The notes beneath the pieces were generated by a model. The model made no database searches. It was given only the letters and a program-made list of their open reading frames with translations, and had not been told where the DNA came from. DNA of 64,000 bases from Struthio camelus (lineage: Eukaryota > Chordata > Aves > Struthioniformes > Struthionidae): contig NC_090964.1 in assembly GCF_040807025.1 (NCBI RefSeq), forward strand, positions 8,952,214 through 9,016,213, in the 5' to 3' direction. A program made the translations under genes and the position numbers. How positions within the stretch are numbered: position 1 is the first letter of the stretch; each line of letters starts with the position of its first letter. Shown one piece after another: positions 1-64,000 of this stretch.

Positions 1-1884
1 TCCACCGCACGCTGCCAGCGGGCCCTTGAATCCCCTTACGTGGGCCTTAAGGGAGTAATCGCATTAAACAACCCCCTTTTCGTCTACACAAAACCAAAAC
101 CTAAAGGAGGCGGCGGGGAGGATCTGACAGATCAGCCAGCAGAGCTCCTTAACGAATTAAAGAGAGGGGGGAGAGCTGCAGCGGGATCCCGACACCAGAC
201 TTAAGCCTGGGGCTTTCGTCCATCCTGCTGTTTCGGGGTGAAGGGCAGCCCGGGGGCAGCCTGCAGCCCCCTCGCTCGACCCCGCTTCCCCGGCCAGCGG
301 GCGGGCGGACGGCGAGCCCCGCGGCCCTGCCGGCGCGAGGACGGCCAGCCGTCCCGGAGCAGCCTGCCAAGCAAAGCAGAAAACCAGGGAGGCGGTCAGA
401 AACTTTCGTATCGGTAAAAATCGCATATTTTTTTTTTTCCTTCAATATTGCTGTGAAACTTCATGTTTTATAACCGAAACGTGGCCGTCGAAAAGCCGAA
501 AGAGGAGAAGCTTTCCACCGTCTTGAGGCGCTTGTTTTAGCTGCCTTTTCCCCCAAAACAACAGGTGCCCAGAATTGACTCTTTCCCGCACAACGCTGGA
601 AATTTGCTTTGATAAAACAGCCTTTTCTACAGAGATATTTTCAGCTAGTATTTCTAAATATTACTCACAAAGGCCCCCTCCAGACAACCTCTCTCCCTCC
701 CCGGGTTTGTTTATACGCGTTGAATTCTGTGAGGAAAGCATCTCCCTGCTTCAGCTATGTTTTATCCAAGTTTTCCATATTTAGTTCTTTCAGCCATTCC
801 TGCTCCTCGGTCCGCGTCCCAGCGCCCGTCCCAGCTCTCCCGCCGTCCCCTTGCCCCGCAGCGGCTGCAAGGGGAGTTATTCCCCCGTCCTCCCCGCCAC
901 GGACGGGCGCTGGCCGAGCGCCGCGTCCCGCTGCCTGGCGGTCCAGCATCACCCCCAGGCACCAGCCCTGATGCAGGCAACCACCAGATAGGTGTTTTCT
1001 GAAGCCAGTGGTGCCACCTGGGACTCAAAGAGTACCGAGGGAGAGCCCCAGCCCCGGCGCTCGCTCCGTCCTCTCCCTCTGCCCCCCGGCAGTACCTGCC
1101 TGTGCCCCGTCTCCCCGACCAGCGGAGCGTTTGCGCAGGCGGGTCGGGGTCGGCTGGTTGGCAGCGGGCACCCGCGGCGGCCACCCGACCCCGCGCCAGC
1201 GCCCCGCAGAAAGCCGAGCGCGGCAAAGGTGGGCACCGCTGCCCCGGGAGCAGCCGGGCTAGCCGAGTCCGGTGCTGTTTTAGGGATGGACAGAGTTAAA
1301 GTCAGCGAAGGAGGGTTTCCTCCTGGCACGTGGCTGCCATTTCAGCCGTGGTGCGCAGCCTGCAGAGGCAACGCAGGGAACGCGCTGGAGGAATTTACCA
1401 CCAGTAAAAAGAGACGCCGCTTAGAGGAAAATTAGTGTTTGCATTCAGAGAGCCAAGGTGATTCCAAGGTCAAAGCGGGAGCTGGGACTGCGCCTCTGTT
1501 CAAAGTTTCTCGTATGGGAAGAACCAGGGCACGAAGTGCCCCCCGTCGGCCCCGCGTTCCCTCTGCGAGGGTCGCGCTCGGACTCCAGCGACAGCCAAAA
1601 GCCTGCTTCCCTCCGGGTGCCACCAGGTGCCGGGCACTCGGCGCGGTCCGAAACGGTCCCGGCCCCACAGGACTCACAGCTTCGGCTGCCGACGGGAAAG
1701 CGGGCCGGTAGGACCAAACCGGCACGTCCCGGTCGGCGGCTCATGGGGGCTGGGGACGCCGGGAGCGCGAGAAGGCGACTGGGATCGGAGCAGGCCGGCG
1801 GGTCTTGTCCCTGGGGGAGGTTTATGCGGTCCCTGGGAGCACCCTGCACGTCCCAAAGAGGCACACGCCAAGCCGAGCGGGGGC
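1..1884. other. GC-rich flank, no gene recognised
   Basis: CpG-rich with a short AT-rich patch near 410-720 (poly-T at 427-438). Open frames on both strands look compositional and match no family I recognise. In human, NFYC lies beyond RIMS3 on this side, but none of its coding sequence is visible here. Confidence 0.6.
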
Positions 1885-2240
1885 CGGCTGGTAGCTTTTG
1901 GGGTCGGGCTGGTGGCTCTCGGGGTCTGGTTGATAGGCGTAGCGTCTGGCTGGCAACTCTTGGGGTCCAGCGGATGGGAACGGGGTCCAGCCAGCAGCTC
2001 CGAGGTCTCGCTGGTGGGAGCGGGGTCTGGCCAGCATCTCTTGGGGTCTGGCTGATTGGGAGCAAGGTCTAGCCAGCAGCTCCTGGGGTCCAGCTGGTGG
2101 GAGAAGGGTCCCGTTGGCAGCTCTCGGTGTCCGGTTGAGGGGCGCAGGGTGCCAGCTCGTGGCTCTTGGCGTCCGGTCGACGGATGGAGGGTCCAGGTGG
2201 CAGTTCTGGGGGTCTGGCTGGAAGCTCCCGGGGTCCGTCC
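1885..2240. repeat. Degenerate ~42-bp minisatellite
   Basis: A motif close to agcagctcctggggtccagc followed by tggtgggagcaagggtc recurs about eight times with many substitutions. The period is about 42 bp with a 21-bp sub-period (ggggtct recurs about every 21 bp). Since 42 is a multiple of 3, the minus strand reads as a degenerate 14-residue Pro-rich repeat. No gene context supports translation. Confidence 0.75.
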
Positions 2241-2269
2241 ATGGCTGCAGGGGCTCCCGGGACCCGACG

Positions 2270-2492
2270 TGGGGGCTCGGGCAGCGGCGGGACCCAGCGG
2301 GCATCTTTCGGGATGCTGCCGGTGGCTCCCGGGGCGCAGCCGGCGGCGCCGGGCCGAGCCCTCCCGGGGGCAGCCCGCGCCGTCGGGGCCGGGCCGGGCC
2401 GGGCCGGGGCCCCCCCGCCCGCGCTCCCAGCAGCCCGCCGGGGCCGAGGGGAGGAGCGGGCACGGGCGGCGGCGGCGGCGGCGGCAGCGGCG
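2270..2492 (+). promoter_or_regulatory. CpG-rich candidate promoter and non-coding first exon of RIMS3
   Basis: An extremely CpG-rich block with Sp1-like GGGCCGGG stretches and a (GGC)n tract ends in a strong donor at 2493 (GCG|GTGAGT). RIMS3 needs an upstream non-coding exon because its ATG exon begins with an acceptor. The exon start is not visible, and linkage to the acceptor at 12213 is inferred. Confidence 0.4.
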
Positions 2493-2518
2493 GTGAGTGC
2501 CCGCGGCGGCGGCGGCGC
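2463..2518. repeat. (GGC)n trinucleotide tract
   Basis: Interrupted GGC/CGG repeats flank both sides of the putative donor at 2493: six or seven uninterrupted units before it and about five after. Confidence 0.8.
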
Positions 2519-4369
2519 GGGGTGGGGCGCTGCCGGACGCCTGGGTCCCCCGGACGCCTGGGTCCCCTCGGCCCCCGGCGGGGAGCGGGGCTGCACCTGC
2601 TTCGGAGCATCCCCCGCCCGGGTCGGGGGCGGGAGGGAGGGGGAGCAGTGATTTTAGGGGATGCCCGTCGCGGCCGCGGTGCCCGGGAGGAGCGGGACGG
2701 GCGCTCCGGCGGGCCCCGGGGGGGGGGGCGAGGGGGTCTCGACCCCCGGGGGGGGGGACCGCCCGGCCCTGCCTGGCCCCTCGCATCCCAGGGCTGCCGG
2801 CGAGGCGCCCCAGCACCCCTAAGACATACCCCAGGCTCCTGGCTGAGATGTGCACTGCCCTGAAAGCATCCCTGCACCGAAAGCGTGGGGCCTGCGGCCG
2901 GGCTCCCCCCTTCCCCGGGGCTCCTCGCCCTCGCTGCGGGATCGGAGCCCTCCCTGCGCTCCCGCCTCGGCGCGGGGTCGGTGGGTAGCGTTTCCCAGCC
3001 CGCCGCTCGGGAACGGGAGCGCTTTCCCGTGTCATCCATCATCCCCGCTGAAAGCCAGTTGACGTCAACTCCGTCCCGCTAACGCCTGTCCCCGCCGTAA
3101 CGGGGCCAGGGACCGCCAAACCCGGGGGGGGGGGGTCCTTTCGGGAGAAGGAAGGTTTCTCCCTCGCGGTCTGACCCTAGCACCGGCTGCGTCCCGCGTG
3201 ACGCCAGGCACCCACCTCTCCGGGTGCCGCCACCGCGGTCGGGCTTTCGGACGTGTCGAGGCTGCTCTCTGTAAGTCGGCTCGACTCCGCTGGATCCGGA
3301 GATGCCCCGTCCTCCTTGCTCGAGGGTCTGCGCTGCAGCCCTTCAGCCGGGTGCTATGGCTTGTCCTGCAGGGAAAGCCCTTCAGGAATTGGCAAGGAAG
3401 GGCTTAAACGATGCCCCGCGGCCGCTGCTCCCAGCCATCCTCCGCTCGGGTTTAGTAACTCAGGAGAAGCCTCTGAAGGGGCGCGTGGGCATCGCTCGTC
3501 CTCCCCCGAAGCGGCGGGGCCGGAGCAGCAGCGGGAGCACGGACAGCCGCGGCGGCGGCTCGGACCTGGGGGGACTTGCGCTGCGACGGGGTGGAGGCGT
3601 CCGCGGGAAGCGTGGACCCTCGCTGGGCTGACACGGCCGCGCTCGCCGGGGACGGGATGCACAAGTCCCGCGGCGGCCGCGGGAGGACGTGCAGTGATTT
3701 GCAGCGGCGTGAGCGTAGGGAAGAGGCACGCGCAAGCTGCAGGTGCTCCCAGCGAGGCCGGCTCCTTTGGATGCGCGGCGCTCACGCGCTGTAGTTTCTG
3801 CTTCTGTTAAGTTATTTGGGACCGGCGGCTTCTCCGCGCCTCGAGACGCTCTGCAGGGCCGTTCGCACCGAGGCCGCGGCGTGGACGCGCGCGTCGTGCT
3901 GCGCTGTTGCCCCTGTTGGTTTTCTGCCCCGGCGCAGCAGGCGTCCTCCGAGCCGCGGCGCTTTCGGGGCGGCCGTGCTCGTCTGGAGCGACGTCCGCCC
4001 TGAAACTTTTTCTTTTAAGGCTGAGCAAAAACAGCCTGCTCTGAGCTGGATCGCATCATTTGGCGCGCGGGGAATATCCCGTGGGCCTGCGATGGGTATT
4101 TCATTGGCATGCCAAGAGCGCGGGTGGCAAGAGCCTTTCTGAGACTTGGCTGGAGGAAGAGATCGCAGCCTCTCTGCTCCTTGCTTTGCCCTGCGCCCCG
4201 ACTTGGGGGCGACGGCCGCCCGCTTCCAGGCTGGCTTCAAGGTCTGTCCTCCCGCGGTGGGAACCACAGATTTGCTTATACTGACACGTAGCTAAACAGA
4301 GCCAGCCCGCACGAATCAGGCCCTCCATGTGTTCACGCCTGATCTTGCTGTGGCACAGCCATATGGGAA

Positions 4370-4575
4370 GTGTCACATTTACGCAAGATGCAATTTAAGG
4401 TTATGAAAATGTCTAATTTTCCTGCTTATTAAAACCTAAGCAGTGCGACACCATCTACTTGCATCCATTTCAATGCACTTAAAAATGTTTTGTCACCGCA
4501 TCTCAAATGGCAGAGAAACAGGCTCATTTAGTGATTATTTTAAAGTGATTTAGCAGTGGATTGACAGCCCTGCCG
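4370..4575. promoter_or_regulatory. AT-rich island, candidate conserved element
   Basis: About 200 bp of complex AT-rich sequence inside a GC-rich neighbourhood, with several TAAT/ATTA-like cores (for example gtctaattttcctgcttatt). It has no repeat structure and no coding potential. A regulatory role is inference only. Confidence 0.25.
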
Positions 4576-7500
4576 ATACATTGCACTGGCTGCCTTTGAG
4601 TTCAGGGGCTCCCGGCCCGGCTCTCGCGGCTCGGGCCTGCTTGGCTCGCGGCGCGAGGACGGGCGCGATCGGGAGCCGGGCTGCCCTGCCAGCCCGCGGG
4701 CGCGGGAAGCGTGCTCTGCCTGCTGCTCTCGCTGGGCACTCTTGGTTGCCGCAACGTCCCCCGCAGCTCCTGGGGCTGCTGAACGGCACCTGCGGTTCCC
4801 GGAGCTGGAAATGAAAAGCTGTTTTTTTTTTTTTTTTCCTATCACAGCAGAGATTGGGTTGGGGGTTACCCTCCATTCCTGCATCCCTCCACGGCAAGGG
4901 TGCCCAGCCGGGCTTTGAACACGTGCCGGCCTCAGCCTGGTGCATCACGGATAATTTGGCCCGTGTCAGCTCCTTCGCTGGCCGGTTTCGGGGAAGAAGC
5001 CACGGCTGGAGCCAGGCTGGGGCTGGGAGACGTCACTGCTCACCCGGTCGGAGGCAGCCCTGGATGGAAGAGCAGCGATGGGTGTTTGATGTGCGAGGTG
5101 CCAGGCTCTCAGGGTATCTTCGCACCACTCGGCTTCAAATAAGTCTTCCTAAGGCAAGCAAGTTTTCTGCTGATCCCTTAAGAAGCTTTGCTATAATAGC
5201 GCAGTCTTAACATTTGGAAAGCAACTTATTTTCCAAGCTGCAAACAGCCTGACTTACCCCATCGCTCCCGCTGGGCTCGGAAGGCAGCAGGGCTGGGAGG
5301 GCTCGGACCCAGGCGGGCGGGGGCCCGCTGTGGGCGCCGCGGCCGCCCCGGGTTCACGTGGTGCTGCTGGACGCGGAGCCGGAAGGGCCCACGCTAAGCC
5401 GGTCTCACGGTCCTCCGCCGCAGCCCGGCGCGGGTTTAGCGGCGCTGCTGTCTGCGCTGAGCGGGCTCAAGCAACCAAGGGCAAAAGATGCTCAAGACTT
5501 CAATTTAAACTCAAGGGGACTTCACAGCTCTTGCTCCTTGTGGGGTACAGATGTCTCTGAAAGGCAAAGCAGTGTTGGCTAATGAGAAAAGGGGAGAAAA
5601 ACAGGGCGTGTTGGGTGCTGGCTGCTGGGCGGAAGGAAATCATGTTCTCTGCAAGAGCAGAAGCGCTGGTAGGAGCAGAAAGCCAGAGCGAGATCGCGAT
5701 CTTTCCCCTGGAGGAAGCAGCTCCATGAAATATTGATGGGATTCGCACGCAGCAGACGCACGGTGCGAGCTGCATTGCAGAGCCCCAAGCCGTGCAGTCG
5801 GGAAGGCAGCGGCTGCTGGGTAACGGGAAAAGCTCCCTCCCCGGAGCCGCTCGGAGCCTGGGAGCTGGTGCGAGCCTCGGCCCCGCCGCGTCGCCTCCGT
5901 CCCACCCCAGCCCCGCCGCGGCGGCCACAGACCCCGAACGGTCCGAGCAGGGAGCTGCGGAGGGCCAGGCTCCGTGTTCGGGGCTGCGGCGGGGGGAATA
6001 TGGTCCTTCCTCAGCCCAAATAAACCCAGTTTTGGGCTGGCAGCGAGGCGCCCATCCGCTGCAGCCAGCCTGCGCCAAGGGGAGCAGCGGCTCCGCGGGA
6101 GAGCGCAGGGGAGCATCTCGCGCGGCCGGTGCACGGGCCAGGCGGCTCCCGGGGCTCGGCACGCTGCGGCGCGGCAGCGGGGGCTCTGCAGCCGCCGGGG
6201 GCTGCGCGTGTCCGAGCGGGAGGCAGCTCGTCCCCAGCCCCATCCCTGCACTGGTCCTCGGTGCCCGCGGTGGCCTGCTGGGCGGCCACCCCGGCCCGGG
6301 CAGAGGGGACTCGGCCGTCCCCCAGCCGCATCCCGCGCCGGGGTGGCATTTGCTCCTCCGGTTCTTCCCTGTTGCCAAGGAAACAAACCGGATTCAGCAC
6401 AGATCTGATTTAAACAAGCGGCAGACGTCAGGCGGGGACGTGGGGAGAGGGACGGCGCCCCGGCCCCGGGCGCCTGGCGTCCCCGCGGGCGGGCGGGGAG
6501 CGTCGCCGGCGCTGCCCCGGGCACCCGGTTCGCGCGCGGGGAGATGCTGCGGGGTTGCATCTCCCCAAGGAAGGTGCCAAGTCCTCGGGCAGCTGGACGC
6601 AGCCAGCCTAGGGGAAACGGCAGCGCTGGGCTTAGCCCGAGGCCGGGGTAGATGGGGGTTCCCGCACTGCGCCCCCGTCCCTGCCGGTGGCGTCCGATTC
6701 CCCCCGTCGCCCCCAGGAGCCTCGGCCGGATCCCGTTTGCCGGGAGCGTTGCTTCCGACGGAGCCGCGGCCGTGATTTGTGAACGGGGAGCATGAACAAG
6801 TAACCGTACCTGCGGCCGGGCCGGCGCGCGGAAGCCGCCCGGAGCGAGGGAGACGCTGCAGCGCGGGCAGCCGGTCCGCCCGGCCCACGCTGGCCGCCCC
6901 GGGCAGGGCTGCGGCTCCCGCCACTGAGCCGCTCGGGTCCCGCTTGCCCCGGGGCTCCGGCAGGGCGCCGCGGCTGTCGCCGCCCGGGGGGCACCGGAGG
7001 AGGAACGTGCCCAGGCCCCATCGCGCTGCGTTTGCCCTAGAGCAGGTGAGATGTGGCCGTGCCCGCTCCGGCGTCCCGGGGAGCCTCTGCCCGGGCCGAC
7101 CAGGCACCGAGCATCTCCGAGACCTGGGAGAATCGGCCGCCCGTAGAAACCCACGGGCTGGCGAGCGCCGAGCGTCGCACCCAGGCACCGGTAGCGGCGT
7201 CTTTGGGAGCGCGTCCGGTTTTGTGGCCTCAGCAGCTTCTCTTGATGCAACTGGTGTTGCGGGGCTTCGCCTCCCCGAGCGCAGGCTCGCAAACACGCTC
7301 AGAGCAGCTGCCGGGCCTTTTTCTGGGTGCGTTCGGCTGGGCAGGGGCCGTCGGCGGGGAGCCGGCCGGAGGAGCCCCCTGCGCATCCCGAGCTCGGCCC
7401 CGGCCCCTCTCACCTCGCCAGACCCGGTTCCCCGCAGTGGCGCGTGCAGGTTTCAGCAGAGCTGCCTCCGATTTAGGCACTGGCATTTTCAGCTAGGTTT

Positions 7501-7579
7501 TAAGGAGGAATGAGCCAAAAAAAAAAAAAAAAAGCTTAGTTTGGAGAGAAACACAGGAGTATGGGGCAAGAAGCTGTCC

Positions 7580-7930
7580 CCATTTTAAGCTCCATTTGCC
7601 TCACCAGTTGAGTACATTTAGACCCATCCTTTAATTTCAGTGTTTCTATTTTCCATAGAGATGGTGCAAGATGATGCATCCAGCTTGTTTCGCTCAGCAC
7701 CTAACTTTTTTAACCTGCAGGAGCAATTAGATGCCAAACTCGAGGAGCTGGAGTTCCTTGCGAGTTCTCAGCTCATGTGCACTGAATTGTCCCTCTTACC
7801 ATGCAATTCAATTTAAATGAGCAACTACCCATCAGACCCAAAGCAATTAATTAAAATTAAGCATGTTTTTGTTCAAAAATTCAGGGAATAAGCCCTTCCT
7901 AATACAAGCAATGCGTGTTTGTGAGCTGCA
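7580..7930. promoter_or_regulatory. AT-rich island, candidate conserved element
   Basis: About 350 bp of non-repetitive AT-rich sequence containing the homeodomain-like core caattaattaaaattaag at about 7843-7861 and E-box-like CANNTG sites. It stands out against CpG-rich flanks. No ORF or splice structure is seen. Confidence 0.25.
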
Positions 7931-8775
7931 TCACTCTGACTTGCCCCAGCTCAGGACTGGCAGGAACCCCACAACGATAGCTCTAGCAACCTTATTTCTG
8001 CATAAGTGCTAATTTTAGGGCCTGAGCTAGTTTTCCTGCTCCTTGAGGAGGATCGGCTGTTTCCTAAGGAACCACCTGCAAGGAGCCAGGGCTCCCATGA
8101 GGGCTCGGCCCTTTCTGGGCCCTCCAGCGACAGGGCTCGCGGGGGCTTCGGGCACAAGGATGCTCCCAGGGCCGAGGGGCGCTGCTGCTGCCCTGCTGTG
8201 CTCTCACCTAAATATACCCCCGGGAGGATGCTCCGAGTCCAGGTCTCGCTGCGAGCAATAAAGGATCCATCCACCCTGTCTCCTGCCTCAGGCTCTTCAG
8301 CTGAGCAGCCAGCCCCCCCACAAGCCCTTGGCCACATCCCCCTCCCACACCCCAGCAGTGCGTTTATCACCTCCGCCCTCTCCTCTCCCGCCCGGCCGTC
8401 CATCCCACCGGCCGTCGATCCCACCTGCGGCAGCACCCGGCCGGGGGCTCTGCCCGCTGCAGGGCCGGGACCCTCCGACAGCCTTCCCGCAGAGCCGAGG
8501 TCAAAGCGCCCCATTTTTGCAGTCAAAATGTTGTCCCTCCTGTCTATCAGTGGTAAATTTGAGGCCGCGGCTCCCTCCTGCGGCGTGCACAGCCCCAGCT
8601 CGGCTCTCGTACAGCACCTAGCACCGCTGATGTGCAGGCGCTAATCCTGTGCGGACGCCGAGGCACGCTGGGGCTCGCGGAGGTTGTCCTGGACCCTCTC
8701 CACCCTCTGTGCATCCTCCAGTCCCACTTCTCAGGGGTCTGACATCCATCCACAACCCATGCTGGTGGGTCCCAC

Positions 8776-9575
8776 GGGGGTCCTGGCCACCCTGGGCTGT
8801 GGCTCAGTCCCACAGGGATGCTCCGAGCTGGAGCGGGGGTCCCTGCCGCCCGGGGCTGCGGCTCGGCCCCTCCATCCGACAGGGATGCTCCGAGCTGGAG
8901 CGGGGGTCCCTGCCGCCCGGGGCTGCGGCTCGGCCCCTCCATCCGACAGGGATGCTCCGAGCTGGAGCGGGGGTCCCTGCCGCCCGGGGCTGCGGCTCGG
9001 CCCCTCCATCCGACAGGGATGCTCCGAGCTGGAGCGGGGGTCCCTGCCGCCCGGGGCTGCGGCTCGGCCCCTCCATCCGACAGGGATGCTCCGAGCTGGA
9101 GCGGGGGTCCCTGCCGCCCGGGGCTGCGGCTCGGCCCCTCCATCCGACAGGGATGCTCCGAGCTGGAGCGGGGGTCCCTGCCGCCCGGGGCTGCGGCTCG
9201 GCCCCTCCATCCGACAGGGGTGCTCCGAGCTGGAGCGGGGGTCCCTGCCGCCCGGGGCTGCGGCTCGGCCCCTCCATCCGACAGGGGTGCTCCGAGCTGG
9301 AGCGGGGGTCCCTGCCGCCCGGGGCTGCGGCTCGGCCCCTCCATCCGACAGAGGTGCTCCGAGCTGGAGCGGGGGTCCCTGCCGCCCGGGGCTGCGGCTC
9401 AGCCCCTCCATCCGACAGGGATGCTCCGAGCTGGAGCGGGGGTCCCTGCCGCCCGGGGCTGCGGCTCGGCCCCTCCATCCGACAGGGATGCTCCGAGCTG
9501 GAGCGGGGGTCCCTGCCGCCCGGGGCTGCGGCTCGGCCCCTCCATCCGACAGGGGTGCTCCGAGCTGGAGCCGGG
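8776..9575. repeat. 67-bp minisatellite, 11 near-identical copies plus partial ends
   Basis: The unit begins ctccgagctggagcgggggt and ends ccatccgacagggatg. Unit starts fall at 8821, 8888, 8955 and so on to 9558, exactly 67 bp apart (737 bp = 11 units). Variation is limited to a few sites (gggatg/ggggtg/gaggtg and one ctcggc/ctcagc). A shortened diverged unit precedes it (8776-8820), and a partial unit follows 9558. Because 67 is not divisible by 3, one array reads through all frames, which creates long repetitive ORFs on both strands that are not genes. Confidence 0.97.
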
Positions 9576-12213
9576 GCGTCTCACCCCTGCGAGCCCCCTC
9601 GGTGCCGGCGGCGGCCTGGCGGGCGCCGGCGCGACCCGGCCCACCGCCCCCGCTCCGCGGGGAGGGAGGCGGCCGCACTGCCCCACGCGCGCCCCGGTGC
9701 CTGGGGTCCGCTCCCCTGCCCCTGCTTTCGGCTGCGCGGAGAACTGGGTCAGCAAGGTATCCATGGAGATGCCGGCGCCGCGCGGGCACAGCCCGGCGCC
9801 CCTCGCTCCCCGGAAACCTTTCCAGATTAACCAGCTTGTCCCCCTCCTTCCGCAGCCGGGGATGGGACTGGGGGGCTGAGCCTCCGCGGCGGGGAAGAGC
9901 GGGGCCGCGGGGGGCGCGCGCCGGGTGCTGCCGGCTCCTCGCGCACCTGCACCGGGCAGCCCTCCGTGGCGGTAAGATGCCTCTTTCCCGTCTTGCTCCT
10001 TTTCCCGGGAGGTGCGTGCGCGGGGAGGGCCGGCAGCGCTCTGCCCGCGGCGGCGGAGCTCGCCCGGGCGAGCCTGCATCCGAATGCAACAGGGAATCCG
10101 TTATTTTGCTGGCAATCGTGCTTTTTTTTTGCATGGAGCGCGGCTGCTCCGGCACAGGAGTGTGTGTGCGTGTGCGTGTGCGTGCGTTAACCAGCACAGC
10201 AGCGGGGGGATGCTACAGCCATGACATCTCCCTCCCGTTTGACTCCCCCATCCCGCGTTATTCCCTGCATCCCAGCCCGCCCGGCAAACGGGGCTCGTTT
10301 CCTGGAGAACTTCTCCGGCGGCGGCTCGGCGCTGGCGGTGGTTGTTGCAGCCTCCCGCGAGCGCGGTGCGTGTCAGCGGGAAGCAGCTGGCCGGGCTGCG
10401 GCCGGGGGCTCCGCTCCCGCCTCTCCTCCCCAGCCTGGCAGTTTGGGGATCTGTTTCCATGGCGGAGGAGGAAGGAGCGTGCGTGTCATTTCATCGCCGG
10501 CGGAGCCTCGCGGTCGCCTGCTCTATGAATCCTGGTGTTTTGCAATGTACGGAATAAACGCAGAGGGTGGATGAAGGGAGAACCGGCTGCCGGTCCCTGA
10601 GTTGCCCACCCGCTGCTGGCTGAAAGCGAGCAAACGGGCGAAAGCATCCGCGGCTGCATATCGTGGGCCAGGGCCGCTCCCGTCGCATCGCGGCCGGTTC
10701 GGCAGGCTGGTGGCGGTCGGGTCCGCGGCAGGCTCGGCCCGGCGCCGCCTGAGCCATCGCCTCCCGGGCCCCCGGCTCGCGGTGCCGCTCTCCGCAGGAG
10801 CCATAAGCAGGTTGGGAAAAGAGAGCAGGGGTAAAATTAAGGGCAGGGTGAAGCAAATCCCTCCTCTGGGCGCAGGAGCGTGCAGCCCCCTTCCTTTGTC
10901 GTGGATTATCCTTTCGTGTGTCGCATTGGAAATGATCCTATTAGCGCTGTGTTACCATGATCTAATTTGCTTTCACCAGAGCTCAGTGCTCTTGGTGGCG
11001 GACGAAGCGCCGAGTGGGGAGAAACAGCAGCAGGATCCGCTCGTGTTTTCCTCGCTTTATCCACGCCAAGGCGGCTTAGACACTGCGCGGCACTTCTGGC
11101 CCGTAGGTGTGCGTGAAACCGCGGGCGATGCGGCGGCAGCCTGCAGAGCCCGTCGCGCGTGCCAGGACTCGGCCCCGGCGCCAGCGAGCGCTGTGCTGCC
11201 GGGTCCCTCGAGCAGGTGACCCCCGAGCCGCGGCCCTTCGTGCTGCCCAGGGTGTCCTCAGCACGGGTTGTCCTGCGTCAGCTGGACGCTATGTCCAGCT
11301 GTAGCCCGCGCGCACGGGGCCATGCACTTATTTAAGCACGGTCTAATGTCAGTTTTAGGGATGGGGGAACTGAGGCACAGCGCAGGGAAGCGGCACGCCG
11401 CAGCGGCCGCGTCAGCCTTGCTCGCCGCAGCGAGCTGCCGTGACCTCCTCGGAGAAATCTCACCGCTTACGAGCGGCCCCACAAGTTTGGCCTCTGGAGG
11501 GTATCCGGAGAGCGGCAGGCGACAGAGCAAAGTATCTGCTCATCCACAGGGTTTCGTGTGGCTTAGCACGGGCAACGCAAACCTCACATGTCCGACCCGG
11601 AGATGCCTGTTGTCCCGCGAGGGCATGGAGGCAACGGAGGGATGCTCAGTGCCATCGCGCCCCGTTTTCCCCATTCCCGGCCGTAACTTATCCTGCGCGT
11701 TTGCGGCTGTGTCTCTTGAAAGAGAAATGTTTTCCCAGGCGCTGCCTCCGTCCACTGTGATAAAGTGGCTTCGCTTGGCGCGGAGTTAATAATTCACCTT
11801 TCCCTGGAAGACGGATGCTCCCGTCCCGCTGGAGGTTAAATATTCATGGGGAAGGGAACGCCGCCGCCGCACGCGCCGGGCCGAGCGGGAGGCCTGGTCC
11901 TCCCGGCTCCCCGGGAAGGGGCGCCGCGGGCCAGGGCCGCGCGGCCCCCGGGGACCTTGGGGCTGTTACCTGGCGCGTCCCTGGGCTCATTAATGCCGGT
12001 TCCAGCGGTCGCCCCCTTTGAGAAGGGGTTGCGCGCGGGGCCTGCAGGCAGCTGCTCTGCGGGGAGGGACCGCGACAGCTTCTCCTGCCGCCCGCGGGTG
12101 GGAAGGTTGGTCCCGCCACCCTGCGCCGCCTTCCGCTCCGGGGAGCCGTCCAGCCCCGCAGGGACCGGCGCTCGGCCGGCCGGGCTCGACGCGTCCCCTC
12201 CTTGCCCCCGCAG
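9576..12213. other. RIMS3 5' region between minisatellite and ATG exon
   Basis: CpG-rich, with a short TG/CG alternating run (10158-10188) and poly-T at 10121-10129. Apart from the candidate 5' exon ending at 9972, no exon is recognised. Confidence 0.5.
9880..9972 (+). promoter_or_regulatory. Second candidate non-coding first exon of RIMS3
   Basis: A GC-rich stretch just 3' of the 67-bp minisatellite ends with a strong donor, GCG|GTAAGA, at 9973. It lies 2.2 kb before the RIMS3 ATG exon and could serve as an alternative 5' exon. Only composition and the donor support it. Confidence 0.3.
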
Positions 12214-12483
12214 CTGATCCCAGGCAGCAGCGCCCGGGGCGGCGCGCGAGCCTCCGGCTGACCATGTTCAACGGCGATGCCAGCTCCTCGGCGGCCAGGA
12301 ACGTCGTCCGCAGCTCCAGCATCAGCGGCGAGATGTACAACATCGAGAAGAGCAGCCGGGGCAGCGCGGACTCCGTCAGCATCACCTCCGTCAAGAAGAG
12401 GCGCTCCAGCCTCGGCGCCAAGATGGTGGCGATCGTGGGGCTGTCGCAGTGGAGCAAGAGCACGCTGCAGCTCAACCAGCCCG
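12214..12483 (+). CDS. RIMS3: RIMS3 first coding exon
   Basis: The acceptor is ccccgcag, ending at 12213. There are 50 bp of 5' UTR, then ATG at 12264, and the donor GTGAGC starts at 12484. It encodes residues 1-73 plus one base of codon 74, beginning MFNGDASSSAARNVVRSSS. Because the exon opens with an acceptor, at least one non-coding exon lies upstream. Confidence 0.94.
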
Positions 12484-15400
12484 GTGAGCCGCCCCGCGGG
12501 GCCCTGCCGGCCCCCTCGCGCTGCAGGAAACCTCTTGGGTGATTCGCACCGTTGCTTTTAGGAGAAATGCATGCCCTTGCCTGCCTAAATCACTCGATTG
12601 GCAGTGTCCTAGCAGCCTACTTCAGATGAAGACACCTAAAAAGGCCCATCGAAAATCCCTGGCAGCCCCCCTGCACCGCTCCAGGTGCCAGCATCGCTGG
12701 CGAGCCTGAGCCGAGGACGCTGCCTGGGGCTCGGGCCCCTCTCTGCTCCCGCTGCCGACTCGCCAGGAGGGGCCGTGGGGAGGGAGGTAATTCAGAGAAA
12801 GAACTTGTCAAATGTTCTGGCTATGGGAAATATTTAAATGCTTAAAATAACTTTTTAAAGGGCGGGGGGGGGGGGAGCAGAAAGCTCATTTTCATGCAGG
12901 CGTTTTCTCTAGTTATTGCTTTTTTATTTCGGTTCTCGCTGGCATTTCCTGATTCTGTAAGAGATGTGCTGTGAGGAGAGGAGTTAATTTGGAGCCCTCC
13001 AGCCCTGCACATCTGAGATGTTCCTGAAGGGTTATAATTATCCCAGAAAGCCAAGCAAAAAGTGTGCCGAAACCCAAAGCTGGGCAGAAATCCACCTGGG
13101 GGCGGCAGGAGCACCCGCATCCGGGAGCGGGGCAAAAGGCTCCCGAAAAGGGACCGCTCGGAGCCAGCCCCAGGCTCGACAGCGCGGCGCAGAGTTCCCA
13201 GCTGGGCTCCCAGCATGACCGCCGTCTACAAGGGCGCTATGTGTTCAAGTTGGCCCCTGGGCGAGGAGGCGATGCAGGAGCTGCTCGGGGCCCCGCTGCT
13301 CCAGGGAGCGTCGCGCCCCAGCAGGAGTCAAACGCAGCCGAACGCGCCAAAGCCAAAGCGAGAGCAGGCGCCCAAATCGCCGTTTCCCCCCCCCCCCACA
13401 CCCCAACCTTGCGCACCCTCGTGCAAACCCTTCCCGGCAGCCCGACACCAGCAGCACCAGCCCGGTTGCACCCCGGGCCCGGCCGCGGGGCGTTTCGGAC
13501 ACCCGCCCGCTCGCGGCGCCGAGCCCCCAGCCTCCCCCGGCCGGTTTTCGCCTCTCGGGGCCCCGGGTGGGCGGCGCGGAGCCGGAGGGTGCTCCCCACG
13601 CCGGCGGGAACGTGGCCCTGGGGAATGACAAGAGGCTGGGCACTGGGTTGGGATGCTGTCAGCTCACACGTGAGCTGAGCCTGGCAGGTCTCAGCTCAGC
13701 TTTGGATCGATAATTAGGGGATATGGCTGCAGTGGCGGGCAGGAACCTGCCGGCAAGCAACGGGTGCAAAAGCGCAGCGGCGTCGGTGCCGAAGCGAGGG
13801 ACCGAGAGGGGCGACGGGGCCGGGGGAGCGGGCAGGCTGTGCACGGCGGCGGCTCTTTGCCTCTCTCCGGTGAGATGCGGGTGGCACCGGGCCGCGTGCG
13901 AGGTTTCAGCCCGGGGAAAGGCTGGCTAAACCGCAGTGACTAATGCAGCAAGGGCCGGGGAGCAGCCCGCAGCGGCCGTCCGGCAGAAAGGGGCTCTGTC
14001 CCGGCCGCCGGGGCCCGGGGATGCTGCTCCCGGGCTCACCCCGCCTCTCGCCTTCCAGAGGGGGGTCCCAAAAAGCTGCGCAGCAACATCCGGAGGAGCA
14101 CAGAGACCGGCATCGCGGTGGAGATGAGGAGCCGGGTCACGCGGCAGGGCAGCCGCGAGTCCACCGACGGCAGCACCAACAGCAACAGCTCCGACGGCAT
14201 GTAAGGCCGGGGGGCGGCGGCGGCGGGGGCCGGCAGCGGCGCGCCGGGCGAGCCCCGCGCTCCCCTCCCTCTCGTCTCTGCCCCGCTCAGGTTCATCTTC
14301 CCCACCACGCGGCTGGGAGCCGAGAGCCAGTTCAGCGACTTCCTCGACGGGCTGGGGCCGGCGCAGACCGTGGGGCGGCAGATGCTGGCCACGCCGCCGA
14401 TGGGTGAGCGCCGGCCCGAGGGGGTCCCCGGCCCCGCTGGGGTCCCGCCGGGTGCCTCGCTGCTCAAATCCAAGCATCATCTGCACACCAGTTCTGCTTT
14501 GTCCTTCCTCCGATAAACCAAGCGCCCATTCGTGGGGTGCCTGGCACGCTAGAGCAGCCGAGGACGGAAGGAGGTGGTGGGACGGGGGGTGCCAGGGCTG
14601 TCGGAGCGCCGGGGATGACTTCTCCTGCCCGCTCCTTGTCAGCACCGTACTTGAGAGCGTGTGGTCCAGCCCATGGCTACAGCTTGTCTGGGTGGGAGCC
14701 TGCAGGTCCAGGATGGTGCTGAGCACCTCTCTTCTCTCTGCCTAGGTGACATCCACGTGGGCATGGCTGACCGGAACGGGCAGCTGGAGGTGGAGGTGAT
14801 TCAGGCGAGGGGGCTTATCCCGAAGCTGGGCTCCAAGTCCGTCCCAGGTAGGTAGGTGGGAAGGAAGGGGGCTGGAGATGGAAGGAGAGCGGCGATGGAG
14901 AGCAGCGTGGTCATCGGGGCAGTCACAGGAGACTGTTCTGAGTTGATGTTTCTCTCCCGTTTGCCAACGCAGCCACCTATGTGAAAGTTTATTTACTGGA
15001 GAATGGAGTCTGCCTCGCCAAAAAGAAGACCAAGGTGGTGAAGAAAACCTGCGACCCGCTGTACCAGCAGGCTCTGCTCTTCGAGGAGAGCCCCCAAGGC
15101 AAAGTCCTGCAGGTGAAGCCCCTCAGCTGGATAAATAGCCAGGGACAAGGAGGGACTGGGGGAGCGAGGGCAGGATATAGAAACCCAGTGTCCTCATCTT
15201 GAAATGTATTGCTGTCCCTCAGACCACAGCCACCCCATCCCCATCGCAGCAGTTCCTTTCTGGACGGGCACATCGAGTCTGCCAAGGTTTCCCCAACCCT
15301 CCTGCCTGGCATGCAGGGCAGCTCAGCTCACCTACTGCCTTTCCTCCTCCATAGGTTATTGTGTGGGGTGATTATGGCCGCATGGACCACAAGTGCTTCA

Positions 15401-15567
15401 TGGGGATGGCCCAGATCGTCTTGGAGGAGCTCGATCTCTCCAGCGTGGTCACAGGCTGGTATAAACTCTTCCCCACCTCCTCGCTGGCAGACTCCAGCAT
15501 CGGACCTCTGACGCGCCGCCTCTCCCAGTCCTCCCTGGAGAGCTCCACGAGTCCCTCTTGCCCGTAG
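12264..15567 (+). CDS. RIMS3: RIMS3, regulating synaptic membrane exocytosis protein 3 (complete, 6 coding exons)
   Basis: Small RIM-family protein of the presynaptic active zone; family members modulate voltage-gated calcium channels and vesicle exocytosis. Coding exons: 12264-12483, 14059-14200, 14291-14403, 14746-14847, 14973-15112, 15355-15567. They join in frame to 930 bp (309 aa plus TAG), close to the length I recall for human RIMS3 (about 308 aa). Residues 1-75 are a Ser-rich N-terminus holding the conserved KKRRSSLGAKMVAIVGLSQW block. Residues 75-158 carry the RSTETGIAVEMRSR and FSDFLDGLGPA family blocks. Residues about 160-280 form one C2 domain (the RIM C2B type), with a lysine-rich AKKKTK strand at about 208-213 and VIVWGDYGRMDHK. 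The tail LTRRLSQSSLESS is typical of RIMs. RIMS4 is excluded because its N-terminus is different. The ATG at 12264 lies in an accATG context and matches the family N-terminus. Upstream exons are non-coding. The 3' UTR converges on SMAP2. Confidence 0.96.
12484..14058 (+). other. RIMS3 intron after the ATG exon
   Basis: A 1,575-bp intron with GTGAGC and CAG ends. It contains G-run 12863-12874 and C-run 13385-13396. No nested gene is seen. Confidence 0.85.
14059..14200 (+). CDS. RIMS3: RIMS3 coding exon 2
   Basis: Acceptor ccttccag before 14059; donor GTAAGG at 14201. It encodes GGPKKLRSNIRRSTETGIAV and onward to SSDG, starting in phase 1 and ending in phase 2. The next intron is only 90 bp. 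Confidence 0.95.
14291..14403 (+). CDS. RIMS3: RIMS3 coding exon 3
   Basis: Acceptor ccgctcag before 14291; donor GTGAGC at 14404. It encodes FIFPTTRLGAESQFSDFLDG and onward to MLATPPM, a conserved linker before the C2 domain. Confidence 0.95.
14746..14847 (+). CDS. RIMS3: RIMS3 coding exon 4, start of the C2 domain
   Basis: Acceptor ctgcctag before 14746; donor GTAGGT at 14848. It encodes GDIHVGMADRNGQLEVEVIQ followed by ARGLIPKLGSKSVP, the first strands of the C2 domain. Confidence 0.95.
14973..15112 (+). CDS. RIMS3: RIMS3 coding exon 5, C2 core
   Basis: Acceptor caacgcag before 14973; donor GTGAAG at 15113. It encodes ATYVKVYLLENGVCLAKKKT and onward to PQGKVLQ. The lysine cluster is the polybasic strand of the C2 fold. 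Confidence 0.95.
15355..15567 (+). CDS. RIMS3: RIMS3 last coding exon
   Basis: Acceptor tccatag before 15355; TAG stop at 15565-15567. It encodes VIVWGDYGRMDHKCFMGMAQ and onward to LTRRLSQSSLESSTSPSCP. The exon continues into the 3' UTR. Confidence 0.95.
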   Translation, partial: VIVWGDYGRMDHKCFMGMAQIVLEELDLSSVVTGWYKLFPTSSLADSSIGPLTRRLSQSSLESSTSPSCP

Positions 15568-17067
15568 GCGGCAGGTTGGTGGGAGAGGCCGGGAGGGGAA
15601 AGGAGACATCCTAACCTACCAAAACTGTTAGTGGATAGCTGTAAATATCCAGTCCTTTTTTTTTTTTCTTCTCCTTCTCGCCCTTCTCCTTTTTTTTTTT
15701 TTTTTAACTCTCCTTCCTGAAACCAACCTGCTCTCGACACGTTCCTCCCTGAGCGAGCGTCCCAGTGCGCAGAGGGGGACGCTGGAAAGAGAGGGAGCAA
15801 GGGCTGTGCGTTGTGAGGCAGAGGGCAGGGGGAAGGAGAAGCGGAAAAAAACTCGTGACACAGAACAAGTGACGCGATCAACTGCCGACCGATCCCGAGA
15901 CTGTTACAGCACCTCATCCCGTCACCCCGTCGGAAAAGAACCGGAACGATGCGACGCTTTCCTCTCCCGACCACCTGGCGGGAGCATCGCGGTCTGATTC
16001 ATTCAGCACCACTGCAAGTAGCATGTTTACGAGATTTCTTTTCCTTCGATTTTGTTTCCTTGCCTCTGAGGAACAGGTAGCTTTTTAAGGAAGAAAAAAA
16101 AAAACTCAGAGAAAAAATCCAACTCAGCACTATTTTTTTTAAAGGAATGTAGCATCTTCTACTATGTAGCTTGCCACGTGCTAACTCAACACGCTCGCTC
16201 TCTGCAATATCTCAGAGACTCTTTGTATTGACAGGAAACATCTGCCCGTCACTTCCTGTTTGTTAGTTTTCTGACACAAATCCTGCAACACTGAGCAAGC
16301 AGTTTTGGTGACCATTTTTCCTTTTTTTTTTTTTTTTTTAGTAGCATATAGCCTGTGACAAGTGACATTGCCAAAGTGAGAGAGAACAGAAAAAGGTGCG
16401 CTTCACGTAACCTAAGCATAGCCTGGTCCGATCTTCGTGTTTCACCACTGACAGTGGTCTTGTACGACCAAATCAAGACTCAAAACAAACTGTGCGATGC
16501 CTCATGTAAAAATTTAAGTCAGGAAAAGGTGACACAAAGGAGCAGTAATACTGTGACGATGGTTGGCTGTCTACCTTCCAGTCCCTTCCTTCCTCGATCA
16601 TCCTTGCGCGAGGGTCAGCTGGAGGTCTGAAATGCTCTGCTCTCAATACTTGAATTTCAAGTAGGAAACAGGGTTTTGCCAGACAGAGTGGCAGCCTGCA
16701 CCTTTCTCCAACTCTCAACTTGTTGGTATGCTACAGGGGAACATCTCAATAGCATCTTCTGCTGATCTGGAATTAGGTGACTGAGGTAGATTACAAACAA
16801 AGGACTAGATGCTTTGAATTTATTATCAAGATGAGTGTTTGGGGTTTTTTGTTTGTATGTTTTGTTTGTTTGTTTTTAAAGCAGCATTTTGGTTCCCCAA
16901 AGGGACCAGTTCTTGTAGCAAAACCGAGAATTATGGAAGCTTTTTTTGAAGGTGCCTAATGAAATTTTGCTGAAAATACTCAGGGGAGACACCACTAGAA
17001 ACTCTGGTTTCTTCATTAAATATAATTAACACAATGACTGTCCTGAAGGATCAGTTTCCAAAAGAGA

Positions 17068-17073
17068 AATAAA
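17068..17073 (+). terminator. Candidate proximal RIMS3 poly(A) signal
   Basis: AATAAA on the plus strand about 1.5 kb after the RIMS3 stop. It is the first canonical hexamer in the 3' UTR that I found. Use is not demonstrated. Confidence 0.35.
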
Positions 17074-20000
17074 AGAACACACCAAAAGATGAACAGTCAT
17101 GAGACTGGAAGAGGACAAAAGTTAATGGGGAATTTTACCTACCAGATATCTCTGACCTTCAGTCTTTAATACAAATCAACCAACAGCACAGTTGGGATTT
17201 TTAAAAAATGTTTATTGGCAAAGAAGAGAATTTCACCATGCACAGAGCACAAAAAAACAACCTGTGGTTCTTCTGGTGATACCAGGAATGATGAACCAGC
17301 TAGAACCTATTGCCACAAAGAAACAAAAACAAACCTGAAGGAAAAGACTGTTGTATTGAAGCTGTCCCCTCCACATAAAGCAAGCTGGCGGTCAAGCAAA
17401 ATTCTGCTGCTTGGTGGCTGTTTTACTGACACAACCACCACGACCGCTCTGATTTTACCAACATCGTGTCAAGGAATTTCAGCTGCTATCATATACTTTG
17501 GATCTTCACCAAATCAAAATCACTACAGACCTCTGAGCAGACAGCAGCCCAGATGCTGCTGACCATGGATGGAGAGGGACCTGCTTCGAGACCTTAATGC
17601 CCATCTCGTAAAGCATTAGACCCTTGTCGGCTTGAGTGGTGAGTGCTTGCTCGAGCAACATACACTGATTTCCGAGCTCATGCTGAATAGCACCGTACAG
17701 GACCGTGAGATAAACTAGCACAGAGTCTCAAACAAGTTGTTTGAGGAAGCAAACTCATTACCCCAATTGCTCAAACAGGAAGAAACGATGCTTTGAACAA
17801 AGGTCCTCCCAGAGCATGATGCAGATATATGAGGTCAATGAAGCCCAAACCATGCGAAACTTCTCTGCCCCAGCATGCTGGGTTTTTGAATATATGCGAG
17901 GGAAGGCATCTTACAAGAAAAAGTTTTTTGCTCCTTCAAACTAATATCATTTGCTTTTGCTTTAGCCACTCAATTTCAACAGAAAAAAGAAAAATCTGCC
18001 TTTCCCTCTGCGGTGAAACAATAACCATGTCCAAGGGAAAACGGAATAGCAGTATGGGCAAAGCATGGGAGCTATGCAGGTATTTTCTGTACAAGGTTTG
18101 GACACAAGTGCCCTACCCCCTTTCAGCACAGAGCTTGCTGACTCTAAATTTCTCCAGTGAGCTTCACAGCTTTATTTCTGCCCTCTCCTGCTTTGCTTGA
18201 GATACGGCGCAGAAGCTCATGACGACCAGCGGAAACATGGAGACAGCTGGGTACATGCCCCCACAACAGCAGGAGCCTGTGGTCTAGAAAAAGGCTCACT
18301 GGTTCTGCGCTAGTTGGAAAAACCTGCCCTCGCTGTCACATGGAAAATCCAGCACCCAGACAAAAGAACTACATCTGAAAGGCATACTTGAATAACCTGG
18401 GCAAAACAGAGAACCCAAATATGTTGACTTTTTAAAATCATCAATAAACTGATAATGCATCAGAAGATAACAGGTCAGAACAAAACTGCACCCCAATTCT
18501 CTGACAGTGCGTGTTTGCTGCAATGCAGTACAGCAAAAGAAAGCATATGGGTTCGTGGGAATGATTCTTTCTGCTTATTGAGACAGACCGGCAAGGTGAA
18601 GCCACCATGTCGAGGACTACAAATGATTGTCCCTTATTCACCAGACAAACTGAAATCCATCAAAACTTTAACTTCTTCACTTTCAACACTACACGTCCAG
18701 TCCCCCCGAGGGAGCCAGCGCTCACTCATGTGGGAAAGCATCCGGGCCTGGACCCACCTGACGCTTCTGTGTGGAAAAAATAAGATATGGGTAAAGACCG
18801 AAGTGTGTCATGTTTACATTGTGACTTCAGCTCCTTCTTGTTTTCGAATGCATGAAACCACGCATCGGACGTTTCCCTGCCTCAAACAAGAGAAAAAGCC
18901 AAGACACCCAATTGCTTTCTACACGTGGCATACCAGAAAAACCACAGCTTCTGGACTCGAGGTTTTTTCTGGGAGAATGTTTTATTGCAAAGGGCACTTT
19001 TTACGTATTATATGATTTGCATAAGTGGCTGCACTGACTAGGCATTATGCGTTAGATTGTTTCCTCTCTTTCCTCCTCCTCGAATCCCTATTATCAGGGA
19101 AGTCAATTCAGACCCATTCCACTTTCCAGATATTCCCCCCTAGAAAGAATTATTCATACTAAACTGAAACAGCTTTGCAGTCCATTTTCTATCCAGTACC
19201 AAGGCCCAACAGGGAGTGAGCAGCAAGTAACATGAAGCACCTGCTTGAGACATAAAAGATCTTACTACAGCAGAGGAGCACAACTGACATTAGAGTAGCT
19301 TACGCTAGTGTCAGAATCGAGGGACCATAAATGAGTTATTAACCATGGATGGATTTTGCCAAAATGGCCCTGAAATAAGATTTAAAAGTCCCCTAAACTC
19401 CACGCAAAAAGCCAGTCACAGCCACGCAGGAAAGCACAGAAAACACCACATGGTTTCTGGGCACAGTCTTAAATTATCCCTGGGTTTTCTGCAAGCCAGA
19501 GAGGGGCTTTATTTGCCAAATTTTGAGTGACTGGAATTTTCTAGGGCACCAGAAGCTGGACCAGGCTTCTGGGCTCAGTTGGAAATTAACTCCTATTTCA
19601 TCAACTTCATAGCACATTGAAAGCGTGGGGAGAAGATGCTTAGACATAGTTGTTTCTGTACCTCAACTGATTTATAACAAGCTTAGTGGCCAGCAGTGAG
19701 ATTACTGAACCCGTTACATGGTGCTGGAAAAGGCCACAGAGCATTCCCTCCGTAGCTACCTTTTCCACACCTTAACCCTTTTCTCTGGAAGAGGTTACAG
19801 ACATAGCACTTGAAGCAAGATTGCTCCAATTGCAAATATGAGACCAGAAGTTCCTAAAGGAGTGGGAGCAGGATCATTTTTGCTGATAAGCAATTATTTC
19901 TGTTCAGTGTCTTACAAGACTGTTCTCAGCAATGAATAGATTTAAGAAGTCAAGCATACATTCATACACGTTTGTTCACATCAGCGTGAGAGAGGAATTC

Positions 20001-21527
20001 TAACATGTTTAAATAGCTTTACTTGTTTAAGCAGGCCTTGAAATATTCAATAGCAGGGTACAATTTGAGGGTCTTGGTCTTTACTGATACAAGGCCACTT
20101 ATAAAAACAGCACTGGTGATTTTTTTCAGGCATAAATAGCCCACCTTCTATTTACTTCCAGTTGACACAGACACTTCTTCGCAGACTGATGATGTGAAAT
20201 GCTTGGACAACGCACACCTGTAAGCTTCCTTAAAGGTGTGCATTTGGTTACTGATTTGGAGAATAACTGCATTTTAAAGGTCAAGGAAAAGTGTTCAGCC
20301 ACCGTTCTTCTTGATTGTTGAATTCTAAGTCTAAATGTGTTTTGCATCACAGATGAAAAAAGACATTAAGAAATCGCTCTGCTTTCCTGTAGCTTTTCAT
20401 GTCTCTAGAGACAGATTTGCAAAATTACCGTCAGCTTTAAGTAAAAGCAAGGTTTGCAGCCTGTAATGTGCCAAAGGCATGGTGGCCTATTCTAATGTTT
20501 CTCTAGCAAAGCTGTTTCAACTGGAAGTCTTTCTTCTATTTCTTGTTCACAAAGCATAGAAAACACCCTCAACCCTTAACTGGTTGTTAGAGGTGCAAGA
20601 GTTAGGCTTACGTGCTGAAAAGGAGGATGAAAGGCTGCAGAAAAGACTTCCTAAAGGAAAAAGAACTACCTGCAATAAAGCATGTTTTGAAAGTGACGGG
20701 GTAAAGCTATGCCACGTGTAACACAAATGAAGTCATACAGAACAGATCAAGGGGCCAGATGTGACAATAATGCTTCGTCTAGTCAGTCACGTTAGCTGGG
20801 CTAGCCCATATTTTGGGAAGTCTTAGGTTTTAAGAGCAGATCTAGAAAAACATACAGTAAAGGGTCTAAATACATCTTGTTGCTTGAATAACTGTCATAC
20901 TGTTTTCACCCCTGATCATTTGCCTAGGGCACAGGCACCAGGCTGAGCCTAGCAGCATCTGGGAATCAGAGAGAAAGCAGCTCAGTTTGGCAACTGCCGT
21001 TAAGACCGAGAGCTGGTGTGACCACTGTGCCTGTCTGGAATGCCGATGATTGGTGTATATATATGTATTTTTAAGAGCCAGAGGTTAGTGTGCTCTATCA
21101 TATTCAGGTTATTTTTATTTTTAACTGTGCAATGAAGAGCAGTTACACAGGGTGTGCATTTACCACCTGCTCCCTTGCTGGCTCTGCGTCTAGCCTCTGC
21201 TTTGTTTATCACTTGCACTAGCTCCTGACTATTGAACGAAAGGGTAAGAGGAGCAAGAAGCAGGAGTGCTTTTCTGGAGGGAGGGATGACTCGGGTCAGA
21301 CCATCAGCATCCCCACCTTTCACCTCTCCTGTTAAAAAGCATGTAGATAAACAGCTCTCCCAAAGGCCATCCCTTAGCTTGACACACAAGGGTGTTTTAA
21401 GTCCTGCTCCCCTAACAATCCTCCCCTCCCGCTAAGGGCCAGCAATGAGGTGAATGTCTCAGACATGAAAAGCTGAGGACAGCACTGTTGCTGTTGGAAG
21501 GGGTGGGTAGTGCACGTTAGGACTTAA

Positions 21528-21560
21528 ATCCTCACTAAAGCTTTTGCCTTTAGTGAGGAT
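21528..21560. repeat. Perfect 13-bp inverted repeat, 7-nt loop
   Basis: Arms 21528-21540 (atcctcactaaag) and 21548-21560 are exact reverse complements around the loop cttttgc. The position lies in the RIMS3/SMAP2 convergent region. The stem is too short for a typical microRNA precursor. Confidence 0.9.
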
Positions 21561-23245
21561 GAAGAGAGGAAGCCTCAGAAGTATAGGAAAAAGGTGTCAC
21601 TCCAATGGGAAGAAAGGTGTTGTCCATTGATGTGACTTCCTAAAGGGATTGCTGTATATATCTGCTAAATCCCAGTACTTTACTTCGAGGTTCTTGCTAT
21701 AAGTGTTAGGACAGCGTTTAATGTCAGAGAGGGCCTCTGGATGGAGCAGCACTCCCCTCCTTTGTAACCAACTGGCCAGGTATCCTGGCAGTGAATGCCT
21801 CTCGAATGTTAGCACTTTGAAGTTGGTGGCCTTGTTTTCTTAAAGGGCTTGATCTTTCATGCAGTTAAACTAGATAATCTTCCCCATCGTGTTGTCCTAC
21901 TCCCCACCTCAAAATTTAAGTGGGAACAAGCATCTGGACCATCTGTTGTCCAGCACTCAAGAATCTGTCATTAATCTCAAAAGTTTATACCTTGGCTATA
22001 TAAATAAAACATATACGTTTAACTTGGGAATAACACTTAGTGGAAGAGCAGCTCCAAGTCTGAATTAAAGCTTGTCTTCAAAATTGATCATTAACAGAAA
22101 ACAGCACCAGAAAAACAAAAACCAAAAGGGTTCATCCTATCATACAGATCAGAATTTATATTCCCAAACTATAATATGCATGTAAGGGGATTTAGCTATA
22201 CCTTAAACACCTTTAAACATAGCCTACGCCTTAAAACTATGTTAGCCCCCCAAAAAGGAGAATGGTTAGTAGTATGCACAGGCAAAGAACATTTGCATAG
22301 GAAGGTCCAAGATCAGAGCCAGTAGAAGGCAGTGAGAACTGCAATGAAAACTGCGCAGCGATCAATTCTAACCATAGCCGTTCTTCTACAGGTAGCAGCT
22401 TCAGACAGCTGCATAAGACTTGTATCTTGACAGGGGTGCAGCAGACCAAAGCTATGCAGCCTCATAAGTATACGGAAATCTGTGCTACTTTACACTGTTA
22501 CTTTTAAAGTACCTAACAAGTAGTACTGAAAAAGAAACCTCTTTGAAAAGAATTACCTAAATTAAGAGTCAGATTTTCAGAACTCCATTAGCCAGGAATT
22601 AACCACTGCTGCAAACTTAGCTTTAAGCCCCAAAAAAGTAACACGCATCTCACCATTTAAATGGCAAACATCAACCTTATGTCTTTCTGTGCGCATCTGT
22701 TACCTAAGAGGAAAACAACAGTTAGAACTTATAAAAAATAAAAAATTGACACATCTACACTGGGTAGCTTTTTACTTCTGAAAATGAGGATGTAACTAAA
22801 TTAGTGAACAAATTCAGCTGCCTTTACAAAATACAAAAAGAGCAGACCAGTAATAAACTTTGCTTTGATGACAGATTCGTAAACTGAACTCCACCACCTT
22901 AAAATAAATGCTACAGAGGGGTGACCTCTGAAGTTCTCTAAACCCCAGTTCCATTGTTCAAGACAAGGGGATGGGCTTGTGATGGATATCGAGAATGGTA
23001 ATAGATTTAAAAAAGCAAATGGCAATTTTATACCTGTCTTATGTAATGTTTTATATGTGTGTGGTCTTTCTTAACGTAAAACTCTTGTATTTTTGTGGTT
23101 TATATGCAGCAGGACTGATGGCTGTGAGGGTGCACGCTATTTTGTAAAATACTCTTAGCCCAGTTTTCCCAAGGAGGGAAAAAAGTATTCACATTTCCAT
23201 TGGCTTGTACCTGCATGTACAGTACTGGGGCAGCAAGTGAAGATG

Positions 23246-23251
23246 ATTAAA
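23246..23251 (+). terminator. Candidate distal RIMS3 poly(A) signal
   Basis: ATTAAA follows a TG-rich stretch (23048-23105). Use would give a 7.7-kb 3' UTR, in line with the long RIMS3 3' UTR known in mammals, and would stop about 750 bp short of the likely SMAP2 end. Other plus-strand AATAAA hexamers occur at 20674, 22003 and 22737. Confidence 0.25.
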
Positions 23252-24042
23252 GCCAGCTTGAAAACTTTTCCATGCTTGAGTTGAGTTTTTCAATCAAAGT
23301 CTAAAACCACATGCCTAGATTGGAGAAAAGAACTCCCCCCAAATAGATACAGTGGGTAAGGTGGAGAAAAAAAAAAAACACACAAGCTCATCTGACAGAT
23401 TGATCTTTCTTTCTGAAAAGAGCAGTTTTACTTAAGGAAAGAAGTACCATAACTAATACACCGAGTAACATCAACTCAAGGCTCAGTTAGCTGAGCTCTC
23501 CCCCCTATAGCTGCACACAGCCACCAACAAGCCTACGGAAAACTGGCCTTTTTATCTATTCGCTAGGTTATTCCCTAGTCCCCCCCAGCTTCTCATTCTC
23601 ACCATTATCACTCCTAAACACTCAAAATTCATCCTTTTCATAAGCCCGAGGGAGGCATTTTGAGCCTCAGCATAAAGCTGCAGTTCTAATAACTTAGTTT
23701 GCCATGGAGCCAGAGCTGCCAAAATACTGTCTACCCACACCCCTAAGCAGGGTGTTTCTTCTAGTGTATAGAAGTGCCAACTGTTCTGAGTCCGTCTCTG
23801 CTAAGCCCAGTTCTTCACATGGTGACTAGGTCCTTATCTTTCAGGAAAGCACTATTCTTGCCCGACATATGGGACATAGCTCTGCTACAAAGCAGAGGGA
23901 GAGAGCTGGTCCCATTTGGACCAAAGGTTCCAAATCCCTATACCCAAAGCAAACTACTCACGCCAGTGAGTGTAGCATTTTAAACACAATCTGTTAAATT
24001 GTTTAAAAACAAGATAAGTCAGTTGAGGTTTCACTGCAATAT

Positions 24043-24048
24043 TTTATT
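24043..24048 (-). terminator. Candidate SMAP2 poly(A) signal
   Basis: AATAAA on the minus strand, about 1.0 kb after the SMAP2 stop. Another minus-strand AATAAA, followed by A-rich sequence, lies at 17211-17216 and could end a much longer transcript. Confidence 0.45.
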
Positions 24049-25031
24049 TGGGAATTTACATATACACAGGATAAAGTGGACTGAGAAAGTCTGACTTCTT
24101 GTTCACGCTGATGAGTTTAAGCGGTTGTGTTCTACTGAAGATGAGAAAAGAAATCTGACCAACCCACTTTTTATGCCTAGATTAAAAGGTCAAAAGCTAA
24201 CTGGGAATGGGTACCAGCATTACACAGGAACAAAAAAAAATATGAAAAAGTATAAATTAGGATGTCATAGTCATTTTAAAAGTGTAAGAAAACTTGCAGT
24301 GGGCTCTCAGCCCTTGATAAGTTAACTCTTGGTTAGTTTGTTAAAAGTTTTTAAATACATCAATACCACAGATTAGACAGAAAAGCCACTCTGAAGTGCA
24401 AGTTTCACATTCCAAACAGCTTGCCCCCACACTGTGCGAGAATCCTGCTTGCTCATGGGGGGGTGGGAGAGGGTCTTCAAAATGACTTTGGTTCCAATGA
24501 AGGCTGGCGAGCCAAGCGCAGCGAGGCCTCAGCTCTGGAGAGCTCCACTGAAGGGAAGAGGTAGCAAGGCTTGCTTGCCCCTGGGTTTGGGTTAAAATCC
24601 AGTTCCTCGGCACCAAACAAGATTTTCACCCCTCTGCTAACCAAAACCCCTACTAATACTAGAGTTTAAGTGATTCTTAAAAGGCCTGAAAGTACAGGTG
24701 GTATTAAGTCCTGATTTCCCAAATTCTTCAGTCACACCTCTGCTAAGATACCCAGCAGGACATTAAGTGCTACCCAGAAGCATTAGTGGAGGCTTGTGCA
24801 AGGAGGGGGTCCACCCCAGGAGTGTGCATTGACTGTGCTAAGTACAGGGGAACTCATGTTCTGGTCACTGAGGTTTCACTGTGTCTGACAGTAAAAAAAG
24901 GCAGAGATGGGTCTCAGTTATGGGAAGAGGCTCAGGCTGGGCAGCCAGCCAGAAAGAAAAAACCCTGAATGTCTCATGGAGCAGTTTCGAAGAACAGAAC
25001 AGAAGGCAAAAAATGGTCACAACGCAAGGGA

Positions 25032-25157
25032 TTATTTCCACATCTGAGTGCTGAGGGACTGATTGCTTCCCTGGGCACTTCCTCCGCCCATTGACTGTCC
25101 ATATCCCATCATGCCATTAGCTCCATAGAAGTTCATCCCAGCCATCTGCTGGGTCAT
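25032..25157 (-). CDS. SMAP2: SMAP2 last coding exon
   Basis: Acceptor ccttctcag before 25157; TAA stop at 25034-25032. It encodes [20 protein letters not shown] followed by [21 protein letters not shown]. The 3' UTR follows at lower coordinates. Confidence 0.95.
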
Positions 25158-28100
25158 CTGAGAAGGGGAGAGGAGACAAATCAAGCTATGTCAGGGACAC
25201 CATGCCAGCCCAAAGCGCTCAGCTTGAATAAAATAACTCTTGCTGCCTAACATATCACAGACACAAGTTCAGCTGTAGCACAACAACCTAAGCCTAAACA
25301 GATGCAGATAGATACTACCTGAATATAGTATCCTCATGTCAATCCAGTTCAGTGTCATGTATAAAAGCCATAGTTCCACGTGCAGTTGCTTTCTGGCTAC
25401 AGGCTTGCTACCCCCAACAGCCAGTTGGGGGCTATTTCTCAAATGTTTAAATGAAGTGAGAGTTAAGCTTTTGCTTTCTAATTTATCCCTCACCGCACTA
25501 GGATTGTTATCTAGAAGTCAAGGCCTTCCCTGATTTAGGTCTGCCTGTCAAGCAGGAGTGTTCTATTTCAGTTGATGCTACACTGATTTTTGTTCAGACA
25601 CACTGAGGCCTCTGAACAAGTTATTGCTTTTTGATCCCTCAGTTTGCCTGCAGAATCAGTGGGCCTCACCCAGCCCCAAGAGAGAGTCTATAAAAAGCAC
25701 TAAAACCTCTACGCAACCTCTAGGCCAGATTTAACCACATGTGCTTCCCCTACACTCCTTCCACCTTTGGCCCAGCAGAAGACAACACCTCACCTGAGCG
25801 ATGTTCCACTGAAGCTGCTGTGCTGGCTGCACACTGTAGACTGGCTGTGGAACCGCTGCCATGCCAGCTACGTAGCCAGCCTGCTGTGCAGCCATCATCC
25901 CGTTGGGCACACCGATGACAGCTGCCTGCATGTTACCCACATATCCAGCTGGTAGGGCCATGGGAGTCACCATCCCTGCAGCTCCAGGCTGGGTCATCAT
26001 TCCCATTGATGGTGCCATCATGCCTCCCACCATGCTGCTGGAAGGGGCTACTCCTGGAAAGCTAGTATATGCTGCTGCAGGATATGCCATCTGAGCTGGG
26101 GCCATGAACATCGCTCCTAAAAAAAAAAAGGCAGAGAAGCAATGAAGAGAAGAATTGCTGCAGTCATCATTAGGGGCTGAAATGCCACCCTTCAGTTCAG
26201 GGACTGTCACAGTGCTCACTTGGCCCTGACATTCCAACTAGAGCTGCCCATCATGCTCCTCAGTCTTCAAGAAGGATGACCTATATTCCTACATCTTTGC
26301 TTGTCAGCTATCAATTCAGTGCTCTCAGAACAAACCACCCACTCTGAGTTAGTGTACTGTCCTTCAAGTGCTCTTCTGGGATCTGTTACCTTGTGCAGGC
26401 AGCTGAGGCGTCTGAGAGCCATACAAGGATAGGATAGAGTCTTTAGAGAGCTGCTTCTTCCCTACTTCCTCCCCTTTGCCTCCTGGCTCAGGGAAGAGAT
26501 TCAAGTTTTCAGGAACAGAACCAGCACTTCCAGATGTTGGCATAGAACCGGTGACCTGAGACAGACAGCACAAGAGCAACAGGAGTATTCAGCGCTAAGG
26601 GAAGACATGCAGTGCTTCTTCCCCTTCTTGTCCAGGCGCTGAGCTAAGCTTTGGCAAGCACTGATATTGCCTACTTACCTTCCTGGAGTCAGAGTTTGAT
26701 CCCACTGAGGCAAAGAGATCAAGATCCTTCTCTAAGCTGCTAGGCCTGCCATTTGGAACAGTGGTTGTCACAGGAGCATCTGGGAGACAAAGCCACGATG
26801 AATGTTTCACCCAAATGCCCTCAGGCTGAGGGACAGCCTCTTTGCTAACTTAGCAATCTGTACATATGCCACTCAACCCAGTGACCTGACCTGCAACCTA
26901 CTTTAGCCATTGCAATGGGTACAATAAGATTGTAAAGGCTCTTACCAAGTCCTAGCAAGTCCATTACTGGTTCAGTAGATTTAGGAGAATTTTTTCTAGA
27001 CTGCTGCATTTCTTCTTTCTTTTGAGGCTAGGGCAATAAAAAACACCAGAAGTCTTGTTCAAATTTTGGTTTTACTCTGATATTTAGAGGCTATAAGGGT
27101 TTATGTTCTCCTTAAGATCTGGGTGGGTTTTGGGTTTTTCTTCTTCCTTTCTTCAGTGGACATGAGTGCTTTAAAAGTGAACAGTTTCAGAGCAAGTACT
27201 ACAAAATTGTTTTACTGTCCATTAGGTTGGAACCCTCTATCAAACTCACGCTAATCTAAACTAGGAAAAGCTGATCTGAACTAAGAAAAAGTAACAGCTC
27301 AGGTTGTCTAACAGGGAAGAGTTGGATTTCAACCAGCTCTGAACTGCATGGCAGGCTGCTTAGTAAGTAACTGCAAGTCTGCTTAGTATCTGGTTGAGTA
27401 GTAGAAAATGAGCTACTACGACTTGTGTGATTTAATGCATCACTGCTACAACTGAGGCCAGAGAAAACACTCCCATATCAAGCTGGATTACCTCCCATTC
27501 TGCTTGAGAGAAGTCTTTACAACTCATCTGTGACCATGCCTTTCAGTCTTACCATTTTCACTTTCTCAAAGATGATCGGTTCCAGTTTTCTTTCTGATAC
27601 CGGCTCATTACTCCTCTTCCATTTGTCATCCTTTTCTTTCTGTAAAGGAGAAGGACACAAGGGTCAAAGCTCACAAGGGAGAGTTTAAACAGTACTACAT
27701 GATGTTGTCACTATATGAAAAGCCTCACAATCATTTGTTCATGTTTCAAACTCCTAGCCAACTACCTGTCCTGCAGCACAGATACAGCTAAAGACATGTA
27801 TTTGAAGTTAGTGCTGCTCTGAGCAGGGAGTTGGACAAGATGACCTTCAGAAGTCCCTTCCAACTTGATTATTCTGTCTACAAAACAACTGATTCTTCAG
27901 CCTTGGAGAATACATTAATCACTAATCAAGGATACATTTAAAACCACTTTCGTAGAGTTGCAGCTTATTCATGAGACAGATCTAAACTTATAAATTAACA
28001 TACATTTAAGCTTCTGCAGAAATAAGTTATTAGAAACTAACCCTAAATGCATTGATGTCAATACTTCGGTCCATGTATTTCTTCTTTTCATATTTATCAC

Positions 28101-31100
28101 GAATGAAGCCCTCCACAGCTCTGCAAGAAGCTTGTTAAAGACAAATGATTCAAGAATGGAAGACATACCCATGTGTCAAATATTACAAGATACAGGTTGT
28201 AACAGAACTAATGACCATCCGATAAGCTCTTCCAGCACTCACTTTGAGGTAACAATGTTGGATCAAACTATTTTAGCTACTCAATTTTTGCTTCTTTAGG
28301 GCTAACTCCAAGCATGATGGTGCTATAAAAAGTTATGTTAAATCAGTGTTTAGTTTCTACTATGCTCTTCCTTTTGATTTATATTTACTTTAACTATCAC
28401 TTAAGAGCATACATTTCAGTGGCACAGTCACATACAGTAAGAGGCGGTAGGCAGAGAAATGGATCTTATGCATGCAAGAGCACCTCAGTCAGCAGCTTAA
28501 TAAGGCACAGCAAACATGACAAAGGTGCTCCTGCATTTCTTTAGGTTCATATCACTATAACCCTGTTGCACGGGGCATCTAGAAACCCTTTTGTAAATAA
28601 GGGAAGAAATTACAGCTTTGTTTTTCAAAAGTGCTGAACCTTCCTAGCTCTCATCACTGAGAATTTTAAATGCTCAGGACTTGGAAGTCAACTCTATTTG
28701 CCACAGAACTGACGACACTATTGCACGAGATGCGCTAAGTTGCGACAATCAAGCTCCAGTTCTCCACCCTTACAGCTTGGAAGCAATCCTTTCAGCTCTC
28801 TTCCACTCAGTTCAGTAAAGTAAGCAGTCTGAAGAAATGCTCAGAGGGTGCACAGCTAGGAGCTTATTTCATAGCTGATGCACAGGCACGTGAAGATAAG
28901 CCTCCTATGCAAGGAGGGCAGCCACTAAGCAACAAGTGGAAAAGCTTCCATATTCCCCCAGTAGCAAAGGAAGAAAGGATGCTGATCTGTTTGAGGTCGC
29001 CTGAAGTTCTCTGGCAGGTAGGCTTCATAAAGACGATTTGCTTTTCCATTTCCCATCTCCTGCATGCACTGCAATTCAAAAGAATTAAGCCATTTGTTTC
29101 ACAAACATTAGAGCTTTTATACATACTAACATGCAAGGCTGTCAACTAAGAGTCTGTTAACTAGGGGTGGGTATACTTTTGAAGTTTGTCCTGTAGACAG
29201 AAAGACATTCTTCTGGCTTCTGGTACAAGTCTACTCCTTAATTTAAGGGGGTAGCTTCAGACCTGAACAGCCCAAAGACCTCACATCCCTTATTAGACAA
29301 GAAGTATTTTCATTTTTGTAGTATTTTCACATGTTGAGAACATCTGGCACACTGCAGCTTTTATATAAAGCAGTTTTTCTTCATACTCAGGAGATTCACT
29401 GTTTTACTTGGAAGACCAAGTGCAATCTGCAGATTAACATTTTCTAGGGGCGTTCTGTTTAGAATTTTTCTTCTAGTGAGTTCACCTTCAACAACTACTA
29501 GAGCTCCTTAGCATTTATATGCCTATTAGGTAAACTCTGGGCCTCTTACTTCATTGGCCATGGTATGTCAACCCCTTGTTTGATTACAAAGTTAGAGAAG
29601 TTTGGAAACTCTTCTTAAAGATGATCTTGTTTGGCTTTGCCAAGCAAGTTAGAATTCTGATTAGTTCAAGTCTCTTCAGCATTAGTATAGCTGCTTATAG
29701 AAACATGAAATTTGATTAGCTGGGAATCCCTGATGCAGCTGCTGTGATCTCCCTGTACAATTAGCCAACCCTGAGCATTACAGCACAGTATTTATGCTAA
29801 GTCAAGATAAGTACTGCATTAGCAACTGAAAAAAATCACTCAGGAAGTCCGAGATTCCTCTCCTGGAAACCTCAAGGAGAAGAGGTAGGCAGCAGCTCAA
29901 GCAATGGCAGCCTTTTATAGAAACGCGCCAAAAGTTTGTCTTTACCTACTGAGGTAGGTAGAGATGGTAATTATGACTTTCTTCCCAATACAGCTCTACC
30001 AGAGCAACACTATTCATTTTCCACCTGCATTACCTGTATCTGTTCTTGCGTCCACTGGTCAAGATTGACTGATTTTACCCTGGATATATGAACTCCTAGA
30101 TTCCTGTGGATCCCAGCACAACGAATACAGATGAATACACCAATATTCCAGGATGCCCATCGTGGCCCTGCAAAAGAGACACACAAGGGTTTCATACCAG
30201 CAAGTCAATGCGCAGTTACCTTGAACAACTGAGAAACTGTACCAAGTGAACTGGAACTGAAAACTTTACATTTTCATCCAGATTAGAACTTGGAATTAGA
30301 CATTAGCAAGATGTTTTTACAGGTACTCTCACAGCGATTATACTAGAAATAGTATTTTTATTCCCTCCTTCTTCCATTTTGAGCTCCACATAAGACACAA
30401 ACACAACTCTAAGGGGAGAAGGGAAGAAAATCATCATTTAGAACACCCAGGACTCTGCAAAATCCCAGTTTCCTCTTGCTTAAAGTGACAGTCATGTCAC
30501 TACAGGTCTATTTCTGCTTTAAGAAATGGACATGTTCAATCTTCCACTGCAGTAGGGCTATACAAGAATCAGCTTCAGAATATTCACTACTGCTCAAGGA
30601 CAAGCAGCATAAAACACTCACATTTGACATGTGGACAGCATCACCAAGTCCTCTCTTTTAATCTCAAGCAGGAAGAAAGCTAAGTAAGGAGAGTAGGACC
30701 AACACTTAAAATCCAGTAGTCTAATCACCAAAAATAGTCAGGGAACAGAGCTCCAGGTTGTGAACCTGACATAAGACTGAAACAGTTCACTCTTCAGTTT
30801 CCACAGCTCTAATCAAATCCACAATTTGCATGCAGCTTTCAAACAGGCAGGAGAGCTCCAAGGTGTAGAAGAAGGGAGATCATGCCAGGAAAAAAACACA
30901 AGGGAAAGATTAACAAGCTTAGGTTTTTTTTTTTTTTTAAACTCACTGCAAACAGTCCAGAAACTCATTACCAGTGGATTGCAGGGCTCCACAAATGTCC
31001 ACAGGCACCCAGCAGCACTCCCACTGCTCACAGCCCCCCACCCTGGCCAGGGCCATCCCAAGCTCTGGCCATCAACACCCTCTGTACTGCTCAAGGAAGA

Positions 31101-34100
31101 GCAGCTTTGAAAGTAGTCCTCTGCAGTGTAACACAAGTCTGTTTTAAAACTACATAATCTGGCTAGAGCTCCCAGCCAGATGCATATTTAACATAGTCGG
31201 CTTCCATCATAGTTTGGATTTTGCTGTTCACGTTTACCTAGGCTGAACTCTGTTAACCAGCCAAACACAGTATTAAGCAGAGCTAAACCATACCCTGAAT
31301 AAGAATTGATAGATTTCAGCTCTGGAGCAAAACAGCTTGCTTTAATTAGAACAGATATGACAGCCCTTCACTGGAGAGCTAAAAAGCACTCCATCTCCTT
31401 CCCTCTGTCCAAGAGGCTTGAGGTACACTTTTTAGGAATTGCTTCAAGTCAAGCTTCCTTGCTGAAGCACCTTATTGGCACTACTGTTTTCAATAGCGTA
31501 ACTTGAAGTAGAATAACCATACTAGCCTTTTTATAAGGGTTACTACCATTATTGCAGATGAAGGCAAAGAGTTGTTATTCTATCTTATCTTGCAATAGCT
31601 AAAATAGCAAGCCTCAAAGCAAACGAGATTGCAGTGGGAGGAGGAGGAGAGGGAACATGGAATTCCAAAGAGCTAAAACCACCCCACTGTATTTGAATTT
31701 CCTAGACACACTAGAAGCTTTTAAAAATAGTTAACTCCTGTTTACCAGGAGAGTTCAGAGTATCCTGAGGAATTCAGTGCTAATAAGGCAGCAGCTCATG
31801 GCCACAGTAAGTTTGGGTGCATTAGTAATCAGGAAGTTTTATTTTCCTCCAGTCTCTTTAGATAGCTGATTGACATTCAGGGTCAGCAATAGTTCCCTAA
31901 GTCCCCACACACCCTAGCATGTACTGCCTGTTCCCTTCCAGAGGGAAGGTATGCAACCTCTAACTTAGCCCCAGAAGTACCTATTGCAACTAAAGTAAAA
32001 ATGCTATTTATAGTTAAAAAAGCTCTAAGCTTTCTAGCCTGTCCTGCCTCTGCTTTCCCCCCTGAAAGATGTGGCCCTTAAAAAGAGTATTTTTAAGGAA
32101 GCTGTTCAAAGTCACATCCCAGCTTATGAACAGCTCTTGGGGGAAGGCCTTAACTGAAGCAGACTTTTGACGATATCTTAGTTCCTATATTACACCTACC
32201 AAGCCCTAAGAGGTAATGACTCAAAGCAGAGGCCCACATCTTGGCAGCACCTAAGTATTCCAGCAACAAAGTAAGCATGCAAATACATGGTTTGTTCCAA
32301 GCATTATGCCTGTAGCACATCTAGGCTAGAGCCAGGAATTCTGATCCTCCCTTTCTTTTACTTCAGGGCGTTCTCTCCCAAATATACCTGCCGCCTCATT
32401 CTTAACAGTTCCTCGAGGCTATGACTTAAGAGACCACTGGTAAGATTAAGCATGCGATTCAAGGTTAGATTTTAAACTCTAGGCTATATTTAGCCTTCAT
32501 AGGACTAAAAGGATTAATAGCCAGCTAGATACTACATCAGGGTCATAGCAATCAGCTCACTAGTTTGTCACATGTGCTAAAGCCACTGCAGCCTCCTACC
32601 TTACTAGGCCAGATAGCAAAGTGACTCATTAGCAGTACAGGCTGTTTTGCTTGCCTTGCTTTAGCACTGCTTCATTTACGATGCAGGATCTGAAACAGTA
32701 AGGGCTGGGTATCAAAGCAACAGCTGACCATTGCTGTGACTTAGGGACCCAAGCTCTGGAAGACCCTAGTACTGAAGCAGCTTCCATTATGCTAATGAAC
32801 ATTTTCAAAATTAACCCCCTAGGCTTTCAAAAATTCTTCTAGCAGCTAGTATTCAGTTTAGTGGTACGAGCAAATATTGCATAACAAAGCACAGTTCTCT
32901 TCACTAATGCTTATTTCAGCCAGGGTTAGGGGTACTTACAGTGCCAAGAAGTGTCACAAGAAAGACTTCAGATCAGAAAGCAGGCTAGAAGAAAGATCAG
33001 AAGTTCGGGGGTAAAGGTTTGATTTTGTCTGGAGCCAAAAGGAAGGTACTCCTCCCAGAAGTTCAGTAGTCTGCTCACACCAATGCTGTAGTGATTAGGC
33101 AGGCATGCAAGCAGGACACTTAGACTAAAGTGCCACATAAAATCTGCAAGTCTACAGCCAACTCTGGTTCTGCAAGGCACACGAGTTTGAAATCTAGATC
33201 TGAGCACCTCATTCTTTTGGGTGGAAGAAGGTAGTTTCTTCAGTCCAGAGTCCTGTTTTCTTTCTCTCAGGACTGAGAGAAATCTTCAAAGAGGAACAAG
33301 ATACAGTGACAACCCTTGAGAGTGAAAGGAGACCAAGATCAACAGCCACGCTACAGAGAACCGTCTGCCTAGACAGCAATGAGGGTTGACACAGCAAGAC
33401 TCAAAGCAGGAGAAAGAGCAGTTTGAACAGGCAGCGACTGGCAGAACAAGCAGTAGCCCATCCGTAGCTATGTGAGGCAAAAGTAGTTTGTCCAACTGAA
33501 GCAGACACCACATAACTTCGTGCCGATTAAAATTATCATTTGACTCCTCGGACAGGGAGGAATATTACAAAAGTAGTACTTTTTTACTAGAAGGGCTGTC
33601 TCGAGCAAGACAGCCTGTTCAGAGTAGGCTGCCAGTGAGAAAGCAATGGGCCAAAGCCCAGATGTCCAGGTTAAGCTGGGTGAGTTGCAACAAGCAGAGG
33701 CACCAGCCCAAGCACATGCACGCACCTACTAGACTTTCAACTTCGGTAGTCTCCAGAGCCCCTGACCATTATGCCAAAACATTTTACTATTTCATGTCTT
33801 AAAATACACTCAGTTTTGTGGGCAATAGGGGACAACTTTTGAGGCAAATGTAAGCAAGTCTTGTACTTCCTTCTTTTGAGACCATGATTAAGGAACTCGC
33901 ACCAGAAACCATACGAGGAAGTGTCCCAGGGAAGATCTAGCTCAGAGAACTCTGTACAGTAGTTTCCGCACACACAGTTTCACATGCTATTTGCAAGGTA
34001 ACTGACTTGCAAAAAGCCCCAGGTGAAAGTATTTACAGAAATGAGTTCAGTTATACATTACAGGCTTTAACTTCCCAAAAGCTAAACTGAGTTTCAAGCT

Positions 34101-37100
34101 GTACAGAAGTTAGTGACCAAACATTGACAGAAGAAATAGGATTTTGTGTTTTCTTTTATTTAAAAGTTGAAGACAATTTTCAGAAAGAAAGCCTGCTCCC
34201 ATATCAGTAAGTCCTTTAAAGAACCCCACTGTAGCATGTATCAGCATAGCTAATAAGTTACTGCTGAGCACTATCTTTGCCTGCAGCCTCTGCACACACC
34301 CCAGCATTTCCCCATTAATTACTTGGGAGAGGGCATAGGGTGCCAGAGGGAGCATTTTACCCTCTGGGTTCAGTGACTCATGCAATCCTTGGCCCTTCTC
34401 TGCAAAGGGTTTTAGAACAAGGCTAACAAATGTTTGGCTTGTTAAACTACCAGAGAAACATGAAAGAAAATGGTCCTTGCATGAATACTCTCACTAATGT
34501 TATAAATAGTTCCCTTTAGGTTGGCATCATCACTACCACCAGATGGCTTTAGAACTTAACACCTAAATGAAAACTCACTCCCCATATGCAAACTTCTAAG
34601 TTTGCTGCAATCACAGCCAGCATTAGGCATGCAATCCTGATGCTGCAGCCACTTTTTCAACATTACAACTAATTTTAACACCCATGGGAAGCAATTACCT
34701 GGCACATACTGGAACTGGGCATAGCTCATTCAATTCCCACTAAACATATCTCACATCCCTCTACATTGCCTCATACATGCACAAATCCTTTCCAGAGGAT
34801 GTTCAGAGGTAGACAAGAGATTAAAGAAAACAATTTTCTTTAAGAACAGGATGTTAACCAAAACAGATTTAAGAGCCCAGTTATACACTCCATTCTGGCA
34901 CCATGTTAAGGCTAGATTAGAGCACCTTTATGATATATTCCTAGCCTGGGGATGGTTACAGGAAGATGCCCAGCTTAAAAGGCCTCTATTGCCCTGTCAG
35001 CTGTGTCATCGAAGCAAGTCACACTGAATACCTGCCACTGTATTTGTAAGTGGGGATGCACCACTCTCGAGTGACTGGAAAGCTACATGCAAGAAATGCA
35101 TCTACTCAGTTAACTGTTCATGAAACAGTTTCACAGCCTGTTTTATAACTCAGTGTGTCAAAATAAACATTGCATACCAAGCTGGTCATACTAGCCTAAG
35201 TCAGCAGCCAAGTCTGAATCACTAATGCCTACAAGAACTGCCTGAATGATCTGCCCTTATTAAAAAGGCTCCCAGTGCCATTTAAAACCCAAGTACAGCC
35301 TGGCTAGTACACTTCACACCACATTTTAGTCACTTGCAGAAAGTTAACACCCCTGAGCATTTTAAAAGCAAGAAAACCCAAGGGGATTCACTCCTTCCCC
35401 TTTTTTTCAGGCATTGCCTTTTGGCTCAAGGTCCTCATGGATGTTTCTTCTATAATAACCCTCCAGAAGGCATTTAAAAATAAAACAGAAACTGGCTGCA
35501 AAGCCACTGCTCTTTTGAGAGGGAGGATGGGAAAAAAATAGATGCTTTCATAGGCAGGAAGGAGCACGCTTTGCTATTCAATGCCTAATGAAATAATCTG
35601 AGGGCAAGCAATTGTTTGGCTTGCAGGCTCCCTGCCTGCAAGTACTCCAGCAAAGGCCCAGCTGTAATGGGGAAATATGCCTGCTCGGCCCATTGATCAC
35701 AGTGAACACTACTACATGTGTTGAACTAAGGCACTGTACAACCATTTCCCTCAGAGCGTTCACAGGGGAAGTGGATGTGGGAAATTCTGCATAGTGGGAC
35801 AATCCCAGCAAGATGACATTCATGTCTTTTCATACAAGCCATCACCAGTATTTGGGAATTTCTCATCAAGTCAAAGGACTTTTTTTGCAGAGCCAAATGA
35901 GGAAATAACCAAGTACCCAAGGGCTTCCTTTGACTTGCTGTTCCCTTATTCTGGAAAGGGATTGCTTAGTGACTTACTGAAATTCATTCCATTCATAGAA
36001 AAGCTATGACAAAAAGCATGTTACAAAACAGCTTCCTCCACTCTTTACTGTAGACTGTCTGTTCCAAAGTACTCTGAACACCCTGCTGTGGGAAAACAAG
36101 GTAAGGTCTACTAGTGCACTAAAAGGACAGTTAACTTCTGAAAGATCTCTAGATCGTGCTATTTAGTTATTAACTTAAGTTGATCAATAGCTGAGCACAC
36201 ATCACTGAGCAGTTTGTGCTCTCATTTACAAGGTTTATGAAGCACTAGCTAACATTGCCATCTGCCACCATACTAGCATCAAATAGACAAAGCTACTCCT
36301 GTGTCTTCAGGAAGCCATTAGAACCAAGTCAAACAGGGAGGCTAAAGCCAAAAACCTTGGTTAGCAAGGGATTTTGACAGTGATATATGCCAAGTTATTT
36401 AGTAGTACAAAAACTCAACTTTAAGGCCACTCCTTAAAAAAGGATTTTTTCAGTAAGAGCCTGCTGCAGTAACTATAGGCCTTGTCCACTCTTAGCAAGA
36501 ATGAGAGGAGTCAGACACACCTACTGGGTTTCAGAATTTTGCTATGGATGTTTTGGAGCTCTGCCTTAAAATTCTTCTTGGCTACGTTATCAGCAGCCAT
36601 ACTCCCTCCTGCCCCAAACAACGTTTGCTATAGGCATCCTACCGGCCAAGAGCAAGTTGAATGGTGCTGGCTCCATTTTCTTTTGGGAAGAACCTATAAG
36701 AAGGTTAAGTATACTCAGTTATTTCAAAAGGTTATCAGAAAAACCTAACATTTGAGTGCCTGGTGGTCTTTGGGGCAGTCACGCTGCAGAATTTGACCTA
36801 CCATTCCCAGAATAACAGATTAAACTGTTGAGTAGTGTGTAAGCTTGCAGAAGAAGCCTTCAAAGCAAGTCTTTGCATTGTCACCATCGTGTCCTTCGAG
36901 GTGCTGCAAGGATGCAAAGGCAGACAGAGCAACTTGGAGGAAATGAGGATGCTGTGAACAGCAGGGTGGGTCCTTCCTGCGGTTTAAGGAAGTGATGTCT
37001 ATTACTCTGGTAAACAAACTGAAAGTGACAGTTTCAAACAGATGCTACAGAAATCTGTGCAAGGCTACTGGTTAACATTACCAACATTGATGGCAACACA

Positions 37101-40100
37101 GCCTAAACAGCAACAAAAAAAATCATCAAGTTTCATGACTCCACATATTTTCAGAGGTTAGCACAGGAGAGTGTCCCCATGTATAGATGGGGAATATCCA
37201 AGGTAAGAATTTTATGTTCCAGAGACTAGATAATAGACATCCAATCACTAGGTTTTGGCCAAAGCTGCACGCAAGTCAACGCTAGAAGCTGCTACTATAA
37301 AGGCAACAACTTATCTCAAGTAGGCCTGAAATTTCATGACATGTAAAAAGCTTATGTGGTTGTGTTATGAGTTTGTCAGCAAGTATCAAGAGCGGACAGC
37401 ACATGTCAGGGCTATTAGCGTTTATGACAAAGGCATAAAGTCTGAAGTATCTGGTCTACAACAGTTGAAATCGAGAGACAAACTGATGGAGTTTTATTCT
37501 CAGAGTGCTCGAGTATACCAAACAGAGTTATAAGCAGCATTTCATCCTTCGCCGCTAACTGTGTACCAAAACTTCCAAGTCAGTCATGCGTAGCCTCAAA
37601 CCATACAAAATACAAGATCAATGCTAACTCAATTGAACCACGGCTGCCCAGACTATTAGAGGCCTGCAGCACTGCAGAGAAGTGCTGAAACACAGCTGTA
37701 CTGTGCAGTACCATTAAAGCATATAATAATTCCTTTAAAGCTTCCTTGGGGAAAGAGTCATGTGTTATACAGCAAGTCTGGTATCAGACACTGCTACGCA
37801 GTTCTGGCTGACAGTACAGGAAGGGAGGTTCTTCTGCCCTCAGAATCGGCATGTGATCAGACACACATGTAAGCAAGAACTATGGCATGATAATCTTTAG
37901 AAACTTCTACTTACATAGCCAATCTTCTGCGGAATAAGCCTGACTGAGAAAGACATACTCACGAGTAGACGCTAAAACACCATCCCAGTGTCCATATGCA
38001 AGCATAAACAGACCAGCAGGCTGAAAGTTCACAGTATCAGTGTTATTTTAGACCATCAGAATTCAACTTGGAATTTCTACACCAGCAAACGTGTTACAAG
38101 ATGTCTATGCAAGCACCCTTAATCCATCAGTGGTTTTTTTTATTATTTATTCTTCATCTTCCAACATCACCCGATTTGTTGAGATACGTAGCAGTAACTA
38201 ACTCCCTGAAGTCGCTCCTAACATATGAAGGAGTCTCACCTTCTGGGCCACATTTTGCCCGGCTGAGAATCTCTTAAATATGTAGAGCCGGCAATGAAGT
38301 ACTTAAGCCATTTCAGGTACCAAAAAAGACTTGACATTAATAATGATAGGGCATAATCTAGCCAACAAGGAAAGGCATGTGCTTTCAAAAATAGAGGCAA
38401 GTAGTTTAACAAGTCACTCTGAAAGGCAGAATTTAGCACAGGTAAATCCAGCTTCGCAACCAGAAAAGAAACTTTGTTCCAAGAGAGATTCTGTTAGAAG
38501 TTCAATCTTTTTCCGTCCTAGATTTCCTGGGACACATGAAGTAATCACTATTCTGGATCAACCTGAAGGAGACCAAGTTATTCTTGATTCTCTAGCTGGT
38601 TCTGATAACCTACTTGTATTTTGAAAGATGAATTACCTTTAAACTGCAGAGGCATCTTCTAAAGAGGCTAGCACAAGAGTTTTTGAATGCGTTTTGATGC
38701 CTTATGTAATTTATCTGGTAGTTCCTATAGGAACAAGTTTCTATTAAGGCTGGAACTATGGCTTGAGAATTGCGTGGCATTTTTGGACCCCTAATTTATA
38801 CCCTTTGCTCTCAGCCAGGTTGGTGCACTATGGCTCTTCATTTCACAGATGGGGACTTGTCTATGTAGCTGGTACAGACAAACAGCAATATTAAAATGCA
38901 GACTGCCTGCCAAGATGCCCTCTACTCAGAGGATTATCTTTGCTATCTATTTCTGTCAGATGTAGAGACATGCATCTGTGTACGTGACTCAGAGCTCTTC
39001 CAGACTCAGAGCTCTGCATATCTTAAAGGAAATCTTCCAATAACTCCTGTTATGAAGTGCAAACTATTTCCAGAATAAGTCCCCATTTGAAAGGCTGATT
39101 TTTTTCCCTAGCTTTTCAGCTTGAACGGGTGCCATTACAACAACCTATCCACTTTCAGCAGGTGGATGTAGGGCTGGGCTCCCAGTCAGACAGAACTGTC
39201 TTCCCTCCCAGCCAGTCTAATGCAGTTGGAAAAAATTACTGAAGTTCCTCAGATGTGGATCACTGTAAAGGATAAAGAGAGTCTACTGGACAAAGTTCAT
39301 TTGTGTGAGCATTTATATCCATTTGAAATTAATACTGCTTTACTGCACATGACTATTTCCCTTTCAGTCCTGGCTTTGGAATAGCAGAACAGTGCAAAAG
39401 GAAGACATAAGGTAGCAGTCATTAAGATAACTACAGAATATTGTTACAGCAGCTAAGAATTAAAATGAGTATACATATATGTAGGCATCCTCTCTGGCAA
39501 GCTTTCATTACACAAAATTGAACTTTCTCCATTGCAAGATTTTACTGTGGCAAACTGAGAAACTTTAGTCCTACAACTGATTTTTGAAGCTTACCACAGG
39601 CAAACAGCGTACATCATTGCATCCACTGCTCAGTTTTCCATAATGCTCATTTCTTCATCACATGCAGTTGTAGTAGGCAGTTGCGTAAATTGCCCTACAC
39701 TGCTTTTACCAAAAAGGAAATTCAACTGTGATTGAATATTCTTCTATCTCAACTTCATCACCAGGGAAGAGTTTTGTTGAATATTACCAGCATGTTTTAT
39801 ACTAGTACTAGTTAGGCTAGACTAAACCAACTCTAAAATGGAGTAGTTACTCCATTTTATTGGAGCCCATTCTTCTTTCACTGTGTTTACTCTCCCTCCA
39901 GGCTTCTTATCCTGCTCTTCCAGCTCTAGCCCAGCAGCTTCCTGTCCCATCCAATAATTAATCACCTCCTGACAGCTATTCAGAGTTCTAACCCTCTTTC
40001 AGAAATGATGACTTGAAGAATTAGATCAGGATTTATTTTGTGTTAAACAGTTTTCCGTACAACCACTACAGTTATAAAAAGGGGGCTGATTTCAGCACGG

Positions 40101-43100
40101 GACCCACAGTTCTCACAAGACACAAGGGAAGAAGGGAAAGAGTCAGACAAACCAGGAGGAGCACAGGGCAACCTTAAACTGATGCACAGATGGAGTACCC
40201 AGTGACGACTGCTCCCTGTGGAGGGACCTGCAGTTCCAGCGTCAACGAAACTTGATCCAAGGAGCCTGTTGGATAATAGGACTGGAAGAGCAGAGGGGAA
40301 GAGTTTGGGAGAAGGAGAGAACCAAATAGAACAGCTGTACGTTATACAAGTTCAGCACAGAGTTTTAGAGTCAGAAATGCAGAGAAGAATCCAGTTAATT
40401 TAACCGTTACTCAACACAAGACATTTACCATTCATTGGATGCCTTCTAAACAGTTAGCTCAAGTCCAGCTTACATAGATAACCCATCCCTCCTGCATCAA
40501 CTTCAGTTTCAGACTCCAGATTCATTTTAAAGTCCAGTACCACTTTACTTTGACAGAGATGCAGTACTGCTTGGCAGTCATGCCATCTCACCTTATACAC
40601 ACACACAAACCACACACAAACCACAACAGCAACACAACTGCCCGCTGAAGGCCCTCTGCCACAAGAAAAATCCACAGATAGAAAAGATCTAGTTCTCACT
40701 TATTCTTCAAAAGCTTATTTCTTTTAAGGCATTTTGCTCAAATGATTCACATAGCAAGGGCTTTCAAGTCAAAAGGATTATGATAATTCATCACTCCAGC
40801 TTTTAGTGAAGAAATCCACCCTACCACCTTACCCATGCTGGGGAGTCCTGAGGGTAGAGATGTGTCATTGCGGGTGGTACAGTGCTGCTGGGACTCCATG
40901 CTGGATCATTGCTTTTGATCATTAATATTTCTATTGAGATAACATTCAAAGCAAGATGTAAAAAAAAAAAATCCCTGGGACAGGTAACCTCTGAGAGCAT
41001 TTGCAAGGTGGTATTTGCTATATGTTTGTGCCCAACATTGCTACAAGGCTGTCACTGAGATCCCAAGTCACAACTTTGTTCAAGTAATAAGGACCCTCTT
41101 TTATGCCCTGAACTTTTCACTCTTAAGCATAACTGCCAGAAAGCAGTCTAAGCATGCTCTAGTTCAGCACAAGTTTTAGGATCTGTCCACTTGCTTCCGA
41201 TTCACTCAGTTTATGCACAGTTATTTTTAACAGAAACTTTGCAATGCAAAGAGGAAGAAGCAGGCTACAGCTCTCACCCAACTTCCTCCAAAACAAGACT
41301 AACCACCATGCAGTGTTTGCTGCTGCAGAAGCAAAACCCACCTTAAGCATTCTTTCCCAGTTTCCTTGTTCTCCCTCCACCAAGCAACTTAAATCTGGGG
41401 CATTAATAGTTGTCTAGCGAACCCCAGAAAGACAACAGCAGGCTCATACTTTGCAGGTCTCCTGTCAGGCTCACCCTTTGTACTCTAAAGGGAAAAAACA
41501 TTAAACAAAGCACCTGAAGCCATCATCAGCTCCAACAGCTTCTCAGAAGAAAAGCCTTGGAGACAGCTACGTGCCCTCTGAAAGTTATTTGAATCCAAGA
41601 TAGAAGGAGAAGATGGCTCCAAGAAACAGATATTAAAAGGGCAACAAACTTAAACTCTTAAGTAAGTTGCTCAGATACAACCATTTTGTACTACTTTTGT
41701 TAGTGACTTAACTGGATCCTGCTCACAATAGTTTTTGCACTACAAGGCCTGCCAGACTCTTAAGAGGCCAGTGAGAGGACATGCCAATCCACAGTAACAG
41801 GTGCACACCACTGTCCCTAATGGGGACATACCAACACAACTGGCACTCTCCTAGCAAGTATTTTGGAGAAACTATTTTGTCTCCTCTTAAAGGAGGGGGA
41901 AAAACTGGATTAGGAATCACTTCTACACACTGCCTGACGGGAAGCAAGTGATAATGAGAAGACAAAACAAGAACACCCACACTTTAAATAAGGCCAAAGA
42001 GACTGAGGAGGTTAGACACCCAATAGTTTATCAACATAGCATGGCCAGCAAGATAACATTCATTACAGTCATCCCAGAGAGCGAGGCCTAAACAGCAGCC
42101 AGCATCAGAGAAGCTATGTTCCTGACAATTACGCTTTCACTCTAATGCTGAGAACTTCTGTAGAGGAACGAAATCAGATGGGTGCACGCTAGGACTGTAG
42201 CTGACGCCAACAGGTACTGTAATCTCATTTAGTTCTGTATATAGAAGTGAAAAAATACAGTAATGAAACTCAGCAAGTAGTTAGGTCATTGGGAACAGGC
42301 ATAATGGAAGTGTGGGTGGCATCTGAACAGTCTCTGCTTATGTGTCATGCTAGCTTTGAAAAAGCTCACATCAAGCTGCAAAAAAACTATAAAATTCAGT
42401 AACTTAAGCATAAAAAGGAATGGTCAAAAGCCAGCGTTCCATTGCAAGTGTGTCCTGATAGGTGCTGGAAGGGTAAGAACCCAGCACCTCATCCTTCAGC
42501 TCTGCTGCAACTCATGCAAAAATGCTTATGAGGTTGAACCCAAGCTGGCTGACAAAGGAAGGAGCTGGTGAGAGAAGTGCCACCACCAACCCTCTCCATA
42601 TCATTTACTAACAGTGACCAGATTTCAGCACCGACCTTGGTAGATTACTATTTACAAAACTCATCTGCAACACCAACTGCTACAGTCAAACAAGAATATG
42701 AAAACTCGTATTCTAGTTTTGAGCATGAAGCAACAGTTTGCAACTGAAAAGTTAAACTCTTGCAAGAAATGCATGAAGATGCCTTTAAACATCCTTCACA
42801 GACCTCAGCTAGCACAGCCAGATTTGCAGCTGGCTAAAAAAGAGAAAATGGTCAACTCTACAGAAAAGCAGCCAATTCTTTCAGCTGGTGCTGAAAGTGT
42901 TGAGAGAAGCCCTCTGGAGTTGGCAAATACCAGTGGCCTCTCATTAGTGGAGACTCAGTTTTAGCTATTAAGAAGCTGTAGATCCAATAAAATGTGCTCT
43001 TCATGCTGCACAAGTACACCTGGGGCTCATTTCCATACACAGAGCAGAAATCTGCAGTTACTTCCAGCAGCAAAAAGAACTAATATTAGGCCTTTCTTGC

Positions 43101-45217
43101 CATTGCTGTAACTCAGTTTCAATGATCAAATGGGAGAACATCACATCAAGCCATGTTACAGAAATGCAATTAAATGATAACTTGATTGGCACCAATTCCA
43201 GATTAACACTACCATCAGATACCCAGTAAAGAGTAACCAGGTACACTTCTTCCGTGGCTAAAAACTCAATATATTCTGCTCAAGAATTAAAGTTCACAGC
43301 TCCATGTATCACTTATTAGTATAATACATAGCTATTTTGCCAAATAACTCAGTGCAATAGAAGACTACTCTTGCTATCTGGCAGTGACTGACCTAAGCCC
43401 AGACACAAGCAGCTTTCAGCTTTGGTGGCAAAGCTTAAATGCAGACTCTAACTTCCTACACATTAATAATTGGAATAGTACAAGTCCAGAATGTACTATA
43501 TACAGGATAGGATACAAAAATCCTAGCAAAAAAATCCTAGGAATTGTGGTCTGGATTTGTTGCTATACTGTGTATATTAACACCTCATGTCACAAAAGAG
43601 AAAATGTTGGGGTTTTTTGCCCTTGGCTCTTGCATTAGGAGACAAAAGATAAGAGATCTGCAAGTGAGAGGACATTCTGCTCTCTACTCTCAATACCATG
43701 GTCAGCCAAAGTCAGTTGTGAAATGCTTCTCTGAACTGTGCCATCTCCAAAATATGAAAGGTTGTTACTATGAAATTACTGTCTTGTTTTTTTTTTTTTG
43801 CAGGTTATTGTATAGAAACCAGTAGGCATCAGAACTACTTTTTTTAGGCATGGTTGAAGGTTAATTCTTAATGATATAGTTTTTAATGATATTCAGCAGT
43901 GCGCTCTGCAGCTTGTAGAGGTCATACTGAGATGGCTAAAGTCATATACTTACAAATAGACATAGAAAGACTCTTCCCCTCCAAGTTCAGTTATTCTGGC
44001 TTTTGGGAAACAAGCCTTGAGCGCCGATCTCCAAATGCTTAAAAGAGCTCATTAAAATAGGATTCCCAAGAGGCATGGGATAACCTTAACCCTTTACTAC
44101 AGAAAAGGGAAGCACATCACAGTAGCAAGCTACAGGAAGGTATCTATACATCAGGAGACAAATTGGGGGCATTTAATTATTTCATCGTCTTGGAGTCAGA
44201 CATTTAAACCTGCACTCCTCTTTGGCCACGTTCTTTCCCTTTCCTTTTTACAAGGGGCAAGAATCACAACATGCCTTGCACCAACTCAATGGCAAGTGGA
44301 AAAGGAAGCACAGGAGGGGGGAAAAGAACAAGCAGGAATTCCTTCAGTCGTACTCAGCTCCTAAACGACAACTGCTTCCTCTTGTTCACACGCTGCCCCT
44401 TTCCAACGCTGCTGCTCTCAGACCCTCTGAGCATGACCCCCGGCCGATACCACAGCTCTCAGGGAGCAGGTATCACTCCCCAGCTGGAGCATCCTACAAA
44501 ATTATGCAACCCCAGCTCGTCAAGTTCCTCTTCGCGCAAGGCTTCGCTAGGAGACCAGCTCACGCACATGATTCAAGTGTTCTCCCAGCGACATTTCCGA
44601 ACCAACCACAGCGTAGCCAGGGAGTCGATGACATTTCGGGGTACCTCTCACCCCACGCACCCGGCAATGCGGGCAGCAATGGGGCCGGGGCAGCTCCACC
44701 GACAGCAGCACCCCACACATGCAGCAGGGCCAGCTCCGAGGGAAGTTTGGTTGGAAACTGGGTATTTTTTTTAAAAAAAACCCACCCACCAGCTGCCTCC
44801 TCGAGAGAGCTGGAAGCCACCTCCTGTGGTATGGGGGGGAGGGGGGAGGAGAAGTGACAGGACGGCGAGGTGGGGGGACAAGAGCGGCCACCCCGGGCCG
44901 CGAGGGGCCCCCAGACGGGCCGGGCCGGGCCCGGCGGTGCCGGAGCGCTGCTGCTGCCGTCACCGGGACCCCCCCAACCCGCCGCGGGGCCGTTAGCGGG
45001 CGGCAGGGCAACGCGTCCCGCTGCCGGCGAGGGGGGCAGAGGGGAACCGGGGCCTCCTACCACCGCCGCTCCCCCCGGCCCGGCCCGGCCAGGCCCCGGC
45101 CCGGCCCCCGCTACCTTTGGCCTGGCAGTCGGCGCAGAACTTGTTCTCCTCCTCCACCAGCAGGCTGGCCAGCACCGCCTGGTAGCGGTCCACGTCGCGG
45201 ACCGACTTGCCCGTCAT
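25032..45217 (-). CDS. SMAP2: SMAP2, stromal membrane-associated protein 2, ArfGAP (complete, 10 coding exons)
   Basis: Arf GTPase-activating protein that acts with clathrin at the trans-Golgi network and early endosomes. Coding exons in transcript order: 45217-45115, 30167-30034, 29068-28983, 28120-28042, 27639-27553, 27027-26946, 26779-26679, 26555-26390, 26116-25794, 25157-25032. They join to 1,287 bp (428 aa plus TAA); human SMAP2 is about 429 aa. The ArfGAP domain is residues about 10-130 with zinc-finger Cys28, Cys31, Cys48, Cys51 (CX2CX16CX2C) and the arginine finger at Arg56. LLGLD at 187-191 is the clathrin box. The C-terminal third is Met/Ala/Gly/Gln-rich (exons 9-10), the region that binds the clathrin assembly protein CALM in mammals. 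SMAP1 is excluded by the C-terminal half. Intron 3 has GC-AG ends with U12-type signals. Intron 1 is 14.9 kb. The promoter is GC-rich and TATA-less. Confidence 0.96.
25794..26116 (-). CDS. SMAP2: SMAP2 coding exon 9, Met/Gly/Ala-rich region
   Basis: Acceptor tttttttttttag before 26116; donor GTGAGG at 25793. It encodes [20 protein letters not shown] and onward to [12 protein letters not shown], the low-complexity C-terminal region typical of SMAP proteins. Confidence 0.95.
26390..26555 (-). CDS. SMAP2: SMAP2 coding exon 8
   Basis: Acceptor ctgtctcag before 26555; donor GTAACA at 26389. It encodes [20 protein letters not shown] and onward to [13 protein letters not shown]. Confidence 0.95.
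26679..26779 (-). CDS. SMAP2: SMAP2 coding exon 7
   Basis: Acceptor gtctcccag before 26779; donor GTAAGT at 26678. It encodes [20 protein letters not shown] followed by [14 protein letters not shown]. Confidence 0.95.
26946..27027 (-). CDS. SMAP2: SMAP2 coding exon 6, clathrin box
   Basis: Acceptor tgccctag before 27027; donor GTAAGA at 26945. It encodes [20 protein letters not shown] followed by VMDLLGL. The split Asp completes the LLGLD clathrin-binding box. Confidence 0.95.
27553..27639 (-). CDS. SMAP2: SMAP2 coding exon 5
   Basis: Acceptor ctttacag before 27639; donor GTAAGA at 27552. It encodes [20 protein letters not shown] followed by PIIFEKVKM. Confidence 0.95.
27813..27880 (+). mobile_element. 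CR1-type LINE 3'-end remnant
   Basis: Sequence around gcagggagttggacaagatg, then ccttc...gtcccttccaac and ttgattattctgtc, matches the 3' tail of CR1 retrotransposons, which are common in birds and other sauropsids. It is short, diverged and lies in SMAP2 intron 4. The usual terminal octamer repeat is decayed. Confidence 0.75.
28042..28120 (-). CDS. SMAP2: SMAP2 coding exon 4
   Basis: Acceptor cttcttgcag before 28120; donor GTTAGT at 28041. It encodes [20 protein letters not shown] followed by DINAFR, the end of the ArfGAP domain. Confidence 0.95.
28121..28982 (-). other. SMAP2 intron 3, probable U12-type with GC-AG ends
   Basis: The 862-bp intron starts GCATCCTTT, which is the U12 donor consensus RTATCCTTT with C replacing T at position 2. 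A branch-like GTCTTTAAC lies at 28142-28134; its second A is 14 nt from the acceptor AG, and no long pyrimidine tract intervenes. Minor-spliceosome recognition is inferred from these motifs. Confidence 0.7.
28983..29068 (-). CDS. SMAP2: SMAP2 coding exon 3, followed by a GC donor
   Basis: Acceptor gaattgcag before 29068. It encodes [20 protein letters not shown] followed by NFRRPQTDQ. No GT is available at the expected boundary. Frame and homology place the exon end at 28983, so the intron begins GCATCCTTT. Confidence 0.9.
30034..30167 (-). CDS. SMAP2: SMAP2 coding exon 2, ArfGAP zinc finger
   Basis: Acceptor ttttgcag before 30167; donor GTAATG at 30033. It encodes [20 protein letters not shown] and onward to DQWTQEQIQ, with the second Cys pair and the arginine finger (HRNLG). 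Confidence 0.96.
30168..45114 (-). other. SMAP2 intron 1 (14.9 kb)
   Basis: AT-rich and mostly unique. Poly-T or poly-A runs occur at about 30926-30939, 40960-40970 and 43787-43799. A 26-bp near-palindrome lies at 39834-39859, and a short tandem gactcagagctct duplication at about 38986-39016. No exon, RNA gene or processed pseudogene is recognised. Sequence becomes abruptly GC-rich after about 44.4 kb. Confidence 0.75.
39834..39859. repeat. Near-perfect palindrome, 12-bp arms
   Basis: taaaatggagta, spacer gt, then tactccatttta: both arms are exact reverse complements. It is preceded at about 39801-39812 by actagtactagt. It may be a hairpin or a relic of an inverted-repeat element. Confidence 0.9.
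45115..45217 (-). CDS. SMAP2: SMAP2 coding exon 1
   Basis: ATG at 45217-45215; donor GTAGCG begins at 45114. It encodes [20 protein letters not shown] and onward to CADCQAK, with the first zinc-binding Cys pair. It lies in the CpG-rich promoter block. Confidence 0.95.
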
Positions 45218-45535
45218 GGCGCGGTACCCCCGACCCGGTCCCGGCCTCGGTCCCGGTCACGGCAGCGCGGTCTCCGGGCAGCCGCCGCCGCCGCTTCCTA
45301 TTTCCGGCCGCCGGGGAGCGGGGCGGGGCGCCGCGGGGAGGAGCCAATGGGCGGGGAGGGGAGGCGGGGCTAAGGCGCCCTGCCCCCTTCCGCCCCGCCT
45401 CGCTTCCCCCCCCTCCCCCCTCCATTGAGGAGCCGCGGCTCGTGAGCGCCCGCAGGAGCCAATCGGAGGGGGCGGGGGCGGGGGCGGGGGCGGGGGCGGG
45501 GGAGGAATGAATGGGCAGGGTCACGTGACGGCCTG
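45218..45535 (-). promoter_or_regulatory. SMAP2 CpG-rich promoter
   Basis: Upstream of the SMAP2 ATG there are two ETS-like GGAA cores (minus strand, 45295-45305), CCAAT boxes at 45344-45348 and 45459-45463, a run of five or six GC boxes at 45465-45503 and the E-box palindrome at 45520-45529. No TATA box is seen. Transcription probably starts near the ETS pair. Confidence 0.7.
45520..45529. promoter_or_regulatory. GTCACGTGAC palindrome (CLEAR / bHLH-Zip site)
   Basis: A perfect 10-bp palindrome identical to the CLEAR consensus bound by TFEB/TFE3/MITF, which also fits USF. It lies about 300 bp upstream of the SMAP2 ATG. Binding is not shown by sequence alone. Confidence 0.6.
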
Positions 45536-45540
45536 AGCTG

Positions 45541-45865
45541 GGGGGGGCGTGGGGCTGGCTACGGAGGGACGGCTATGGGGCGGGGGGGAGAGTGGGGCGG
45601 GCTAGGGGGCAGAGGGAGTGGGGTAGGCTGTGGGGCGGGGGCAGGCAATGGGGTGGGGAGGAGTGGGAAAGGCTATGGGGTGGGGGCAGGCTATGGAGTG
45701 GGAGGGCAAGCAATGGGGTTGGGGACTCTCTGTGGGGTGCGGGCTGAAGACTGGAGCCAATATGGGGTGGGGTGACTGGCTATGGGATGAGGGGAGTGGG
45801 GCCTGCTATGGGGTTGGGGGACCGGCTGTGGGGCAAGGAAAGGGGAGTGGGGCAGGCTATGGGGT
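45541..45865. repeat. Degenerate G-rich minisatellite
   Basis: Imperfect repeats of ggctatggggtgggggcagg with many indels; G-runs of three or more are almost continuous, so G-quadruplex potential on the plus strand is high. It sits just upstream of the SMAP2 promoter. Confidence 0.8.
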
Positions 45866-46620
45866 GGAGGCGCCCCGTGCTGCTGCTCGCCTCGGCCAGG
45901 CGGTGCCCCAGATCTGTGCCCCCGGAGGAGCCGCGGGCCGTCCCCGCTGCCCGCCCCGGGTCCCTGTCCTGGGAGGCCGTGCGCAGGGGACGGGGCCGTT
46001 TGGGGACCCCGGCGGCGTCCTCCTAACCCCGTTCCTGGGATCCCACAGTGAACTGAACAGGGGAGAAAAAGCCTGAGTCTTTGGACGACGATGCCTATCA
46101 CAGAGCGCAGCCCCCGGCCTGCTCACGCTGAGGTGCGAAGGAGACAACTTAAGGACCCGCGCTAAGTAAAAAGCTGCAATCAAATGAGCAACGGCATCAA
46201 AAGGAGAAAAAAAGATGCCAGTGTGCAGTGATCTACAAGACGCTTGAAATTACATAATGCTTCCAAAAGTGACACTCCTGTCCCAGAAAGGGCCCCGGGC
46301 GCAGGGATATCCGTGGGGTCTGTTTGCATCAGGCACGAAGCAAAAATATCCCAGCGGCTGCATGAATGGGAAGGATCCAAATTTGGATGCTCTAAAAACA
46401 AGCTGCTCTCAGCCTACAGCCTTTTGGTTTCAAAGTGCCAGGTCTCGGGAGGGGGAAGCGCCTCCCTGCCGAATGGGGCGCTCGGGCAGGCCGGCGCTGC
46501 CGGGAGAGGAGCAGCGAGGGCGGCAGGCCCTTCCCCGGCCCAAGCGCAGGTGCAAAGACTGAACACCAGAAGGAAAGAAAAACCAATGTGTTTTTAGACT
46601 TCCTGCCTGCAGCGTTGCTC

Positions 46621-46708
46621 CGTCAGCCCTTGCTGCTGGCTCTGCTGGGACAGTCCCTGCTCTCCGTCAGCCCTCGCTGCTGGCTCTGCTGGGACAGTCC
46701 CTGCCTGG
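46621..46708. repeat. Two-copy 44-bp tandem duplication
   Basis: The segment starting cgtcagccct at 46621 recurs at 46665 with one visible substitution (ttgctg/tcgctg). Confidence 0.9.
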
Positions 46709-47589
46709 GCAGGCGAGGATGCACCATGTTCCCGGCCGGACTCTGGCTGGGAGCCAGGGAGACCGAGCCGGCAGCCTTGGAGGGACGTGGGCACCCAGCG
46801 GCCCTTGGTGCTCACCCCTGCGTGCTGGTTACCCCAGGGGGGGTCTCGTTTGCACTGATCCGCAGTGTCCCCCCACGCAGCGCAGCGCCGGGGCCGGCCG
46901 GGGGACCGGGATGCTGGGGCGGCCGGCAGGGGGGACGCCGGGGCAGCTGGGGTGGGCGCCGTCGCCCACCAGCGCCGCCGCTGCCCCGGCACCCGCTCCG
47001 CGCAGGGGCGAGGGCAAGGGGGCCTGCTCGCTGCCGCTAATACTAATGCATTAATTTGCAACGGGTCGGTGGGGAACCTTTAAGCCCTCCGCGAGGAGCA
47101 GGAAGAAAGGACAAAGCTGAATCATCGCCGAGTTTCCCGGGCGAGCGCCGAGCCGCGGCGTGTCTGCGAGGCAGCGAGAGCTGGGGGGGCTGTCGACGAA
47201 GGCCCGAGCTGGGGGGGCCAGAAACGCGGCACAGCCCCAGCGGGAAGCGCAGAGCGGCGGCTGGGGCTCGGGCTCTGCCTAAACGCAATGCTGGGGGCGC
47301 GAATGAGCCCCAGCTGGCCTGGGACGCGTCCCCGGGCGGATGCAGGGAGCTGGCTTTGGCCGGAGGCAGCTCCCGTCACCATCCGTGGCAGGACGCGCCG
47401 GGGCGGCAGGCGCGCGGGGAAGCCGGGGCGACGGGACCGAGCGGGGAGTTGCTGCCTCGGCCCTCGGGCAGCGCAGGGGGTCGGCTCGGGGGGCGTCGCG
47501 GGAGCCCTTCGGGTGCGAGGGCCGGCCGCCGAGCCCGGCGTGCCGCTGACGACGACGGGGCCGGAGCTGCTGTGTTCCTGATGGGGATG

Positions 47590-47770
47590 CGCTGCGGTTT
47601 TTAGAAGAAAAAACTGTTTCTTTGATGAATTTTTCATATCCGCAGATAAGTGCTTGGGATTAAACCGACCTGATTCCCAACTTCAGGCATTCAAAGCGCC
47701 TCACGGAAAAATCTGGGAAATGGCTTAAAAATCAAGGCTGGAGCTTTATTTATTTAAGAGCAAATATTGG
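47590..47770. promoter_or_regulatory. AT-rich island ~1 kb upstream of COL9A2
   Basis: Contains SOX/LEF-like CTTTG cores on both strands (tttctttgatgaa; cattcaaag) and A/T-rich ctttatttatttaag. COL9 genes are known SOX9 targets in cartilage; the enhancer role here is inference. Confidence 0.25.
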
Positions 47771-48580
47771 GCCTGTTTGTTCCAGGGGAGCCAGGGCACC
47801 GGGCTCACCGGCCTCGCTCCGGCACCAGCGGGCCTGGGTGGCCCTTCGTTGCACAGCTTTGCACAGAGCGCTCACCCCAGCGCCAGCACCCGGCACTTTA
47901 GGAAGGGAGCCCCGTGCAAGGCCTGGCACCCGCTGAGACCCTGCCCGCCGCAGGAAGGAGGGAGGCAGCGCTTCGAGCGGGGCCGGCTCCCGAGCCGCTC
48001 TGCGTAGGGGGGCGGCGGTGCGGGGACACGGGGGAGCCCACGAGCAGCCCGTGCCGCCCCGCGGGAACCGTGTCGTCCGTCTTCCCACGGAAAGGGGCCT
48101 CGTTCCCCGGCCGGCGCTGCTGGGTGGAGCCGGGGCGAACGCCTAGCAGAGCTGCCCCCTCGCTTTCCCAGTGCCACCCCGAATCCCCCGGGGGGGTTTC
48201 CCAGCGGCTGCTTGGCAGCTCCTCCTGGTGCGTTTCGGACCCCCAGGACCCACCTGGCGCAGGCTGGACCGGCCGGTCGTGCTTTGACGGTTCGTGCCGG
48301 GGAGCCCGGAGCGGGCGCGCAGCCTGGCCGGGGCTGGATGAGGGCTGAGAGCAGCGCTCGGGCTCACGGGGCGGAAATCGGGCTGTGCGAGGCAGAAACC
48401 TGCCCATTTCACAGCCCCTCGCCTGCGTCGGAGCCGTCCTGTGATGCTCACGCCAACAGACGCCAAGTCGGCAGCCGGCATCCCGGCCCGGCCGGCGCAG
48501 CCCAAAATAGCTGCGCGCTCCCCTGCGGGGCGCGCGGGGAGGGCGCGCGGGGCCGGCGGCCAGCCCGCCTGCCCTCGCCT

Positions 48581-48737
48581 CCGGGCTGCTCCATATTAAT
48601 GAGCCTGGCCCCTTCCTCCTCCTCCTCCTCCTCGGCAGGCTGCGGGCGCACGCCGGGGCCGGGCAGTCGGGGCTGCCGCACACCTGAGCGCCGCGCCAGC
48701 CGGGCCAGCACCGCCGCCGGCTCGCGCCACCCTCGCC
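48581..48737 (+). promoter_or_regulatory. COL9A2 promoter and 5' UTR
   Basis: A TATA-like atattaat at 48593-48600 is followed by a C/T-rich cctcctcctcc stretch and a GC-rich leader ending in cgccATGG. The transcription start is probably around 48620-48640. Confidence 0.45.
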
Positions 48738-48818
48738 ATGGCCGGCTCGCCGGGCAGCCTCAAGCTCTGCCTCCTCCTCCTCCTCCTCCAGGCCGCCGGG
48801 CTCTGCCTGGCCCAGCTC
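48738..48818 (+). CDS. COL9A2: COL9A2 exon 1, signal peptide
   Basis: ATG at 48738; donor GTAAGT at 48819. It encodes 27 residues, [20 protein letters not shown] then GLCLAQL. Confidence 0.95.
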
Positions 48819-51800
48819 GTAAGTGGTCTGCTTTGCCCCCCTTCCGCGCGGGCAGGGGGAGCGGCCGGCCGCCGGGCCCCGCTCGCCGCCCCACGCTGGG
48901 GACGCCCGCGCCCCGCTGCCCGCCGCCGGCACCTCTCGGGATGCCAGCGCCTTCCTCCACCGCTTTGGCTCCCTTTTCGCCCGAGCAGGAGGACAGCAGC
49001 AGCCCCCCAGCCGGGGTCTGGGGCCGCGTCCCCGCCGGGGACCTCCCCGTGCCAAAAGCTGCCGCCAGCCCCGCGCGGAGGGCCAGGGCCGGGCTGCGCG
49101 GGGACGTCTGCCCGGTTGTCGCCGGGCGCTCGCTGGTGCAGCGCTCGGTTCTCCCTTCGGGGTGGGACTGGGGCTTCCTCGGCCGTTTCTGCTCCCTCCC
49201 CTGCAGCACCCAGCTCTGCCCCCCGGCCAGCGCCTGCCGGGGTCCGGCTAGGGGTCCGCGGGGCGGCCGCCGCGGCCGGCAAGGGGTCGAGCCCGGCATC
49301 CGCGGCGCAGGGAGAGGCCCTCCGAGGTCGGCGGGCGTTTGCCGAGGGCGAGCAGGGCGCTGGAGGAGCAGCGGAGGCGAGGTGGGTCGGGGTCCCGCAG
49401 GGCTCCCCGGACTTACCCGAAGGCAGGAGAAAACGACCTGGGGAGAGAGCAGCAAGCGAAGGAAACGTCTGGCAGGGCTGCGGAGCGCGGGCGCCGCCGG
49501 GGGAAGGCGGGCGACGCTGCTCTGGAATCACACCGCCGGCAGAGAGGCTTTCACCGCCCAACCGCAAAGATCAGATTTTTAGGAGCGAGGTGTAACGGCT
49601 GGGGGAATTTCCCGCGGTGGGAGAGAGGCCGGGCCGAGAGGCCGAGGCGGCTGCCTCTGCCGAGAGCCGGGGAGGGTCCCGCTGCCTTCCCGCAGCAGCC
49701 CCCGTGCCGGGGAGCGTCGCCGGGCTCCAGCCGCAGCCCCGCGATGGGGCTCCGGCAGCTCCCGAGACAAAGAAACGTTTGGAAACGGTGTGGGCAGGAC
49801 AAAGGTGCTATTCATGGGTGCTTCCAGGCAGGCTCGCTCCCTGCCCAGACGGAGGGGGGTTATTTCCAAGGTGAAGCCAGGGGCTCTCTTAGTTTCGTGC
49901 ACAAACGAGCAGAGCAGGACTTTGCTTCCTCGTAAGCTGTGCTTTAAAACAAACAAGCCTCGAAGAACAGAGGAGCCTCGGGCCGGGTGAGACACAGCCA
50001 GCCTGTCTGAGTTTCATTTCCAGGAACACCAGGGATTCGGTCTCCGGGAGCAGAGTCTCTCCCCTGAAAACGCCCCGTTAGGATAACAGAGATTTATTTG
50101 CAAAGTTCTTCCCGAGGAGTCGTGTAAAAACCTCAGCGCTGGAGGCCAGGCTGCTCCTGGAGCTCCCTGACAGCGGCTGAATGGCGCTTTTGTGAGACGC
50201 TGAGGAGCGATGCTGCAAAGGCACCGCAGAGCCGGCCGCGGGCAGAGCGCCAGGCGCTCGGGCTGCCCCTCGACGCCGGGGGCTTCAGGCGTCGAAATCC
50301 TGCCGGTGCTTTTAGAAACCCCGGCGTGGCGCCTGCACCCCGAGCAGAGAGGGGCCTCTGCAAAGGCTGAGACCCCGCTGGCGGCGGGGAATCGCCCCCG
50401 CTTTCCCCAGCCCGGCTGGAGGGAAGCAGGGCGCTGCGGTGCAAGGGGGGAGTTTCCTGGGTTTCTCCGTCCGTGCCCCGGCCAGGGAGCCCTCGGGACG
50501 GGACAGGCGGCCGAGGGCGGCCGGGAGGGGAAGGAGGAGCAGCCCTTGGCGCCTGGGGCTGCTCGCCCCGGAGCCCGCTCTCCGGAGACGGCCCGAGCAT
50601 CCCGCTCCTGACACGAGCCCTGTCTCTTTCCCCCCCTTAGCGAGGTCCGCCAGGAGAGCCCGGCCCGCGAGGGCCCCCCGGTCCGCCAGGAGTGCCGGGA
50701 GCCGACGGCATCGACGTGAGTACGGGGCCGGCCGGCAGACCTGCGCGGGCCGCGGGCAGGGAGGGAGGGAGGGAGGGAGGGAGGGAGGGAGCCTCGGGCA
50801 CAAAGGGGGACATTGTGCCGGGGCAGCGGCTTGCAGCTGGGGCCGGCCCCGGCAGCGGCCCCTGCGAGGAGCTGCTCCAGGCTGGCAGCGCGCGGCCCCC
50901 TCGGAGCAGCGCGCGGCCCCGCGCGGGACTGGCTCCCAGGTTCGCAAAGCGCCGCAGGCTCCTACCCGCGCGGAGACGGCTCCCGCTGGGCCTGAAATTC
51001 AGGAACGCCCCAAGGCCAGCTGGTGCTCCGAGACCCGCGCCGGGGTGCGGGGGGGGCCCGAGCACAGCGGGGGTCTGTGAGCCAGCAGAAAGCGCCTTTC
51101 TGTGTGCCTTGCCCCCGGGCTCCTCCCTGGCTCCAAGGTGTTAGTTTAGTGCTATTTATACCCCCAAAGCCGCAGCCTTCCTGCAACCACACCGAAGCGC
51201 TCTCTGTTCCTAACTCCTGCCCCATCCTGGCCCCCGAACTGGGGGGATCCTGCATCCCTCAGCGGCTTTAGGAGGGCACAGGAGGACATGGAGCAGGCTC
51301 TGAGCGCCGCCAGCACCCAGCTCTGCCCAGAGGGTGAAACCCCCTTTTATAAGCTTCTGCTCTTTCCCCAGGGTGACAAAGGCTCGCCCGGAGCACCTGG
51401 GCCCTCGGTGAGTATACGTGCCTCCTTCCAGGCCCTTGGATTGTCTCACCGCTTTGGGAAGAGCTGCCTTTTAACTTGTCCACATGCTTCTTTTAAAGGG
51501 TGCCAAGGGGGAGCCCGGAGCGCCTGGTCCGGACGGGCCCCCGGGGAAGCCAGGCATCGACGTGAGTACAGCCCCTCGCCTGCCCGGCGCGGTTTCTCCC
51601 GCTGCGGCTCTGATCGCAGCAGGATCTCAGCAAACTCCGCTGCTCTCCCGGCTCGGGCAGCAGGAGTTCGGCTGGGGTCGAGCTGCTGCATCTGAGCCCG
51701 TTACTCCCCGGGGTCCTCGGCGTTATTAGCTCTGCCCTGAGCCGGAAGCAAACATGACCCCGCGGAGACCTGAGATGTCTCTTCTCAAGCAAAGCGTGGA

Positions 51801-54800
51801 GGAGCTTGGTGCAATCCTGCTGGGACTCCCAAGCCCAGACCTGCGCGTGCTAAAGCCCTTGGATCCTTTTCTGCTGTGCATAAGAGCGCGCCAAAATCCC
51901 TTCACGTGAGAACGCAAAGCGCCTTTACGTCCACAGCAAGAAACCCAGGCAGAGCTCAGCGCCTCCTTGGAGCTCGTGGGCTGCCGTTGCCACCCTGCCG
52001 CCCGCCACCCCCGGCTCCCGAGAGAGCGTGTCCCCCCTCCATCCCACGCAGGGCTAGATCTCCTGCCCCAGGACACCACTGGTACAGGACAGAAATCCCC
52101 TGAACCTAAAAAAGCACGAGCCTTTTCCTTTTCTTTAACTGCGGCCGCTGCTCTGAGCCCTGATTCAGCTCTCCTTCCCTCCAGCGTAAGTCTGGAATAG
52201 CTCCCTTGGCTCCTTCATCGCATGCGGTGGAAGAGCAGGGCAGCAGGTATACCTGCGTGCGGCGCAGCAGGGGCGCCTGGGCGTCCGGCCGAAGCGCGGC
52301 GCTGCACGGGCACGCGTCGGAGCGCGCCGCCCATTTACGTGCTCGCCAGCAGGAAACCCCAACTACAGGGCCCTCTTCTGTGTCCCTGGACGCACCTTCA
52401 TAAAAATTTAGGTTTTAGTTATCTTTCAATAATAAATGAATAGAGTAATAAACGTCATTATCAGCATGCATTATTCATCCAGGCTAATCTGCCCGGCAAA
52501 AGATTTCAGCTCCGTTGAGTAACACAGCAGAGCCGAGGTGGGCTGAGCGAGCGGCTTTGCGCTCCCGTTGTCCCCGAGGGCTTTGCAGCATGCAGGAATT
52601 AGACCATGCAATGGCCATAGCGCAAGCAGTCAGCTACAGAGATTAACACCTCTTTACAGCAAACCAGACGCAGCCTTCCCCTGTGCTGGTGAAGCCAGCA
52701 GGTTACTCTGGACCCACCTGGGCTCCCAAAGGGGACGAGGCCCCGTGCACCTCTCCCATGCCGAGGCAGAGGGGCCCGGAGCAGTTAATGCAACGCAGCC
52801 AGCCACCGAGCGAGGCTGTGCTGGGCGGCATGTGCCGGGCACGGGCACTGGCAGGTCTCTGCTGAGCCCCCCTGGGCTGAGCCCCATCATGGACTTTGCA
52901 AGGAGCCTGCAGTGATTTATTCCCGGCTGGTTTGCACCATCGGGGCTTCACTCCAGCATTGGCAGGTTTGACAGCTGGCACCTGCATAACAGATTGACAA
53001 ACACGACATCCCTGCTCGTCACCCTCCACCCCTCGTGTCGGAAGCAGTCCCAGCAGAAGTGCCGGCTGTTGGAAAGCAGAACCGCGCGGGCAGCAGGCAG
53101 GCTGTGCATGGCAGTAACCTCCGGCAATCTCTCCTCTTGCAGGGCCTGACCGGAGCAAAAGGGGAACCGGGACCCGTTGGCGGGCCAGGAATTAAAGTAA
53201 GTGCAGGCAGTCCTGGGGCTGCTCCCTCGGGCTGTGCCTCGTCCTTCTCCCGCGGGAGCAGGGTGGCGCGGGAGGGGACGTGCTGATGTGGGAGTTGGGG
53301 TGGTGCAGTGCTGGGCTGCGGCAGGGCACCGAGGCTCCATCCCGCGTGGGAGGGAATATTAGCAGCTCAGGCACGGCGAGCGCTCCCCTGCTTTGCCGTC
53401 GCCGTGCCGGTCCCGTCCGCCCCAGCCGGAGCAAGGGCCCGGGTGAGTCTGGGGGGCGCCAAGTCCTGCTGTTGCCAGTTGGGCTGAGCGCTCCCGATCC
53501 AGCTCCTGACTTTCCCTTTCTGTCCCGACAGGGCCAGCCCGGACTGCCAGGGCCGCCGGGGCTCCCCGTGAGTATCTGCCTCTCCGGTGGGCGACGGCGG
53601 TGCGGCGGGAGCAGCACCCGGAGCAAACCTTTGCTCTCCCGCCGCGGCCCCGGGGGCGGCCGGGTGCTGCCCCCTCACCCCAGCCCTGCACGGGGCAAAG
53701 GCACCACTGGGTTTGGGGGGGGCTGGAGGACATGTGCCCACTGTGTCTTTTTTTCTTGTTTCAGGGCCCTTCGCTGCCAGGACCACCTGTAAGTGCTGTG
53801 CTGGGGGGGTGGGGGGACGGCTAGGACACCCGCTCGGGGTGTACTGGGAGAAGCCCAATCTCGGCACCCCCAGAGGGAGGGTGAAGTCCCTGAGCTCCCT
53901 TCATCCCTCAGCAGTCCTGGGGCTAAGCCCGAGGCTTGGGGAAGGCTGAGCCGAACATTCGTGATGGGCCACGTGGCCGGGGATCGGTTAGACTCGCTCA
54001 ATGCTGGTTCTCCGCCAAAATCGGGAAGGGTGCAGTCGCTGCACAACTCCTGGGGGGTCTCAGCCTTACCGGTACGTAGCAGTGTTGTCAATGTGACAGT
54101 GCAAGGACGACGTGGGCTCACGTGCAGCAGCCCAAACGCCGGTTAGAGCAGCGCGTTTGCAACGGGGGCTCGCAGCCCTGTTCAAGGGGGGACACTTGCT
54201 GGGACCCGGCGGGTGACCGAGGTCTGGGAGAGCGAGGCTGCACTAGGGGCTCTCCAGGGTGGATTTCGGAGCGTGCCACGCTCGGATGCACCAAGGCATT
54301 CAGTGACTGTCTCTCTTCTTCCTCAGGGGCTTCCGGGCCAGGTCGGCCTGCCCGGGGAAATCGGAGCGCTGGGACCCAAGGTGAGGGCTGCCCCCGGCCC
54401 CCGCCCTGGGGGCGGCGCGGCGGGCAGGAGCGCGGGCGAGCCCTGCCCTGCGCCCCGGCACGGCCCGTTGCTCAGTGCTTCAGGGCTCGGGGGGGCAGCA
54501 GGGACCTTCCCCGCGGACGTGGGCGAGCGCAGTCCCGGTGCAGGCACAGGGGGGCTAGCAGAGCCCCTGCCGTCCGTCCCCTCCGCAGCCCTGGCCTGCG
54601 GGTGCCCGGGCTCCGGTGCTTTATTGCCCCGCTCTCTGCCCCGGAGCCCGCTGTAGCCATCGGCCTTTCCGCTCCTCACCTCTCCTTCCCTTGGGGCTCT
54701 TCTTTCCTAGGGTGATCCCGGACCCGATGGCCCGCGGGGTCCCCCAGGCCCTCCCGGGAAACCTGTGAGTATCTCCCCTGCCTGAGCAGGGCTTCGTGCA

Positions 54801-57800
54801 GGAGGGAGATGCCGTAACTCAGGCCCAGCACCCGTCCCCATCTCTTAGCAGCCGGGGCAGGTGCTGAGCCCCGATGCAGGATGCGGGGATGCAGCCGGGT
54901 TGAGCCAGCTCGGCCCCGACCATCAGGCGGGCAGAGGTCGGCCGGAGGGGCAGGGAGGGCGCCCGGCTGCGCGCAGCAGCTCTTTCGGCTGCCACGAGCA
55001 GCGTGGCGTTTGCGCTGGTCGTCTCTCCGGCCGCAGGGTTCAGCGCCCAGCAGTGTGCAGCGTTCCCGGGGAGCCGGCGGGGGTCTGCGCGCGGGGCGGC
55101 CTGGCCGGCGGGTTCCCACGATGCCCCTGGGGCCGGGCAGGGTTTGGGGCTGGCGCTCAGGTTTTGGTCCAGCCTCCGCTGCCGATTCGAGGGGTGAGGG
55201 CAGGCAAACACCTCCCTTCCCCGCGCCTTGCTCTCCCCTCTCGCAAGCGGCTCTGGCGCTGAACTCCCAGGCGCTGCTGTAGTCGCTGCGGCGGCAGGAG
55301 CCTGAACGGCTCGCTCTCCTTCCAGGGCCCGCCAGGACACATCCAGGGACTGGAAGGCAGTGCAGATTTCTCGGTAAGAGCTGCAATTACCGTATGCTTG
55401 CAACAGGCCTCTGCAGTTTACCGACAGCTGGAGGACTGTACGATGCATTGGCTGGAAATATGTTAACCACAGTAATTTGGTAACAGCATGGAGACGTTAG
55501 GGAGCAAACCTCAGCTCCTGACGTGCCGGAGTCAGGCAGCGCCGGCAGCACGGCAGGGGTCGGAGGGTGGCTCCTTCCCCGAAATTCCTGCACAGCTGGG
55601 GATTGAGGCACTGCAGGGCCATTGCAGGCTGCTCACTGAGGACTGATCCTGGTCTGGCCTCCTCCGCAGGGGCTGACCGTGCCCGGCGGCAGCAGCTCCC
55701 CGCTTTCCTGCCCGGGCCGGGGGCTTGCTGCTGGGGGAGCCCCCGCGCGGAGCAGCCGGTCCCGCTGCCCTTCGCTGGCTCCCTAAGCGTCGTTCCCGTC
55801 GCGACTGGCGGAGCGGGATTGACCGTGGAAAGCAGCACTGGCGGGGGACGGCGGGGAGCTCCTGCAGCGCCTCGGGCCGGCTCGGTGCCTGCAGCGGTGC
55901 AGGGCGGCTGCCTTCTGCCGTGCTGGCGACGCGTGGGGGGGAGCAGGGTCTGCACAGCGCGGCGCTGCCGGCTGGCCGTCTCCCGCAGCCCCGCTTAGAC
56001 GCGCCGTGCACGGTCCTTCCCTGGCCAGCAGCAGGGCCGGGGCATGGCTTCTCCACCGCCTTGGGCCCATTCCCAATTAAACTTTGCATCTGTTTTCCCC
56101 ACCAGTGTCCGACCCACTGCCCACCAGGTCCCAAGGGTCCCCAAGGACTGCAGGGACTGAAGGTAAGGTGGCCCAGAGCCGCCAGGGCAGCGGCCGGGGG
56201 CTGGCGCGTCCCCCAGGGTGGGGACGTCGCAGGCAGGGTTGGCTCCGGGTGCTGCTGCCTCCGGCCCAGCTACGCCCGGCCAAGGATGCTGCTTCGTCCC
56301 TGCTGCTCAGCAGGGCTCACACTCTTCCTCTTCTCCCGCAGGGACACAGGGGCCGCCCCGGCGCCCTCGGAGAGCCTGGCAGGCAGGGCCGGCAGGTGAG
56401 CACCGCCGGGCCCACCCGGGCCCCCTCGCTGGGGGCGTCCGAGCAAGGGACGAGTGCCTCCATCTCCCGGGGAGGTGCAGATGGAGCTGAGGGCAGGGAG
56501 ACTTTGTGGAGAGCGGAGGCGGCATGGAGAGGAAGGGGGTGGAGGAAAGAGGCTGAAGAGAGCGGAGCTCCGAGGAGGAGAGGAGGAAGATCCTGGGCTG
56601 GGAGGAGGAGGACGGTGGGGTTGATCTTCCCATGGGGGATGGGGCTTCCTGCTCCCGGGCTGGGGGGACACCTGTCCCCAAGCCCCTGCAGGTCCTGGGT
56701 GAGGGGGGTGCTGTCCTGAGCAGACCCTGGGGCGATCTCCACTCCTGCATCGCCCGCAGAGGCTCCCCTGCACTCACGTCTCTTCTCTCTGGCTCCTTCG
56801 CAGGGCCCCAAGGGTGACGTCGGCGTCTCCGGAGAACAAGGCATCCCCGGCCCTCCAGTAACGTAGCCGTTTCCACTTGCTGCTATTGCCCCCGGGTGCT
56901 TGGGGCTGACCAGCGCGGGGGGGGCTGGGTTGCTCCTCGCCCCAGACGCTGGGGACAAGACCAGCCCAGCACGTCCCTGCTCCTGGGCACCAACTGCTGG
57001 GAGCAGCACGAAGCCTTCGCCCCGTCCATCCTCCTCCTCCCGGCTCGTGCTGGCAGCCTCCCTGGGCAGCGCTGGGCGGAGGGGGCGCGTGGGACAGCCT
57101 GGGCATCCCGGTCCCCAGCCGGCGGTGTGGGCTGCCCCGACAACTCGCTGACCCCGGACAAATCGCCCGTTCGCTCTGCGCCCCCGGCATCCTGCTTAGA
57201 CGGGGGTCGTCCCGCCCAGCTCTCTGCGGGGACGTGGGGATTAAGTTGTCTGAGGTTGCTGAGCACTTTGAAGATGAAAAGCAATTAAGGGGCTGAGCCC
57301 TTCAGTCCAGGAAAGAGCAAAATCCCTTTGAAGGCAGCAGCTTGGTCGGCGGAAGGAGCCCCAGCCTGCGCCCGCTGCGGTTACCAAACTGACAGCAGGA
57401 GAGGGGCCGGCCTGGCGCCTGGCGGAGTTCGGAGCGGGCGGCAGGACTGAAATGCCTCATATTTGGCAAAAACCACTGATTTCCAATATCAGCTTCTATT
57501 TTAATTGCTGTTTCCTCCTGGGCTGCTTCTGGGGAGACATCCAATTTCCAGCTAAGCCTGTTTTTGGTTTGTTGCCTGCAGGGACCGCAGGGCCTGAGGG
57601 GTTACCCCGGCATGGCAGGGCCCAAGGGTGAGACGGTAAGCGCTCGCACGGACGAGGCGGCCGCGGTGCCCGGCTCCGGCGTGCTGCCGTGCGGACGGCG
57701 CTGCCTTTCCCGTGGGCTCGCGGCCGGAGGGGAGCAGGGCTGGGGTGATATGGGAGGAATCGAGCACCCCCGTGCTCCTTTTTGCAGGGTCCTGCTGGCT

Positions 57801-60800
57801 ACAAAGGGATGATCGGGACCATCGGAGCCGCCGGGCAGCCGGTGAGTGCGGTCCTTCGTTCCCGGGGCAGCTGGGTGGCCAGGCTGGCAAGGGGCAGCCG
57901 GGTGGCCCAGCACTTGCTCAGCGCCTGTCTTTCTCCTCCCCCAGGGCAGGGAAGGCCCCAGAGGACCGCCCGGGGAGCCCGGCGAGAAGGGAGAGCTGGT
58001 AGGTACCACGCTTCGCCACTGAGCATCCTCGGCAGAGGAGCCTCGCCTGCCCCTTAGCTCCATCTGACTCCGGGGCTCTTCCCCCAGCCCGGGCAGGATC
58101 GCCACCGGCTTTCGTCCCATGCAGACAGGATGAGAGGGGTTAGAGACCCCCTGGCTGGGGGGAAGACTCAAACCGGCGATTTCTTGGAGCTGGCTCATAG
58201 TTTCCCAGCTCACTCCTCGGAGAGAGGGTGTGAGCAGGGGGTGCCAGGGATGGGGGCCCCGGGCCTGTCCCACCTGGGAGTGGGTCCCTCTGGACACCCC
58301 AGCCTACGCCGGTGCCCCTGGTCCCACCAGGGCCAGTGCATCCCCTCGAGCCCGAGGGCAGAGACGCGACTGTCCTGGCTTCTGTGCCAAACAGCTGGTT
58401 AAATAACGCTTGCTCTCTCCTGGTGCAGGGTGGCCGTGGCATCAGGGGTCCCCAAGGAGACATCGGCCCCAAAGGGGAGAACGTAAGTACAGCCGCCCTC
58501 CAGCTGGGCCCCGCAGCGGCGCCCCGGGCCCGAGCTCTGGTGCTGAGCCCCGTGCAAGGAGCAGGGCTCCCTGTCCGAGGATGGAGGTCTCCAGGGAGAG
58601 GAGCCTCCTGCTCCAGCATGGACTGGGTTTTCCAATGCGAATCCCAGCCCAGACTGGTGTGGTCGCAGCATGCCCTTGCATCTCTTGGAGGTGCTGCACA
58701 GACCGACTCTTCCTCCTCTCACAGGGTCTCCCGGGCATCGACGGCAAGGATGGCACGCCGGGAATCCCAGGCGTGAAGGTGAGGAGCAGGGGGGTGCCGG
58801 CTGCCCGGGCTCTGCGGGCTGCTCCCTGCCGTGGTGAGATGGGGAACAAACGTGTGTTGCTCCTCATTCGGGTGCTTGGTGGAAATAAAGGGGAGGGCTG
58901 GTGGCACATAGTCCTGGCCCTTCATGTGGCATCTCCCTGGCCAGTAGAGTCTGGCTGTCCCCATGGGAGAAAGGGGGAATGGTCTCCTTCGGCCAGGAGT
59001 GCCTTGTCCTGTCCCCAGAGACCTTTCTGCACCCTTCGCCGCTGTGCAGTAACACCCTCTCCTTTCCCTTGCAGGGCAGCGTGGGACAGGCTGGCCGCCC
59101 AGGGCCTCCTGGCCACCGGGGACAAGCTGTGAGTATGGCATGGGGGACCTTCCCAGGAGGTACCCCGTCGCTCACAGGGGGTGGCACCCATGGGTTCCCC
59201 CATCCCTGAGACATGCCCAGCTCACCCGGCCCAGGGCGGGCACCCAGCGGAGGTGCTACCTGCCGGCGCCGGGCAGCAGGTGGGTCCCTGCGTGCTGCTC
59301 ATGGTGGTGATCCTGGTTTTGTTTCTGCAGGGCTTGCCAGGCCAGCCGGGAAGCAAAGGCGGCCCCGGAGATAAGGTGGGTCAGGCGAGCCGCGGAGCTG
59401 CTGGGGACCCCTCGGGAACGGCGTGTCTGCAGGCTCACTCGCTACCCCTTGACGCTCTCAATCACGCCTGTCTCTCTTTCGCAGGGTGAACCGGGTCCTC
59501 GAGGCCAGCCAGGTGTCACCGGTGCCCCCGGGCAAATTGTAAGTAAAGAGATGCCATCTGGTTCCTAACGGGAGTCTCTGGCTCCGCTCCCAGCAGCCTG
59601 GGCAAAGCCTTCTTCCGGCCAGCCTGGCGTTTGTTTTTTCTCTCTCTCTCTTTTTCTTTTTTCCCTATTTGCTGTCAAATAGAGAACAGAATTGGACACT
59701 TTCCCTCCCCAGCCCTCCTCCTTCCCTCCGCCCCCCCCCCCACTATTTGCAGCAGGGGATGTGCTCGGAGGAGCAGCACTGGCAGCAAATGCAAACCTTG
59801 TGAGCATGACTCAGGGCCTGCAATAAACCCTTGGAAAGAAGCAGGTTGTCCACGGACATCTGTTTTTAGCAGACACGCGCTTTCTCAGATACTGCTAAAT
59901 CCCCGTGCAGCCCCTTTGCAGGGCTCGTTTCCCCAGCACCTCCCTCTGGCTGTGTCCCCTCCACTAGTACCCAGAAGTGGCCAGGACCCATGTCCGCTGA
60001 TCCCCCCGCTGCCCGTGGGGTGCTGCTCAGACCACAGCACCGTCTGTCTCTCTGGGGCCACGCTCTGCCGACGGCAGCCGTTCGCCCGGCTGCGGGGACA
60101 AGGACTGGCCTCGGGAAGGCCACGGGGCACCCGTCCTGCTGCAATCTCTGCGGAGAGCGTGATGGGCAAATGAGTGCGTGTGACTGCAGAACGAGGCAGC
60201 GCTATCGGCCCCTGAGCTACCCGGTTGCTGCCCCTCGCAGGAATTACGCTAATGCCGCGTTCTGGATTTTTTTGCTCTTAGGGTGAACCAGGACCTCGGG
60301 GTGAACAAGGACCACAGGGGGTCCCTGGGCTGAAGGTGAGTCCGGGAAGCAGCAGGACGCGTGGCTGTGTGGGGACCGGCCCCTGACCGTGACGTCCTTT
60401 GGTCTTTGCAGGGAGATCGGGGTGAGCGAGGCCTCGTGGGTCCCCCCGGCGAGCAGGGCAGAGCGGTGAGTACACGCCGGGCTCCGCGCCCGCGGCTCGG
60501 GCCCCGGAGCCTGGGGTGGGAAACGGAGTCGCGGGGGCGCACGCCGGCAGAGAGCTCCCCGCCGCAGCGCCCCGCTGGGGCAGCGCAGCCCAGAGAGGTT
60601 AAAGCTTGGACCACCGCACTTCTCCGCTTTGATCACTGTCGGGTTTTAATCGCGAGCCCCGTCCTACTGTGCGTGGCCAGACAGGGCGAGGGATTAGCCA
60701 GCAGGGCGGATAGCGCGGGGATTAGCAATCCCCGGGGGCCAGCGGTGCTTTCAGCCCAGCCGGGAGCGGAATTTCCTCCCAGGGCACCCAGCAAGGAGAC

Positions 60801-63800
60801 CGCTCGGCTCTTGGAGGCTTTCCCAGCCTGGAAAGCAGCCCCAAAGCGACCTGGGGACGATGCGTAGAGGGGGCAGGAGGTGCCCAGCTCCGCCGGCGGC
60901 AGGGCTGCGCCAGGCTCCTGGGTACGCCTGTGTGCTGAAGGGAGCACGGTGCCTTCCTCCCTCGGGCTGGGCGTCTCCCCAGGCCTCCTGCGGCGCAGGC
61001 TGCCCGGTCCCCCCGGCCGGCGAGGCCTGGGAACGCGTCCGCTGGGCCGCGTCTCGCTGCTGCTGGGCGCTCTCGGCGGTATTCGGCAGAGCCTTCGTTA
61101 TCCGCCCCCGGGTAATCCTCAGCACGGCTGCATCAAACCCAAGTCCCCACGAAGGTCTGCCCTGACCAGCTCTCTTACAAGAGGATTTCTCTAGCTGAAG
61201 ATCTTGTTTCTTTTCCACAGCTGCCTCTCATTCACCGTAACTTTCTCTTTTCTGTGTGTTACCTTCATTTCCAGGGTGCTAAAGGGGAACAGGGCCCTCC
61301 AGGAATCCCGGGTCCCCAAGGCTTGCCAGGAGTCAAAGGAGACAAGGTGATCACCCTGCGGCTCCTGGCTCCGGGGGAGCCAGTAATAAAGGGACGGGTT
61401 AAGGAAAAGCAGAAGGGAGATGCGATCTATGCAAGTCTTTAAAGGTTCCTGCAAGAAAAGGGAATCTCTGCAGAAACCTTTGCTGTTGGAGTGATGAGGG
61501 GTAAATCCAGCCGGAGCTTCGCAGAGGGGCCACGCTGCCCAGCCGAGGGGCTCGACGGGCAGCCGGGGGTGGGCTCGCTGTGGGCGTTGGGGGGGCAGGC
61601 GATGAGCAGATGTGAAAGGTGGGGACGGAGCGGTGGGTGTGGTGGAGGGGAGGAGATGAACGATGAAGACAAGATGACAGTGCAGGGACTCAGGGCTGAG
61701 TCATTTGCAACATTTCTCCTAACACAGCAGATCTATTTTAGATCTTGCTGCAGGATCCTGTATTTGCCCAGAGCTGGTGCCACTGGGAACATGTTGCTTG
61801 AACTGGGGAAGCTGAGATCTAGCTTGAATGCAGAGGGTTGAGACATCAGGAGAGTAGCTGGGCAGGCAGGAGGTACCTGAGCCTGGTGGGAAGCCCAGGA
61901 TGGAGTTTTTAGCAGAAGAGATTTTGGTGCCCAAGGTGCCTGTCAGATCCACCTTGCTGCACCGTGAGCCGCGTGTGCATCCCTGCCGGCAGCCCGTGCC
62001 CCAAGGCCCGCACGTTTCCGCCCTCCCTGGTGCGCTCCCAGGTCCTCACCGCCATCTCTCCTCTCCTCTCCTCTAGGGCTCCCCAGGGAAAACTGGCCCC
62101 AAAGGTGGTGTTGTGAGTATACGCTCTTCCTGCTGCCGCGCTCGGTGACTCGGGCAGGCCGGGGGGGGCAAGTGCTGACGTCTGTATTTAACACGGCTGG
62201 TGCCCACCTCCATTGACGGTCTTCAGCCAGGGTGATTCAGCAGGGTGCTCCCAGGTGCCGGGTGTTAACTGCCAGCTGGGAGTCCCTAGCCTCTGCTCTG
62301 GCATGGGCAGCTTTGCAATAAAACTTTGATTTATTTCAAAGGCATTTTTCTGCTTTTGTGGGACAGTTGGAAGTATCTGCTTTCCCTTCCCAAAAAGCAA
62401 AACGTTTTTCTAAACGGGGCAATTTCCCATGGAGCTCCCCCAGTGGCAGCAGTTTGCAGATTGCATTCAGCCTTACTGATCACCTCCTGCAACTGACTGC
62501 ATTCCCAGGACTAACTGGCTTGAACCGCGTCTCATATAAGTCCTGCATGAGATGTGGGTATGCAGAGGGTGACACGAGCAATGATGCTCATTTGTGGACT
62601 GGACCACCAGCTTAGGAGATGATGCAAGAGGCTGTAAAAGCTATAGCCCTGGTAGCCCATGATGCATGGGCTGGAGGGTCACTGCTGTGGGTATTTGCCC
62701 TCCTGCCTGCATTTGCTCCTAAGAGAGAGCTATTGCCCAGGCAGCCTGCTGCACCACTCAGGCAGAGGTGCTAAAGCTCTTCCTCCCACTGCAGGGAGCT
62801 GGTGGAAGGACCAGGCTTTTGTATACCAGCCCCTTGAGCCTCTTGGACATCCCCATGGCTGCCTCTGCAAGTAATTGCACAAACAAAAAGCAGATCTAAA
62901 ACAGCAGGCCAGAACGAGTGATTAAAATTGCTCCAGAGAAGGTGGGTGGTGGTGAAGTTTCACAGCTCTTATGTCTTTCCTCCAGGGAGACCCAGGCGTT
63001 CACGGCCTCTCGGGGGTGAAGGGAGAGAAGGTAGGTACCTGCAGGACAGGCCTTTGCGGAGGGTTTCTTGGGTTGAAGGCGAGGGACGGGTGGTGGATGC
63101 GGTTCCCTGCACCCACAGCCCCTCACTGCATGCCCAGTGCAGCACACATGGTCACTTTGTGATGGGGGAGGACACGTGCATTACCCCCACCAGCACCCAC
63201 TGCTCGGTCCCTGCCTCCGCCTTGCCGTGCTGCACTGGTGGCCCCAGCTCAGGGGCTCAGCAGCGTTTGCAGATTTGTGCTGTTTCCCAATTACATTTCT
63301 TGTATCTTCTGTCCCCAGGGTGAATCAGGCGAGCCAGGACCAAAGGGACAGGTGAGTGACAGTGGCTTTAGGAGATGGTGACCCCCCCACACCTCGGCTC
63401 TGGGTGGCTCTCCAGGACTCCCTAGAGACAGGGGTGGGATGGGGTTTACCCAAACCAGAGGCACTCTTCCTGCCCCTTGACTGGTCTCCATGAGCTGGAC
63501 CACACTGAGAAAATCCCCACCATGGGATCCCAGTCCTGGCTGGCTTCCCCGCGCCAGGGTTTCTGTTTCTGGATGATCCAGCCTGGGGCATCCTGCCAGC
63601 ACAGGGACACAGCAGGCTGCAAGCGCATGGGGGGCTGCTACCTTGTCCCCCTGGAGGTGTGCTGGGTTGTGTTGCAAAAAGCATCACCGCTTTGCTGGGA
63701 GGCCTCTTGCGTTGGGGTTCAGCAGTGCTCTGCTGAGCTGCGAGGAGGCCCACGTCCGCGTGCATGCTGCATGTGGGCAGGCGGTGACAGCTTTTTCACT

Positions 63801-64000
63801 GGAGATGGGCCTCAAGCGGCACCAGGTGCCGACCACGTTTTGGGTTCAGACCCCTGCTGCAAGCTGTGGCCCTGGAAACCCTCACGGTCTTGAGGCCCAG
63901 ACCCTGTTAAGCAGGACGGGCCGGAGCTCCCCCGTTCCTGACGCCACTCTCCATCCTTACCGCAGCAAGGCATCCGGGGCGAGCTCGGCTTCCCCGGCCC
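48738..64000 (+). CDS. COL9A2: COL9A2, collagen type IX alpha-2 chain (5' part; 27 exons plus partial 28th)
   Basis: One chain of heterotrimeric type IX collagen, the fibril-associated collagen on cartilage type II fibrils. The window encodes 480 residues, all exons in phase 0, nearly all opening with a whole Gly codon and most 54 bp long, the classic collagen pattern. Residues 1 to about 26 are a signal peptide (poly-Leu core, cleavage near LCLAQ). COL3 spans about 28-163 with one interruption (GPSLPGPP, exon 7). NC3 is about 164-181, with GLEGSADF (Ser171, the chondroitin or dermatan sulfate attachment site of this chain) and Cys176/Cys180 for interchain disulfides. COL2 runs from about 182 past the window edge. 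Exon sizes and sequence match COL9A2 exon by exon; COL9A1 would carry a large NC4 and COL9A3 differs in NC3. About four exons should follow the edge. Confidence 0.97.
48819..50640 (+). other. COL9A2 intron 1
   Basis: 1,822 bp, strongly CpG-rich for the first half, with GTAAGT and TAG ends. No other exon is recognised; it could hold a downstream regulatory element. Confidence 0.8.
50641..50715 (+). CDS. COL9A2: COL9A2 exon 2
   Basis: Acceptor cccccttag; donor GTGAGT at 50716. 75 bp: [20 protein letters not shown] then ADGID, the start of COL3. A (GGGA)n tract follows in the intron. Confidence 0.95.
50757..50791 (+). repeat. (GGGA)8 simple repeat in COL9A2 intron 2
   Basis: Uninterrupted gggaggga run starting about 42 bp after the exon 2 donor. 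Confidence 0.9.
51372..51407 (+). CDS. COL9A2: COL9A2 exon 3
   Basis: Acceptor tccccag; donor GTGAGT at 51408. 36 bp: [12 protein letters not shown]. Confidence 0.94.
51499..51561 (+). CDS. COL9A2: COL9A2 exon 4
   Basis: Acceptor ttttaaag; donor GTGAGT at 51562. 63 bp: [20 protein letters not shown] then D. Confidence 0.95.
51562..53142 (+). other. COL9A2 intron 4
   Basis: 1,581 bp, the longest intron after intron 1 among those seen. It contains the AT-rich island at 52398-52520. No other exon is seen. Confidence 0.8.
52398..52520. promoter_or_regulatory. AT-rich intronic island, candidate enhancer
   Basis: About 120 bp of AT-rich unique sequence in GC-rich intron 4 with paired ATAAT/ATTATT cores (caataataaatgaatag; gcattattcatcc), compatible with SOX or homeodomain sites. 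Function is not shown. Confidence 0.25.
53143..53196 (+). CDS. COL9A2: COL9A2 exon 5
   Basis: Acceptor tcttgcag; donor GTAAGT at 53197. 54 bp: [18 protein letters not shown]. Confidence 0.95.
53532..53567 (+). CDS. COL9A2: COL9A2 exon 6
   Basis: Acceptor cccgacag; donor GTGAGT at 53568. 36 bp: [12 protein letters not shown]. Confidence 0.94.
53765..53788 (+). CDS. COL9A2: COL9A2 exon 7, COL3 imperfection
   Basis: Acceptor gtttcag; donor GTAAGT at 53789. 24 bp: GPSLPGPP, a break in the Gly-X-Y register that matches the short interrupted exon of other COL9A2 genes. Confidence 0.92.
54327..54380 (+). CDS. COL9A2: COL9A2 exon 8
   Basis: Acceptor ttcctcag; donor GTGAGG at 54381. 54 bp: [18 protein letters not shown]. 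Confidence 0.95.
54711..54764 (+). CDS. COL9A2: COL9A2 exon 9
   Basis: Acceptor tttcctag; donor GTGAGT at 54765. 54 bp: [18 protein letters not shown]. Confidence 0.95.
55326..55373 (+). CDS. COL9A2: COL9A2 exon 10, NC3 with glycosaminoglycan site
   Basis: Acceptor ccttccag; donor GTAAGA at 55374. 48 bp: [16 protein letters not shown]. Ser in EGSADF is the known attachment residue of the alpha-2 NC3 domain. Confidence 0.95.
56106..56162 (+). CDS. COL9A2: COL9A2 exon 11, NC3 cysteines
   Basis: Acceptor ccccaccag; donor GTAAGG at 56163. 57 bp: [19 protein letters not shown]. The two Cys mark the NC3-COL2 junction. Confidence 0.95.
56342..56395 (+). CDS. COL9A2: COL9A2 exon 12
   Basis: Acceptor tcccgcag; donor GTGAGC at 56396. 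54 bp: [18 protein letters not shown]. Confidence 0.95.
56804..56857 (+). CDS. COL9A2: COL9A2 exon 13
   Basis: Acceptor ccttcgcag; donor GTAACG at 56858, weaker than its neighbours. 54 bp: [18 protein letters not shown]. Confidence 0.94.
57582..57635 (+). CDS. COL9A2: COL9A2 exon 14
   Basis: Acceptor tgcctgcag; donor GTAAGC at 57636. 54 bp: [18 protein letters not shown]. Confidence 0.95.
57788..57841 (+). CDS. COL9A2: COL9A2 exon 15
   Basis: Acceptor tttttgcag; donor GTGAGT at 57842. 54 bp: [18 protein letters not shown]. Confidence 0.95.
57945..57998 (+). CDS. COL9A2: COL9A2 exon 16
   Basis: Acceptor tcccccag; donor GTAGGT at 57999. 54 bp: [18 protein letters not shown]. Confidence 0.95.
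58429..58482 (+). CDS. COL9A2: COL9A2 exon 17
   Basis: Acceptor tggtgcag; donor GTAAGT at 58483. 54 bp: [18 protein letters not shown]. Confidence 0.95.
58725..58778 (+). CDS. COL9A2: COL9A2 exon 18
   Basis: Acceptor tctcacag; donor GTGAGG at 58779. 54 bp: [18 protein letters not shown]. Confidence 0.95.
59075..59128 (+). CDS. COL9A2: COL9A2 exon 19
   Basis: Acceptor cccttgcag; donor GTGAGT at 59129. 54 bp: [18 protein letters not shown]. Confidence 0.95.
59331..59375 (+). CDS. COL9A2: COL9A2 exon 20
   Basis: Acceptor tttctgcag; donor GTGGGT at 59376. 45 bp: [15 protein letters not shown]. Confidence 0.94.
59485..59538 (+). CDS. COL9A2: COL9A2 exon 21
   Basis: Acceptor ctttcgcag; donor GTAAGT at 59539. 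54 bp: [18 protein letters not shown]. Confidence 0.95.
60282..60335 (+). CDS. COL9A2: COL9A2 exon 22
   Basis: Acceptor gctcttag; donor GTGAGT at 60336. 54 bp: [18 protein letters not shown]. Confidence 0.95.
60412..60465 (+). CDS. COL9A2: COL9A2 exon 23
   Basis: Acceptor tctttgcag; donor GTGAGT at 60466. 54 bp: [18 protein letters not shown]. The preceding intron is only 76 bp. Confidence 0.95.
61275..61346 (+). CDS. COL9A2: COL9A2 exon 24
   Basis: Acceptor catttccag; donor GTGATC at 61347. 72 bp: [20 protein letters not shown] then KGDK. Confidence 0.95.
62077..62112 (+). CDS. COL9A2: COL9A2 exon 25
   Basis: Acceptor tcctctag; donor GTGAGT at 62113. 36 bp: [12 protein letters not shown]. 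Confidence 0.94.
62986..63030 (+). CDS. COL9A2: COL9A2 exon 26
   Basis: Acceptor ttcctccag; donor GTAGGT at 63031. 45 bp: [15 protein letters not shown]. Confidence 0.94.
63319..63351 (+). CDS. COL9A2: COL9A2 exon 27
   Basis: Acceptor gtccccag; donor GTGAGT at 63352. 33 bp: [11 protein letters not shown]. It ends after an X residue, so the Gly-X-Y triplet is completed by the next exon. Confidence 0.94.
63966..64000 (+). CDS. COL9A2: COL9A2 exon 28 (cut by window edge)
   Basis: Acceptor taccgcag before 63966. [11 protein letters not shown] plus a partial codon; the leading Gln completes the triplet left open by exon 27. Confidence 0.92.

Follow-up and report, generated by a model that had tools for sequence, protein, structure and literature searches.

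Intron 3 of SMAP2, a very probable U12-type intron with an apparent GC donor

Intron 3 of SMAP2 is very probably a U12-type intron, as judged from its splice signals and from its counterpart in the paralogue SMAP1. It almost certainly represents an inherited minor intron in which the T at position +2 has changed to C, because the corresponding SMAP1 intron, alike in codon and phase, is of the GT-AG U12 type. The termini of SMAP2 intron 3 are GC-AG and not the usual GT-AG or AT-AC; according to PMC3584512, it is the sequences of the 5' splice site and the branch, and not the termini, that make an intron U12-type. That the GC donor is genuine in the species is highly likely, a judgement that depends on a single base in a single assembly. 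A minor-spliceosome intron had been proposed here in a first-pass annotation of the window (the whole stretch of DNA analysed, 64,000 nucleotides), and this proposal is supported by the donor core, by the branch site and, decisively, by intron 3 of SMAP1.

Results

The gene model of SMAP2 and the parts of it that surround the exon 3-4 junction are the following.

25032..45217, minus strand: whole SMAP2 coding region, 10 exons with 428 codons open (gene model, contig C23)
28983..29068, minus strand: SMAP2 exon 3, 86 nt, 3' end CAAACAGATCA, phase 2 junction (gene model and protein match to 2iqj and 2crr)
28121..28982, minus strand: SMAP2 intron 3, 862 nt, GC-AG, putatively U12-type, starting with GCATCCTTTCTTCC and ending with GTCTTTAACAAGCTTCTTGCAG
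28042..28120, minus strand: SMAP2 exon 4, 79 nt, 5' start AGCTGTGGAGGGC (gene model)

The exons were found via known SMAP2 motifs, and the database comparison covered the exon 3-4 stretch. The peptide encoded by this stretch had its best PDB match in 2iqj (3.6e-29), a record with the title 'Stromal membrane-associated protein 1-like' which we take to be SMAP2, and the next match was 2crr of SMAP1B (1.9e-21). The identity of the gene is given by its open reading frame and by an ArfGAP stretch that is nearest to SMAP2 in this PDB comparison of the exon 3-4 peptide. The predicted exon 3-4 junction is set by protein homology on both flanks. The coordinates and the sequence given for intron 3 in the first-pass annotation proved to be correct, as did the statement that no GT is available at the start of the intron, and intron 3 is the only one of the nine SMAP2 introns that lacks it.

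Further features were noted in other parts of the window. At 8808-9576, a 67-bp tandem repeat is present in 11.5 copies with 98% matches and has long open frames on both strands; it looks like a young minisatellite. At about 48600-63600 on the plus strand, short Gly-X-Y exon-like pieces and a signal-peptide-like start near 48.6 kb point to a putative collagen gene, probably COL9A2 in view of the gene neighbourhood. Upstream of SMAP2 exon 1, on the strand of SMAP2, a 44-bp unit occurs twice with 97% identity (46618-46704).

A DNA search of the same genome with the exon 3 to exon 4 stretch of SMAP2, intron 3 included, revealed, besides SMAP2 itself, two places on contig C3 that correspond to exons 3 and 4 of SMAP1 (locus L004), and no retrocopy of spliced SMAP2 was detected in this search. 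The numbers of these two contigs, C3 for SMAP1 and C23 for SMAP2, coincide with those of the chicken chromosomes that carry the two genes (3 and 23), and the genome is probably that of a bird. In SMAP1, the exon 3 end CAAACAGATCA is followed directly by the donor GTATCCTTT. Intron 3 of SMAP1 has a length of 4741 nt, begins with GTATCCTTTTT, contains the branch site TTTTCCTTAAAC and ends with TTTTCCTTAAACTAGCTATTTCCAG, after which exon 4 starts with AGCTGTGG. It belongs to the standard GT-AG U12 introns and shares codon and phase with SMAP2 intron 3. The two introns are alike in codon, in phase 2, in the exon flanks, in the ATCCTTT core and in the possession of a U12 branch site, whereas the SMAP1 intron differs in having a GT donor and a cleaner branch site and in being much longer than the SMAP2 intron (4741 versus 862 nt). 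The first bases of both introns agree at 8/9 positions, with only +2 being different, and the last bases agree at 9/13, whereas just inside the ends 8/31 and 11/36 bases are alike, which is about what would be expected by chance; therefore the splice signals were kept while the remainder drifted. The earlier suggestion that a usual GT had become GC is supported by this comparison, as the paralogue keeps GT and differs in the first nine bases only at +2. The simplest history would be that of one U12 intron predating the split of SMAP1 and SMAP2, after which the T at +2 was replaced by C in SMAP2. The reverse course, in which an ancestral GC became GT in SMAP1, is possible as well but would require that the rare state be the older one.

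A single base decides on the GC donor, and the GT found at this place in SMAP1, together with the low frequency of GC donors, 0.97% of chicken U12 introns as tabulated in PMC7367187, would fit a U12-type intron in a species that normally has GT, the C at 28981 being due to a mistake in the assembly or to an allele of low frequency. The assembly is, however, a large-scale one, with 1.45 Gb in 262 contigs, and the surrounding coding sequence is without signs of error over 428 open codons, which makes an error or a rare allele an unlikely explanation. In the genome search, which gave one 100% match, no second haplotype copy was found for comparison.

The scan for alternative junctions took in donors lying between a point 20 nt into exon 3 and a point 400 nt into the intron, and acceptors no more than about 40 nt away from where exon 4 starts. 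In the scanned range, 21 GT, GC or AT combinations keep the frame without a stop, and the peptide QAVEGF is restored by a single one of them, GC/AG at 28982/28120. The end of exon 3 at 28983, which had been deduced earlier from frame and protein continuity, is thereby borne out. The GT donors among the alternatives had U1 matches of at most 4/9 and did not restore QAVEGF. An AT at 28986, combined with an AC acceptor, had a U1 match of 6/9, which is above that of the proposed site, but its use would alter the conserved protein stretch. Upstream GC donors at 29041 and 29000 (three combinations) showed U1 matches of 5/9, and the protein was again altered; the GC at 29000 reads CAG/GCGACCT, and six residues would be removed by its use. 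That the real junction lies elsewhere, or that exon 3 or exon 4 is skipped or alternatively spliced, with the GC site at 28982 remaining unused, might be argued from the fact that the case is built on sequence and that 20 of the 21 frame-keeping combinations differ from the proposed one, some of them being better against U1. Yet none of these 20 yields QAVEGF, the best one with GT has no more than the 4/9 mentioned, and residues would be gained or lost inside the conserved ArfGAP stretch, so that a junction at another place is very unlikely.

The donor of intron 3 is located as follows.

28974..28982, minus strand: 5' splice site GCATCCTTT, candidate U12 donor whose +2 base is C (28981)

On recount, 8/9 bases of this donor match RTATCCTTT, in agreement with the number reported before. 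The U12 donor core ATCCTTT, at +3 to +9, is matched at 7/7 positions in intron 3 and at 1-3/7 in the other eight SMAP2 introns. For comparison with the major spliceosome, the known U1 consensus CAGGTAAGT and the U1 5' end were used for scoring, and a match of 2/9 was obtained for intron 3, as compared to 5-8/9 for the eight other SMAP2 introns, all of which have GT. Calculated U1 duplex energies amounted to -0.9 kcal/mol for intron 3 of SMAP2, -2.3 kcal/mol for intron 3 of SMAP1 and -5.8 to -11.6 kcal/mol for the eight other SMAP2 introns. The bases -1A, +4T, +5C and +6C of the intron 3 donor all oppose U1, and the poor pairing with U1 that had been predicted for +4 to +6 is thus confirmed by the mismatches and by the duplex energy. 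GC donors usually require strong U1 pairing elsewhere. Removal by the major spliceosome as a U2-type GC-AG intron, a possibility already dismissed in the first-pass annotation, is extremely improbable, for although the GC-AG share in chicken is given as greater in U2 introns (2.2%) than in U12 introns (0.97%; PMC7367187), the U1 match of 2/9, the duplex energy of -0.9 kcal/mol and the U12 nature of the paralogous SMAP1 intron all oppose it.

Pairing with components of the minor spliceosome was also evaluated. The U11 match in the genome (locus L005) has the 5' end AAAAAGGGC, which pairs in register over +4 to +9 at 6/6 positions with intron 3 of SMAP2 and with intron 3 of SMAP1, and at 0-3/6 with the eight other introns. 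Similarly, duplexes with the U6atac piece reached -7.7 kcal/mol for SMAP2 intron 3 and -6.3 kcal/mol for SMAP1 intron 3, and -2.4 kcal/mol or weaker for the other eight. The free U11 duplex energy does not help to decide: the value for the U2-type intron 6 (-8.1 kcal/mol) is below that of intron 3 (-6.1 kcal/mol) because intron 6 pairs out of register. The exon base at -1 of the intron 3 donor is an A, and the same A is found in SMAP1; phase 2 GT-AG U12 introns are described as tending to avoid A before the donor (PMC7367187).

A near-perfect U12 donor word, GTATCCTTG, is also present in intron 4 of SMAP2, at 27935-27927 (minus strand), about 107 nt past exon 4. It belongs to the one-mismatch class expected by chance and would be the first-choice candidate for a cryptic minor donor.

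At the other end of intron 3, the following elements were recognized.

28134..28144, minus strand: U12-like branch site TTGTCTTTAAC, 9/11 to TTTTCCTTAAC, with the branch A at 28135 and then 14 nt to the intron end
28121..28122, minus strand: 3' splice site AG in TTGCAG/AGCTG, with a second AG immediately in the exon

U12 branch sites have the consensus TTCCTTAAC and are placed about 10-16 nt from the acceptor. The branch-like GTCTTTAAC agrees with this consensus at 7/9 positions and hence is 2/9 off, as scored against the general consensus, and both this match and the distance of 14 nt between its A and the AG are as had been noted earlier. The distance is slightly past the optimal branch-to-acceptor distance of 11-13 nt given in PMC6717393. 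A pyrimidine fraction of 0.65 was determined before the acceptor in intron 3, and the same value was obtained for SMAP1 intron 3 and for the U2-type intron 2. The absence of a strong pyrimidine tract, which the first-pass annotation had taken as an indication of the U12 class, therefore is weak support, since pyrimidine content does not discriminate here, a U2-type intron having an equal value. The acceptor is a tandem AG/AG (28119-28122, minus strand), and a two-base frameshift would result if the GC donor were joined to the second AG.

Chance expectations were calculated for the individual signals. The word GCATCCTTT was seen once in the window, where 0.87 occurrences were expected, and one-mismatch RTATCCTTT words were seen 24 times versus 18.1 expected, a mild excess that was reached in 9 of 100 shuffles. 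The 20,186 nt of the SMAP2 gene strand contain NNATCCTTT 5 times, and on this strand a branch match that is equal or better, at 7-21 nt before an AG, was found for 6 of 1534 AGs. If treated as independent, the donor at the exon end and the branch match have a joint chance of about 1e-6. The donor word alone is worthless, and the weight of the proposed assignment lies in the protein-defined exon end, the branch site and the paralogue taken together.

Discussion

The GC-AG subtype of U12 introns is rare but established, and SMAP2 adds one more case; calling it a rare subtype, as had been done in the first-pass annotation, was correct, though such introns were already on record. GC-AG introns account for 0.97% of the U12 introns of chicken and 0.61% of those of human (PMC7367187, Table 2), and their share across 13 vertebrates ranges from 0 in zebrafish to 4.3% in fugu; the text of PMC7367187 counts 'almost no' GC-AG introns in the U12 class. 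Evidence for one GC-AG U12 intron in Acanthamoeba is reported in PMC2846911. An intron of human LZTR1 resembles SMAP2 intron 3 in being minor and in having a GC donor, and is counted as a G-type minor intron in PMC8280824. In a P120 minigene, this GC-AG minor site lost the competition with GT-AG sites, and loss of CENATAC had an effect on it (PMC8280824). The LZTR1 intron differs in that it belongs to another gene and has been studied with RNA data and a minigene (PMC8280824), whereas the SMAP2 case is known from sequence only. The Drosophila SF3A1 (CG16941) intron is likewise U12-type and GC-AG, and differs in being from another gene and from an insect, the GC-AG intron being listed in PMC2831892 as absent from human SF3A1. 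Changes at +2 are also described for the GG-AG introns of SLC12A4 and SLC25A30 and for the GA-AG intron of zebrafish actr10, the orthologues in other vertebrates having the usual termini (PMC2831892); in contrast to SMAP2, however, +2 is G or A in these cases and not C. No link of SMAP2 with a minor or U12-type intron or with the minor spliceosome was found in the papers searched, but genome-wide supplementary tables could well include this intron.

Taken together, it is likely that SMAP2 intron 3 is an ancient U12 intron, at a position common to SMAP1, that acquired a C in place of the T at +2 in the lineage of this genome and would still be removed by the minor spliceosome. This reading draws on the sequence, the reading frame, the homologous position and the capacity of U11 and U6atac to pair, and from it we infer pairing of U12, actual splicing, its lower efficiency and the fate of the retained form. 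Positions +4 to +9 can base-pair with U11, the same core can do so with U6atac, and for U12 a duplex with the branch region TCTTTAAC is expected. At least one match each to U11 (contig C23), U6atac (contig C20) and U12 (contig C1) was found over the Rfam cut-off in the genome, and the Rfam search of the window gave 0 matches at the gathering score.

The first three intron bases are described as being read by the U11-48K protein, with no U11 pairing there (PMC3584512). Because U11-48K reads +1 to +3, a C at +2 would spare the pairing with U11 and U6atac, and the weakening should be confined to the step in which the protein reads the donor. A compensating change in U11, which is unpaired at +2, is not expected. 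Some cost of the C is nevertheless likely, because a mutational study is cited in PMC2831892 as having found U at +2 to be highly conserved. The residues Q-A-V-E-G-F would then be joined correctly but more slowly than from a GT donor, and more retained-intron transcript would be formed, for which the following stop is predicted.

28925..28927, minus strand: in-frame TAG on retention of intron 3, 18 codons past the junction codon (frame 0 translation)

Translation of such a transcript would end 18 codons further on, its degradation is probable, and a lower SMAP2 output would be expected from the weaker splicing. It is quite unlikely that selection has maintained the GC in this lineage, in the sense that the weakened donor would tie SMAP2 output to the activity of the minor spliceosome and perhaps to CENATAC; if GC were selected, it would act as a built-in switch in SMAP2 which is absent from SMAP1 with its GT donor.

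The GC donor exemplifies a kind of site whose position automatic gene finders would probably get wrong. SMAP1 and SMAP2 constitute a natural pair in one genome, with a minor intron at the same position that starts with GT in one gene and apparently with GC in the other. If real, this pair would permit a direct measurement, within the cell, of the effect of position +2, where U11 does not pair.
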